Shown here piece after piece: positions 1 through 64,000 of a DNA stretch of 64,000 bases. The first letter of the stretch is position 1. Each line of letters starts with the position of its first letter. Position numbers and translations under genes: made by a program. The stretch lies in assembly GCA_030374765.1 (NCBI GenBank), contig JARGXX010000001.1, positions 620,001 through 684,000 of the forward strand. The letters are read 5' to 3'. Origin of the DNA: Agarophyton chilense (Eukaryota > Rhodophyta > Florideophyceae > Gracilariales > Gracilariaceae). The notes beneath the pieces are model-generated. The model made no database searches. It worked only from the letters and a program-made list of their open reading frames with translations, and was not told the origin of the DNA.

Positions 1-667
1 GTTCTTGCAAATCACGCATATCTCTCTCTTTGCCTTCATAAAGTGTTGATCTGCCATCTATGCAATTAATGAACCGGCACTGCAATTCCGGGACGGCGTC
101 GATGTTCCAATGTGTGTTGATCATGTGACATGAAATAATTGGATATTTTCGGTCCGTTTGGGAAAAATATTAACTGAGCTTGAACTACACGAAATATAAG
201 ATGTGAAGATCTGATCTGCGTGTTCGTGGAAAGTCACTTCAGAGCCTTCTATACACCTAACCTCTCATTTCACCTTCATAGAATAGTTGCAGTGGCTCAG
301 TGTACGCCTGAGTGCGAGATCATCGTTGCATGGAAATTTTGTCGAACTTACTTTTTGGATCTCATTACATCGACGTCCATTGCTCTGTAGAATTTTTTAT
401 TCAATGCGTAGAGGTTATATAAAACCACTATTGATTCAAAAGGATCACGAACTTTACCATAAATCGTTTATGAATTGAAATCCTTGTAAGAAATTCAATG
501 ACACTTTCGGGGCATTTTTGCCTCTTGGGAGCACAAAGGGATTTTAGAAGTTCTTGATTCCATGCTTCAAAACAGACAGCAAACCGTTTCGTTGTATTTT
601 GAAACGCCGCGGATTACGACAAAAGAGAAATATGGAGGCTGAATATTCTCAACGTTTGCATGTGTAA
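1..667. other. AT-rich stretch without a supported gene
   Basis: I see no convincing coding stretch, repeat or RNA here. Short open frames exist, but they lack recognisable protein character. Confidence 0.5.
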
Positions 668-1324
668 ATGACTGATTGGACCAGTAGCCCGTTCGTTACT
701 CTAAGAGAACAGCTTCCAATACTCAAAAGTTTTCTTAGGACACCAATAATAGACCACAACCGCGAAGACAAATCAAATCACCTCGAAGAACCCACGAGAA
801 TGGTCCATAATGAGAATGAATCTGAGATTCTGAAGGCCCTCTCCAATTTCTTTGGAGTGTCACTAACCAACAACATTCGTCAAGATATATTTCAGCTTCA
901 GCGTGCAGTTAGAAAGCCGAAAAATAATTTGAGCAGCAGAGTGATGCTTCACATTATACTGGAAGCGCCTAGGATAGCTGCTCAAGCCAGATTGTTATGT
1001 AATAACCCGCCCGTATTGGTTCTTCACTTCTCAACGGTTAGTTTCCGAAGAGTTGCTTTATCAAGATCACTCTGTACTTCACTGCATAGATTCGATGGTG
1101 AAGACCCGGAACTTACTGCTGAAGAATCACACCGTGACATAGAACCGTCGATGCAAATGAAGGAAGAGGGTACTCGTGGTCTCCTCTACTTCGATTGTGA
1201 TATTCTGGCTAACGTGAACCCCGAAAGGAATGAGAGTCCAAATCCAGATTGTCGGGAGAATTGGGAACGCTCTTCAGCAAACAGGTATGGAATCTATTCT
1301 GAAGTGGTTTCCGATGAAGATTAA
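668..1324 (+). CDS. Hypothetical protein, 218 aa, doubtful
   Basis: An ATG-initiated frame of 218 codons in an AT-rich region. The protein is hydrophilic with an acidic C-terminus (ends SDED) and has no signal peptide, membrane segment or motif I recognise. The middle (about residues 50-110) alternates charged and aliphatic residues in a way compatible with helices. No neighbouring gene supports it, and the surrounding DNA holds decayed transposon-like pieces, so it may be a fragment of an old element or chance. Confidence 0.3.
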   Translation: MTDWTSSPFVTLREQLPILKSFLRTPIIDHNREDKSNHLEEPTRMVHNENESEILKALSNFFGVSLTNNIRQDIFQLQRAVRKPKNNLSSRVMLHIILEAPRIAAQARLLCNNPPVLVLHFSTVSFRRVALSRSLCTSLHRFDGEDPELTAEESHRDIEPSMQMKEEGTRGLLYFDCDILANVNPERNESPNPDCRENWERSSANRYGIYSEVVSDED

Positions 1325-3195
1325 GTATATAGAAGAACACTTTAGGAACATGAGCATTTCAATTAATGATAACTGGCTAGCATCTCTGAGAAATTTGAAG
1401 ATAAGCATATTCCAAATGTGTATGAGCTGTTTTTTTGCACATTATGGCTCTCCATCAAGAACAAGAGAGATAATTTGAAGTCCTCTACAGCCTTCTCATA
1501 CACGCAATTCTCTCTGACGTGGATGAAAGAAATCATCAAATTTCGAATAGTCAAACTATAGCTTATGTACTGTATACTACAGAGCCCAAGAAAACGACAA
1601 CGTAACGTGAAGCAGCTGAGATGGATTCTTGGAGCTTTCTCTGATCAAGAGCCATTAAGCAAAGTGCTTTTCCAACATCTTGCGAACAACCGTCCTTGGA
1701 AATCGTGAGGTTCTAATGCTAAATCTAGGCCACAAAAACAACCTTCGGGAGTCACAAACCCGACACCAACGAGTTTCGATATCGAACATGGTAATAGAAA
1801 TAGAGAAAAATATAATGATACAGTCGAACACTGTATTAGCTCTGATGCAAGTCGTGATGTGGTTGATTATCATTCTTTTCCGAAAGAAATAACTCCGATA
1901 AACCCAGATAAAAAAAGGGGTGGAGAAAGAGATCGAGGACAACGTCAAAGAAGAAGTACATCTTGAGGACACAGAGGTGTAAATTGAATAAATGCGTCAT
2001 CAAGCGTGGTTTATCGTGCTGAAAATGATCGTAGAAGACTAAAATCTACGCCACCACCACAGGCCATGGATATCGAAGAAGGAAGCCCCAGCGACTCGGC
2101 GGTAAATCGTCACTCCTGAGGTAAAATCTCTCAAAGTCTTACAGGGGTACAAGCTGAGTCTTTCGGTACACCGGAAGCCATTAAACCCACTCCATTAACT
2201 GTGAATAGAAAAAATGAATCTTTGAAAGTAGCTTGCGCATATGTTGAAACATGTGTGTTGCGACATGATGAAAGGGCTCAAACGGAGGTGTACTTTGCTG
2301 GGTCCAAATGCAGTGTGCGAGGGGTCTCCGTTCATTATTTGTGCGGCGTAGGGTTGAACAGAAATGGTTGCGGATAAAACTTTTTTTTGTCCACAGCAGG
2401 CTGAAAAAATTAAACAAAAGCGAAAAGGAAAATGGCATCAACGATAAGTATAGATGGAAAAAAGGATGAATGAATTTCTTGTAGAGACTGTACTTCATCT
2501 CTAAAATTTCTATGCTTTGAGGTCGGCAACCGAGATTCTTTGCACCTATATTAAAAAACTAGGATTTATTGCAACAAATCCACAAAAGTTAAAGTTGTTG
2601 CGACAAATTTTAAGAAATAGATATCTGTGGACACTAATATGTATATCTTGATATCTATTAGTGTCAAAGGGCTCCATGAAAGTAGGAATTATTGATGTTG
2701 AAGATGCGTCGTGGGCCTGCAGCTCCTTCTCTCAAGTACAAAAGCATATTATACTTCGTAGATACATTGGGGGAAGTTCGCAGATCCAGGAATTTCGCAG
2801 TAAAAGACGTGGAGGATCACAAGAGCCATTTTGTGCCAGGAATAATTCAGAATTATGAAAAAAGAACCGCGGTACCGAGAACGCTGAAGATTTGGGGGAT
2901 TGTTAATAGGTGCGTTTCTTTTCGTCCTCTATTTTAGTATAAAATTCTTCGAGTGTTTCGTCTTGAGCTATGGTCGGGCACAGCAGCGTCGCATGGAATC
3001 ATGTATGTCAGTGGAATGTCGTAGTATGTTCTCAGAAGTCTTCAATCCAACGTGCAGAATAATTATGATATGGCTGCAAAAAGTATTCTTAGTATGAAAC
3101 TGGGATCTCAGTTCTCTTGCACGGCTCTTCTTCGCGTCGTTCAATTTGCATTCACTCTTTTTTCATTCTCGGGTACTAATCAGAGTTAACTCTGC
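1325..3195. other. AT-rich stretch without a supported gene
   Basis: Only short open frames. A plus-strand frame at about 2,692-2,937 has protein-like composition and is followed by a GTGCGT donor-like site near 2,910. A TACTAAT branch-point-like sequence and a CTACAG acceptor-like site lie at about 3,175-3,211. The two flanking frames are out of phase for that splice, so I do not call a spliced gene. Confidence 0.4.
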
Positions 3196-3864
3196 TTGCT
3201 ATTGACTACAGAAGGAAACTCTACTCCCGTTCTCGAACAGTTAATAGCCGTCTGGGAGTCTTTTCTATATGATGATTTGGGATTGGAAGCGATACATTCA
3301 GAACAAAAGAACTCAAAGGAGTTTACGAGGTTCGCATGGTATATGGTGTGTGAGGAGGTGAACAAGGAGCTCAGCATATTATTTAATCAGATTGCAAATA
3401 AGCACACACCAAGATCTCGCTCTCGCTCTCCACTTCTAAAGCCAGACGAGCTCTTCACAAATGCTGAACTGGAGGATGTTGCTCCCGCCATCTGCAGACG
3501 AGTAACATACAGGACTGCGAATTGGCAGGTTTATTTCTGGATAAGGTGTCACGGGGTCTCCCTAGATGCTGAACAGTACGAGCTGTTATGTGAACTGGAA
3601 AGGAAAGCATTTGAAAAGCTTTTTAATGAAGTTGAGCACGTCAAAGGATTACTTTTAAATCACACTATTGCCTTTGAAAGATCAGATCTGCAAAGAGAAT
3701 GTTCTAACAAAGATGATTTCGTAAAACAGCTTCTGATTGCAAGCATTTCCGACCTCCAACATTCTTATCGGTCTAAAGTTTTAAGAAAGACATTAAAACT
3801 TTCGGAGATAAAGAGACCAGACGATGATGCCGAAAATGAAGAAGATGAGGGAAAAGAAGACTGA
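3196..3864 (+). CDS. Hypothetical protein fragment or exon
   Basis: An open stretch of 222 codons with good protein character: charged amphipathic helices, a short RS run (SRSRSRSP, about residues 73-80) and a strongly acidic tail (DDDAENEEDEGKED). The first in-frame ATG is only at 3,343, and the frame is open upstream of it to a sequence that looks like a 3' splice site near 3,211. It is therefore either an internal or last exon, or part of a decayed element. I do not recognise the family. The region has no other genes to give context. Confidence 0.4.
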   Translation: MLLTTEGNSTPVLEQLIAVWESFLYDDLGLEAIHSEQKNSKEFTRFAWYMVCEEVNKELSILFNQIANKHTPRSRSRSPLLKPDELFTNAELEDVAPAICRRVTYRTANWQVYFWIRCHGVSLDAEQYELLCELERKAFEKLFNEVEHVKGLLLNHTIAFERSDLQRECSNKDDFVKQLLIASISDLQHSYRSKVLRKTLKLSEIKRPDDDAENEEDEGKED

Positions 3865-6615
3865 CAGCCACCAGCACAAAGACGAAGAACTAATATAGAC
3901 AACAGACTTCATTGAACGAAGAAGAGGAAATTTGGTTACATAAAGCAAGTTTTGGACAAGAACAGATTCAAGAGCTACAGCCAAATGCGCAGGAGCATAC
4001 CACAACACCTGATCCACAACCACAACCGTCGCTGGAACATCGACGAAGTACTTCTCACTCTGAACCGCGGCAAGAATCGTCTCAAACGGTTTTGCAGCAA
4101 GATCCTCTGCACCTTTATATTTCAATTTATACCGCGCCTCACCCAAAAACTAACTCTGAAGCTCCTTTTTCTTTAAGAGAACTACCCACTCGGAATGAGC
4201 CTGTACCATTTCATTCCAGAACCAAATCATTCCGGAACTCAGCTCCAAACTAAAAACGCTACTGCGTAGTGCTCCGGATGGATCCGAGAGTCGTTCATTG
4301 GGTCAATGATATCATTATCGTCTTCATCTCCACGTCGCCCATGAAACTTTTGGCTGAACCAAGCTCTTCGAACCTCCGCAGCGAATCGCCTGCTATCATC
4401 AGAATGTAAATCTGGGTCTCGTATACGATAGAAAGTGGCCGCTGGTAAGAAAACAGTCTTACAATTACGGTTCTAAGACCACAAATTTTTTCTTGAATAT
4501 AGCCCATTATTTTCTTCGCTCAACATGTTTTCCAGTGACCTCACAAGAGCTCTCCCCTTATGCAATTCCAGTACGCCTAAATAACTTACCAATAACTGAA
4601 TATGTGTAATACATAGCGTTTAGATTATATCAACACCATTAGCGCAAACTTCTCTGTATTAAGCTCGATGTAAGCGCGAAATTCGATCATTTGGCATCGC
4701 GAAGTGATGAAATGGGTGGAACTTCAATTTCACTGGATGCCCACCTTTATGTCCAATTGAGAGATAAGCGTTTAGCGGCTCTTGGGCCAATCGAGCAAGT
4801 CCTATTGCCTACGAGCGTCTTAATTATTCTGCAAAGATTTCATACCCATTCTGATATTCACCGTTCTCATCGAGTTCTGCGACAGTTATCCGTTCACGAG
4901 CCATGCCCTGACCTCAGTCACTTTAGCCTTTCTCTTTCGCCCTGTGCACATCATGTTCAATTATGTAATAGATCTGTGTCTTCAGTTTCCTCCAAAGAAA
5001 CAAAGAATGAGAAAACTACGGGGTACTCTCGTCAGAAGGGTTCACCATAGTCGGTCCAAGTAGAAAACGAAGAGAAGTTGCAAACCTCTGCATGAATGAT
5101 GAATGGTGAGTGACAGATAATTAGCGTAGCCTACCATAATTTGGTTTGCGTAAGCCTCACGTCGTAGGGTGCACCTGTCATTATTTCTTTACAAAATCTC
5201 GTATTGTAAGTATGAAGCGTGGCTACTAAATTTCCCACGAGAAGTCTTCTGGCGTAAATCCTCTATTTACGCCGTAAATGAAAATCAGCGCGTGTCATGC
5301 AGACAAGTGCTGTATGAACATCGATAGAAAGGCATAGAATGTAGAAAACGATAGATTGGCAAGCTTAATATGCGCCAGACGAAGTCCACGCCTTGTCGAA
5401 TATGCCTATCTCTGTCACAAAGATACATCCCTTGAAAGTGTACTGCGTAATCTGCTAAACGCGGGTGTCATACATGCTGACGACAATGATAACTTTTTTG
5501 ACGCGACTGAGCTTACTGTTCATCAAACAAAGACTACTGACTGAAGTGAATAGTTGCCTGTCCCCCACAGCTGAGATGGATATTGTTACAACCTCAGTTC
5601 CAACACGCACACACGTACTCATAGTCGCACCTTTCACGTGAACAAAGACTACATCATACCACAGAGATCTTCATGGACCAACCCGATCTGAAAGAATAGA
5701 AAAAGGTTCAGTTCGCGGCTACACTGACTTTCTTCTTCGACCTTTCTTTGAACAGAACTGGCTTCCAAAATGTCCCATCACCTAAGACAGATGCTTGTTT
5801 GCAATAAATTGATTGCACATGTTCAACCTTAAGTATATTTTTGCAATCCCGGAGTTCCGAGCAAGCACAGCCATACGTTCTTGCGTTGAACACGTGCCCG
5901 GAATAGACTCAGGTTCCATTTCAAAACCAGTTATTATTCTAAACCTTTTGGTGAGAATTTGTCTAAAAGAAAAAGAAAGTTATATATTACGTGCAACTTA
6001 GAAAATTGTATCCATAGAGAAGAAGAAACACCTAATATCTGCTTAGAAAGGAAGAAGTGAAATCGGTGGTGTTCATGTTACTGTTAAGAAATGGGAAAAC
6101 ACACATCCCTTGAAACAATTCTCAGAAATTAGGATTCGTGACAGAATATCTTTGCGAAGTGGATTTTATTGCGATCAATCTTCACAAATCTTTACCTGTT
6201 GCAAGCAATTCGTGTATTTGATAGCTGTTAATTCCATTTGCCATGAACATTTGTTCACTGCGACATACAAAAATGGTTACCACGACGGCGGTCCAAGACT
6301 AAATCTGTACGCGAAATCATTCTATACTATTACTCACTGCTATTACGCTTTAACAAGAATAATGAAGGTATTCTACGGGTACATACTTGGTGGAGTATTG
6401 GAACATTCTTATATTTTTCTCTTAAGTGCAGCTTGTACAAAAACCTTGAAAGACTCTTGTAGCTTTGAATATTTTCCAACAATAACACCTATATCCGACT
6501 TGTGTTAGTCCGAGTATTTCTTCAACTCCAAGCGTATCACTTTTTCGTTCAATAATGGTTTTTAGTTCTCCTCAGTTTTTCTTGTAAGCCCTAATGTGTA
6601 GGGACCATTTAGTTT
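3865..6615. other. AT-rich stretch without a supported gene
   Basis: Many short overlapping frames on both strands but none with convincing composition or a motif. No tandem repeats or structured RNA seen. Confidence 0.4.
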
Positions 6616-7570
6616 TCAGTTTTTCGTAGCGTTCACCTCTTTCCATATGTAACGAATTTCAAATTGACTGGGAACCCTTCCAAATTCGAATTGACTATGG
6701 CCTTCATCTTCACCGTTAGAAAGGGGCCTAAAAATGATCTTCAGGAAAATAGAATGTACAAGGGTGATTTCATTTGGAGTAAGGATTTCGTAATCTTCGT
6801 CTGGGTAAGTCAAAGCTCTGTGCTTTGGGTTATAAACCATTAAGGATGTTAACTTCAAATTGATAGGTTTTGTGACGCGTCGAGATTGTCTTCTAATCGA
6901 CCGAGCTTTACTCTTTCTGATACTGACACTTGCTTCTGGAAGATAAATGTGGCCATCTTGAGAAATAGAGCTTTCCTCATTATCATTTTTAATAAGCATC
7001 CTCGAAAATGAAGAAATTGGGATTGTTTTTCAAAGAGGGTTATCAAGAAAAACAGAGTTTTCATGAGCTTTCGAAGAAGTAGCATCGACAACGGGTAGCA
7101 CTGTTGCATCAGCAAGTACCCGAAACTGATCAGCATCCTTCCTCTTCTAAAAACCTTCGGAGACCTCTTGCTTTCATTCTGTGACCTTCGACTCTGGTAT
7201 GGCACAGCCTGGCCTTTTTCCATTTCATGAAGACGCTTTTTGAGAATTGCGGTCACCCTATTAGCGTGATTAATATTTAAAGAAGGCCTTCTCACATCAA
7301 ATGAGTCTGCAACAGTCATTTTAGCCTCTCTCACATCTTCATCGGTAAAACGATGTAAGTTTGAACTTCTGTTTGCCTGAAATTTGTTCTGGGTTTAAAC
7401 TTGGAGACAAAACTGGGAAAACCTTTCTTCCTGCATGAAAAGCGCAATGAGGGCTGAGAGCATCGATGTCATATTTTTTAACGCAAAGTGATTCCTCACA
7501 GAACTTTTCCCAGGAGTAAGAGTACCCGGGACGAGGGTCTTCTCAGAAGCATTTTCAATGACTTCAATTC
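6616..7570 (-). pseudogene. Broken coding region of unknown function
   Basis: Read on the minus strand, protein-like sequence runs through about 950 bases but changes frame at least once and contains stops. The two longest pieces are 6,855-7,334 and 6,616-6,999. The latter ends in a tryptophan- and aromatic-containing segment (SQFEIRYIWKEVN). No domain is recognised. Its place beside LTR sequence in AT-rich DNA suggests a fragment of an old DNA transposon or a dead host gene; neither can be shown from the sequence alone. Confidence 0.35.
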
Positions 7571-7599
7571 GTGGTCGGTACCAAGGAACAGTGAATCAC

Positions 7600-8148
7600 T
7601 GTAGTATAGTGAGCTACACCAAGGAGGTAATGATGCCACGTGTTGGACTTGGAGGGTTACCGGCATGCGCCGTGTAGTACAGTGGTTTAAATAGCAATTA
7701 GTTTAGCTTTTCGCTAATTTTGTATGAGATTGATGGGGTTAATTAGATAGAGAGGCCCATCTCAATTGGACATCCCCGTTGCCACGTGGCGAGGGGTGCC
7801 ATAGTAGGTCGTGTGGCAGGTGAAATATATATCTTCACCAAGCCTGGTCATTCCGGTCAATATTGCAAAGTTAAGCACCTACTAGACTACTTTTACCCCT
7901 TTTAGTTTCTGCAGTCGACCATAAAGACAAGTCTAGTGTCCTTACAATTTTCTGGACCGTCGTGCGCTGTGCATTACCGTCTACCAACATGGTCTCAGTA
8001 AGCCCGCCGTTCCTGATGCACCTTTTAGTGGCTGGTGCTGTCACACCTTATAGGTACTCTCAATCTCCTCCTCCTCCTAGGCCGAGCACATCGTGCGCTT
8101 CCTAGCACCGACAAGTCTTACACCCCCGCTACCGTTTTGGTTTATACA
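7600..8148 (+). repeat. LTR-like repeat (family LTR5), copy 1
   Basis: About 549 bases starting TGTAGTATAG and ending TTTATACA, with short inverted TGTA/TACA ends. An inverted copy lies at 39,334-39,881, and the two align along their whole length with many substitutions, so this is an old family. Flanking five-base sequences (ATCAC and GGAAC) do not match, so a target duplication is not preserved. The LTR identity rests on the TG...CA ends and the neighbourhood. Confidence 0.55.
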
Positions 8149-8278
8149 GGAACCCTTCAAATTTCATCTTTCTAGTTGCGCCATTGAAATGTCGCAATAC
8201 TTCGTACATGAAGGCTGAAAGTTTTTCGTAGAAAAACCTATATAAACGCGATAAAAGAATGCTCTTTGGATCACAGCG

Positions 8279-8747
8279 TTAAAACCCTCTATGAACAGTT
8301 GCGGGGACAAAAATTGTGTATTTTGGTTCTTCACAATAACAGAAACATGATAATGGAGATGGTTCGCGTATGCTTAACCACTTTTTCAGCAAATGTGTTT
8401 CATTTCCGATTTTCATAATTGAAGAGCATAAAACATGGCAATCTATTTCGTTGGAATATATTCGTTGGGCTTGAGGTATAGGTAGAGCTTGACGATAGAC
8501 AATATGAACTTCCCATCCAGACTCCGCTTTTCGTTGTTTGCATAGGGAAATTAGGTTTTGTATACCTTCGATTCGTGTTTCCATACGGGTATTAGACTTA
8601 ACAAATATGAAGAATCTGCGCATTAGTGACCGTTTGTAGGATGTAAAAAGCCGGATGGAGGAAGCATCGTCAATGCTGGCTAAAAAAAAAGACGATGAAG
8701 ACCTAGGAGAGCTGAGGGTGGCGCTGCGCACAAATAAACTCCCAAAC
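8279..8747 (-). pseudogene. Fragment, possible Ulp1-like protease C-terminus
   Basis: An open minus-strand stretch that ends in a stop at 8,279 and is cut off at its 5' side by the LTR at 8,748. Around residues 85-125 from the LTR edge there is a tryptophan followed by aliphatic residues, then P-x-x-Q, then an acidic-Cys pair (IDCHV). This resembles the W...Q...DCG pattern of C48/Ulp1 proteases carried by some DNA transposons, but the glycine after the cysteine is histidine here. The resemblance is weak; it may equally be an unknown fragment. Confidence 0.25.
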
Positions 8748-9380
8748 TGTCGTATAGTGGCAGAAGGGCTGACCTTTGAGGTTGTCAATATACTACACTG
8801 ACCTTGTAGGTGATGGATGCGAGGGATCATAGGCCATGCTGCTCCGGGCGAGCTACCATCTAGGTGTTGTCAGCCACGTGTAGTGTTGACATGTACTTTC
8901 GGGTTGAGTAACTGTTAGTCCTTATAATTGTAATTATATATATTTTAGTACAGTAGTGGAGTGGCCACCTGGCACTGTAGCCAGTGCGGGCCAGGTCTCT
9001 GACACTAGGTCAGAGACCGTGCCTTGCTGGCACCTCCCGGGTGACCTGGAGAGTGCAGTCCACTGCATATAGGGAACTGCACCCCCCCGCCCTAGTCTGA
9101 TAAAGACAGACACCACTTGGGCCACGCCTATACCTTTTGGTTCATTGTTTCTCAACTACCACACAGGCTTTCCCGCGCGTCGACGCCTACCATCGTTTAC
9201 CTACAAGGTATAGGCTAGTCGCCCCGCCGTTTGCCCCTGCGGGTTTTCACGGTGCCCTGTTACCATCGAGGTTTACTACGTCTACCTTCTAAGGTTGAGC
9301 GTCAACACGCTCCCTAGGGTTGAGCGTCACTACGCTCCCGAGACACGACAGTAGCATACCCCAGAGGTGATTGTACGACA
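8748..9380 (+). repeat. LTR of family LTR2, copy 1
   Basis: A 633-base LTR with perfect seven-base inverted ends (TGTCGTA ... TACGACA). A second, inverted copy lies at 41,281-41,904. It contains a strong hairpin: a ten-base stem GGTCTCTGAC/GTCAGAGACC with a five-base loop at 8,994-9,018. The five bases on either side (CAAAC, ATCAA) do not match. There is no purine tract to the left, so it is probably an old solo LTR. It is not the LTR of the copia relic to its right, because no partner copy follows that relic. Confidence 0.75.
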
Positions 9381-9589
9381 ATCAACCTCCACAAAAACCA
9401 ATATACTCACCTCTGCTCTATCGACTTCCGCCCCTACTTCTACCATCTAGAGCCCTTTACCACCGACCACAAGGGAATGCACAGGCCTTCATGTCAGTAT
9501 CACCCATCTTTCAACCGATTCTTCCTACCGTCACACCAATCACCCCACCTCCCAAAACCACCAACCAAGCCAAGCGATAACCCGACTCA

Positions 9590-12030
9590 AACCACTGGGC
9601 CGCAGCGCATGATGACGAACTTGACACAATAGATAAACACGGAACAATTGAATAGATTCCAAAATCTAAACTACCACCACAAACATTCCACTAAAAATGG
9701 CATACTGCTACAAACGATCAGATGAGGACTCTCAAACACGACACAAATCAAAATGAAACGTGCCTCGCGATCGCATGCTCCCATATGTACACTTTGACTC
9801 GACCGTGTCACAACTTACACCTCTGAACGCCCCTCAACCAGATCCCTTACGTATCTAATTGCCGCATTCGACCTTATATTAGAACAGTTTGACACATCAT
9901 CCGCAATCCTCCACGAACCATATGAACACTCCACACCTTTATTCGTGCAACAAATCCCGCGCTTCGATGATTCCTACAAACACGGTGGCCGCGCTGGGAT
10001 ACTCAAAGAAAACCTGTACGGTACCCCACCCGTCTCACACATATATTTCGAGGCATTAGTGTAGGACAACGCTTGGAGCGGAGACAACACGAAGATGTTC
10101 GGGATCTTCCTCTCTTGAGAGACACGCCTCAGGCGGAGGAGACGCGTCCCAGCGGAGCACAGAAACAGAGCCACTCTGGAAAGGCAAGACGGAGTCGGGT
10201 GTAAGACCGAGGCCAATCCGGCGGGATATACCTATAGTGTTTAGGGGAGCACGGCACAGTCCGGGGTGTGACCAATCCTAGGCGGAGTGGTATCACGGCG
10301 ATTGTCGGAAAAGGAGCGAGGAAACACTCGTATGAGGAGAACGAGCGGGGTGAGTGAGGCGGCCACTCACGAGATCCAAAAAGGAGAACAAGAGGAAAAC
10401 GGGGGCGAAACCCTTTACAGGGTCGAGACTACGACAAGTGTCGGCGATTAAATATGAACCCAAGGTGGTGGTAGCACTCTGGTCGACAGAGGGGTGGATG
10501 AACTAACGTGCGACGGGCACTCACGCAGTATGTGGTGAAGACGCGCCGAAGGCGAAGAGTTCAGAGCCAAGACTCCTTCCTTGGGATCTCCCAAGAGGGT
10601 GTTTGCTGGGGAGCAGTGCTCAACCTCCTAAGTAGTGTGGCGCGCGGCCCCTGACAGTGGGTGCGCGCCCGAAAAATAGACACTACATAGCGATAGCGTA
10701 GCCAAATAAATACAAAAAAATACTAAATATTACTAACCATTAGGTAGAATCCGGGCCACGTGTGGCACGCCTCGCACTCGAGCGTCGGCATCCGTGCAGT
10801 CCACGTGTTCCACCAGTGTGCACTTCCGGTCCTAACCGGCCGTCGGCACGCAATAGCGGTATAGCTTGTCATAGACCAAGCTAGTCCTCAAGCGAGCGAA
10901 ATCTCTAAGTCCCGGAGAAGAAACCCCCTTGAAGGGCATTGTCCTTCAATTAGCATCAGTTTTGAAAAGGAAAGGCTACAAAAAAACTAAGAGCGATCCC
11001 TGCCTTTTTCTACGCCCCACATCGGACCGCCCTATAATAATCAGAGTGACAATCGATGTCTTCTTAACGGAATCTACACTCACTTCATTGTACTATACGA
11101 CAAACACCGGTCCCGATATAAGATACGACGACTATGGGCCCCAAAACTCTACTCTTTTTCAATTGGCGCATTTAAAGGATCACGATCGGTGCCATCTACA
11201 TATCTCGACCTCATGCCATTCGTAAAATTCTCGAAAAACACAACTTTCTCAACTGTAACTTCAAGTCAACCCCATACTTCGAACTAAACCCCACACATTC
11301 ACCAGAACAATCTCCACTACTGCTACTGGAAAAAGAATTCGTATACTGCCAAACAATTGGAGAGCTTCGTTATATACCTGATTCCACAAAAACGGATAAA
11401 GCGCACATTATAAGCGACCTGGCCACAGACGTGATATCTCCCACGCAAAAAAATTAGAAACATCTCTGCTACTCTGTCAAATACCTCAAAGGCACAATAA
11501 ACCACAAACATTTCTACAAACAAAACACTTCTTCGACTCTAGTTTTTTATGCGGACGCCAGTATTGCAAATGTGTCAGATCGAATGTCATTCTACGGCGT
11601 ATTACACCATTTAACAAAACGCCCCGTCATGTGCCAATTCATAAAACAGAAGACAGTTGCTCTCTTGGCATGCGAAGCAGGGCATCTTGCGGCGTCAAGG
11701 GCTTCTCAGCCAATAATGTGAGTGAGTCGACCGCTGTGTGACATTTCCTACTCACAGAAGTTCGCGACTCCACTGCGCACAGATAATAACGCAGAAATGC
11801 AAATAAAAAACTAAACGGCATCTACCAGGTACCGGAAGTATATTGACATCCGCAGGAATTACCTCCAATAACTCCTTGAGTTCAAGGTCATCGGTATGCA
11901 GAATGCTTGTACTACCTTCCTACTGGCAGACATTTTAACGAAAGCGCTCAAGAAACAAACTTACACTCGACTTCGAGATGTCGTTAACATTGTGCCCATT
12001 CCAACACCAAACTACCATCAGAGTGCAAGA
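9590..12030 (+). mobile_element. Ty1/copia retrotransposon relic, interrupted by a solo LTR
   Basis: Plus-strand fossil of a Ty1/copia pol. Recognisable parts in order are the start of the reverse transcriptase region (about 9,600-9,680), the RT core (about 9,880-10,055, continuing after 10,949), RNase H (about 11,540-11,720) and the C-terminal end with the family's typical DILTK motif (about 11,930-12,020). The element is broken in many places (well over five) and is clearly old. No gag is recognised and no LTR pair of its own was found. A solo LTR of another family sits inside its RT region. Confidence 0.75.
10055..10953 (+). mobile_element. Solo LTR, family LTR1, copy a (LTR 10,060-10,948)
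   Basis: An 889-base LTR with ends TGTAGGACAA and TTGTCCTTCA (imperfect inverted ends). It is flanked on both sides by the identical five bases ATTAG (10,055-10,059 and 10,949-10,953), the target duplication expected of LTR integration. There is no internal region, so the element has been reduced to a solo LTR by recombination. A second copy at 41,917-42,804 is about 95% identical by eye. The insertion splits the copia reverse transcriptase and is therefore younger than that relic. Confidence 0.93.
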
Positions 12031-12610
12031 AAATGCTAGGCTGCACAAAAACCCCACACTGATGGCAGCTTTTTAGCACAGCTAGACTGCAGACACACGT
12101 GCAACACAGCACTAAGCAAAGTACCGGCCGGCGTCGCACCGGAGAGTGAAGAGAACGGCCACCGTTGTCCGTCACAGTACTAATATAATCAGACCGGACC
12201 TGTACCGAATGGACAGAACTGTACGAAGTCACTCAGCCAGCCGATCAAAGCACGAGGCTCTACCAGCTATTATGCTCTCAGCCAATCATCTTTCTAACTA
12301 ATACATAATTAGCCAATCAGAAGGCGAGGCGCAACATTGCAAACCTCAACGCCAATAAACAATAGCTTAATTATTATATTAGTGGAGTGCAACTGTAGGG
12401 CCAATGTGCTCAAAGCTGCTCGCGTTTCACTTGTGCGTTTTATACGCCTCACAAATATGTTACAGATGTGCAGAGCTTGTAGATCATATTAATTGCCAAG
12501 TACAAAGAATTAAAATTGGCCTCACATGAGGCCATCGGTCTAATTGACACTAGCCAGAATTAGGACAAAATCGGGTTTACTGTAAGCGATCCGATTTGCA
12601 GGAAGCATGC
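12031..12610. other. AT-rich spacer between copia relic and gene island
   Basis: Downstream of the copia relic. It probably includes the element's 3' flank, but I could not define an LTR. The last about 300 bases are AT-rich with CCAAT-like motifs (GCCAATCA, GCCAATAAAC) and may be the promoter of the NSRP1-like gene. Confidence 0.35.
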
Positions 12611-12697
12611 ATGCTGCTGTTCTGTTCACAGAAAGCACTCACTCGGGCGGCACCACGTGATTCCGCCACCACTTCATTCGCTGCGCGCAACCGCGCC

Positions 12698-13540
12698 ATG
12701 TTCGACAAGCTCTCCTGTTCTTCTTCTTCTTCCTCCTCCTCTTCCACGAAGAAATCCAAAACGCCTTTCAACGCCGTAAAGGAGGCCGCAAGCATCATCT
12801 CACGCAGAAGAAAGCTCCCTACAAACCCAGACCTGCAGCAGCAAATCGAGCACATCTTTTCACAGCCCGTACAGCGCAATGAAGCGCGCAATGAGCCGCG
12901 AAAAAGTCGCTACGTCGCAAAATTGGTCCAAAATGCAAAGCGAAGAAAGGAGGAAGCACAGCTTGTGCTTGAACGGCGCATGATTAGAGAGAGGGAGAAG
13001 GAACAACATTTATTTGGACACACGGAACGTTTCGTCACACCGGCGTATAAGAAACGACTTGAGGATAATGAGCGTTTGGCAAGCGTCGAGTCGCACGAAC
13101 AAAGTGAACAACCTTCTGCGCACAACGTGTCGCAGTTTTATACGGCGCTGCTACACAACAAAACCATCAACGCAAACGAAACGGACTCCGAGCGCAGTCA
13201 ACCCACCGCGCACATTGAGCCCGCGACGAACAAAGCAGCTCAAGAAAAGCTCGCCTCTAGAACCACCTCGCAGCATTCTCACTCACCGTCAACCGCGATA
13301 AAACAGCCTGCCGGAGACGACCGACGCGCAACCACAAAAGATTCGAAATCAGTCATCCCCGGCGCCATTGCAACACACCAAACTCCTTCACCGCAGCCCC
13401 GCACGCAACAGAAACCATCCCAAAAAAGGCTACCAAACAAGAAGCGCGGCGTTCGTCGCAACACCCCGCAATCAATCGAAGCTTATCGACAGCGCTACTT
13501 TGCACGAAGAGCCAAGCGTCTGGCGGAAAAAAAGTCATGA
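12698..13540 (+). CDS. NSRP1: NSRP1/CCDC55-like nuclear speckle splicing regulator
   Basis: A 280-residue, intron-free protein. In animals NSRP1 is a nuclear speckle protein that influences splice-site choice. The family's core is visible: a basic coiled segment beginning YVAKLVQNA, an ERRMIREREKEQ stretch, then FVTPAYKKRLE and, further on, SQFYTALLHNK, matching the family's conserved N-terminal domain in order and spacing. A serine run (about residues 7-15, TCC/TTC codons) precedes it. The C-terminus ends in a basic YRQRYFARRAKR helix, also a family feature. An alternative in-frame ATG at 12,611 would add 29 residues; I prefer 12,698 because it lies just ahead of the conserved part. It is convergent with the ABC1 kinase gene. 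Confidence 0.8.
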   Translation: MFDKLSCSSSSSSSSSTKKSKTPFNAVKEAASIISRRRKLPTNPDLQQQIEHIFSQPVQRNEARNEPRKSRYVAKLVQNAKRRKEEAQLVLERRMIREREKEQHLFGHTERFVTPAYKKRLEDNERLASVESHEQSEQPSAHNVSQFYTALLHNKTINANETDSERSQPTAHIEPATNKAAQEKLASRTTSQHSHSPSTAIKQPAGDDRRATTKDSKSVIPGAIATHQTPSPQPRTQQKPSQKRLPNKKRGVRRNTPQSIEAYRQRYFARRAKRLAEKKS

Positions 13541-14059
13541 CGTGCCACAAACAAACCCCCAATTATATATATACAAAGGTAAAGCACAACGCCCTCTCCA
13601 AGGACATGTGCTTGTAAGCCAGTCTGCATGTCCGTCCATCCTTCCTCGCGACGAAGCTTTTGCGCAGCTCTGGAGCTTCTCCGCCCGGTGGCAGCAACAG
13701 CGCTTGGATGCGCAGCTAGACAATGGGGGGCGAAACAGTTTCACGTATCCAATATATGTAGACGATGAGAGCAGTTGCAAAACTTGGGCTTTTTACGATC
13801 GCCACTACACAGTTAAGATTGAAGGGAAGTAGGAACTTCATTAGCTCTATGATTGCCAGCCCAAGCCGGACGCGACGACAACATGACGGCGTGGCTAGTG
13901 AAGAAAGACGTCTGTATACAAAGAGAGAAACAGGGAGAAACAACAAGAGAAAGACTAGAGAAAGACTAGAGTAAGCGTGCCCCCCACAACTGATCCACAT
14001 GTCTCCTAACGCAAAAACAAAAAAAAGAACAAACATTTTTTGAACAGCTCCCAAATCGC
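13541..14059. other. Convergent intergenic region
   Basis: Between the 3' ends of the NSRP1-like and ABC1 kinase genes. It holds short open frames only, and A-rich stretches near 14,020-14,040 that could serve 3' end formation. No other feature seen. Confidence 0.5.
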
Positions 14060-16258
14060 TCATCCCCCCCCTCTCACATACTTTCTCAGCCTAGCGTCCA
14101 AAGCTCGATACTTGATAATACCGATGACCAACTTGACGGCGAAGAGAGCCGCAAGCAGCCACAAAATTTTAGCTTGGAGAGCAAAGCGTTCCGCAGAAGC
14201 CGTGAGCATCAGCGCCATGTTGGAGAACGTTGTGGCGCCCAGCGCCAGGGCCATGTTGCTCTGCATGAGAGAAACTCGCTTGAAGGCGCGTTCGGACTCG
14301 AGTACGCGCACGCGAAGCTTCAAATCACCCGACTCCATTCGTCTCACTGTCTCTTCAATGTACGCCGTCTTTCGCGGCTGCGTCACAACTGCATTCAAGT
14401 CTTTGTTTCGCCATCCCAGCTTCTTGCGGAACGCATTGATGGCCGTGACGGTTGCAGAGCCGTCCTTGAGGTCGATAAGCTCCTTGAGATAGGGGCCGGC
14501 AATAATAGTGAGGTCATACTTGGGATACAACCCCTTGCCGATGCCTTCCAAAGTGGTGAACGATCTAAAGACAAAGGTAAATACAGGGGGGAAGTTGAAG
14601 CATCCGTCGTCGCCAAGCGCAATGAGGTCTTCGCCAATGGAGTCCAGACGCTTGAGCATCTCGGAGCGCTTTTCCTCTTTGCTTTTCTTGCGGTTTTCGT
14701 TGTCAAGATTGGTGCGAAACAGCGAAAGAAAGTAGCGACCAACCTTTTCGACGGTGATGCGGTCTGCGGACGGCTTGAGCACTCCCATGAGCTGCATGCC
14801 GTTGCATATCTGTCGAACGTTGCCCTCGTAGATGGCAAAGACAACGTCCACGAGCCCTCGCTTGATGTGAGGCTCAAATGTACTCATCATGCCGAAGTCA
14901 TAGTAGATAAGCCTGCCGCCGGCGACGGCGTCGACGGCAAGATTGCCGCAGTGCGGGTCGGTGTGGAAGTAGCCGTGTCGCAGCAGCTGAGTCAAATAAC
15001 TCTCCGCGCTTCTCTCGGCAAGTAACTTGCGGTCCAGGCCCGCGCTGTCAATGGCATCGTAGTCGTTGATCTTGATGCCAGGCACATACTCCATGGTGAG
15101 GACCTTTTCGGTGGTGCGGTCCCGGTACACGGCGGGAACCTTGACCCAATCGACGTTTGCAAAGTTTTGGCGAAAGCGATCGGCGTTGGAGGCCTCGTTG
15201 AGATAGTCAATCTCCTCGTAGAGCAGTTTTGCGCTCTCATCGTAAATCTGGAGCCAATTGCGCGAGGCGCCGTCGGTCTTGGGGTCGAGCTTGTCGAGAA
15301 TGAAGGCGAGCAGCCTAAGGTTCTTGAGGTCGACGTCGAAGAGCTGTCGTAAACCGGCGCGCTGAATCTTGACGGCGACGGGCTGTCCTTTGTACACGGC
15401 GCGGTGAACCTGACCCAGACTGGCGGCGGCGATGGGGTTCATTTCAAAGGAGTCGAAAAGCTGATGCAGCGGGGCGTTGAACTCGGCCTCGATGACGTCG
15501 ACGGCACGCTGGCCCGAGAAGGGCGGGACGCGGTCCTGCAGGACGGAGAGCTGGTCGATGTACTCCTTGGGGACGACGTCGACGCGCGTGGAAAGCAGCT
15601 GGCCCAGTTTGATGAAGGTGGGCCCGAGCGTAAGCAGCCCGCGCTTGAGGCGTGCGGCCTGGCGGCGGCGGGCGGCGGCAAGTTGAGTGGGGTCTTGCAG
15701 CTTTCGGATGTTGAGCTCGGCGAAGAGCATGCGGATGAAGAAGAGCCAAATCTCGAAGGTGCGGGCGATGGCGTTGGACTTGCGGCGGGTGAGCCAGGCG
15801 GCGTGGACGTCGACTACGTCGTCTCCGGGCGCAAAGTGCAGCGCAGCAGAGGCGGTGGCGGTGGTGACGGGGTCGGTGGTGATTCCAGCCGTGGCGACGA
15901 GGCCATCGTCGGCAGGGGCAGCGGGCGGCACAGGCGGCACGGGCGGCACGGGCAGCGGCAATGGCAATGGAGACGGGGGCAGTTGCAGCTCGTCGGCGGT
16001 GGGGCGGAAGGCATCGACAACAGCACGCTCCCTGCGCGACGGGCGTGGGACGGTGTTGGCGTCTGCAGCAGCGGCGGCGGCAGCAGAAGCGTCAGACGGC
16101 TTGAAGGCAGCGTCTCCGGTGGAAACGGCTCGCGGCACGCAGCGCGGACGCGAAAGGCGCGACGTACGCGCGCAGCGGCGCGCAAAGCGCGACGGTGCAC
16201 CTGTCGCAGGGGCTTGCCAGCGCAACGAAGACGGCGACAAGCCAACAAAGGCGTGCAT
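14060..16258 (-). CDS. ABC1K/UbiB-family atypical kinase, probably plastid-targeted
   Basis: A 732-residue member of the ABC1 (ADCK/UbiB) atypical kinase family, which supports prenylquinone metabolism in mitochondria and plastids. The family signatures are all present: the KxGQ segment (FIKLGQLLSTR, K217-Q220), the alanine-rich nucleotide loop (AAASLGQVH, 277-285), the VAVK lysine (K297), the catalytic HTDPHCGN (432-439) and the DFG triad (454-456). Residues 1-45 are rich in Arg, Ser and Ala without acidic residues, like a transit peptide, followed by an Ala/Pro-rich low-complexity linker to about 145. Two hydrophobic segments near the C-terminus (about 665-722) may anchor it to a membrane. 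The ATG at 16,258 is the natural start. Which plastid subfamily (plastoglobule or other) it belongs to cannot be settled here. Confidence 0.93.
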   Translation of the reverse strand: MHAFVGLSPSSLRWQAPATGAPSRFARRCARTSRLSRPRCVPRAVSTGDAAFKPSDASAAAAAAADANTVPRPSRRERAVVDAFRPTADELQLPPSPLPLPLPVPPVPPVPPAAPADDGLVATAGITTDPVTTATASAALHFAPGDDVVDVHAAWLTRRKSNAIARTFEIWLFFIRMLFAELNIRKLQDPTQLAAARRRQAARLKRGLLTLGPTFIKLGQLLSTRVDVVPKEYIDQLSVLQDRVPPFSGQRAVDVIEAEFNAPLHQLFDSFEMNPIAAASLGQVHRAVYKGQPVAVKIQRAGLRQLFDVDLKNLRLLAFILDKLDPKTDGASRNWLQIYDESAKLLYEEIDYLNEASNADRFRQNFANVDWVKVPAVYRDRTTEKVLTMEYVPGIKINDYDAIDSAGLDRKLLAERSAESYLTQLLRHGYFHTDPHCGNLAVDAVAGGRLIYYDFGMMSTFEPHIKRGLVDVVFAIYEGNVRQICNGMQLMGVLKPSADRITVEKVGRYFLSLFRTNLDNENRKKSKEEKRSEMLKRLDSIGEDLIALGDDGCFNFPPVFTFVFRSFTTLEGIGKGLYPKYDLTIIAGPYLKELIDLKDGSATVTAINAFRKKLGWRNKDLNAVVTQPRKTAYIEETVRRMESGDLKLRVRVLESERAFKRVSLMQSNMALALGATTFSNMALMLTASAERFALQAKILWLLAALFAVKLVIGIIKYRALDARLRKYVRGGG

Positions 16259-16271
16259 CGCGGGGGGGAGA

Positions 16272-16348
<77 letters not shown>

Positions 16349-16766
16349 GCGAGGAGCGAGGAGCGAGGCGGAGGGACGTGTGGTTTTTCACTTCACGAGG
16401 ATGGTCACGATGCGCATTGCACGTGGTGGTGGGGGTGATGGCGGGGCACACGCGCTGCGCGCTGGCAGCTTGGACCACCATGAGCGCTGCACACCACAGG
16501 GTTTTTCCGTGCGCGTTGCGCACGCGCTGTGCGGCGCGTGGCGCGCCAGCGGGTGGCTGTGCTGCGCGGCGGGAGCGCGGCGCTGATGCTCGGCGGCGCC
16601 ACGCGTGGACTGCGTGGACTGCGTGGACTGCGTGGACTGCGTGGACTGCGTGGTGGACGTGGCGACACGCAAGGCGGCGTGGGGCAGAAAGGCACGCGAA
16701 GGAACGGAGGCGCGGAAAGGCAAAGACCTTCGTCACGCCGCGCGGCGGCGTGAACGTCGGCGTGAG
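16259..16766. promoter_or_regulatory. GC-rich bidirectional promoter region with trinucleotide repeats
   Basis: Divergent upstream region shared by the ABC1 kinase (-) and HROB-like (+) genes. Immediately upstream of the kinase ATG is a run of about 15 GGC units (16,272-16,318), followed by about 9-10 GAC units (16,319-16,348). A tandem nine-base repeat, GTGGACTGC, with five to six copies lies at about 16,604-16,655. The region is very GC-rich compared with the AT-rich flanks of the gene island. No TATA box was recognised. Confidence 0.5.
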
Positions 16767-17810
16767 ATGCGCATCCCCGGGCCGGCCGGCGCGGCGGCGG
16801 CGGCGGCAGCAGCAGCGCGCGCCGAGACAACGCGCGCCGAGACAACGCGCGCCGAGACGACGAGTGTGGAGACGACGAGTGTGGAGACGACGTCGGGCGG
16901 CGACGGCGAAGAGGCGTTCACCTCGCGCGCGTGGCGCGCCATGCTGCACGCGCACGCGCGCGCCCCGCTCACCGCGTCGCTGGCGCTTCTGCTGAGAATG
17001 GCGGCCGCGCCGACGGCGCGCGCGTCGGCCGCGCTTCCCGTCGTGGTGCGCGCGGCGACGTCAGTTGGACACGACGTTGCGCTACAGGTGTTCGACCCCA
17101 CGCTACCGCACGCGCGCGCCACCGTGCACGACCGATATCTACACGCCGCGCTGCGCGCCCGTCTTCAACAGGGCGCTGTGCTTGTGTTGCGCGACGTTTC
17201 GGCCGCGCTGCTGCGCCGTCAGACGTCGCCCTTCGTCGCCCCGCGCCCCGCCGAGCTGCACATGTTTGTGTCTGCCGCTAACGTTGTCGACGTCTTCACC
17301 CCCTCCACGCGCCGCGCCCTCGCCCCGCTTCCCGTCCCGCACGCGCTGCGCGTCTACTCGCCTGCGGCCGCGCGCCCGCCGCCCTTGTCCTTGCCACCGC
17401 CGCCGTTGGTGCTGGCCTCGCCCACAAGTCGCGCTTCCGCGCGCACTTCCGCGCGCACTTCCGCGCGCACGCCGCGCGCTCTCCCCCCTGCTGTGGCCCG
17501 TCGCGTTCACAAGCCGTTGTGCGCGGCGCGCACGCGTGTCTTGTCTGCTGCGCGCGCGCGCGTCGCGATGGCGGCCGCCGCCGCGAGCAACACCACGACG
17601 CCGACCACAACCACAGTGGCTGCCGTGCCGCCCGACGCCGCCTTGGACAGCGTCCTGGCCACGCTGGACGTCGACGCCATCGTGCACGCCCGCCGCCCTC
17701 ATCTTCCGTCCGCGTCCCAACCGCCCCCACCGCCCTCTAAACCGCACCTGTCCGCCCTCGATGCCCAACACGTCGACGCCCTCTTCGATGACCATTCCCA
17801 CCGCTTGTAA
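16767..17810 (+). CDS. HROB: HROB (MCM8IP)-like OB-fold recombination protein
   Basis: A 347-residue intron-free protein. HROB recruits the MCM8-MCM9 helicase during homologous recombination. Supporting features are an RIPGPAG motif at residues 2-8, matching the conserved R-x-PGPAG start of the family's core domain, then an OB-fold region at about 95-175. That region has the pattern of strands VALQVFDP, ARATVHDRYL, QQGAVLVLRDVSA and ELHMFVSAANVVDVFTP, corresponding to the family's 'DPTG..GT.H', 'L.PGSVLLLK.V' and 'YLNVT.NNLV.I' blocks. Short tandem repeats code for RAETT and SVETT (about 19-45) and for SART (about 225-235). The C-terminal half is low-complexity. The protein is shorter than animal HROB because the long disordered N-terminus is missing. 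The ATG at 16,767 is the first in-frame start. Confidence 0.72.
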   Translation: MRIPGPAGAAAAAAAAARAETTRAETTRAETTSVETTSVETTSGGDGEEAFTSRAWRAMLHAHARAPLTASLALLLRMAAAPTARASAALPVVVRAATSVGHDVALQVFDPTLPHARATVHDRYLHAALRARLQQGAVLVLRDVSAALLRRQTSPFVAPRPAELHMFVSAANVVDVFTPSTRRALAPLPVPHALRVYSPAAARPPPLSLPPPPLVLASPTSRASARTSARTSARTPRALPPAVARRVHKPLCAARTRVLSAARARVAMAAAAASNTTTPTTTTVAAVPPDAALDSVLATLDVDAIVHARRPHLPSASQPPPPPSKPHLSALDAQHVDALFDDHSHRL

Positions 17811-17837
17811 CCTACTCGCCGCCAACGCCCGTTGCCT

Positions 17838-19382
17838 TTATCGTCGATAGTAATACCGGTCAAACTTAAACCACAGCTGTAACACACCCTTGTCAAACGA
17901 GCACCGGTACCCTCGTCGGTGCGATGTCACCCACCGCCCGTTCACTATCTTGAACGCAATGTCCTGGTACGGCGGTCCGGCGTGAAACGTGATGATCACA
18001 ACCTCCGCCCTCTCCGTCTTGCTGATTGTGAACCACGGTGTCTGCGACGCGTCCATCAGGTCGGGGTACAAGATGTTGAACATGTACCCCTGCACTGTTT
18101 TCGGAGGCGGATTGTCGTGATCGTAGTGAGTCCGATTGTACTTGGTCCACCGATACCCGCTCAGCACCTTGTTCACGTACTTTGGTTTCCGTGCCCGATA
18201 CTTGTCATTACCCCAATTGTACCAACTGCCGCTTCGTTTGGGAGCTTCCACCTCGTCCTTAAACTCCTCCTCCTCCTCCTCCTCGCCTCCCAAACCACTC
18301 GCCACCCCGTCGTCGCCCAATCGCTCATTGTCTCCCCTACCCTGCCCTCCTTTTTTCTTTTCTCTGCGCCCTGTCGTTCTATCCTCCTTTCGCGGCCGCT
18401 TTTCCTCTCGTTGTTGCCGTTCCATCCATAGCATTTCACTCAGTTCCTTCAGTCTCATCGACGCAACGCGTGCCTGAATTTTCCCCAACGCAGCCTGCCA
18501 GAAATCTACCTCTGCCAACGTTGCGTCCGCACTGTCCCCCCCGTGCCCCCCGTGTTTCAGCCTCATGTCGATTTCGGTTTCCATTTCGCGCAGCTTCGAA
18601 ATCGACTTGCCCTGTAACAACCGCTCAACGTCGCTGCCCACCGCGTTCAACACACCCTCCTCCCCACTCGCCCTCAAACGCTCCAGTCGCTCTTGAACGC
18701 ACACTCGCACACACTGCCAGAATTCCAATCGTATACCGCGGTTCCATACTGCATTGTCTTCTCCGCTGTCAAAGTCCACCACGTAATCGAGCTCATCTTC
18801 CACTCCATCCGCCAGTTTCTGAACTCGCGCCACTCCCAACCCCTCCAAAAAGTTATCCATGTGCAGCACTGTCACATCGCTATGCACGTCGAGCCGAACG
18901 TACTTTGCAAACAAGTCTATGCCCACTGGGCGGTTCTCGCCTATTCGAATCGCCTGACGCACAAAATGCTGCTTGCCGTGAAACGAAGCCTCGTTTTTGT
19001 GCCACCCCTCGTTCATCTGCGCCTCCTTTTCTCTCGCAATCTGCACTTGTTCTGCCTCGCGTTCTTCGCGTTCTTGCTCTCGTTGCTCCCGCCTTCGCTT
19101 GGCGGCTACCAGTTCGTCTTGCAGTTCTGCGCGTTGGCGCTCTTGTGCCTCTTCTGCGTTGATTCCCTTTTTGCGAAGCATTTCAACTTTTTTGCGCCAT
19201 ACAAACGGAGCTTCGCCGTTGTCGCTGTCTGTCCTTGCGCGTTTTGCAAAACGTTGTGACCCATCGCTGTCGTTCCGATCCGGTGGCGCTTCCCCTTCGT
19301 CTCGGTGGCGACGACGTTCTTGTCCCCGCTGACAACTCTGTTCCTCGCCTTTTCTCATGCCGCCCGCCTTACCTGAGAGCAT
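17838..19382 (-). CDS. CACTIN: Cactin homologue, spliceosome-associated
   Basis: A 514-residue protein with the unmistakable C-terminal Cactin domain (about 390-514): a KYVNKVLSGYRWTKYNRTHYD block, then IITFHAGPPYQDIAFKIVN and a terminal FKFDRYYYRR. The mid domain (about 130-320) follows a highly charged coiled coil (about 60-130). A glutamate run at about residues 366-372 is coded by CTC repeats near 18,264-18,285. Cactin acts with the spliceosome; in plants and animals it is needed for correct splicing of many transcripts. The gene is convergent with the HROB-like gene (27 bases apart) and divergent from clpP, and no intron is needed to read it through. Confidence 0.96.
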   Translation of the reverse strand: MLSGKAGGMRKGEEQSCQRGQERRRHRDEGEAPPDRNDSDGSQRFAKRARTDSDNGEAPFVWRKKVEMLRKKGINAEEAQERQRAELQDELVAAKRRREQREQEREEREAEQVQIAREKEAQMNEGWHKNEASFHGKQHFVRQAIRIGENRPVGIDLFAKYVRLDVHSDVTVLHMDNFLEGLGVARVQKLADGVEDELDYVVDFDSGEDNAVWNRGIRLEFWQCVRVCVQERLERLRASGEEGVLNAVGSDVERLLQGKSISKLREMETEIDMRLKHGGHGGDSADATLAEVDFWQAALGKIQARVASMRLKELSEMLWMERQQREEKRPRKEDRTTGRREKKKGGQGRGDNERLGDDGVASGLGGEEEEEEEFKDEVEAPKRSGSWYNWGNDKYRARKPKYVNKVLSGYRWTKYNRTHYDHDNPPPKTVQGYMFNILYPDLMDASQTPWFTISKTERAEVVIITFHAGPPYQDIAFKIVNGRWVTSHRRGYRCSFDKGVLQLWFKFDRYYYRR

Positions 19383-19807
19383 GACTCTGGCCGAAGCAAT
19401 TCAGTCGTGGAACCGGTCGCCTTTGTATACCAACGGTACACTAGCCTAGACTAGTTATAGCCGGTTCGTGAAACAGACGCGCAAGGGAGTTGCGCCATTG
19501 TGGATTTAATTATCTAATTATTCCAATTACACCGAGCTTGCCACTTCTGCCGGTTCATTGATAACAGATCTCCTGTCACCGACTGGCTCTTACGATCTCC
19601 TCATATGTATCATCTGCAACCAACATGAACCGTTGACTGCTAAACGGCCAGCCGAGCCAAACTAACAATCTCCAACACCCACTTCACAAATCTCGCAAGC
19701 AGCAACGCATGCTTCCAGCATCTACCGGAAACGATCAACCACCCCCGCAGAGGAACCCAACAATCCCCAAAACGCTCAAAGTGAAGTGTCACTCATTCAC
19801 AAACACA
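19383..19807. promoter_or_regulatory. Divergent upstream region of Cactin and clpP genes
   Basis: A 425-base region between two divergent genes, more AT-rich than the genes, and presumably carrying both promoters. No TATA box at a convincing distance was recognised. An upstream in-frame ATG at 19,709 could lengthen ClpP by 33 residues. Confidence 0.4.
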
Positions 19808-20599
19808 ATGCCTGTCGCGTTCGCCCTCCCCTTATCCTCGCCCTCCTTCCGCGGTCGCAGTCTCCGCACTTGCTGCGAAAAGGGCTCACGTTCATTCGCG
19901 AAACCGCCGAGAATGTCCGTGAAAATGGTCCCAGAACCCAGTCCCCAGCCGCCGGCCGACCCACCAAAGCCTGATGCACCCCCTTCTGTACCGCCACCAG
20001 TGCCCATGGTTGCCGTTGGAGACAACTCACAAATGGACATTTACTCCCGCCTCGCAAAAGATCGTATTCTACTCCTTGGTCGCCCGGTCGACGATGAGGT
20101 TGCAAACTCGCTTGTGGCCCAAATGCTTTTCCTTGCATCCGAAGACCCGGATAAGGATATCACTATCTACATCAACTCCCCGGGCGGAAGTGTATCCGCT
20201 GGCCTTGCTATTTATGACACAATGCAATTCATTCCCTGCGATGTGCAAACAATTTGCTTTGGCACAGCGGCCAGTATGGGTGCTTTTCTACTTGGCGCCG
20301 GTACAAAAGGAAAGAGGAAGAGCCTTCCGAATGCCCGTATCATGATTCATCAACCGCTTGGAGGAGCACAAGGACAGGCCGCCGATATTGAAATTCAAGC
20401 CAAGGAAATCCTCTTTGTCAAGGCTCTGCTGAACGGATACATGGCTGACTTTACCGGCCAGCCCATGGAAAAGATCGAGATGGATACGGACCGTGATTTC
20501 TTTATGACCGCAATTGATGCACAAGAGTACGGTATTATTGATGAAGTTATCAAGACAAAGGTTGATGTTCCGGTACTAAAGAGGCCCTCTCTTGTGTAA
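19808..20599 (+). CDS. clpP: ATP-dependent Clp protease proteolytic subunit ClpP, plastid type
   Basis: A 263-residue serine protease subunit of the Clp complex, which degrades unfolded or tagged proteins together with a ClpC/ClpX chaperone. The catalytic triad is complete: Ser156 in GTAASMGAF, His181 in MIHQPLGG and Asp230 in DTDRDFFM. The SPGGSV loop that lines the oxyanion hole is present, as is the C-terminal EYGIIDEVI. Residues 1-40 form a basic, hydroxylated, acid-free extension like a plastid transit peptide, followed by a proline-rich linker to about 68. I chose the ATG at 19,808 because it begins that extension; 19,709 is an in-frame alternative. Nuclear coding with a transit peptide indicates a plastid-bearing host. 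Confidence 0.95.
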
Positions 20600-21068
20600 C
20601 TGAAGTTAGCCCACATGTTGCGCGAACTGAACCTTGTAAACGCATCAATGCTTCCTTTGACCTCAAACACATGTCCAATTCCCATCGAAAATTCTCTGCA
20701 TCCTCGACCATTAGCCGCTATGCGCCCCCTCGTAAGTGTCCAAACGCGGCTAGAATCAAATGCTCCGCTATCCATCCCTTCAAAAACAGTGTACATTACA
20801 CAAGTTTAAGAGAAATTTGTTTCGTTCACTCTGGTGTGTGTATGCCGATGTCGTCGTTTCACAGACACAATTTCTGTCTCTACTGCTTGTACCGTACGGG
20901 ACTAAAAAATAGACAACACACGACCTTGACACGCAAGTCTAGCGAGAATCTGAAAATGCCACATTACAAGTGCTCCAGAGATTGATGCGCGAATAACGTT
21001 GTTCTCTCCTCCGCTTACCAGAAACAATGGAGCGTGCGTGAGCCAACATAATTCTAGCGCACGTGACG
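20600..21068. other. Convergent intergenic region
   Basis: Between the 3' ends of clpP and the coiled-coil protein gene. No convincing coding sequence or repeat. CATAATTCTAGC/GCTAGAATTATG-type AT-rich sequence lies near 21,048 but has no clear function. Confidence 0.45.
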
Positions 21069-22169
21069 TCAGCTTTTTGGCGACGCAGTTGCCGTTTCAT
21101 CGAATGAAAGCTGACTGCGGGGATAATCCTCGGGCAGTGGCTCGTCCTGGTGGACAAAATGGTAGCAAGCCCCACGTCTTTCAATATATCTCTGGTACAC
21201 ATCCTGCTTGACGAAGCCGTGTTTCTTTTCCAACTCTTCTCGTTTAAGTTTACAGCATCTTTCACAAGGAAACGGTTGTAACTCCGCTTTGTATCGCTTC
21301 TCTTTTTCCCGCTCAGCGCGTTCTCGTAGTATTTTTGCAACAGTGAATGGCGGTTTCACCTGCTGTGCAGGTGATGTCGTTTTTTCACCTTGCAGTTGTT
21401 CCTCAAAATTGTGTTGTGGAGCAGCTTCGCGCTTTCCTATCAAAGTGTTCGTTTCGAAAACACAAGTTCGTTGCGAAATACTTTGATGACGGGGTCGTCT
21501 ACTTGGCACTGGCAACGGATTTTGGACGGCATGTGGTTCATCACGATCAGCAGTGCCTCCCCTTGTAGGTTTTCGAGTTCGCACGGGGGAATGATTACTG
21601 CTCGCGCACTGTTCAACATGGAGCAGAGATTGGTCTGCCGCCCTTCGTCGCTTCCCCCCCACGGGTGAAAAAGTAACCTGAAACGAAGCCGACTGCTCAA
21701 AAGCATGTACAGGAGATGGTGAGCTTTTCTTTCGTTCTCCGCATTCGGCAAGACGCTGCTCTAGATTGGCCAGTCTCTGTTCTGTGGCGAGCCGCCACTT
21801 TCGGTGTGCAGAAAGCTGTTCCTGCATTTTTGAGTTGACAATCTCCTGGGTTTCAATAATATCAGTCATGGAGTTGACAAGGTTGGAGATGAGAGCTGGA
21901 TTTTGGGCGGATGAGGAGGAGTAATGGATTTGGCTGATTGCAACGATCATAGCACTTGTGGAATTGTGCATCCTTTGTTTCCAATCGTGCATCGTGGGAA
22001 GCGGCTCAGGTACGTTGAGTGCCAGCGAATGATGGTTAGACCCCAAAAGATTGTAGGGCACGAGCGGGACGTAGAGGCGTGAACGGGAACATTTGTGCAT
22101 CTGACGCGAACTTGACTGCTCTTCAACGAAACTCCATCCCCGCCAAAACACTGCATGTTTTGGCCACAT
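21069..22169 (-). CDS. Unrecognised coiled-coil protein with a Cys-x2-Cys C-terminal region
   Basis: A 366-residue frame from the first in-frame ATG. A probable coiled coil at about residues 70-150 (EQRLANLEQRLAECGERK) is followed by a polar, basic middle. The C-terminal block (about 290-366) contains FPCERCCKLKREELEKKHGF and RRGACYHFVHQDEPLPEDYP. The CxxC pair with the later Cys and His could bind zinc. The family is not recognised. The frame remains open upstream of the ATG to about 22,266, and another protein-like frame lies at 22,237-22,467. The true gene may therefore include an upstream exon, though I saw no clean splice pair. Confidence 0.6.
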   Translation of the reverse strand: MWPKHAVFWRGWSFVEEQSSSRQMHKCSRSRLYVPLVPYNLLGSNHHSLALNVPEPLPTMHDWKQRMHNSTSAMIVAISQIHYSSSSAQNPALISNLVNSMTDIIETQEIVNSKMQEQLSAHRKWRLATEQRLANLEQRLAECGERKKSSPSPVHAFEQSASFQVTFSPVGGKRRRAADQSLLHVEQCASSNHSPVRTRKPTRGGTADRDEPHAVQNPLPVPSRRPRHQSISQRTCVFETNTLIGKREAAPQHNFEEQLQGEKTTSPAQQVKPPFTVAKILRERAEREKEKRYKAELQPFPCERCCKLKREELEKKHGFVKQDVYQRYIERRGACYHFVHQDEPLPEDYPRSQLSFDETATASPKS

Positions 22170-22772
22170 GTCTATCGCCACGTGGGCGAGCCTTGATGCC
22201 GATGAGGTTTGGCACCCGAACTCTGGTGCTCTGCGTTCATGTCCAAACTCGACTACAAAGTGCAAACCGAGAGGGACAGTGTGAAGGGCAGAGGATTACG
22301 GGCTTATCCTCTTCTCCAAGAGTGACACACACCTTCTTATTTGCGTCGCACGCACGTGAGGTCGTAGGTCGAATGGCGAGGACTCCGAAGACTCGCTGTG
22401 CGGGATCCTTCTCGCCATCTGCCCGCAACGTCGACAGGCTTCCAGCCACGAGTCCAAACTTGCTCAATGGTTTGCACCAACCTTTATGCGTACAAGTGTG
22501 AAATAAAAACGGCTAAACGGAAGCAAACACATGGCGTGCCGATGCTCCCAACTTGTACCAGTTGTTGATGATTTGGAGTTGTCAACATCTATCCATCGCC
22601 ACTCGAAGACCGGCACACATGTGCTGTCAACATGAAAACTGCTCCTGCCACATTCTTTATTAATGAGATGGATTACTTGAGGTCACCACTGTTTTTCATA
22701 CATGTATTCAACGGAGTACTTCGGATCTTGCGAATAGAACACTCGGTCCGATAAGTTCTGTCTTATTTATGA
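22170..22772. other. Intergenic region, possible upstream exon
   Basis: Contains a minus-strand open stretch at 22,237-22,467 with protein-like composition and no ATG near its start. It may be an upstream exon of the coiled-coil gene or chance. The remainder, to the end of the amine oxidase gene, shows nothing clear. Confidence 0.35.
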
Positions 22773-24725
22773 CTACGAACAACACACACTTGCGCCATCA
22801 ACTTGAGGAGGCAGGTCGATCCCTGGATTTCCAAGAAAGAAACAGTCCGGTTTCAGTGTGAATCCAGTGCTCTCGCACGGCATGACAGGGAAATCCTCAG
22901 TCCTTGGCACATGCGCAACTCCAAAACTGTGCCACACCACGATGCGTTCGTCCACGATAGAGCGATTTTTGGTCGTCCACAGCGGTAGACCATCGCCTCC
23001 GGCGCTCTGAGTCGGGAATTCTCCAGCTGGATAGTTCTCACCTTCCTCATATGGTGTTACCCACAGTGATTTCTTCGCGAACCACCCACGCTTTGACACC
23101 GCACTTTCGTCTGTGGTGAGAAGATGTGGCTGGAAAGAGCCGAAAGTGTAGGGAACAAGTTTGTACGCAATCTTTTTCCCGGATATATAATTCTCTTTGT
23201 GCGGGTTGAAAATTCGCCAAGTACGAGCTGCGACCGCATTACGTTGAGCTTCTTGTTCCGTGCGTAATAAGCTGCTTTCAACTCGGAACGCGTTTCCAAA
23301 TGAGTTGTGCTCTCCAGCTTCTGCGGCTACTAAGTTTACTTCTTCGACCGAATTACGAGCTCCATCAACTGCCATTTCCAAGCGTGCACAGAACATGTGT
23401 TGGTGAATCTGTGCATTCACCCCAGGTGCTACAATCACCCCCGCCGTAGGTTCATTCTCTCCTTCACTGAGAAGATTTGTTGAGAGCTCACCCGAAAGTT
23501 TGATCTCGTGCGATATAGAACCATCATGGTGAAGATACCAGTAGAACAGGTATTCATAATTCACCACAGTTGCAATGAACGAGATAACCAATCGTCTAGC
23601 GCGTCTGCTTTCAGAATGACCAGTGCGATATTCGACGTGTTTGTAAAGAAGACCCACATCTTCTTCGTGCATGCATATTGCTTTTTTGATGACATATGGT
23701 TCGCCTCTGCTGTCCGACAAAACCGCATCAAAGTAATGAATGGCACCTAGACAATCACATCCAAGGTCAAGACTATTGGCACAATAACCCAACCCGTAGT
23801 CGCCGACGTCAAACGCGCACTTACGTTCAAATGGAGGGTGCGTATCCGCGTAAGGAACCGCCATTTCCACCAGACTTGCCCGCTTGACGACAGAGCGATT
23901 GTCGAACTGGATGTCATGGAGAACAAGTCCCTCGCGATAATTAAACCCAACCGAGAAGCTCCATTTTTCCCAGTCTACATTGTTGTCACGGACTGTGAAG
24001 CTAGGCCCATCCGGCTGCACTACTTGCAGTGGTCGTAACGTTTTACGAAATTGTGAAGGCAGATAATCGTTATCCTTCAGAAGATCTGGATGATAGTTGA
24101 CGGCCGCGCTTGGTAGAAGGGGGGGACTACGTTGCACTCCTTCGACTGTTACTACAGTTTTTAGGTTGAGGTCTACAACCGGAAGTATGTCAATAGGATG
24201 AGCGTAATGGTTGTCAACCGGGTGGACACGTTTGTACAAAAAGGTTTGAACCAGTCTTGCCGGTTGACCGTCCTTTCGAAAATGCAACGGTTCGTACTCT
24301 CCGGCAATATGTACGCTCCATGGATCGCAAACCAATGAGTCAATGTCATACATTCCATACCTTTTTGATATTAAATCTCGCACGCGAGCATCGCGCTTTA
24401 CTATTGTCTCAGCCAAATTGCAATCATCCGGGGTGAGTACTGGCTGGGCTCCCCTTGCGATGGGCAGCTCTTTGACTTCAGACGAGGCAAGCTCCACGTG
24501 AAGCTTGTAAGCTGTGGCATCCGGTGGAACAATGGCAATCACAACCGCGGCTCGTGCTACACATGTCTCAGCAAGTGTTATGGCAGAAAATCGTACGTTG
24601 TCGGACAAATGATCTCGCGATAGACGAGCAGCTTTTCGAATTTCCTCGAGAGAGAGAGGGCTCAGGTCTTTGGACTGAAGCGCTTCCTGTAAAGGCTGAC
24701 CTGAAGATTCTGCTGCTGGAGCCAT
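22773..24725 (-). CDS. Copper amine oxidase (topaquinone enzyme)
   Basis: A 650-residue copper-containing amine oxidase, which oxidises primary amines to aldehydes with release of ammonia and hydrogen peroxide. Key residues are visible: the cofactor tyrosine Y390 in NYEY (389-392), which self-converts to topaquinone; the catalytic base Asp306 in AFDVGDYGLG; copper ligands His441 and His443 in HQH; and the third ligand His605 in the conserved GVAHVPRTEDFPVMP block. Length and domain order are normal. There is no signal peptide and no classical peroxisomal SKL-type tail (it ends CCS), so a cytosolic or unusual location is likely. A single exon. The substrate cannot be inferred. Confidence 0.96.
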   Translation of the reverse strand: MAPAAESSGQPLQEALQSKDLSPLSLEEIRKAARLSRDHLSDNVRFSAITLAETCVARAAVVIAIVPPDATAYKLHVELASSEVKELPIARGAQPVLTPDDCNLAETIVKRDARVRDLISKRYGMYDIDSLVCDPWSVHIAGEYEPLHFRKDGQPARLVQTFLYKRVHPVDNHYAHPIDILPVVDLNLKTVVTVEGVQRSPPLLPSAAVNYHPDLLKDNDYLPSQFRKTLRPLQVVQPDGPSFTVRDNNVDWEKWSFSVGFNYREGLVLHDIQFDNRSVVKRASLVEMAVPYADTHPPFERKCAFDVGDYGLGYCANSLDLGCDCLGAIHYFDAVLSDSRGEPYVIKKAICMHEEDVGLLYKHVEYRTGHSESRRARRLVISFIATVVNYEYLFYWYLHHDGSISHEIKLSGELSTNLLSEGENEPTAGVIVAPGVNAQIHQHMFCARLEMAVDGARNSVEEVNLVAAEAGEHNSFGNAFRVESSLLRTEQEAQRNAVAARTWRIFNPHKENYISGKKIAYKLVPYTFGSFQPHLLTTDESAVSKRGWFAKKSLWVTPYEEGENYPAGEFPTQSAGGDGLPLWTTKNRSIVDERIVVWHSFGVAHVPRTEDFPVMPCESTGFTLKPDCFFLGNPGIDLPPQVDGASVCCS

Positions 24726-25835
24726 TCACATATACACGAGTTCGTGTAGTGACACTATCTTCTTGATGGCAGCGGCGAATGCGTTGTCTGAACTCAGAGA
24801 AGAATAAACACTGGTGATGGTAGACGCATCTTGAGATCTCATTGTTCACGTGTGAGAGCTGAAATATTGGTGTGCTTCGAGCTCAGACAGAAGTCTTGGC
24901 ACGAGACGAGAGCTTCATTCGTTCCCCTCTTGGGCCGAATGTGTGTCATCTGAACCAATGACCGGCTTCCAGCACATTTAACGAAGGGTGCAAAGATTGC
25001 AAATGTGCGCTCGATAGCTTAGAATGTTTCCCAAGCTCCGTCAATTAGGACTTGGACTGGTGGAACGGGTGTACAAACAGTGCTAACGCCCGAGAAACAC
25101 TGAGATACTCTTGATAAAAGGAATTTACGGGAATAAAGCTAAAGGACCTATTTCTTGACTGATGAAAAACACTCTTATCTCACTAGCAGTCCTATGAAAC
25201 AAAGTATTTTGAACCCTAATGTATCGAGGAGTCGGTAAGAGGGGAAAGCTAGAGGAACGTCATACGCACACAGCGCTCCCATTGAATACTCGGAAGTTGT
25301 GCGCCGAGCTAGTTGAAATTTCTTATTGTGAGCTGATCAGAGTTATTAAATTTGACCTCAATGGCATTCTGTGTTAAAAGAGAACAGTTAGAATCCATCT
25401 CCGACAGGTCGCTCCGGTACACATGGAAGAAGAAAAAATCTCCGCAGTCAATTCGCGAATAGGCTAGTGTTGCGGATTTGCGTAATTATGGTAACATTGA
25501 TTTTCACCAGGAGTCCATTGCTGTACGCGGTACAATCATGGTCCAAATCGTCAACAATAAACGTTGTGAAATTGTCAACCATCGTTTTTCCTCGCGAGTT
25601 CAAGACGGCTTCAAATCGTTGATCTCAAAGCAGCGCTTCATTACCTTCCTGTGGATGTACGAGCGGCTTCAGACATGGTTAAATAAGACAGCTGCGACAA
25701 AAGTTTCGTGAGTGATTCATACGGTGAATCATTCATCGTTGATGTGTATCCATGAAATCAGAAGCACAACGATATCACAACCGCCCACAGCCATGAACGA
25801 TCAAAACATGAAGGAAATAATAAGAAAAGCAGACA
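24726..25835. other. Intergenic region without a supported gene
   Basis: About 1.1 kb between two minus-strand genes. It should contain the amine oxidase promoter and the 3' end of the PPP4R4-like gene. The only notable frame (plus strand, 25,478-25,711) lacks recognisable character. Confidence 0.45.
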
Positions 25836-28800
25836 TCAGCGTCTTCTTCGAAACAGGCCTCTGAAAAAACCTACGTGGCTGCTCCCAGAGGACGATCCCC
25901 CATTGCCCGAACGCACCGCTGCTCCGTTCGGGGCCGTTGGAGGCCCTGTGGAAGAAGTGCCATTGGCTTTTGCGGTGAATACTTTGCTCGCCGAATTATG
26001 AAATGATGAAAGGACGGATCTCGAGGGGGTTTGGCCGTTCTCGTCAGCGCGATGTCTACCATCATACGCGCCATATACTTTTCGATGTGTTGCATCTGAC
26101 ATTGTGTCGAGATCTTCGTGTCGACCTCTGCTTCGTCGCCATGCAGCACCGCCTTTGAGAGGAGCCAGTCCGGAATCTTTTTCGAAGACAACCGGAAGAG
26201 TGTTTCCTTCTTCTAGCGCTCCATTCGCATGCCCGTTTGCATAGTTCGGATTTCGAACTTCTTGCTTGGCTGCCAAGACATTTGGCTTCCCATAAACAGT
26301 GTGATTTTCATCTGGAGCAATTCCTCCACTGGTGGGAAGACTGCCAGTGCTCGCAAAATCAATCATTTCTTTGTTACCTGGTAAACCTCCGCTGTCCAGA
26401 TCCCCTCCAGAAGGCACTGACATCGAGTTAGATCGGGCTGAGACAGCTTGTGGGCCATTCAATCCAAATTCACCGGCAGTAACAATGGGCACGCCCGCCC
26501 CGCCAGTGTGACCTTCGAGCGGAGCAGTACTCCCGTGATTTGCTGTTGATGAGGCATTGGATCTCTTCTTCCTTCGCAAGGCACTTAATGATTTCTTCGG
26601 GCTATCTTTTCCATGCTTTCCCCATCCGCCAATCTTGTGAGGCTTGTCCTTCCCGTCCGTCCGCCCATTCTTTCGCGAGCGAGATTCCATCGAAAGCTGC
26701 CTCGGGATCTGAGCAAACATGCCATTCCACGATCGACTCCTGGCTTCATATGATGCATTTTGAGCCGCGTTCTTGCCCATTTGCTCTTTCACCGGAGTGT
26801 CACCGTTAACGATCTTTGGCGCACCTCGCTTCATGCCACTATGATGTTTTGCTTGAGTGTGTTGCTGCTGTGATTGTAATATTTGCTGCTGCTCTAAGAG
26901 AGCAGACACGTGAGGATGGAGCCCATTTCTGCGGGGAACGTTCGGCACCTCAACGGATGTAGAAGGTTGAAGAGATTCATTCACTAAGCTGCTTAATATG
27001 CTCTCTTCCCCGTTTGAATTTCCGCTTGGTTCGTCAGCAATGCCATTAGGCATGTTTCTATCGAAGCCGGCCTCAACCATGGAAGGATCAAGAAAAACGG
27101 CAGAGTCAACTTCCGGTAGCTTCTGGTTCTGGTACGCACTTGGCTTCATCATTGAGGCAGCGGCAGAACTTGCCTTGGCCGCGGAAATAACGGCTTTTGA
27201 TACCGATAGCTGTCCAGAAGACTGCTCCAGGCTTGGTCGTCTGACATGTATCATGCGACGATTTCCACGAGTTGAACCTAACCTTCCCCGAGCGCGCTTC
27301 TGAGTTCGGGGGGAAAACCCGTAAAACTCTTGTTCTTCTCGGTATCGTGCCTGATCCTCTGCTCTTCTCTCAATCGCTCGTCGCATGGCTTCATTAACCC
27401 GGTCAGGGTGTTTCTGCATTAGAGCAAGCACATCCACATCCGAGTCACTCTTCAGTATACTAATGGCCTTTTCATAAGTTACAGAACCACCACACATAGG
27501 AGCCATGGACGGGAGCAGATTGGCAAGCCGAATGCGCACATTCACTACCGGATCACTTGCCAAGGCCAGCATCTGGCCGGAAAACAGCTCCTGAAAGCGT
27601 CGGTGGCTGAACACTCTCATAGCCGCCATGCCTCCGTCAAGCAATGCTAGTCGCATCCAGAACGGGCCCCTCGTGGCTGCCTTCCAATACTTTTCAATGG
27701 CGCTGTTGCGCTCTTTCGAATTTGGAATACTCCGAATAGACTTGATTGTGGCATCCATAGCCGCTTCACGCACAAGGGGCGTGCCCTGACTGGTGAGGCG
27801 ATACAATAGCGGCAGCACGTGGTCCATGAGAGCGTCTGCGGGAATGATCTCGGCGCATTTCGCAAGTTGGTCGGCAAGGCTCTTTTGTATTCTCCACTCC
27901 CCCTCCGACAGCATGGTCAGGTCAGAAAACACAGGAGTCAGCCGTCTCACTGAGGCCGGATCGCTTCCATCGCGAGCAAAAGCGGTGAGCAGGTCGTGGA
28001 AGTGAGCCAATGCGTTCATGCGAACCATAGCGTTCTCATCTTGAAGCAAAGAACACACGGCAGTAAATAGACGTTCAAAGTTACCTCGTGGGGCAAGCAA
28101 AGCTGTAGTCTCATGTATGCCAGCGGCAAGAATGAAACGAACTTCTTCGTCCGTATCCTTCGCTAGATAATCGCACAGTCCGCTCAATTCCAATGCATAC
28201 TTGTCTCCCAAGGCCTTGGCCACGCCTGGTAAGTTAAACGCACAGTTGCGTCGAATAAGAGGGCCGTTGCACGTTGCCATACCAGTATATGCCTTATAAG
28301 CCTCCCGACGAAAGGACTTCTTCGTGAACAAAGCCAGCGAGTAGGTGAACTGCCCGAAAATCTCGGAGGCTACCTCAAGCAGCAAGTAGGTGTTATCGTC
28401 CACCAAGCGCTGATCCTCCGCGGAAAATTTCTTTGCAAAAGCCGACAGGCGCGCGAACACGGGCGGAAGCAAGTCGCGAAACAGGCGACTAGGGATGCCA
28501 TTATTACGATGCGACTCGAGGATGTGCGCCATGGTGCGCATTGCAGTGGCGCGCAATCGCGCTTCCTCGGGGGGCTCAAGCATGCGTTCGATGCGCGGCC
28601 ACACCTGGGTTTCGGTGACGCGGATGGGCAAGGCGGCGCCAATCTGGGCCAGACTTTCTACGACCATACCGCGCACCTCAATGTCGGCATCCTCGAAGAG
28701 GCGTAGTGCGCGCGGAAGAATGATGTGCTCCACCTGATGTTTGTCCAGACATTGGCCCATGGCGCCCACGACTCGAGCGGCTACCTTACGCGACGTGTAC

Positions 28801-29738
28801 AACTGCTCAGCGGCGTGGATGTCCACGAGCGCAATGACGTCTTTGAGCTCCTGTGGGGTCCAGTGCATGTTGGGCAGGCACTCAACGAGGATGTTGCCCC
28901 AGCAATGGTAGAGTTCCTCATATTCAGGGGAGGCAATACCCTTTGCTCGGTGGATGACACCAAATGAGGCGCAAGTGATCATGTTAGCAGTGGCGGGCTG
29001 CAAATTGAGGGCAACCACGTCGTAAAGGCGCTGCGCCGTCTTGATCTGTAACTCAGTGTTCCACGTCGGCACATTTTCGCACAGAACGGGCAGCAGAATT
29101 TTCATGGTGTCGTCCAGACAATGGTCAAGTAGCTGCTGTAGCTCAAACAGAATAAACTCGCGCTCGCTGTCAGCGCCTGAGATTAGCACCTCGGCCATCT
29201 TCTGAACGCTGTAGATGGCCTCGAGACTGCCAATTTCAATGAGTCTGTCATCTGGCTCGGTGGACTGGGGAGTTTGTGCAGCACGGTCGCAAAGCACGCA
29301 GTGCAGCAGGAAGAAGTCGGGCGAGGCGTCAGCTTGAGCGGATTTGGTAGCTAGGTAGAAGGGGGTGCATAGAACGCGCGGTAACGCGTCGCAAAAGCGA
29401 CAACAACAACTTACCAGAAAGCGATCGACGTGGGGCGCGGGGTCGGAGGACCGCGAGGAGGACACGACGTCGGACTCGCCGCGCACGAGCGGTGGTGGCT
29501 TGCCGCCGTTGGCTGCGGCGGCGGCTGCGGCTGCGGCAGCGGCGGCGGCTGCAGCGGCTTGCTGGTGGGGAAGGGGGATGGGTGAGTCGGGGCGGTGGTT
29601 CGGGACGGGAGAGTCTGGGCGCAAAGCGGGGGAGGGCGAGTCGGGGCGCGTCTTTTCGAGTTGACGTGGGGAAGAGGGACGGCGTGGCGGCATTCGCATA
29701 GAAGGGGGTGGCCGCGTGGCGGCGTCCGGGGGCGGCAT
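25836..29738 (-). CDS. PPP4R4: PPP4R4-like HEAT-repeat phosphatase regulatory subunit
   Basis: A large HEAT-repeat scaffold. PPP4R4 binds the PP4 catalytic subunit in animals. The repeats cover about residues 160-800 and include VRGMVVESLAQIGAALP, a RRNCAFNLPGVAKALG block and ARLRATAMRTMAHILE, a pattern I associate with this family rather than with PP2A-A. The C-terminal third is disordered and basic, ending RGLFRRRR. The N-terminus has a proline-rich SPxP repeat and about 15 alanines (GC-rich repeat, about 29,515-29,565). The first ATG is at 29,738. A GTAAGT donor at 29,414 and a CCCCAG acceptor at 29,265 define a 150-nt intron that is in phase and stop-free. Removing it gives 1,250 residues instead of 1,300 and deletes a Cys-rich stretch that does not look like the family. 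Confidence 0.85.
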   Translation of the reverse strand: MPPPDAATRPPPSMRMPPRRPSSPRQLEKTRPDSPSPALRPDSPVPNHRPDSPIPLPHQQAAAAAAAAAAAAAAAANGGKPPPLVRGESDVVSSSRSSDPAPHVDRFLVSCCCRFCDALPRVLCTPFYLATKSAQADASPDFFLLHCVLCDRAAQTPQSTEPDDRLIEIGSLEAIYSVQKMAEVLISGADSEREFILFELQQLLDHCLDDTMKILLPVLCENVPTWNTELQIKTAQRLYDVVALNLQPATANMITCASFGVIHRAKGIASPEYEELYHCWGNILVECLPNMHWTPQELKDVIALVDIHAAEQLYTSRKVAARVVGAMGQCLDKHQVEHIILPRALRLFEDADIEVRGMVVESLAQIGAALPIRVTETQVWPRIERMLEPPEEARLRATAMRTMAHILESHRNNGIPSRLFRDLLPPVFARLSAFAKKFSAEDQRLVDDNTYLLLEVASEIFGQFTYSLALFTKKSFRREAYKAYTGMATCNGPLIRRNCAFNLPGVAKALGDKYALELSGLCDYLAKDTDEEVRFILAAGIHETTALLAPRGNFERLFTAVCSLLQDENAMVRMNALAHFHDLLTAFARDGSDPASVRRLTPVFSDLTMLSEGEWRIQKSLADQLAKCAEIIPADALMDHVLPLLYRLTSQGTPLVREAAMDATIKSIRSIPNSKERNSAIEKYWKAATRGPFWMRLALLDGGMAAMRVFSHRRFQELFSGQMLALASDPVVNVRIRLANLLPSMAPMCGGSVTYEKAISILKSDSDVDVLALMQKHPDRVNEAMRRAIERRAEDQARYREEQEFYGFSPRTQKRARGRLGSTRGNRRMIHVRRPSLEQSSGQLSVSKAVISAAKASSAAASMMKPSAYQNQKLPEVDSAVFLDPSMVEAGFDRNMPNGIADEPSGNSNGEESILSSLVNESLQPSTSVEVPNVPRRNGLHPHVSALLEQQQILQSQQQHTQAKHHSGMKRGAPKIVNGDTPVKEQMGKNAAQNASYEARSRSWNGMFAQIPRQLSMESRSRKNGRTDGKDKPHKIGGWGKHGKDSPKKSLSALRRKKRSNASSTANHGSTAPLEGHTGGAGVPIVTAGEFGLNGPQAVSARSNSMSVPSGGDLDSGGLPGNKEMIDFASTGSLPTSGGIAPDENHTVYGKPNVLAAKQEVRNPNYANGHANGALEEGNTLPVVFEKDSGLAPLKGGAAWRRSRGRHEDLDTMSDATHRKVYGAYDGRHRADENGQTPSRSVLSSFHNSASKVFTAKANGTSSTGPPTAPNGAAVRSGNGGSSSGSSHVGFFRGLFRRRR
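29265..29414 (-). other. Probable 150-nt in-frame intron in the PPP4R4-like gene
   Basis: On the minus strand the sequence reads CTG then GTAAGT at the donor and ends in ACTCCCCAG at the acceptor. Its length is a multiple of three and it has no stop, so retention would insert 50 residues including seven cysteines between the low-complexity N-terminus and the first HEAT repeat. The strong donor consensus and the odd composition argue for an intron. Retained and spliced forms could both be translated. Confidence 0.6.
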
Positions 29739-29915
29739 GGGAGAAGGGGAGAGAGGGAGCGAAGAGGGAGTGAAGAAGAGGGAGCGAGGGGGGGAGGGGG
29801 ATGAAAGGAGCAATGGGAGTGGAAAGGGCGGTCAGACGTGGAAAGGGTAAGGGCGCGGGCGCGACTTTGGATAGGGGAGCTACGGAGCGAAGGAGGTGGG
29901 ATGTGGGGTGTGGGG

Positions 29916-29918
<3 letters not shown>

Positions 29919-29954
<36 letters not shown>
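29919..29954 (+). repeat. Poly-G run, 36 bases
   Basis: Uninterrupted G homopolymer about 180 bases upstream of the PPP4R4-like ATG. It can form G-quadruplexes. The exact length is likely to be unreliable in any assembly. Confidence 0.9.
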
Positions 29955-29955
<1 letters not shown>

Positions 29956-30053
29956 GGAGATGGTGCAGCGCGCGCGGTGGGGGTGAGGGCGGGCGAGCAG
30001 CGCGCGTGTGAGGGGTGTGGAAGGGGCGCCAGTAGATGGTGGCACGGGCTGGT

Positions 30054-30061
30054 GGGGGGGT

Positions 30062-30148
<87 letters not shown>

Positions 30149-30151
30149 CGT

Positions 30152-30185
<34 letters not shown>
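30054..30185 (+). repeat. Poly-G tract, 132 bases with few interruptions
   Basis: G runs of 7, 37, 49 and 34 bases separated by single T, single A and a CGT triplet. Followed directly by TGGCGG and an A-run. On the other strand it is poly-C within the presumed promoter of the downstream minus-strand gene. Confidence 0.9.
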
Positions 30186-30186
<1 letters not shown>

Positions 30187-30755
30187 GGCGGAAAAAAAAA
30201 GCGCGCCAGCAGGCGACAAGCGACAGACGGCAGACGGTAGACGGCAGACGGCAGGCGGCAGCCAGCGCGAGGGCGGCGGCGAGACGCGGCGCAGCAGCGC
30301 CAGCGTTTACCGTTGGCACGCGCTTGCTGATGGCCACGCGCTGCCGCCGCCTCCGCCCCGTCCAATGGGCGCGCGCCACGTCCAGCATAAGCATAGCGCC
30401 AGCGTCGCCACGTGTGTGGCGCTCAGCCGCGCAACTGCACTGCAGCGCGTGTGAGTGCGCGCGCGAAACGTTTCGGTGGCGCGTGCCGCTAATAACATGC
30501 GTGCGCACGCTATTTGGCAGCGCCAGCGCCGCTTTACAGCAGCGTCGCTTTGAATTTTCAAACGCGCCCAAAACACGCGCGCGCGCTTTGTGCTGTCATC
30601 ATTCGCGCCATCATTCGTGCCATCATTCGTGCCATCATTCGTGCCATCATTCGCGTCATCGCCATCCGAATGGTGAAGGGTGATGCCTTTGTTCGCCACG
30701 ATCATGCTTGCTCAACTTCTCGGGTTGCCCATGATGACGCCCAGCCTACCTACAG

Positions 30756-32621
30756 CTAGCTAGCTTCCCCGCCTGCCGCACGCTGCCGCAGCAGCGCCTG
30801 CACGCGCAGGTGGTTGGAGCGCGCGCATTCCAACGCGCCGTCAAGCTCCGTCGCGTGCCGCATCATGCGCTCTGCGTCGCCCAGACGGTCCACCGACACG
30901 TATAGTACCCCCAAGTTGTTGTATACCAGTGCATTCTCCCCCCCGAGCCGCAGACTCTTCTCCAGCAGTTTCGAAGCCTCCCAAAACGATGCCCGCCCTT
31001 CCTGCCGCTTCAGAATGCTCAAGTTATTGTACACTGCCGCCAGCACCTCTCGCCCCCGCCTCGACAGCCCGCGCTCGCTCTCCGACAGCTCGGTCCCTTC
31101 CTCCCCCGATCCCTCACCTGATCCCTCACCTGATCCCTCCCCCAATTGCTCTCCCGATCCCGACCCCGACCCTGATCCTTCCAGTGACTCTTCCAGCGAC
31201 CCCTCCCATCCATACCCTCGCCCTCGCCCTCGTCCGTACTGTTGCAACACGATCTGTGTCGCCTTCTCGTAGAACCGCTGTGAGTTCTTGAGCTCGCCCA
31301 CCATCTGGCTCGCTACGGCCAGACAATTCCACCCGGCCTCCAGCTCGTGGCTGCGACATACCGCCTGCGTCGCAAACTCTTTGCTGGCTGCATAGTCCCC
31401 AGTCCACATCTGCAACAGCGCCAGCTGCGTCCACGCTGCCCCGTCAGCCTCGTCCAATTCCAGCGCCTCAACCAGTCTCTCCGCCGCTTCAGCGCCAAAG
31501 TTGCGGTTCCCGGTCTCGTCGCCGCCGTGGTCGTGCCGCACGCGCAGTGCCAGCGCCAGCGCCGCGTGTGCCGACGCCGTGCGCAGCTCCCTGGCTAGTG
31601 CACGCAGCTTGAGGATGGCCGCATCCAGCATGCCGCGCGCCTCCGCGCCGGGCAGTTTGCTGGTGGCCACGCGCGCACTCATGGACGCGTGTAGCAATGC
31701 GAAACGCGACCGCTGTACCGGCGCCGCGAGTCGCTCGGCCTCGGCAGCAGCGGTTTGCGCGCTGCGTAGATCGCCCAGCGCGGCGCTCGATACGGCGAGC
31801 GCGCCCCATGTGGCGGCCACGCTGTTGCACGAAGGCAGTCGCGACGCCATGGTGAGCACGCGGTTGGCCGCCGTGAAGAAGGCAGTTTGCAGCAGAAGGA
31901 TGCCGTAGTTGGTGAGCGACTCGGCGTGCGCGCGGTCGTACAAGAGCACTTTTTGCACATCCAGCATGGCGTTGGAGAGGTTGCCGTCGGCCAGCTCGGC
32001 CAGCCCCAGGTTGCTGAGCGCGTCCAGGTACTCAGGAATGCTGTTGTGAAGCGTGGTGAGTAGTTTTTTGGCGCCGGCGCTACCGCCCTCCAGCAGATGC
32101 AACAGCGCTAGCGCGTTCCACGAGTCTAGCTGGGTGGGATCCAGGTGGGCGGCGGAGGTGAAATCGCGCTGAAGCAGCTCGATGACGGCGGCGCGCTCCT
32201 CCTCCGGCAGCGACGAGTTAGCGCGCAGTGCAATGTGGGCGGCCTGGGCGGTGTGAATGCGCAAGCGAGCCATGAGTGCCTGCAGATGGGGCGGCGGGCG
32301 CACATTACTGGCCTCGTACTGCTTGACGCGTTCGCTGTAGATACGACGGCAGTGGTGAAAGGCATGAAGCGCCTCCTCGGCGTCGCTCTTGCGAAGATGC
32401 ATGAGGCCGAGGTGGAAATGGGCCTCGGCGTTGCGCGGCATGCGCTTGCACGCACCGATAAGCGCGGAACGCAGCTGCTTCTCGTTGAGCTCGTTGTACG
32501 GCTGTGGCGGCGGCTCCGGCAGCGGCGGGATCTCCAGCGTGAAGAGCTCGTTAAGCGACAGTTCTTCGTCCAAGTCCAGCGCCGGCGGCGCGTCGTCGGT
32601 CTGTTGCGACAGCGGCTCCAT
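30756..32621 (-). CDS. Tetratricopeptide-repeat protein
   Basis: A 621-residue protein made largely of TPR helices, a fold used for protein-protein contacts. Examples of the repeat signature are NAEAHFHLGLMHLRKSDAEEA (about 63-83), DALSNLGLAELADGNLSNA (about 195-213), AWTQLALLQMWTGDYAASK (about 395-413) and ALVYNNLGVLYVSVDRLGDAE (about 568-588). A Gly/Ser/Glu-rich insert (about 465-505), coded by a GATCCCTCACCT-type tandem repeat near 31,105-31,190, separates the last repeats from the rest. The N-terminus is acidic and proline-rich. The specific family is not identified; the TPR spacing is irregular, as in scaffold proteins rather than chaperone cofactors. It has a single exon and is divergent from the small membrane-protein gene. 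Confidence 0.88.
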   Translation of the reverse strand: MEPLSQQTDDAPPALDLDEELSLNELFTLEIPPLPEPPPQPYNELNEKQLRSALIGACKRMPRNAEAHFHLGLMHLRKSDAEEALHAFHHCRRIYSERVKQYEASNVRPPPHLQALMARLRIHTAQAAHIALRANSSLPEEERAAVIELLQRDFTSAAHLDPTQLDSWNALALLHLLEGGSAGAKKLLTTLHNSIPEYLDALSNLGLAELADGNLSNAMLDVQKVLLYDRAHAESLTNYGILLLQTAFFTAANRVLTMASRLPSCNSVAATWGALAVSSAALGDLRSAQTAAAEAERLAAPVQRSRFALLHASMSARVATSKLPGAEARGMLDAAILKLRALARELRTASAHAALALALRVRHDHGGDETGNRNFGAEAAERLVEALELDEADGAAWTQLALLQMWTGDYAASKEFATQAVCRSHELEAGWNCLAVASQMVGELKNSQRFYEKATQIVLQQYGRGRGRGYGWEGSLEESLEGSGSGSGSGEQLGEGSGEGSGEGSGEEGTELSESERGLSRRGREVLAAVYNNLSILKRQEGRASFWEASKLLEKSLRLGGENALVYNNLGVLYVSVDRLGDAERMMRHATELDGALECARSNHLRVQALLRQRAAGGEAS

Positions 32622-32902
32622 CGCGACCGCCTCGCGTCACAGCTCTCACCGCCACGCCGTCCCCCGCCCCACGTCTTGCGCCTTGGTCATTTGCATTCAA
32701 CATGCGCACAGCCGCTCCTGTGCTTGCTTGCCCGCATACACATGGCACCGAGATGCTGTTCGTTGCCACGTGCACACGTGGTGTCGTCCTTCTGTTCATT
32801 GCCAAACCATGAAACGTAAAGCGCCACGTGCTTTTCCATTCGTTCTTTGCGATGACGGTTGACACCGCTCTGCCCACCGTCCGGCGCCTTGACTCACAAG
32901 CT

Positions 32903-33298
32903 ATGACGCCACCGATGATCGCGCGCTCGCTTCTCCGCGCGTCCTCCTCCCACGTCCGCCGCGGCTCCACCTGGGCCTCCTCGCGCTGGGCAGAAACCAT
33001 CCGAGCCCAGTCTAACATTGACACCCTGGAAGATCCCCCCACGCGCCCGCTCCCCGAGCAGCATGAGCTCGGCGAGGGTGTTTCCGACTTCTCCAACTGG
33101 CTGGAGAAGCATGAGGATGTCTCCAGCGCCGAGGCGGTGGGCGGCTTTCTCGGCATCATGGGGCTCTGTTTCGCCATTCATCAGTACGCTACATCGCGCG
33201 TGAAGAACGGCCAGTCTACTTTTACGTTGCGCGAATTCCCCACCGTTCAAACCTCAATGCCGACTTGGAACGGCGCTAGTCTCGTACGGAAGGAATAG
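32903..33298 (+). CDS. Small single-pass membrane protein, probably mitochondrial
   Basis: A 131-residue protein. The N-terminus MIARSLLRASSSHVRR followed by GSTWASSRW is basic, hydroxylated and acid-free, like a mitochondrial presequence. A hydrophobic segment at about residues 75-95 (AEAVGGFLGIMGLCFAIHQYA) is preceded by an acidic loop containing PTRPLPEQHELGEGV. Size and layout resemble accessory subunits of respiratory complex I, but I cannot name one. In-frame ATGs at 32,852, 32,903 and 32,915 are possible starts; 32,903 or 32,915 gives the best presequence. It is divergent from the TPR gene, about 280 bases away, so the two probably share a promoter region. Confidence 0.65.
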   Translation: MTPPMIARSLLRASSSHVRRGSTWASSRWAETIRAQSNIDTLEDPPTRPLPEQHELGEGVSDFSNWLEKHEDVSSAEAVGGFLGIMGLCFAIHQYATSRVKNGQSTFTLREFPTVQTSMPTWNGASLVRKE

Positions 33299-33862
33299 CT
33301 TTTCCTTTTTTGCCCCTTTACGTGCACGCGAGATGGGCTTTATCGCCAATATGCACCCCGACTCGTTATATGCTTTCGCCGCAGCCTTTTGAGTCGGCCA
33401 ACAACCATCTGCCCATTTTTAACGAATCGAGAGCAAGCCGAAGCAATTTGCGCTAGTAAACCTGCACTGCCTCCACTGTTCAAATCCTACCGAGAACTTG
33501 TCTGCGCCTTCCGCTGCCAGTCCGTGCTTTCTGAACGTAGGAAAAGTCCACAGCGATACTAACGCAATGCTTTTCTTTCAAACCCTCATGGTCAACTCCA
33601 TCTTCACCGACCTCGCTAACTTGAGGCTAGATCTATATTCCAAGTTGCACTATCTATGCCAGAACTCGGCGACCTTGATGAATACTGTTTGTTTTGTGAA
33701 ATCAACACTACCTTTATAGTACCAGTACCGTATTGCATTCCCGGGCAGCGTTTTGTATGCATACCTACTTAACCTCCCTTGTCTCGCCCTTGGGGTCTTG
33801 CTTCTCCCGTTACCGAAAGCCGGTAAGCCCCAACTGTCAACTTATTCTCCACGTGGCCTCCG
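33299..33862. other. Convergent intergenic region
   Basis: Between the membrane-protein and zinc-finger genes, which converge. Short frames only; nothing else seen. Confidence 0.45.
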
Positions 33863-35596
33863 TCATGCGGCGTTTCCTGTGCCGGCCGAGTTCAAGATCT
33901 CCTCGCAAAGACGCAAATATGTCTTGTTGCTCATTACTATCATGGAATTCCCCTGACCGGCCAACAGTTGCTTGCGAATTCCGAGTTGGCGCCAACGCTC
34001 TTCCAACTGGGACTTCGCGTTTAGATCTTTCCCGACTCTGTTTTCTTGTTTTCCCATGAGCGCTACCATCGTTTGGTCAACGGTGACCGTGCTCACAAGC
34101 CTCTGCACAGTTTCCAGTTCACGCAGCGCCTCGCACTTCAACGCAGCAACAGGGTTATCTGCTGGTCCTGTCGTTTGCGAGCCTTGCGCCTTTGCATAGG
34201 CCTTCCCGCGGCGACTTCCACGTTGCTTCCGCCCTCCTAATCTCCGTCTCTTCTCATGTACGCGCAGGTGACGGGATAGGCTTGAATGCCACATGAACGA
34301 CTTACCACAATGGGGCAAATCGCATCTGAAGGGGAATTCATCGCGATGTCCCCTTTGGTGCACCGTGAGATTGTACTTCCTCGCAAACCGTTTACCGCAC
34401 CCCTCGTAGTCGCAAAAATGTACATCGGCTGGGTTCATGTCTTCAACTCTCTTGCGTCGCCTCTTCGGTTGGCGACCCTCACCCTCGCCCTTTACGACCT
34501 TTGTCGCCTTCCTACGCGGCGATCGTTTGCGCTTGGCAGAGCGCTTCACTCGCTTTGCGACCGCGGGGTTGCTCGGCCGTTGGTGTGCTGCGGTGGGAAC
34601 TGTGCGTTTATTCTGGGAGTCCCCATCGTGGCCTTCTCCCAACGTCGTTCTGTTGGAACCTCGGGCCTCACCATGGATAGTATCGCGCGCAGTCTCAGTG
34701 GAAACTTGTGCTTCCGTGCCCACACGAATTACTTGATGCGTTTCCCGGAGTGCCTTTCTTGGAACTTCTCTTGCAATTCCATTTCCAATCTCGTTCGGGG
34801 GTTTGAAATTCAAAGCTGCGGGCGGCCTTTCCGCACACATGCGACGGTCTTTGGCAATATCATGGGCCAAGTATTCATTGACCGAACATCTGCGTGAACG
34901 ATTTTTCACAAGCTTATTTCGGTCTTCAAGGGCAAGAGGTGCAAACATCCGATCGATATAATCTTCATCGGACATATCGATCGGAACTACGCCATTGCCA
35001 TCCTCGACGACTTCGCTCTCTCTAATTTCTGCTTCCTCGGGAGAATTCGAAGAGAACTCGTGTGTCAGTGTTTCAATAAACTCTTTCCAGGTTGGCTCAA
35101 GGGCTGCCCCAGCGCCGTCTTTCCTGGGACGTGGTGCGAACATCAAGTCCATGTAGTCTTCGTCTGGAAGACTGGCTGGGTCAATGGGCTCTTGGGCTTC
35201 TACCACCCTCCCCGGAATAGATTCACTAGTTCTACCGTCTTTATCAACCTCATATATCTTTCCTAGCTCCAGCACGTCCTCAAAACGCTCGTTCACGTTC
35301 GGAAGACCTTCAATGACAGGGTCAGTGCCGCAATTATTATCGTTCCCATCCACAGCTACGCACTGTTCAGTATTTCCTCCTATTGCAAATGTGGATCTTC
35401 CATTTCTCAAGATGCTGTCAAACACAGCCCCTGCATCTTCACCAAGCGACCCCTCGATTGATTTTCCAGGATTCTCGCCATTTTGCGCTTGTTCAACTCC
35501 AGGCAATGATTCAGCAACAGCCGGTAGTGGGTACACCCCTGGAAACCCGGCTGTTGCCACAACACTTGCTTCGAGGCGCTCGGGCATCCTGTACAT
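33863..35596 (-). CDS. Two-finger C2H2 zinc-finger protein, probable transcription factor
   Basis: A 577-residue protein with two adjacent C2H2 fingers: C395, C400, H413, H417 (FCDYEGC...HQRGH) and C425, C430, H443, H447 (FRCDLPHC...HLRVH). The linker is of TFIIIA/YY1-like length. A very basic stretch (about 347-385, KRVKRSAKRKRSPRRK) and RKQRGSRRGK after the fingers are likely nuclear localisation and DNA-contact regions. The N-terminal 230 residues are acidic. They carry a duplicated motif DEDYMDLMFAP (145-155) and DEDYIDRMFAP (210-220), which may be a binding site for a partner. The ATG at 35,596 is the start (alternative four codons in). The target genes are unknown. Confidence 0.88.
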   Translation of the reverse strand: MYRMPERLEASVVATAGFPGVYPLPAVAESLPGVEQAQNGENPGKSIEGSLGEDAGAVFDSILRNGRSTFAIGGNTEQCVAVDGNDNNCGTDPVIEGLPNVNERFEDVLELGKIYEVDKDGRTSESIPGRVVEAQEPIDPASLPDEDYMDLMFAPRPRKDGAGAALEPTWKEFIETLTHEFSSNSPEEAEIRESEVVEDGNGVVPIDMSDEDYIDRMFAPLALEDRNKLVKNRSRRCSVNEYLAHDIAKDRRMCAERPPAALNFKPPNEIGNGIAREVPRKALRETHQVIRVGTEAQVSTETARDTIHGEARGSNRTTLGEGHDGDSQNKRTVPTAAHQRPSNPAVAKRVKRSAKRKRSPRRKATKVVKGEGEGRQPKRRRKRVEDMNPADVHFCDYEGCGKRFARKYNLTVHQRGHRDEFPFRCDLPHCGKSFMWHSSLSRHLRVHEKRRRLGGRKQRGSRRGKAYAKAQGSQTTGPADNPVAALKCEALRELETVQRLVSTVTVDQTMVALMGKQENRVGKDLNAKSQLEERWRQLGIRKQLLAGQGNSMIVMSNKTYLRLCEEILNSAGTGNAA

Positions 35597-36984
35597 GCTT
35601 TAAATTTTTATAGAAGCTTCGTGATACCCCTCGCTCGCAAATCTTTATAATGAGACAATCCCAGTGTGACTATGGAGAGAGAAAAGAACAGGAGGTTAGA
35701 TACATGTATGGAATAATCAGCTCTCATTAGGCTTGATAACCACGCTTCAAGGATACATCAATATTGATGACTAACCTTTCTTCAGGGCCGTCGTCGGTCA
35801 CGTCTTCAGACCAACAAATAAGAAGCCTAGCGCGGAACGGCCGATTCCTGAGAGATGGAGAGAGACTGTCAAAGAGAGGAAATAATGACGGCGAGAAGGG
35901 AGTTAACGGTGGTACAGTGGCTTCATGGGGATGGTATTTATACGACAAGGAGCCGACTGCAAAAACTGCTGGTTCTCACCGAAGTAGTCACGGTTCCATC
36001 GAGATATTGCTTATGCCCGTCCCTTTGCCTCCCTCTGGAAGCCGTAAAAATTTCTTCCCCGTTCACTATTCGACCTAGGAAGAACTGTACGCATCACGTA
36101 CGGCGTGATGTTTTGGCTTTTGCATTCTTCTTTCGCCTCATTACTCAGTCAACTCTGTCCCTCTCCATTCATTTCATGAATATCTGCCCATCGGAAACTG
36201 CAATGCATTTGCTTGCATCCAGCCTCACCTCCGCAAGACCCATATTGTGGCAGAGTACTGTCGTGCATGTCGGCTATTGGTTGCAATTGGTTATGAATTC
36301 TTTTGCTACACTTGCATCTAAAATCTCTTGATTCAATGACGGCATTCAATATACTCCAACCCAAAACAGCATTCCTCTCTGAAATATTGCACACCCCCAG
36401 TTATGATCTAATCACAGTATTTTCAGCAAGGACGAGATCCCGTGCAGTGGAAAGCAACTTCCAAGAAACTGCATTGTGAAGCATCACGATAAAACGCTCT
36501 GTATAATCACCGCCATTCGTTTCGCTCGATAGGTAAAAACGACCAATATGCCTTTTCATCGCAATTTTTGAAGTATTCAAGCAGCCAATCTCCCTCTGTC
36601 CCATCCCTACTTCTATGTGAGCGTATCCGTTAATCTATGATGAAATCCTTACGCTTCAAAGCCCTAGCGGGATCACAACTGCTTGGGTTCATCCGAATGA
36701 ACAAGATCTAATCGGAGTTAAAATATGGATTTCCCCCCAGAGGTTAAAATGTTGGACAATATCTTCCTTCTTACACCAACACGTGCGCTCTTTCGAAGGA
36801 GGATCATAGAATTTGCCAAGCCCCTTGTGAAATGGGCATTCGGCAAAAAAAAAAAAAATTTCTTTTCATCGAGGGTGAGGACCGGGAGCAACTACAGACA
36901 AGACTAAACTTCTGGAGATAATCGACGGGCATTTGAGAACGAACGGTTGTTTTGTTCCTCTTTAATTATTCAAGCATGCCGCTC
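35597..36984. other. AT-rich intergenic region
   Basis: Upstream of the zinc-finger gene, so its promoter should lie near 35,600-35,900. Beyond that there are only short frames and an A-run of 14 at about 36,845-36,858. The rightmost few hundred bases may be the decayed 5' part of the PiggyBac-like relic. Confidence 0.4.
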
Positions 36985-37889
36985 AGAGCTTTTATTCAAA
37001 GACAAAGGCAGGGGTGGATGGGGCGACGCAGCAACTTTCTATCATGAGAAACCCAACGACGCACTTCAAATGGGAGCAGAAGATGGTCTCTCAGATAATC
37101 AAGACGTTAGCGGTTAATGCGTTCGTAGCTTGGAGAATGTTCTAGAGGGTGGACCTTCTTAAATCGGATGAACTGTTCGGGTCTATCAAGAACTACCGCA
37201 ACTGCTTGAACAAGGTACAAGCCACCGCCGATTTCATGTTTGATGTCCCACAAGAGATGCTGAGCCACGCGGCAACTATTCAAAGTCAGGCGGTTAACCA
37301 ACCTGCTATAGCAGGATTTCCTTCAACGGCCAACGATGAAACAAAGTACCTTGTCACCATGGAAAAATCTAAGAAGCGCAACAGAATCGATTTCTTTAAC
37401 TTGTCAGACAGTATAGCACTTCGTCTTTCTGTGAGGGGGAACCACACTGCACATGGGGTTCTAAAGCATTGTGCGTTGTGTGGACATTAGACTGATGGTC
37501 ATAGAGGGCACCGTACAACATTCAAATGCAGCATGTGCAACGTACATCTTTGCATTAGAGTTCCTACTGGCTTTGGCAAAAGCTGTTCACACATTTGGCA
37601 CAGTGCCAAGCATTTGGAGAAACGCAGAATACCCTCTAAATCCACCTCAACAGCTATAGAGGTTAAGAACGGAGAGCGGAGTGCATCTAGAAATGGAGTA
37701 AGCAGCTCATTAGAACGTTCTTTGGAAGAAGGAACAAAAGAGAACGCAGTTAATGAGCCCGAGAATGAAGGAACGTCACAAAAACTTTTTCATTGTACAG
37801 CAGAAATGGTGCTACGTTCCTCATCGAAACGCTCTCATTCATCGGATGGTATCTCATATGGAAGCTCAAAGAGAAGGCAGACTCAGTAA
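36985..37889 (+). pseudogene. PiggyBac-like transposase relic, C-terminal part
   Basis: Plus-strand remains of a DDE_Tnp_1_7 (PiggyBac) transposase. A KAGVDGATQQLS segment followed by FKWEQKMVSQIIKTLAVNAF matches the family's 'K.GVD..D' and 'W...F..LI....VNA' blocks near the end of the catalytic domain. Downstream, HCALCG and then TTFKCSMCNVHLCIRV...C..IWH form the family's terminal cysteine-rich zinc finger. There is an in-frame stop after about 50 codons (near 37,143), another at 37,488 and a frame change near 37,490-37,533. The N-terminal half and terminal repeats were not found. Clearly dead. Confidence 0.55.
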
Positions 37890-38458
37890 TACGGATTGAC
37901 GGGCTGTTTTGTTGCGGAGTTTGTTTCTTTTGTGTCTAAACCCGTTGTCGTTATGTTCTTTTTATTGCACATTAGGCCGTCTTTGATAAGTAAAACTCCG
38001 CTTCAAGAGCGTAGCTTCGTGACGTTGTCACGGTCTCATTATTTGTCGGATATGAGAGATATTTGGTCACGCAGAACATCTCCCGCAAGCTATTCCTCTC
38101 AGATTTTTGTTTGTTTCGAGAGAGGCTTAGCTTTGAGAGCATAAAGTTGATGTGCGTTTTACCGCACATTAAAATGCGGTATTAGGGATATCCGTAACCG
38201 TCCGCTCACTACATCGACAAAAGCCTGAAATCAAAAAGCCACGTATCGCACTGGTTTCACCGTTTTTCTCCGTCTGGAGTGACGAAGCGCGTGAAGAAGA
38301 GCACGTCATCTCTTTTTGCTTCGAAAGCATAGTTTTGTTTCACAGTGTAAACCGTTTTTTGAAAAGCGCAAGCTTTTTTAGTTGAAACGCACTCATAAGC
38401 ACAGATCAGCTCCGTCCAAGTCCCATTTATTGCGATGAACACGACTCAAAGTCTTTGC
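37890..38458. other. AT-rich spacer between two DNA-transposon relics
   Basis: Contains a short inverted sequence, TGTGCGTTTTACCGCACATTAAAATGCGGTATTA (38,150-38,184, spelled over a gap), in which TTTTACCGCA and TGCGGTAT could be terminal-repeat remains of an element. No coding sequence supported. Confidence 0.3.
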
Positions 38459-39330
38459 AATGGACAACCGTCACGAAAGTCTACAAAAAGCCATGTACGA
38501 CCGACTATACAACCACCCATCGTGCCAAGCATAATCTCAAAAGCACGAAGTTGCCATCGGAATCCTAACAGCATATGCAAAATGGATCAAGAACTATACG
38601 GCGTCACAGCCACAGCAACCGCGAGGTATCCACTTCAAGCACATAAGAAAAGACTGTCCTCCAGTCCTGACGCTGGAGGAAGAAGACGTGCTCACAGAAG
38701 CAGTTAATTATTTTGCGGACAACAACAGCCCACTATCCAAACAAGGCGTACGGGATCTCGTCCAGAAATATGTTCGTCTTTTGTGTTCCATGTGACAAAA
38801 TGAGAAACCGTTTCAGGACAGCAGGGCCTGCCTTCACTGGGTTCAAACATTTGCAATGCGCAACGATCTATAGATATAACACCTCCAAATAGTCGAAGAC
38901 AAGCGGGTAACTGCAGTGACTCCACCAACGTCGGTGCAGTACATATCTAGAGTTCGAGCCGCAAATGAGAGGTACAACATCAAGAATCTTAAATACATTT
39001 TCAACATAGATCAATCAGGGGCTACTTTCGCCAAAATGAAGGGCCAATGTCTTTCAAGGGTACAGAAGCAAAGGGAGCCCGACTCGTGCAAAACTAGTTT
39101 ACTACAAAAGGCAATCTTGAAAGAGTAACGGTAATGCCTGTCGTATCGGCGTATAGAGACGCGTTGAAACCTGGCATATTATTTCCGGGGAAGATGGCAC
39201 ACTACTGCGGAGTTCGCGGTGAAATACAAACGCTTCATTCTATGCTTCCACTTTGCTATTTGTTTCAACTAAATTCCCCAGACGCTGATACCGAACATAG
39301 TATTTGAATTGGCGAAAGGTTTTGTTGAAG
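38459..39330 (+). pseudogene. pogo/Tigger-like transposase relic
   Basis: Plus-strand remains of a CENP-B-type transposase (Tc1/mariner superfamily, DDE_1 catalytic domain). An ATG at 38,459 opens a helix-turn-helix region. LTLEEEDVLTEAVNYFADNN and PLSKQGVRDLVQKYV match the CENP-B-type DNA-binding domain. WVQTFAMRND matches the 'W...F..R' end of that domain, KYIFNIDQSGATFAK matches the first catalytic 'NxDE(T/S)G' block with the acidic residue after D replaced by Q, and VMPVVSAYRDALKPGILFPG is the next strand. At least two stops and two frame changes break it. The C-terminal catalytic residues and the terminal repeats were not found. Confidence 0.7.
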
Positions 39331-39333
39331 ATG

Positions 39334-39881
39334 TGTTGTAAACCAAAACGGTAGCAAAGGGGTGTAAGATCTGTCGATTCTAGGAAACGCACGATGGGCT
39401 CGACCAATAATAGTAGATTGAATACACCTGTAAGGTGTGGCAGCACCAGCCACTGAAGGTTGCAACAGGAACGAGCGGCATACTGAGACCACGTTGTTAA
39501 ACTGTGATGTACAGCGCATGCGGGTCCGGAAACCCGTGAAGACACTATACTTACCTTTTTGGTCGACTATACAAAACAAAAGGAGTGAAAGTAGTATAGT
39601 AGGTGGTTGAATTTGCGATAATCACCGGGGTGGCCATGCTTGGTGAAGATGTATATCTCATCGGCCACCGGACCTACGATAGTGCTCCTCCTCCCGTAGC
39701 CACGAGGAGGTTTGCTTGAGGTGCGCCATCCTATCTACTAAATTCTATATATCTAATACTAAATTAGCGACAGGATCAACTAATTGCTGGCAAAACCACT
39801 GTAGTACACGGCGAATGCCGGCAACCATCTAGTTCGAACACGTGGAATCATTTCATGCTTAATGTAGCTCATTATACTACA
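39334..39881 (-). repeat. LTR-like repeat (family LTR5), copy 2, inverted
   Basis: The reverse complement aligns with 7,600-8,148 over its full length, including the TGTAGTATA(A/G)TGAGC start, the GCCGTGTA(G/C)TACAGTGG block, ATCTTCACCAAGC and the GACCGTCG/GACCCGCATGCGCTG region. Divergence is considerable (perhaps 25% by eye), so both copies are old. Flanks do not give a clean five-base duplication. Confidence 0.55.
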
Positions 39882-40414
39882 GATATCCCTCCTAGCGACA
39901 GCCACGCCCCGTGGCTGTACCTTGGTGCAGCGTTCGCCAGTGCTTTGTGCCTCAGTGCAGCAGTCGCCAGTGCGGGATGCATTATACCGTTTGGGTAACT
40001 CCGCGAGGTGAGCCGAACGGTTTCGGCCACAGTCGTAGCGCTTGAGGTTCAACCCCCGTGCTTGATCGTAACTGCTCAGCAATTAAGCATCCCTTGAGGG
40101 TTGCCCAGATTGGTCAGGAGATCGTGTACCAATCGGTTTTGTCGCATTATTCGGTTCTTTTTTCGAGTGCCGGAACGTCATACCTCATCAATGTCTTCTC
40201 CGTTTCTTCTTCTTCTTCTTCTTCGCGTCGGACCTTTCTGGTGTCATCCTGTCCATTGGTATTCCTTCCCTCCTTCTTTTCTTTTTCTTCTCGTACCGTA
40301 TCGGCTGTATTGCATTTCGTTGGAATGCAGGCGAACTCCTCGAAACCTCGTGGTGGAAGTCACATGTCCACGGAAGGGTCAACTGAACACGGTGTTGGCT
40401 CTCGCCGTGTGTTA
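39882..40414. other. Unclassified repeat-rich sequence left of solo LTR3
   Basis: A 533-base stretch with short GCAGC/GCCAGTG repeats near 39,930-39,990 and a TTC run (40,203-40,227). It is the original sequence into which the LTR3 element inserted, and it continues at 41,208-41,280. No gene or element family recognised. Confidence 0.35.
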
Positions 40415-41212
40415 TGTAGTGCAACGCCAAGGGCGGCGGAAACACACGAATATGTCCGAGTCTTCCTCCAAGGAGGGTAGCACGGCGACGGAGCCTCTCC
40501 GGAGTGAACACGACTAAGTCGGGGTGTAAGGCCGGGGTTCACCGGCACGCCAAGCGGGGAGAGTGCGGAATGCTAGAAGGGAGCAGACCAGGTATGAGCT
40601 CTATTTCACGGGAGTGGGCAAGTGATAAAGGGGGGACCACCCAGTGGGGGCGATCGGGGGCATGGGCCACGAGAGCCAAAAGAAATATGTAGAAAACCCA
40701 ATACTGGGGCGAGAACACGGCAGTGGTATGAAAGATATACACGCTAACAGCGGTGAGTCTCCTGTTGACGCAGGGTGGATAAGTCTACCGTTAGTAACGC
40801 GGCTTCACCTCCGTAGAGTGTGGAAGACTCGCGAAAGCGGAAAAAGACTTAGAGCCAAGAACCTTGGTTGGGGAGGTTTACTGAGTGTCAGGGCGAGATC
40901 GCCCTGGCACTATATAGTGTAGAATACTGTAAAGAGCTCCCTAACCTAGTGTAATAAAGCCAAATAAATAGAGAAATATCCAGCTATGCTGTGCCAACCT
41001 GTCCTGGGCCACCCGTGGTACACGTGGGTAAGTCACACCCGAATCGGGGCCACGGCGCACGGCCGCCGGTTCACTTCGCGTACAACGCGTATACACCTGG
41101 CTACGCCAGCCCGCTAGTAGCGGTATTACTCATAGATCTCACAAGTATCGCCCGAGGCGGAAAAACAACCAAGTCCTGGAAAACGGCCCTCACGAGGGTT
41201 GCACTTCATGTT
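40410..41212 (+). mobile_element. Solo LTR, family LTR3 (LTR 40,415-41,207)
   Basis: A 793-base LTR with ends TGTAGTGCAA and TTGCACTTCA. It is flanked by an identical five-base duplication TGTTA (40,410-40,414 and 41,208-41,212). It is distantly related to LTR1: both begin TGTAG..CAACGC, share a GTCGGG(G)TGTAAG core and end in a similar AGTCCTGG...CTTCA segment. No internal region remains. A TATA-like ACTATATAGTG lies at about 40,908. Confidence 0.92.
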
Positions 41213-41280
41213 AAACCCGATCACGGGTGCGATTTCCATGTCGGTGGGGCCCCTTATTTTCTTTCCAGCGCAGTCCGCGG

Positions 41281-41904
41281 GGTCGTAAAATCACCTCTGG
41301 GGTATGCTACTGTCTTGTCTCGGGAGCGTGGTGACGCTCAACCATAGGGACCGTGGTGACGCTCAACCTTAAAAGGTAGACGTAATAAACTTCGATGGTA
41401 GCAGGGCACCGTGAAAACCCGCAGGGGCAAACGGCGGGGAAACTAGCCTATACCGTGTAGGTGAACGATGGTAGGCGTCGACGTGCGGGAAAGCATGTGT
41501 GGTAGTTGAGAAACAATGAACCAAAAGGTATAGGCGTGGCCCAAGTGGTGTATGTCTTTATCAGACTAGGGTGGAGGGGGTGCAGTTCCCTATATGCAGT
41601 GGACTGCACTCTCCAGGTCACCCGGGAGGTGCCAGCAAGACACGGTATCTGACCTAGTGTCAGAGACCTGGCCAGCACTGGCTACAGTGCCAGGTGGCCA
41701 CTCCACTACTGTACTATAATAAATACAATTACAATTACAATTACTCAACCAGAAGGTACATGTTAACACTACACGTGGCTGACAACAACTAGAGGGTAGC
41801 TCGCCTGGAGCTGCGTGGCCGATGATCCCTCGCATCCATCACTTACAAGTTCAGTGTATTATATTGACAAACTCAAATGTCAAACCTTCTGCCACTATAA
41901 GACA
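41281..41904 (-). repeat. LTR2 copy 2, 3' LTR of element 2
   Basis: A 624-base inverted copy of the LTR at 8,748-9,380. Its end next to the element's interior is TGTCTTATAG on the minus strand and is preceded there by the purine tract AGAAAGGGGG, as expected upstream of a 3' LTR. The outer end is slightly altered (GGTCGTA instead of TGTCGTA). The hairpin cluster seen in copy 1 is kept (about 41,640-41,700), with a mismatch in the main stem. Confidence 0.8.
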
Positions 41905-41911
41905 GACCCCC

Positions 41912-42809
41912 TTTCTTGTAGGACAACGCTTGGAGCGGAGACACCACGAAGATGTTCGGGATCTTCCTCTCTTGAGAGACACGCCTCAGGCGGAGGAGGC
42001 GCGTCCCAGCGGAGCAGAGAAACAGAGCCACTCTGGAAAGGCACAACAGAGTCGGGTGTAAGACAGAGGCCAATCCGGCGGGATATACCTAGATTGTTTA
42101 GGTGAGCACGGCACAGTCTGGTGTGTGACCAATCCTAGGCGGAGCGGTATCACGGCGATTGTCGGAAAAGGAGCGAGGAAACACTCGTATGAGGCGGACG
42201 AGCGGGGTGAGTGAGGCGGCCACCCACGAGAGCCAAAAGGGAGAACAAGAGGAAAACGGGGGTGACACCCTATACAGGGGTGAGACTACGACAAGTTTCG
42301 GCGATTAAATATGAACCCAAGGTGGTGGTAGCACTTTGGTCGACAGAGGGGTTGATGAACTAATGTGCGACGGGCGCTCACGTAGTATGCGGTGAAGACG
42401 CGCCGAAGGCGAATAGTTCAGAGCCAAGACTCCCCCTTTGGGATCTCCCAAGAGGTTGTTTGCTGGGGAGCAGTGCTAAACCTCCTAAGTAGTGTGGCGC
42501 GCGGCCCCTGACAGTGGGCGCGCGCCCGAAATATAGACACTAGATAGCGATAGCGTAGCTAAATAAATACTAAGTAATACTAAATAATACCAACCATTAG
42601 GTAGAATCCGGGCCATGTGTGGCACTCCTCGCACTCGAGCGTCGGCATCCGTGCAGTCCCCGTGTTCCACGAGTGTGCACTTCCGGTCCTAACCGGCAGT
42701 CGGCACGCCATAGCGGTATAGCTTGTCATAGACCAAGCTAGTCCTCAAGCGAGCGAAATCTCTAAGTCCTGGGAAGGAACCCCCTTGAAGGGCATTGTCC
42801 TTCATTTCT
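41912..42809 (+). mobile_element. Solo LTR, family LTR1, copy b (LTR 41,917-42,804)
   Basis: An 888-base copy of LTR1 (ends TGTAGGACAA and TTGTCCTTCA). It is flanked by the identical five bases TTTCT (41,912-41,916 and 42,805-42,809). It inserted a few bases inside the 3' LTR of element 2. Same orientation as copy a at 10,060-10,948. Confidence 0.93.
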
Positions 42810-43030
42810 ACCCGTGAGACACGCCCCGTGTCTCCTTCCGTCAAACCATGGAGGTATAGCGAGCGACCGCGGCGCGGGCATCCGAGTGGTGTCGCACCTT
42901 TCTCGGCTTCTCAAACTTCATTTTCCTCTTATGTCCTTGCGCGCGCCGTCCCACCTGGTCGTTTCCACGGCTCGACAACCCTTCCGGTATTTCTGCCCTT
43001 AATCATCGGCGTCGCGACCTTAATCGTGCT

Positions 43031-43697
43031 TGTAGTATCCGCTCTAACGGAGAGAGCAGACACCTGCGACAGCGTTCGGACTGCCGATGGGTCGCTTGCG
43101 GCGAAGGAAAAGGGGTGGTAGAGCTACAACATCAGCGAGCTGGAAGTGGGGTGTAAGGCCACTACTTGCCAGCGAGGGTGAACAGTGCAACTGTAAAACG
43201 TTGATGGAACGTAGGTACAAGACGGCTCTTGAAGTGGTTGGGGGCTAACTATCTATTATAGCTCGTCCGGATCTCCGGTTAAGGAATCCTAAGCGAGGAA
43301 CAGAATACTCATGATGCCCATGTTGTCTTCTTTACTTGGAGTCGGCGCTCACCTCTGGTGCACTATATACTGTGTGCCAGGGTGAGTGCCCCAATAAACA
43401 TATAAATAATACCCAGTGGTCAGCCACTTAGCCAAACCACTGTCTGGGTACGGTCCCTAATGGACTTAAATCTACAAAGGGTAGTAAAACCTGCCACGTG
43501 GATCGCCACTACCTGCGCCGTTGCAAGCCACTCCACTCGTGATACCACGTGTTCCACTAATGTACCCTGCCTCCTGGCATTCTACGCGGTGTGCCGTTTC
43601 ATATCGCAGGTATGATGACATCACTCACTTATAAGTTCCAACCGCGACTTCGCGAAAAATCATCCTATCGGATTCCCCGACATAGTAGAATACTACA
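43031..43697 (-). repeat. LTR4 copy A, 3' LTR of element 1
   Basis: 667 bases with inverted ends TGTAGTAT ... ATACTACA. It contains ACTATATAC near 43,361 and the shared GGGGTGTAAGGCC core near 43,148. It differs from copy B at about 30 positions and from copy C at about 24 by eye count. Confidence 0.93.
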
Positions 43698-43721
43698 TAC
43701 CCCCCTCGTTAAGCGCGAACC

Positions 43722-44294
43722 ATGTGGGACGCAAGAAGCGTTTATACGCAGTCGGACCGGTGTTCTGGGTACTCATCGTCATCACGAATTCCTCGCCGCA
43801 CGACCAACTCTTACAGTTCTCAACAGCATTCTGTTCCTCACCGCTCTTCAGCTCGATCTCTCGCGATGGATCCGAACGCCGGGTCCAACCCGCTTCAGCC
43901 CTCCTCTGAGGATGTGCCTTCTGGGGCTCCGTCAAACACTGCTGGTTCTGCGTCGCAGCTTACTGCTCAACTCAGTCCATACCGTTCGTTCCCCACCCCG
44001 TACACCGGATTCTGGTCGGTACCTTTACCTCAGCCAACCGTGGCTCCGATGCCGAACGCGGCTTACGTCGCCTCTGCGGGTGTGATTCGAGCTCCTTCTC
44101 GTCGGGCTCAGCGGAGCTACCCGCACCCTGCGGATTTCTATGGACGAGATTTTCTCAACAACGTTGAACCTTTCGCGCAAGCGCCCTGGTTTGATCCAGT
44201 TGCTATCCGGGATGACGCGTTGATACAACAGTATGTACACGGTGGGTACTTCCCCGACGGTATTCCGGAACACGCGATTTATAGCGACGACTGA
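43722..44294 (+). CDS. Opposite-strand coding region of element 1, first part
   Basis: An open plus-strand stretch just inside the 3' LTR of element 1. The likely initiation codon is the ATG at 43,866 (MDPNAGSN...). The encoded protein is Ser/Pro-rich at first, then richer in aromatic residues (YPHPADFYGRDFLNNVEPFAQ, given in part). A near-identical copy lies at 61,827-62,399 in element 3. No domain recognised. It belongs to a fossil element and I do not attempt to join it to the second part. Confidence 0.6.
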   Translation: MWDARSVYTQSDRCSGYSSSSRIPRRTTNSYSSQQHSVPHRSSARSLAMDPNAGSNPLQPSSEDVPSGAPSNTAGSASQLTAQLSPYRSFPTPYTGFWSVPLPQPTVAPMPNAAYVASAGVIRAPSRRAQRSYPHPADFYGRDFLNNVEPFAQAPWFDPVAIRDDALIQQYVHGGYFPDGIPEHAIYSDD

Positions 44295-44525
44295 TCGAGC
44301 CATATTGCTTTGCCAGACAACGCGATTGCGCGATATTCAACGGAATCTTTGTCCGAAGCCCGTACGCGGTTCACCAAGCTGATTTACCGGCGTCTTCACC
44401 GCTTCAGCAGTACGGTTTTCCTCCCGCAGGAATGGTAACTAGATACCTGGAAAGCCCGTACCGACGGTGAAGGTTACTCGTATATCGAGACACTCGTTGA
44501 AGTCGATGTTAGCGATTGGCGCGGT

Positions 44526-45548
44526 GTGCGCAGTGTGCGTGATGCAGCTCTCTGCTTTCAGCAACCTCTTCTCCGTGCGGAGTTCCGCTTCCTTCGAAAG
44601 CGTGACATTCCCTATTGGGATTATCCGCGTCGGGAACGTCGTACTCGATCACGTTTGGGCTATTTGGTGCCGTATCAAATGATCGAGATTGACTGCATCC
44701 GGCGGAACGCGCGCTTCGGGCGCTACATCGGTATTCCGGAGCATTGGGCGGCGATCGAGAGTCCTCGTGGTTGCCCTGTGGAGCTCCCACCGGCGATCTC
44801 CTACATCAGGTCCGCGTTGCTTAAGGACCCGTTCTCGGGATATTGGACGGTGGTTTATACCGAGTTTATCGCCAAGATGGCCGTCTTCCCCCTGTGGGAT
44901 GCTTATGATACCTTTACAGTTTGGTACATGTCGCCCACAGCGCGAAAGTATGCGAGAGAACTCGATCTTTCCCTTGTCCTAGGATCCCGTGCGAACCATG
45001 CCGACTTCCTCCGTCTTGTGGATGTAATCGACGGTGTCGACTGGTCTGGAGTGCCAGCTGATCAATCCGCTCGCAGAACCCGTGCAAGACACCACGACCA
45101 TTCTCCTGGACGAACAGCAAGTGCTGGAAATCTTGTTTGGTACGACCCCTGGACGCGCCAGTTGATCACCTCCGAGCAGGCTCGCTTTCTTCGGGAGAAC
45201 CCGCGTGACATGCCACCGAACCAGCTTACTGGATACGTGTACGATGCTACTCCATCCGAGAACGGAGAGGAACCGTATGACGAAGCGCCGGGAGCTGAGG
45301 CTGAACTCGGTTACGAGGACGAGCCAGAGCTGGCAGGCGTATCGACTTCCGTCGATCAATCTGCAGCGGCGGGAGGTGCTCAAGAGTACTCTCATGGGTT
45401 TACCGAACAACCGAGTGCAGTGCCGGTCAAAGATCCAGGCTTGGATTTGCTGAGGCAGTTCCTCTTAGATGCGGGCTTTCCCGTGGACCAAGTTGAGGGT
45501 GATTGCGCACAGCTTCTTGCGAACCTGCGTGCTCGCACGTCTTTTTGA
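44526..45548 (+). CDS. Opposite-strand coding region of element 1, main part
   Basis: The longest opposite-strand open stretch (340 codons), antisense to the direction of pol and lying between the pol end and the 3' LTR. It is rich in Trp, Tyr and Arg in its first half (RKRDIPYWDYPRRERR, GYWTVVYTEF, FPLWDAYDTF) and acidic in its second (EPYDEAPGAEAELGYEDEPE). It begins without an ATG, so a spliced or otherwise upstream start is likely. The copy in element 3 (62,631-63,653) differs at one residue. Short matches to the corresponding region of element 2 suggest an inherited gene. Plant gypsy elements of the Grande/RIRE2 type are known to carry antisense ORFs at this location; no sequence relationship is claimed. 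Confidence 0.65.
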   Translation: MRSVRDAALCFQQPLLRAEFRFLRKRDIPYWDYPRRERRTRSRLGYLVPYQMIEIDCIRRNARFGRYIGIPEHWAAIESPRGCPVELPPAISYIRSALLKDPFSGYWTVVYTEFIAKMAVFPLWDAYDTFTVWYMSPTARKYARELDLSLVLGSRANHADFLRLVDVIDGVDWSGVPADQSARRTRARHHDHSPGRTASAGNLVWYDPWTRQLITSEQARFLRENPRDMPPNQLTGYVYDATPSENGEEPYDEAPGAEAELGYEDEPELAGVSTSVDQSAAAGGAQEYSHGFTEQPSAVPVKDPGLDLLRQFLLDAGFPVDQVEGDCAQLLANLRARTSF

Positions 45549-45599
45549 TGATCCTAGAAAAGACTCCTAGTCAACACCCTTGCGGTGAAATCTTGATGC

Positions 45600-45722
45600 C
45601 AATAAAACTCCGGTGACTTCGTGTCTTCACGTTCTCTTCTTATCTTCTAGTCTTCATCTCTTGTCGCTTCTCGAGTTCTTCAATCATCTCTTCTCGCTTC
45701 TCGAGTTCTTCATAGGTGATAA
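45600..45722. other. Junction between convergent coding regions of element 1
   Basis: The antisense frame ends at 45,548 and pol ends near 45,723, leaving about 170 bases. These contain AATAAAACTC (45,601) and two tandem copies of a 24-base unit containing CGCTTCTCGAGTTCTTCA. This may serve 3' end formation of either transcript. Confidence 0.4.
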
Positions 45723-48700
45723 TCAGTAAATGTCCTGTGATTGCGTGTTTTCACGTTTCTTCTTCATGACTTCTTGTTTTCTTCTCGCCTTTCGAGTTTT
45801 TACTACCTTGGTAGCCCATACTTTGAAATGGGATGTGCCCATGAGCCCGACTATCGAGGAGTCGATCTCCCTGAGGAGTGGTAATCGCATGCGTCGATGA
45901 TATCGCACGAGTTTCGAACGGAGGATATGAGCTATAGGTTCCCACGTATCCGCTTCCGGCGGAAAACCGTACCAACGGACTCGATACAGTAATTCTCTAA
46001 TATCTTCATGCTCGCCATGTTCACATATGCGATCCATAACATATTCCTGGGCGTTTCCCAATTCTTTCGCTGTTGGCGCGAGACTCCAGTAACAGGTTTG
46101 AAATGTCTTAGGGCTGACCCAAGCGTCTCTGTGTTAGCAGTCTCCGCGTCGCTAAGCGTTCGCTCGTCGACTAACTGTCGTTCTGCCCGCAGGGGCAGTG
46201 TACTCATTCCTTGAGAACCTTTCTCAGATAAAGAGCTATCCTGTTTTCCAGGTTCCATAGAAGCGTACTTCTTGCTACTTCTCAATTTCATTCGTGGATG
46301 AACTTCCTTCGGTTTATCCGATTCTGACCGCTTTTGGGTGAATGATGGTGCTTGCACCACGACAGGAGGCGATACCTCTTCTTCTTCCTGCCCACGAGGG
46401 ATGGGAGCCCATATGGGCGGAACAGCGAGTGGCGCTTCACCTGACGGTTCAGCCTGAAGCGGCAACGGCGCGTGTTCGCGTGCATTAGTTTCCAAGTCCT
46501 TGGGGCCAAAGACCAAAACATCTTTCCTGCTGTCAGGTTACATTTCTGTACTTATGGTTGTGCGCGTGCCACGGGGCATATCCCGATACTTCGGAAGCTG
46601 TCCGTGATTGGCGTACGCAACCGCTGGAGGTGGGAGATCAGGAGCTTTCTCCTCCTCTCGAGCCATTGGTTGCGGTTCACTCTCCCCAGAGTCACTTGGG
46701 CTTTTGTCTTGACGTTCCGTCGCACTTGCCTCCTTAGTTCTACCAGATACCTGAACTTCCACTTGCGGGTCAGGCGCGACTTCAACGCGATCGCTCGATA
46801 CACGTTCAAAGTCCTCACCTGTCTTGATGACCACTGTGTCTTCATTAAGGTCCACCACTTTGAAGGGTCCAGCCGCTATCGGCAACAACTTATAACGACA
46901 TTCTTCCTGTTTGTCCGGTTCTTCAACTCGCACGAAGACGTGACCTCCTACTCGGATTGCCGGATTTCCTCTTCGCCTTCTGGCGTCATAGTTTCGCTTA
47001 TAGCGAGCTTGCATCTTCGATAACTGTTTAGCTGCTTCTTCCGCTCTGGCCTTCAGGTCATTCCTCCATTTCAGATGGTACTTAGCCGGGGTCGGCGCGT
47101 CCAATTCTGTCTCGTCGTCGAGCGCAACCGGTAAAGCCGGAGGGTTACGTGAGAGCACGAGGTCGAACGGTGCCGTCTTTGTAGAGGTATGCACGTGCGT
47201 ATTGTACGCCTAGCACAGAGTATCAGTAAACATGTCCCATTCTTTCGGGTGGTCCGCGATGTAGTGTTGTAATGCTGCTTATCAGCGTGCGGTCGAAACG
47301 CTCCACCTGACCGTTGCATTGCGGATGATAGGTCGTGGTAAACACGTTTCGAATGCCCATAATGCGGCAAACATTCTGAAAGAACTTTGCAACGAATTGC
47401 TTCCCATTTTCTGATAACAGAACTTCTGGTGGTCCGTATATAAATACCCAGTGTTTGATAAACGCCTGTGCGATAACGGTTGCGGTTATTCGCTTCAGCG
47501 GCACATTCCGCACTAGCTTCGAGAAGCGGTCGGTGATTACCAACAGGTAGCGATAACCTCGCCTTGAGCGAATCAATTCCCCTAGGATGTCGATGCAGAC
47601 GTATTGTAAAGGCGCTTTTGCCTGGAATAACCTCATCGGTTTCCGCTTCCTATAAAGCTTCACGCGATTCTTCGCACATGTTGTACACAATCTCACTGTA
47701 GTATGGCAGTCCATTGCCAAATTAGGCCAATAAAAATCAATTCTTAGAGTCATGAACAACTTCGTTCCTCCTGGATGACCAGACAGCCTACTGTAGTGTG
47801 CCAGATGGAGTACTCGACTCTTCAAGACGTATGGAATCACGATTTGATTATGCTTTTCGACATGTCTGAACAGTATTCCTCGTGAATCGAGTGAAAAGGG
47901 GAGCTCCACTCCCCCGTTAAGACGAGAGCGTATCGACGCACAAAACGAATCGGCGTGTTGCTCATTGAGGAGCTCAGGGCACGAGATTCGGTCGAGTTGA
48001 ACTGAAGGGTCAGTGTCTGCTAATGCAAGGAACGGGTCTGCATCCGAATAATCATCAAGGGTCTCTTGTTCCTCTTCTTCAAAAGATGGTGAATGGGTCT
48101 CCATGTAGAAGCAAGGTATCTCTTCATCCATTTAGCCTTGGGTTTTGCCTAGTGTTTTGAGACGCGATAGCGCGTCAGCTTGGACATTGGCCAATCCCTT
48201 CTTATACTTCACTTCACTTCGAAATCGAATTCAGAGAGGCGTAAGCGCCATCGTGTGAGACGACCAGACGGGTCTGTAATGGACAGTAACCATCGTAGAG
48301 ACGAATGATCCGTGTTGACGGTAAAACGTTCTACTTGGAGATACGGTCGCAATGTGGTTAGAGCCCAAACGACTGCAAGGCATTCCTTTTCTGAAACTGA
48401 GTACTTCTTCTCAGCTGCGTTCAGCGATCTTGACCAGTACCCAATGGGTTTGCGTTCACCATCAGGGTGTGTTTGAAAAAGGGCACACCCTACTTGGTAC
48501 TGGCTAGAGTCGGTATCCACTGAGTATGGCAGGTTGGGGATGGGCAGCGCCAAGACTGGGGCTGTAATAATCTTTGTTTTCAGCGTGTCGAACGCTTCAA
48601 CTTCAGCTTGTCTGAATTGTTCCAGCTGTACTGGTTGTCCTTTACGCAGCTTTGCGTTGAGCGGTGCCTCTATATGCGAGTATCGCGGCACGAATCGTCG

Positions 48701-51700
48701 GTAGACGTTGCAAAAGCCGAAGAAAGAACGCAATTGCTTCTGTATCGACGGAGGTTATACTTCGCGGAGAGCCGCTGCTTGTGCCTCTTGAATGGCAAGC
48801 TGTCCCGGTTTGATCACATGTCCTAAGTACCGGACAGTGCCAGCGAACCATTCGCATTTCTTGAACTTAAAGGTGATACCCGCGCTCTGTAGTGCTTTGA
48901 GGATCTCCTCGACATGCCGTAAATGGCTTTCCACATCCTGGGAAAAGATGATCACATCGTCCAAATACACTAAACAAGTCTTCCACTTGTATCTTGAGAG
49001 CAAGATGTCCAGAGTACGCTGGAAAGTAGCCAGTGCATTCGTTAAGCCAAAGGGAATCCTTTTGAAACGGTAGAGACCGGCGTGACACGCAAATGCGGTT
49101 TTGTCGTGGTCTTCTTCCGCTACAGGCACCTGCCAATAGCCAGAGTTGGCGTCCAACGGGGTGAACACGTTCGCTTCTCCTAAGCTGTCAATACATTCGT
49201 CCATTCGAGGCAACGGGTATGTATCCCGAACTGTAACTGCGTTCAGTTTTCGATAATCGATACAGAATCGTAAAGAACCATCAGGTTTTGGGACCAGCAC
49301 CACTGGTGAGGCCCATTCAGATTGAGCTGCTTCGATTACTCCTTCTTCCAGCATTTTGCTGACAATCTCCTCCTCGATTTGGCGAGTTCGCGGTCCCGCT
49401 CTGTAGGGTGGTTGGGAGATGGGTCGTGACTTTGGGACCAAATCAATGTGGTGTTCCGTAGCGGAGATCTCTCCTAGTTTTCTACTCCACGTGGATGTAT
49501 ACTTCTTCAGCATAGACCTAATCTTCGTTCTGTAGTGTTCTGACACATGTGCTAAGTGTAGCTCATCGACCAGGCTCTCTGGATCCTTTGCCGTTTGCAA
49601 TTGATCTCCAGACGGAGTTTGCAGTTCTTCGTCTGTGTCACCGACATGGGTTAATCCCAATACTGCTGCGGTAGAAATATGAGTAGGGACCACCACTGTG
49701 GGATGAGGCAAAGCTGTTGCAACAACCTGATTCTTCGGTATCTGATAATCGTTATCGGTGAAGTTACTCACTAGTATCCAAAAGGGGCTACCAGGATCAA
49801 CCTGAACAATGCCGTTAGCGACTAGCAATCCACGGGATTCGTCCCAGTATTCGGTTGAATTGCCACGAGTCCGTGTCGTTCTGTTCTTACTTGAACCCAG
49901 GTTTGGGTTTGCGCCTTCAGCATGGCACTCTTCGCTGCTCTAATCCTCGGCGAGACACGTCCTCGGGATTTCCCGTATTCCATAGATGGTGGAAGTGGAG
50001 GTGCTTCGGGGCAACGATGCATGGCTTGCGAACAATTGGTACCATTGATCCATCATCTAGTTCCACTAGTTTTCTTCACGGGCAAATGGCTTCGACAAAC
50101 TTGTCGCAATAATCAAATCCCAGTACCACTAGTGCAGCTTACGTCTTACAGACGATGAAGTCGACTAGGACTACAAAGTGTCCCAAACGCACCACGAGTC
50201 GAACTGTTCCCAGTGTCTTCACAGCATTTTTGTTGGCATCCCAAATGTCCGGTAAAGGACCGTATCTAATACGTTCTAAGTCAGCAGGAGCGAGCTCCGA
50301 TTCCCGTATAAAGTTCGGACCAGCACCTGTGTCCAGGATAGTCAATCGACGAGATAACAGATTCCTGTCAGAGCCGAGGTCGTCATAGACCTTATAGTTT
50401 CTTTTAGACATTACCATGAGGTAACTTTCCCGTTTTGACGGACAAGTAAAACGTCTCCAAGGACGATGTAACCCACAGTCAAACTGTACTCTCTTTCCGT
50501 CCGGCGGATTGATTCCGTACGGCGGAAATTTGGGAGGCCTCAAGAGAATCTTGGGCTTCCAAGCGCGGGAGCAGGGAGGCGAGCTCTCCCTGGTCAGCAC
50601 TACGGGATCGACTAGTGCCGATCCCCTAGGGGCTCCCTCACTTAGTTTACCGGTTGCACCGGCTTATTCGCCTCAAAGGCGGCTCTTCCTACCGGGGTTC
50701 AGGGTTGCAACACTTCAGCATTCTGAGCAACCGGCTTGTCCGTCCGGCGCATTGGTGTCTGAGAAAACCAACTTTTGGCTTTCCAATACATGCCCGCCGG
50801 TACGCGGCTCCTTTCCTCTTCTGAGAGTGCTTCATAATTCGTCATGATACGACTCAGATCCTTTGCAGGAAGCGTGCATTCTGCACTCAAATGGTGTTTT
50901 CCATAACATGAATAACAAATCCAACCGTCACGACGGTTGGTCAACATAGGTTGTGAACGGCATGCCGTGCGAGTATCCACCCATCCGGGTTTTCCGTTCT
51001 TAAAACCTCCTTGTGGTGGCACCGTGTAGGGACGGTACATAGGGCGACGGCCCTCCATAGCCATTAGGGCTTCCTCGTCCTGAGACTCCGAGTGTGGGAG
51101 ATCCACTGTAGGTACAGAAGACTCCGTATATTTCAATGAATGGACCGCCTCCTCATGTGAGTCACTCCCTTTGGGTGCCAACGACGAATCTCGCGAGTCA
51201 ACTGGAGATTCCAGATGTAGCAGTTTGCTGCGCTGATTAACTCTGGCGGAGATCTTCTCCTTACCCATTGAGGTTCCAAACGCCACTGAACGACGGGGGC
51301 TACCACGCGCTCTGGCCGCGTCTCCTTCAGCTTTCGCAAACTGAACTAACTCCAAAAAGGAGACTCTTCCATGCTTCTATCGATATCGAGCTACCAAAGA
51401 CTTGATGCTCGGGTCCAGCCCGTCGATATACAAGGTAATCTTGTCCTCCGTCGAGTGGACGTTTCCACAGTGGACTGAAGGTTTGTTAAGCCTTGAGCTG
51501 TACTCAGCTTCGCCCTCCTCAGGCTTTTGGGTCACATCCCTTAGGTCCAGGATCGCCTGACGTATCGCGTTTGAAGTCGCGTAACTTCCCAGCAAATACT
51601 GCACCGCTTCTGGCCATGAGGTAACGCCGCCTTCATCGTCTGTCAATGATACGCATACGGAACGATATTGCTCTAAAGCAAAACCCTTCAGGAAGTGTGG

Positions 51701-53010
51701 TAAAGACACAAATGCCTGTGGTTCACTCATCTCTAGAGTGTCTGCTTCGGCAACGAATCGAGTGAGAAACTCGATAACGAAAATGGGGGTCTTTCCATCA
51801 AATATTAAATCATTAAGGCCGATCGTCAATCGTTTGATGTGATCCTTCACCTTCGCGGTTTCGCGTCCTGAGCGCTTCTTGCTCTTCACCTTCAGACGGT
51901 AGTACCTGTAATTCAGGACCTTCTGATAAAGCGGATTCGTGCACGGGAGCACCTTCAATCCTCTGTAAGGTGAGCCTTTTTTTCTCACTAACCACGAAGA
52001 CGTGTTCTTCTTCCGAGATCAAGACCTTCGATAACCATAATCACTGTCGTCGTCATCTGACGTATCTGAATCATCAGAATCATCAGTACTGGAACTGGAG
52101 CCCTCCGTACTTGACGATTCATCACTCGAATCACGTGCGGACTTCCGCTTCTTACGTCGTGACTTCGACTTCTTCGAACGAGCTTCCTTCAAAGAAGCTC
52201 CTTCCTCTTCCAGCACGACTGGTTTAGCAGCAGTCTGCGCATAAACTGCCGCCTCCAGGCGTTCTAAACGAGGGTTAACTCGAGTAAGGACTTCCTCTAC
52301 ATCCACGGTGAAGCCGGGTAGCGCATCGGGCGTATTCCCGTACCTCTCCAGTAGATGGTTCAAAACCTCACGTAGTGTTTTCACTGATGCAGAGACCTGC
52401 TCCCAATCGTCTTGACGAACGAGTGCTTGATGCACACTGCATCATTGTTCGACATCAGCGATAAGAGAAGCGATCTGCGATTCCGACGCAACCATGCGCA
52501 CACGCGAAGCGCTCGACTCAAACTTGAGACGACGCACTTCCCTGCGCAAATCATCCTCTTCTTGAGGTACTACGAGCTCAGGGTCAATTACGGCTTCTGT
52601 GGTGGGCGTGACTGCCGCTGCCCCAGGGGCCGGTACATCCGAGAGATCTCGTTCATCATTCACCGAGCGTGAGCGCGACATCGCTTGACGATACAGCCGC
52701 TCTCCGGCTTCAACAGATGAGGCGAGCCTCGGTTTCGGGGGTGGTCCCGCAGGACCGGGGCGACCAGTACTAGACTGGCTTCGGGTCTACGGCATCCTAC
52801 ACCAAACCTGAGTCCAGGTGCGAACCAAATGGTGTCTTCGACTTCTCGACCACGTGTTCAACCACGATGAATTCCGCAATTGCCGGAGGTGGTTTAATAA
52901 ACAATAACTGTAGTGATTCCACTTCTTCCAAGTATCGATATCGATTCCACGTTCCAGGAGAGAATTGCTCAGTGCAGCTGACCACAATGGTTCTAAGTCG
53001 GGAGACCACT

Positions 53011-53677
53011 TGTAGTATCCGCTCTAACAGAGAGAGCAGACACCTGCGACAGCGTTCGGACTGCCGATGGGTCGCTTGCGGCGAAGGAAAAGGGGTGGTA
53101 GAGCTACAACACCAGCGAGCTGGAAGTGGGGTGTAAGGCCACTACTCGCCAGCGAGGGTGAACAGTGCAACTGTAAAACGTTGATGGAACGTAGGTACGA
53201 GACAGCTCGTGAAGTGGTTGGGGGCTGACTATCTATTATACCCCGTCCGGATCTCCGGTTAAGGAATCCTAAGCGAGGAACAGAATAGTCATGATGCCCA
53301 TGTTGTCTTCTTTACCTGGAGTCGGCGCTCACCTCTGGTGCACTATATACTGTGTGCCAGGGTGAGTGCCCAAATAAATATATAAATAATACCCAGTGGT
53401 CAGCCAATTAGCCAAACCACAGTATGGGTATGGTCTCTAATGGACGTCTAGCTACAAAGGGTAGTAAAACCTGCCACGTGGATCGCCACTACCTGCGCCG
53501 TTGCAAGCCACTCCACTCGTGATACCACGTGTTCCACTAATGTACCCTGCCTCCTGGCATTCTACGCGGTGTGCCGTTTCATATCATAGGTATGATGACA
53601 TCACTCACTTATGAGTTCCAACCGCAACTTCGCGAAAAATCATCCTATCCGATTCTCCGACATAGTCGAATACTACG
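53011..53677 (-). repeat. LTR4 copy B, 5' LTR of element 1
   Basis: 667 bases beginning TGTAGTATCC and ending ATACTACG (last base changed), immediately followed by the duplication GTGCT. It is much closer to copy C (about 8 differences) than to its partner copy A (about 30). I could not match the sequence next to it to a tRNA primer site. Confidence 0.92.
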
Positions 53678-53689
53678 GTGCTGTCCGGC

Positions 53690-54976
53690 TTTCCTTGAAG
53701 GTTTCCTGGCTTCTCGACCTTTCAGGTTTCTTCTACCTTTTAAGGATTGATGCGTGGCGCCTGTTGGGCCTGAGATTGCGTCGATACAACCAGTGAGGTG
53801 TTGGACTAGGTCCGTGGTGGAAGCTTCCGGATGTGAGACCTTATTGGTGTACTTCGGGAGTCAGATGTCCCGGAACCTAGAGCGGTATTACCTCATTTGG
53901 TCGATTGCCCTCTCAGAGTGGACCGTGTTGGTTGCCATACTGGCTCTGAAGGCCGCCCGTTACGGTATCTATTGGGATTGTCGTAGTCGCGACTCTGACT
54001 TATACCGAGATGGTGTTTAACCTGTAGGTCGCATCTTCTTCATCTTTCCGAGGGTTATCCAGGATATTTTCCGATTTGGTTAGGAGAACATCGTTCAGGG
54101 GACCGATTATACCGTGAAGGATTTGGACTCGTATCTCGAGCAGACCAAGAATTACCATTGGGATTCCCATCAAGGGTGGGAGGCTTTCGATCCTGAAACT
54201 TGGGAGATTGTGCCTCGCCACGCCCAATATTATCCTGGGGAGCCTCCTGTTTATGGAGCTCCCGCGAGCCCCGAACCTTATCAAGGTACTCTGGAGACAC
54301 CAGTTGGTAGTTATGCTGGTCCCTTCCCGTCCGAGTCGTTACCTCAAGGTCGTAAGTCGCCTATCCCTACGGGTGTGACTCCTACTCAACCGAGCTCCTC
54401 GCGAGTTTCTGGTCCATTTCGACGTCTGTTGGCGGGTATTGCTCGTCCTCCGCCTCAACCTATGATGGTTTTCCGGCCGTGGTCGGTTTTCTGGCTGGAA
54501 TTCGCCAGGCATGCGTCACCAACTTTCAGAGAGCTGGGCCTCCCTCCGTAGTTGCTTCATTAACGCTCCTTGAAGGTTTTCTGCCGCGCCATGCGCAATA
54601 CATGAAGGCGCTGAACCAACTTTGTGAGTTCCAGAATCAGTTCCAGTTGGACATGTACCAATTGGCCATCTGTCAGGTTGCAAATCTGTCGAGCGTCTCT
54701 GCTGCTGCACCATCTAATTCTTTAACGGATCCCCTTCAACGTGCTAACTTGAACCCTGCCGTTATTCAACCCGCTCCGGCGGTTCCTCCCGTTCAACCTC
54801 TGTTGGTTTCGCCTCCTCTCCCCAGTGGCGGGGCTACCGCTCCTTCGCTACCTCCTAGGTCAATGGTTCCTGGCTTTTCTGCCAGTTTTCCTTCGTGGGT
54901 AGTCAATAACACGGGTCTTCCCGATCCCACTGCTCCTCAACCGACAGGTCCTTCTACTCCCGGATTCGAGTGCTAG
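53690..54976 (+). CDS. Opposite-strand coding region of element 2
   Basis: Plus-strand coding-like sequence between the pol end and the 3' side of element 2, mirroring element 1. Short motifs correspond: SEWTVLVAILALKAARYG...WD with element 1's GYWTVV...KMAVFPLWD, and WEAFDPETWEIV with VWYDPWTRQLI. The last part (about 54,480-54,976) is a helical segment followed by a long Pro-rich tail ending PGFEC. Broken in a few places. Function unknown. Confidence 0.55.
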
Positions 54977-57900
54977 ACTTTCTGTCACTTCACCTTTGAG
55001 GTTCGTGTTGCGGCCGCCTGCCACCTGTCTTTCTTAGTATATCCTTCTTCACGTAAATTGTTGTCTCTTCTTGTCTCCTCTACTGTTACATTCGGTTGTT
55101 CTTCGTCTCCTACCTTGTACGTAATCTAACACGCATATGCGTTCACATTCTGCGGAAAACGACGTCTTCTCTCCCTCTTCCTTAGGCCTGAGTACCACGA
55201 AGGTCAAAGGTTAGCAGTCTGCAGGCATCGGCTCCTTGCGACGGCGCCAATACCTGATACGGAAGTGTGGAGGTATTGCGGCTGGGGTTTCTAGGGTGTC
55301 CCCTTCTGGCCCCCAGCCATACCACCTTACGTTGTACTTCAGACCATTGTAGGTTCGCGTGTGGTCTACCAAATGGTCAACGGGGAATTCCTCTGAGGTT
55401 TGGTCCTGATCTTTCGGGGAAACGCTACCTCGAGGGTTCGTATGTTCCGAGTTGGGAGCTTCGTGTGTGGGAGCCGGGTCGGGAGCTCCCGCTGTAACCA
55501 TTAGAGGTTCAATTTCCGTCCCTGTTAGAGGGTTGTAATACGGATAATCAAGTTGAAGGTCATCGTTCACCTCAATTGGGGTGGGATCCTCCGAGGGTCG
55601 AGTGCGCAGAGCTACAGCTCTGGGCTCTTGGGCTGAGGTGCCTGCCTCCATGCGATGTTGAACCGTTTCAGGTGCTACCGTAATACGGTCAATTGATATC
55701 TTATTCGGTATTCCATCTTGTTCAACCGTAACGATGTGGTCTGATGCGTTCAATACCTTATAAGGTCCCACTGATTTGGGTAGAAGCTTCGAGTTGATAT
55801 CTTTGTCAATAGCTTCATCGTCTGCTTCATCACCCGGTAGTGGTCTTTTACCTGAAGGTGGGTTGTCTATGTAGACATATTGTCCCGAAGATACAGAGAC
55901 CACTTTGGTTACCCTGCGGTCGTAGTCGGACTTGTACCGCTTCTGGGCTGCAGTGAGGCGGCTCTCAGCATGTTTGAGAGCCCTCCTCAACCTCAAAAGG
56001 GTATTTTGCTTGACTTGGCCAGGGATCAGTGCGCCAGCTGCAGTGCTGGTGGTATGATCTCCCTACACTACAATACCTGGGGGGTGTCGCGAAAGAACCA
56101 ACTCAAAGGGAGTGGTCTGCCTCGACTGGTGTCCCTGAATGTTATAGGAGTAGGTGAACGGTTGCACCAGCTCATCCCACCCAGTTTGGTGCTCTTCCGT
56201 ATAGTGTCGTAGCCTTGATACCAATGTGTGGTTAAAGCGCTCGACCTGTTTGTTTGTCTGCGGGTGGTAGGCAGTAGTGAAAGAGTTCTTGATACCCAAG
56301 AGGTTACAGACTGCTTCGAAGAACTTCGATGGCAGGTTTGAACCACTATCGGTGAGTAGGTACAGGGTTGCACCATACGAGTAGATAAAATTGTTGAGGA
56401 ACGCGATCGCCAGCTTTGTTGACTTCGTATCCTTTAATTGTATCGCTCTCGTGAGCTTCGAGAACCTGTCGGTGATCACTAGAATGTGCTGATACCCATT
56501 CTTGGTCTTTGGAAGTGATCCTAGGAGGTCCATCGCAACAAACTCCAGCGGACCCGCTGCTGGAAACATCTTGAGGTATTTTCGATGCTTTCGAATACCA
56601 CCGCGGGTACGAACACAGGATTCGCATTGACCTACAAAGGTATAGACATCATGGGCCATATGAGGCCAGTAGAACTGTTACTTCAAGGTGTAATACATTC
56701 TGGTGGCACCGGGGTGTCCCGATAGTCGCGGGTAGTGCGCGATATACAAGACTATCGGGCGAAGCGCCTTCGGAACCACCTTTTGAAGGCTATCAACCAA
56801 GGTTGACCTTCTCACTATGTACCCATTGTGGTCCACGTCGAATTGTGATCATTCGAAACCCATTTGGTCAGCAAGGGTTCTGCCGTACGCATCCAGGGCC
56901 AGTTCTCGTAGAAACTCCTCCCGGGTTATGGGCATGACGTTCGTTTCCTCTAGGGTCAGTATCTGCGTTGCCATGTCGGTGTTCCGCAAAGCACCTTCTT
57001 CAGGTAAGTTCCAACATCCTTCTAGGTGTTCGCCGGTACCGTTTCGGTTTGATGACACCAAAAAGTAAGGGATATCATCTTCCACAGGTTCTGTCTCTAA
57101 CCTTGAGGTGTTTAAGCGTGACATAGCATCCGATATGTTGTGCTTGATACCTGGACGGTACTGTACGTCATATTCAAACTCCGACAGTCTCAACCTCCAA
57201 CGGGAAAGTCTACCAGACGCATCTGCGAGTCCGAGGATCCACTTTAAAGAGCCGTGATCCGTGCGCAACGTAAAGCGCTCACCATAAAGGTATGGACGGA
57301 GCATCAACATGCTCCACACTACTGCTACATATTCCTTCTCGGTTACCGTGTAGTTCTGCTCCGCCTCATTCATAGCGCGGCTCCAGTACCCTATAGGTAA
57401 TTTGTCTCCATTGTGCTGCTCCTGCGTGAGACCACAACCAATTTGGGCATGTGATGCATCTGTATCCAGCGTGTACGGTAGACCTGTTTTCGGTAACGCT
57501 AAGATTGGTGGCGACTACAGCGCTCGTTTCAATTCCTCAAAGGTATCCATTTCTTCGTTCGATAGATTCTCAAACCGTTCAGGTTCACATTTCTGGAGCT
57601 TCTTGTTGAGGGGAGCCACTATTTTCTCGAATCCCTTCACGAAGCAACGATAGACGTTACATAAACCTATATAGGATCGTACGTTTGTCTGGTATCGTGG
57701 CAACTTGACCTCCTGTACGGCTCTAATGTGGCTCGGCGCAATCTCTAGGGTACCAGGGCCTATGATGTGGCCCAGTTATTCAACCGTTCTGGTAAAGAAG
57801 ACGCATTTGCGTATCTTCAGCGTCACCCCCGCCTCAGCTAGGAGGGTTAGTACGGTGCGTACGGGAGCAAAATGCTCTTCTACCGATCTGGAACAGATGA

Positions 57901-60900
57901 TTACATCATCGATGTATACCAAGGCGGTTGTCCATTTAACCTTCGAAAGGATTATGTCCAGAGCCCTTTGAAAGGTGGCTGGAGCATTGCGCAACCCGAA
58001 TGGCATCTGCGTGAAGCGAAAGGAACCTGCATGGCATGTGAAGGTCGTTTTGTCTCGATCTTCCTCACCTACAGGTAACTGCAAATAGCCACAATTGGCA
58101 TCCAAAGTGGTAAATATCTGCGCATCTCCCAAGGAGTCGATGCACTCATCCATTCTAGGTATCGGGTACAAATCCCTGACGGTCACGTTATTGAGCCTCC
58201 TGTAGTCTACACAGAACCTCATACGGTTATCCCCTTTCTTCTGAACCAGAACCACGGAACTAGCCCAATCTGAGTTGGCTGGTTCAATTATACCTTCTTG
58301 GAGCATTCGCTCTACTTCTCTCGCATTCGGACATGCACGGTATGGTTGCTGATAAATCGGCTTCGAGTCAGGGAGGAGCTCCATGCGATGCTGTGTGGCC
58401 TCAATCTGGCCCAGATGGCCTGACCACATGGTTTCGAACTCCTCCAGAAGATCGATAATACGGCCCCGTAGTTCGCCGTTTTCTTCGCCGATCTGGACTG
58501 TATCTTTCCATTTCCACTCAAGTTCAGGTTCCTCTTCTTTGTCTACCGACTCCTTATCGGTTATCTTTGATTCCAAGTTGATGTTTATCGATACCTTTGT
58601 GGTTGTGGATGCATTTGCGTACCCCCCTTCCTTATCGAAAGCGACCTCGCCGAGATCAATGTGAGCTACGGTGAAGACCCCTTGTGGTGCTGGTAGTGCG
58701 ATGCCAACATTGTTATTTTCGGCAACTTCACGTCGTGAATGCTGAAGTTTCTGAGACACACCTGAAAGGGTTGATTTGGGATATTTTCGACAATCCCATT
58801 GGCCAGCAAGGTGAGGTGTCGATGTGCTAACCTCGGATGGTTTTGTAGTATGACCAGTCCGGGGGTCGCACACGGCACCGGTACCAATATTTGGTGCATT
58901 GGCGGGATAACAACCTGTTTGGCAATGCGCACTTTGTTGGAGACCGTTTCGGTGGATATCGACTTCTTCGGTTTGACGAACCATCCCCGTTTGGTTTCCG
59001 CGTTACCTAAAATGGCAATTCGTCCTCCGTGATGTAGGGCGACGGTACGGGAACCAGGAAGGATTGCTTTGACATGTCTGTCAATGAGGTTCGCACCTAG
59101 TAGGCAGTCTGTTGGTAAACGGTCGACAACAAAGAAATGCAGTCTTACCTTGAGGTGTCCGAGCTGTACCACAGTGGTGAGAATACCTCGAAGGTTTAAT
59201 GGGGGCTCATTTGCATCCACCAGCGAGTTGTTGTCGGGAGGTCGGCTCATGTTCCGCAGTACCGCCTCAGGTATGACGCGGGAGTCCAGGACGTTTTGGC
59301 TGGCCCCCGTATCCAACACGCAGGTGACTGGAACCGCAAGTCGATCGTAGAAACACATTGATTCACGTACTTTATAGTTGTTGTACTTCATATGACAAAC
59401 CGGAACTGGGTTTGACGTGTTCTCTTCCACCTTCAAGGTTCTGGGTATCGATTGGCCTTCCGATTGCAGGTTGGGTTCGGCCATTACGCCAACCGTTCGG
59501 TGTTTTCCTCCTGTACGGGAGGGGTTGAGTCCAAGTTTGGTGTTTCCTCGATGGTATTGACCTGTACCGGTGTACAGGGTTGGAACCTACTTGGTGCTTG
59601 CGTTGAAGACCCATAGAGGCGTCGGTGATTCTGCATGCGAGCCTGAATCGAATGCTCTCTCATCCCTGGCGGTAAGTTAGCGCAATTGTTTGCGAAATGG
59701 TCTGTCGCGAGACAAAACCAGCAAACGAGGCCTCCAGTTGGAGGGTCTTGCGTTACCATTGAGGGGGGCTTCGAAACCGGGTTGGTAGGAGCAATGGGGT
59801 AGGATGTGGGTGGCGAGTTATGAGAGCTCGCTCCCTGCATCCTCTGCGAGCTCATCGCACTTGGCGGCGATTGTACCGAGTTTGGTGTACGCGTTGACGA
59901 CCAATTTCTTACCTCCGAAGGTTTCGAGAACCGCCCCTGGGTCGCTACCAAGTGAATAGCGGTTTTTGTAGGTACTTCGATGTGCGAGCTACACTCTGAG
60001 GTTGTGGTTTCTTCAATTTCCAAGAACGACCTTTTCGATTTATCCTTCGAGGCTGGAGGCACGGCTGGTCTCTTTCCCAGCCGAAGGGTATCTCCAACGC
60101 CCTGGGAGTACCGAGCCAGCCAGTTGCAGTCTACCTTTCGGCTAGTGGCCAGGTAGTTGCGTACCTGGGAACGGATCGCTTTGTCGACATTGTCGGAAAA
60201 ACGCGACTTTAACCTAGAGGCAGTGAACACATTACCACAACGGGTTGCCAGATTCCAAAGCGAGAGCGAAAACTACGATTCGGTTTGCCCAGACCTTTGA
60301 TGGTAAGCGAGGACTTCCGTGTAAGCCTCTTGGATAACCTCATCGGTGGCGTATGTTTCCAAAAGGAAAATGACCACCTCGGTGTATGACTCCAACATCT
60401 CTGTTCCATCCTCATCCACCGCTAAGATATTACCGCGGAGCCTACCCTGCAGCAAGAAGTATGGTTGTCCTTTAAGGTGAAACTGAAATAGCCACATAGC
60501 AGCGCCTTGGGAAAACCCATTTTGGTCACATGCAAGCTTGAATTTCTGTAGAAACTCAATCCCCGCCATAGGATCCGTACCTGTGAAGTTTGTGTCACCG
60601 ATTTGGAAGCTGAGCTTCTTGTGGTGCTTAGTAATCTTCTGAGCAACCTTTTTGGTGTATTCAGAAGACGTGCTAATCAACCGATAATTCCTGTAATCAA
60701 CTGCTTTGGTGAACACATCGTTCAACGGTTGGTGCACCTCCAGATCCATTTCAGTGTCCAACTCAGAGACGGGCGACTCATTGTATCGCTTTTTCCCCTT
60801 TCGGTTCTTTTTCGACGACATCTTCGTCGACCTGTTCTGTTTCTTCTTCTTCTTAGCTTTACGGTCATCATCCGACGATGAACTCGTATCGGAACTGGAG

Positions 60901-61135
60901 TCTGACGAGTCGGGGTCTGAACTATTCTCTCGATTCTTTCCCTTCTTCGTCCTTCGCTGCTTCCCTTTTCGGTTTCTTCGTCGCTCATCCGACGAGTCAG
61001 ACAAATCGTCTTTGGGACCACCTCCATGGGTATCTATTTGAACGAAACCAGTAATTGGTGGCAGATAAATGCCTTGAAGATCTACCTTCCCCGGGACCTC
61101 TTGACTCTGCCTTGGAACTTGTAGGTACTCACTAT

Positions 61136-61802
61136 TGTAGTATCCGCTCTAACGGAGAGAGCAGACACCTGCGACAGCGTTCGGACTGCCGATGGGTCGC
61201 TTGCGGCGAAGGAAAAGGGGTGGTAGAGCTACAACATCAGCGAGCTGGAAGTGGGGTGTAAGGCCACTACTTGCCAGCGAGGGTGAACAGTGCAACTGTA
61301 AAACGTTGATGGAACGTAGGTACGAGACAGTTCGTGAAGTGGTTGGGGGCTGACTATCTATTATACCCCGTCCGGATCTCCGGTTAAGGAATCCTAAGCG
61401 AGGAACAGAATAGTCATGATGCCCATGTTGTCTTCTTTACCTGGAGTCGGCGCTCACCTCTGGTGCACTATATACTGTGTGCCAGGGTGAGTGCCCAAAT
61501 AAATATATAAATAATACCCAGTGGTCAGCCAATTAGCCAAACCACAGTATGGGTATGGTCTCTAATGGACGTCTAGCTACAAAGGGTAGTAAAACCTGCC
61601 ACGTGGATCGCCACTACCTGCGCCGTTGCAAGCCACTCCACTCGTGATACCACGTGTTCCACTAATGTACCCTGCCTCCTGGCATTCTACGCGGTGTGCC
61701 GTTTCATATCATAGGTATGATGACATCACTCACTTATGAGTTCCAACCGCAACTTCGCGAAAAATCATCCTATCGGATTCCCCGACATAGTAGAATACTA
61801 CA
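61136..61802 (-). repeat. LTR4 copy C, 3' LTR of element 3
   Basis: 667 bases, TGTAGTAT ... ATACTACA. Differs from copy B at about 8 positions and from copy A at about 24. The last about 50 bases match copy A exactly, while most of the rest matches copy B. Confidence 0.92.
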
Positions 61803-62630
61803 TACCCCCCTCGTTAAGCGCGAACCATGTGGGACGCAAGAAGCGTTTATACGCAGTCGGACCGGTGTTCTGGGTACTCATCGTCATCACGAATTCCTCG
61901 CCGCACGACCAACTCTTACAGTTCTCAACAGCATTCTGTTCCTCACCGCTCTTCAGCTCGATCTCTCGCGATGGATCCGAACGCCGGGTCCAACCCGCTT
62001 CAGCCCTCCTCTGAGGATGTGCCTTCTGGGGCTCCGTCAAACACTGCTGGTTCTGCGTCGCAGCCTACTGCTCAACTCATTCCATACCGTTCGTTCCCCA
62101 CCCCGTACACCGGATTCTGGTCGGTACCTTTACCTCAGCCAACCGTGGCTCCGATGCCGAACGCGGCTTACGTCGCCTCTGCGGGTGTGATTCGAGCTCC
62201 TTCTCGTCGGGCTCAGCGGAGCTACCCGCACCCTGCGGATTTCTATGGACGAGATTTTCTCGACAACGTTGAACCTTTCGCGCAAGCGCCCTGGTTTGAT
62301 CCAGTTGCTATCCGGGATGACGCGTTGATACAACAGTATGTACACGGTGGGTACTTCCCCGACGGTATTCCGGAACACGCGATTTATAGCGACGACTGAT
62401 CGAGCCATATTGCTTTGCCAGACAACGCGATTGCGCGATATTCAACGGAATCTTTGTCCGAAGCCCGTACGCGGTTCACCAAGCTGATTTACCGGCGTCT
62501 TCACCGCTTCAGCAGTACGGTTTTCCTCCCGCAGGAATGGTAACTAGATACCTGGAAAGCCCGTACCGACGGTGAAGGTTACTCGTATATCGAGACACTC
62601 GTTGAAGTCGATGTTAGCGATTGGCGCGGT

Positions 62631-63653
62631 GTGCGCAGTGTGCGTGATGCAGCTCTCTGCTTTCAGCAACCTCTTCTCCGTGCGGAGTTCCGCTTCCTTC
62701 GAAAGCGTGACATTCCCTATTGGGATTATCCGCGTCGGGAACGTCGTACTCGATCACGTTTGGGCTATTTGGTGCCGTATCAAATGATCGAGATTGACTG
62801 CATCCGGCGGAACGCGCGCTTCGGGCGCTACATCGGTATTCCGGAGCATTGGGCGGCGATCGAGAGTCCTCGTGGTTGCCCTGTGGAGCTCCCACCGGCG
62901 ATCTCCTACATCAGGTCCGCGTTGCTTAAGGACCCGTTCTCGGGATATTGGACGGTGGTTTATACCGAGTTTATCGCCAAGATGGCCGTCTTCCCCCTGT
63001 GGGATGCTTATGATACCTTTACAGTTTGGTACATGTCGCCCACAGCGCGAAAGTATGCGAGAGAACTCGATCTTTCCCTTGTCCTAGGATCCCGTGCGAA
63101 CCATGCCGACTTCCTCCGTCTTGTGGATGTAATCGACGGTGTCGACTGGTCTGGAGTGCCAGCTGATCAATCCGCTCGCAGAACCCGTGCAAGACACCAC
63201 GACCATTCTCCTGGACGAACAGCAAGTGCTGGAAATCTTGTTTGGTACGACCCCTGGACGCGCCAGTTGATCACCTCCGAGCAGGCTCGCTTTCTTCGGG
63301 AGAACCCGCGTGAAATGCCACCGAACCAGCTTACTGGATACGTGTACGATGCTACTCCATCCGAGAACGGAGAGGAACCGTATGACGAAGCGCCGGGAGC
63401 TGAGGCTGAACTCGGTTACGAGGACGAGCCAGAGCTGGCAGGCGTATCGACTTCCGTCGATCAATCTGCAGCGGCGGGAGGTGCTCAAGAGTACTCTCAT
63501 GGGTTTACCGAACAACCGAGTGCAGTGCCGGTCAAAGATCCAGGCTTGGATTTGCTGAGGCAGTTCCTCTTAGATGCGGGCTTTCCCGTGGACCAAGTTG
63601 AGGGTGATTGCGCACAGCTTCTTGCGAACCTGCGTGCTCGCACGTCTTTTTGA
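62631..63653 (+). CDS. Opposite-strand coding region of element 3, main part
   Basis: A 340-codon open stretch nearly identical to 44,526-45,548 (one residue differs, D to E in the ENPR(D/E)MPP segment). The first part lies at 61,827-62,399. Because the two copies are so young, their shared openness does not by itself prove selection; the relationship with element 2 is the stronger argument that this is a real gene of the element. Confidence 0.62.
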   Translation: MRSVRDAALCFQQPLLRAEFRFLRKRDIPYWDYPRRERRTRSRLGYLVPYQMIEIDCIRRNARFGRYIGIPEHWAAIESPRGCPVELPPAISYIRSALLKDPFSGYWTVVYTEFIAKMAVFPLWDAYDTFTVWYMSPTARKYARELDLSLVLGSRANHADFLRLVDVIDGVDWSGVPADQSARRTRARHHDHSPGRTASAGNLVWYDPWTRQLITSEQARFLRENPREMPPNQLTGYVYDATPSENGEEPYDEAPGAEAELGYEDEPELAGVSTSVDQSAAAGGAQEYSHGFTEQPSAVPVKDPGLDLLRQFLLDAGFPVDQVEGDCAQLLANLRARTSF

Positions 63654-64000
63654 TGATCCTAGAAAAGACTCCTAGTCAACACCCTTGCGGTGAAATCTTG
63701 ATGCCAATAAAACTCCGGTGACTTCGTGTCTTCACGTTCTCTTCTTATCTTCTAGTCTTCATCTCTTGTCGCTTCTCGAGTTCTTCAATCATCTCTTCTC
63801 GCTTCTCGAGTTCTTCATAGGTGATAATCAGTAAATGTCCTGTGATTGCGTGTTTTCACGTTTCTTCTTCATGACTTCTTGTTTTCTTCTCGCCTTTCGA
63901 GTTTTTACTACCTTGGTAGCCCATACTTTGAAATGGGATGTGCCCATGAGCCCGACTATCGAGGAGTCGATCTCCCTCAGGAGTGGTAATCGCATGCTTC

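Follow-up and report, generated by a model that had tools for sequence, protein, structure and literature searches.

Long open reading frames (ORFs) that run antisense to gag-pol, lie between pol and the 3' LTR and recur in many copies have been described in plant Ty3 elements as antisense additional ORFs (aORF-3R). Examples in the relevant sections of PMC7264820 and PMC11963269 are maize Grande gene23, rice RIRE2 and Silene Retand. The same sections describe the Grande antisense protein as nuclear, with an antisense promoter of its own, and report proposals of nuclear or regulatory roles for the antisense proteins of both Grande and Retand (PMC7264820, PMC11963269). Retand is there a non-chromovirus of flowering plants (PMC7264820, PMC11963269), and the marker of its antisense protein is the TRP28 domain (PF04195). 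Three non-plant cases share single features with the gene considered here. Boty of Botrytis cinerea, likened by layout alone, is an LTR element said in part of PMC7264820 to have an antisense ORF at the same place. MchSLE-1 of Mytilus, a mollusc LTR retrotransposon, is likened only by the antisense mRNA reported for it (PMC10974842). HBZ/APH-2 of HTLV is also an antisense gene, and the accounts in PMC11963269 and PMC7264820 place its antisense promoter inside the 3' LTR, whereas for the red-algal gene such a promoter is something we infer. No description of a red-algal antisense gene was found in open-licence PMC papers, a set to which most subscription journals do not belong.

How does the red-algal locus compare? 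The window, the whole 64-kb stretch of Agarophyton chilense DNA that was analysed, holds a complete element (E1) and parts of two others (element 2, or E2, and element 3), with the following features:

43026-43030: target-site duplication GTGCT, left
43031-53677, sense strand minus: element E1, recognized by its LTRs and target-site repeat
43031-43697, minus: left LTR of E1 (3' LTR in sense), ends TGTAGTAT...ATACTACA
43713-45548, plus: antisense ORF of E1, between pol and the 3' LTR
44130-45227, plus: conserved globular core (predicted), matching residues 140-505 of copy L021
45601-45606, plus: AATAAA, possible polyadenylation signal just 3' of the antisense stop
45726-46133, minus: pol C-terminus including the chromodomain (Chromo E=4.7e-8), lying tail-to-tail with the antisense ORF
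47223-48131, minus: integrase of E1 (rve, 7.2e-13; Integrase_H2C2)
48209-48754, minus: RNase H part of E1 pol
48755-49939, minus: reverse transcriptase of E1 (RVT_1 E=1.3e-33)
51380-52018, minus: gag of E1 (Retrotrans_gag E=1.4e-7)
53011-53677, minus: right LTR of E1 (5' LTR)
53678-53682: target-site duplication GTGCT, right
53846-54976, plus: what is left of the E2 antisense ORF, partly deleted and with a broken frame
55211-59002, minus: E2 pol (chromodomain-like end below cut-off, integrase, RNase H, reverse transcriptase)
61818-63653, plus: antisense ORF of element 3, near-identical to that of E1, stops at 62397 and 62541

E1 carries gag, reverse transcriptase (RT), RNase H, integrase and, at the C-terminus of pol, a chromodomain, all flanked by LTRs, and so has the predicted domains of a Ty3 element of the chromovirus type. 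That label rests on domain content, and the E2 chromodomain falls below the Pfam cut-off (Chromo E=0.033, against 2.9e-8 in E4). The original prediction had read the sense direction as minus, which holds: gag, RT, integrase and chromodomain are all encoded on the minus strand, and next to the left LTR stands a run of C, which reads as a purine tract on that strand. The LTRs, 667 bp each, are mismatched at 30 of 667 columns. A frame of 611 codons (43713-45545; first ATG 43722, terminal stop 45546-45548) occupies the plus strand between pol and the 3' LTR. Shorter ORFs of 190 aa (from its own ATG) and 340 aa are parts of this single frame; the 340-aa ORF, which had been predicted as a long antisense coding region, is its C-terminal part. 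The window copy carries in-frame stops at 44292 (TGA) and 44436 (TAG), and the full frame is free of stops in copies that include L018-L021, L023, L031 and L037. AATAAA follows closely behind the antisense stop in 29 of 30 E1 copies; behind the ORF of L066 and of L070, none was found.

The other two elements in the window differ in what they contribute. Element 3 does carry the gene, as proposed, although it is no independent evidence: it differs from E1 at 6 of 2198 compared internal bases and has both in-frame stops at the same codons. Element 2, in which coding-like sequence had been noticed at the same place and strand, has a related gene; the window copy itself is not intact, having lost ~1.4 kb relative to L066. 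Element 2 had been credited with clearly different LTRs, yet no LTR pair of its own was found within the window, and the E1-type LTRs flanking it belong to E1, as marked by the GTGCT target-site repeat, and to element 3. Comparison of the LTRs at 43031-43697, 53011-53677 and 61136-61802 gives a separate observation: E1 left and element 3 differ at 24 positions, all in columns 188-615, and E1 right and element 3 at 8. This pattern, with the near-identical internal parts, suggests duplication plus gene conversion.

The antisense gene is widespread in A. chilense. Families were collected by searching the genome (80 Mb, 135 contigs) with the antisense ORF itself; as scoring was limited to the best candidates, all copy counts are minimum values. 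E1-type sequences gave at least 111 protein-search matches, 86-100% identical to the copy in the window (111 of 1640 candidates scored), well beyond the three elements of the window, and a search with the relative P0009 returned E1-type copies again. The E2 counterpart has 839-842 codons in many copies (at least 55 matches; 54 of 1367 candidates scored). A further family, E1b, is ~71-82% identical to P0006 (labelled A. chilense), besides its own 100% match over P0006 residues 1-406. E4 gave at least 77 matches at 41-44% to a Gracilariopsis protein, and 54 of the 77 among the matches listed have no stop. Two families belong to the E2-like group: E5, with frames of up to 852 codons, is 44-48% identical to P0015, and E6 is 33-38% identical to it. 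By a division on protein identity levels, with E5 and E6 known from protein matches, the genome thus holds at least six related families (E1, E1b, E2, E4, E5 and E6). In all 60 loci inspected, from three families, the ORF is antisense to, and tail-to-tail with, the pol chromodomain, as expected of the genuinely antisense gene that had been proposed. These are 30 of 30 E1 loci (L009-L038, two of them the window copies), 29 of 29 E2 loci (L040-L068) and one E4 locus with flank; not all are independent, since L018-L021 share one and the same ORF sequence. Such a layout, antisense to gag-pol and between pol and the 3' LTR, is the one of the aORF-3R class, with the 3' LTR beside the ORF seen for E1 only. 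The class is further characterised by presence in most copies of a family and in more than one species. What was observed on that count is many copies in A. chilense, from families collected through the ORF itself, and a relative, P0012, in Gracilariopsis chorda.

Is the antisense frame under selection? When E1 (L021) is compared with E1b (L072), differences over 397 codons fall 99/87/219 by codon position. For this pair dN is 0.27 and dS ~2.3, near saturation, giving a dN/dS of ~0.12: between families, the frame is under purifying selection. Differences common to at least 4 of 28 aligned E2 copies (28 of the 29 loci, one being too short) fall 41/25/64 (p=1.4e-4). Other signals within families are weak: shared E1 differences fall 40/22/35 (p=0.07), the E1 pair L021-L023 has a pN/pS of 0.79, and the E4 pair has 15 synonymous and 21 non-synonymous differences (p=0.05). 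Private mutations have no codon-position bias in either E1 (148/171/150 in 30 copies) or E2 (219/254/228 in 28 copies), as expected for dead copies. Hence, the selection signal comes from the shared and between-family differences. Constraint from the sense strand is rejected because no pol frame overlaps the ORF and an in-register sense frame would vary most at first position.

The protein has relatives beyond A. chilense. Searches of 5.8 billion proteins, in each of which the ~8000 candidates sharing most words were scored, gave at least 13, at least 2 and at least 9 matches. In the first of them, relatives at 30-52% to E1 include G. chorda (P0012, 34%) and sequences from the sources 'ena' and 'lgn'. 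Over all of them, these two sources account for P0008-P0011, P0013, P0016-P0018, P0020 and P0021 ('ena') and for P0007, P0015 and P0019 ('lgn'), mostly on short contigs. Between E1 and E2, the antisense proteins are 20-23% identical, compared with 47% for RT, 59% for RNase H and 45% for integrase. A first comparison of E1 and E2 with thin profiles was weak. With profiles of 18 E1-like and 4 E2-like sequences, hhalign gave 97.8% and a score of 109.3 over 209 columns, against 21.9 for the reversed control and at most 22.8 in 20 column shuffles, so the two distant families are homologous as judged from their profiles. Together with the codon-position bias, this bears out the protein-level conservation across families on which the original prediction depended; as copies also occur outside the window, neither of the two conditions set for its refutation holds. 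In the tree, an E1-like clade faces an E2-like clade whose rows are long branches, and E4 pairs with the G. chorda protein (support 94/90, just under the tool's star). From this pairing, the families probably predate the split of Agarophyton and Gracilariopsis, or the protein moved between the two genera. Across 19 sequences drawn from both clades, seven columns never vary, five of them charged (R227, D244, E253, R312 and E325 in L021 numbering). Tryptophan content is 1.8%-3.2% in 10 proteins, making 'tryptophan-rich' true in a mild sense only.

In line with the original proposal, the protein reached no cut-off in the domain libraries searched. Nothing in Pfam rose above its cut-off, NCBIfam gave no match at E<=0.1 and PHROGs gave none at E<=0.01, and a PDB sequence search found no credible relative. 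TRP28 (PF04195) was matched neither at E<=1 in 11 members, nor in L070, L066 or P0015, nor at E<=10 in 6 N-terminal fragments; a genome search with PF04195 also gave no match, its controls being silent too. The red-algal gene thus has a layout known from plant Ty3 elements and a protein that appears distinct from TRP28, and its elements carry a pol chromodomain, unlike Retand. Nor, since no Pfam match rises above cut-off, is there a sign of an HBZ/APH-2-type regulator, by sequence rather than structure. A model of the L021 core (366 residues, 20 sequences) is mostly helical, with a pLDDT of 91.6 and a pTM of 0.90; for full P0009, the values are 70 and 0.63, and the tails are disordered. Foldseek against PDB at E<=0.001 returned no match for the two models (best E 1.3 and 9.5, the latter for the L021 core), and VIA-align of the core found none among 7 chains. 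The core is therefore a confidently predicted fold lacking a PDB match, which is no proof of a new fold. A SAP/Ish1-like C-terminal hairpin stayed below cut-off (best Ish1 18.5 bits against 26.6, E=0.0026, in 1 of 10 tails), and neither a convincing NLS nor a known DNA-binding domain was found.

What might the gene do? That it is a functional antisense accessory gene of the element is close to certain. We lean toward the whole explanation, in which red-algal Ty3 elements of the chromovirus type carry the antisense region as a real gene for a protein with an accessory and most likely nuclear role. Open antisense frames span 611-852 codons in many copies. The gene would be inherited with the elements, and its mRNA would start inside the 3' LTR, since 24 bases separate the inner edge of that LTR from the first ATG of E1, and end between the ORF and pol. 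The product would be an accessory protein acting on the element's own cycle, most likely in the nucleus, where it might regulate sense transcription or silencing or help the integration complex. Such a nuclear or regulatory role, proposed by analogy with the Grande and Retand antisense proteins and with the known roles of retroviral antisense genes, is by itself slightly less likely than not. More tentatively still, red-algal chromoviruses may have gained their antisense accessory gene independently, or kept it from an old ancestor; its product would have a fold unseen in solved structures and would work inside the nucleus on how its element is expressed or silenced, as a convergent counterpart of Retand and Grande and of retroviral regulators.

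Other functions have to be weighed against a nuclear accessory role. A second structural protein encoded antisense, either as a constituent of the virus-like particle or as a factor in its assembly, would suit a well-folded, helical core and a protein that evolves faster than pol (~20-23% against 45-59% identity between E1 and E2). It is nonetheless unlikely, given that a normal gag with a Retrotrans_gag domain is already present in sense and that no capsid-like fold was matched, although a missing match does not exclude one. The same fast change relative to pol would fit an arms race, as expected of a factor that counters host RNA or chromatin silencing. According to part of PMC7264820, antisense transcription of a repeat invites RNA silencing. 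The antisense transcript would itself also give double-stranded RNA. The function is, however, guessed from position and rate, and we regard it as improbable. That five of the seven invariant columns (19 sequences, both clades) are charged could mean that R227, D244, E253, R312 and E325 form the active site of an enzyme. These residues may instead be structural salt bridges, and with no enzyme family or fold matched, an enzyme is very unlikely.

Position and openness of the frame suggest two further readings, both weaker. The env gene sits between pol and the 3' LTR, the same place as the antisense ORF, and an E2 member has a hydrophobic helix, features that could be taken to indicate an env-like protein or a captured host gene. 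An env-like protein is defined by sense orientation and a transmembrane segment, and is disfavoured: the gene is on the opposite strand, and none of the 8 E1-like members measured has a transmembrane-like helix (hydropathy over 19 residues peaking at 0.93-1.45), the two more hydrophobic E2-like proteins reaching 2.47 and 1.58. No cellular domain family was matched either, so that env or capture is highly improbable. A chance open frame, or the mirror of a sense-strand gene, would leave private mutations free of codon bias, as they are, and L021 does have a 271-codon frame open on the sense strand opposite the ORF (positions 775-2607 of that copy), also found in several other E1 copies. In L023, however, the longest sense frame is 103 codons. 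It is in the antisense register that third positions differ in excess, and conservation of the antisense protein extends across genera. The between-family comparison refutes this reading, which has next to no probability left. The red-algal case has broader implications. It shows that antisense genes under selection at this position occur beyond flowering plants and can encode their own protein family, perhaps with its own fold. Since LTR elements are annotated mainly around gag-pol, antisense genes are, in our judgement, easily missed. Thanks to the intact copies, how an antisense retroelement protein acts can be tested directly.

Several minor observations concern the rest of the window and the E2 copies. 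Left of E1, a further repeat (8747-10951 and 41282-42807) consists of inverted and direct pieces at 89-95%. The NCBI protein P0014 matches pieces of this repeat as well as the E2 antisense ORF, and the repeat may hold the 3' end or LTR of E2. The E2 copies form two subtypes, told apart by an indel of ~86 bp close to where the antisense ORF ends (L066 2605-2611 versus window 54955-55042). An inverted repeat pairs 7599-8144 with 39339-39882 at 76% identity. G+C content rises to 0.58-0.71 over non-element genes at 14000-18000 and 28000-34000, and is ~0.40-0.55 elsewhere.
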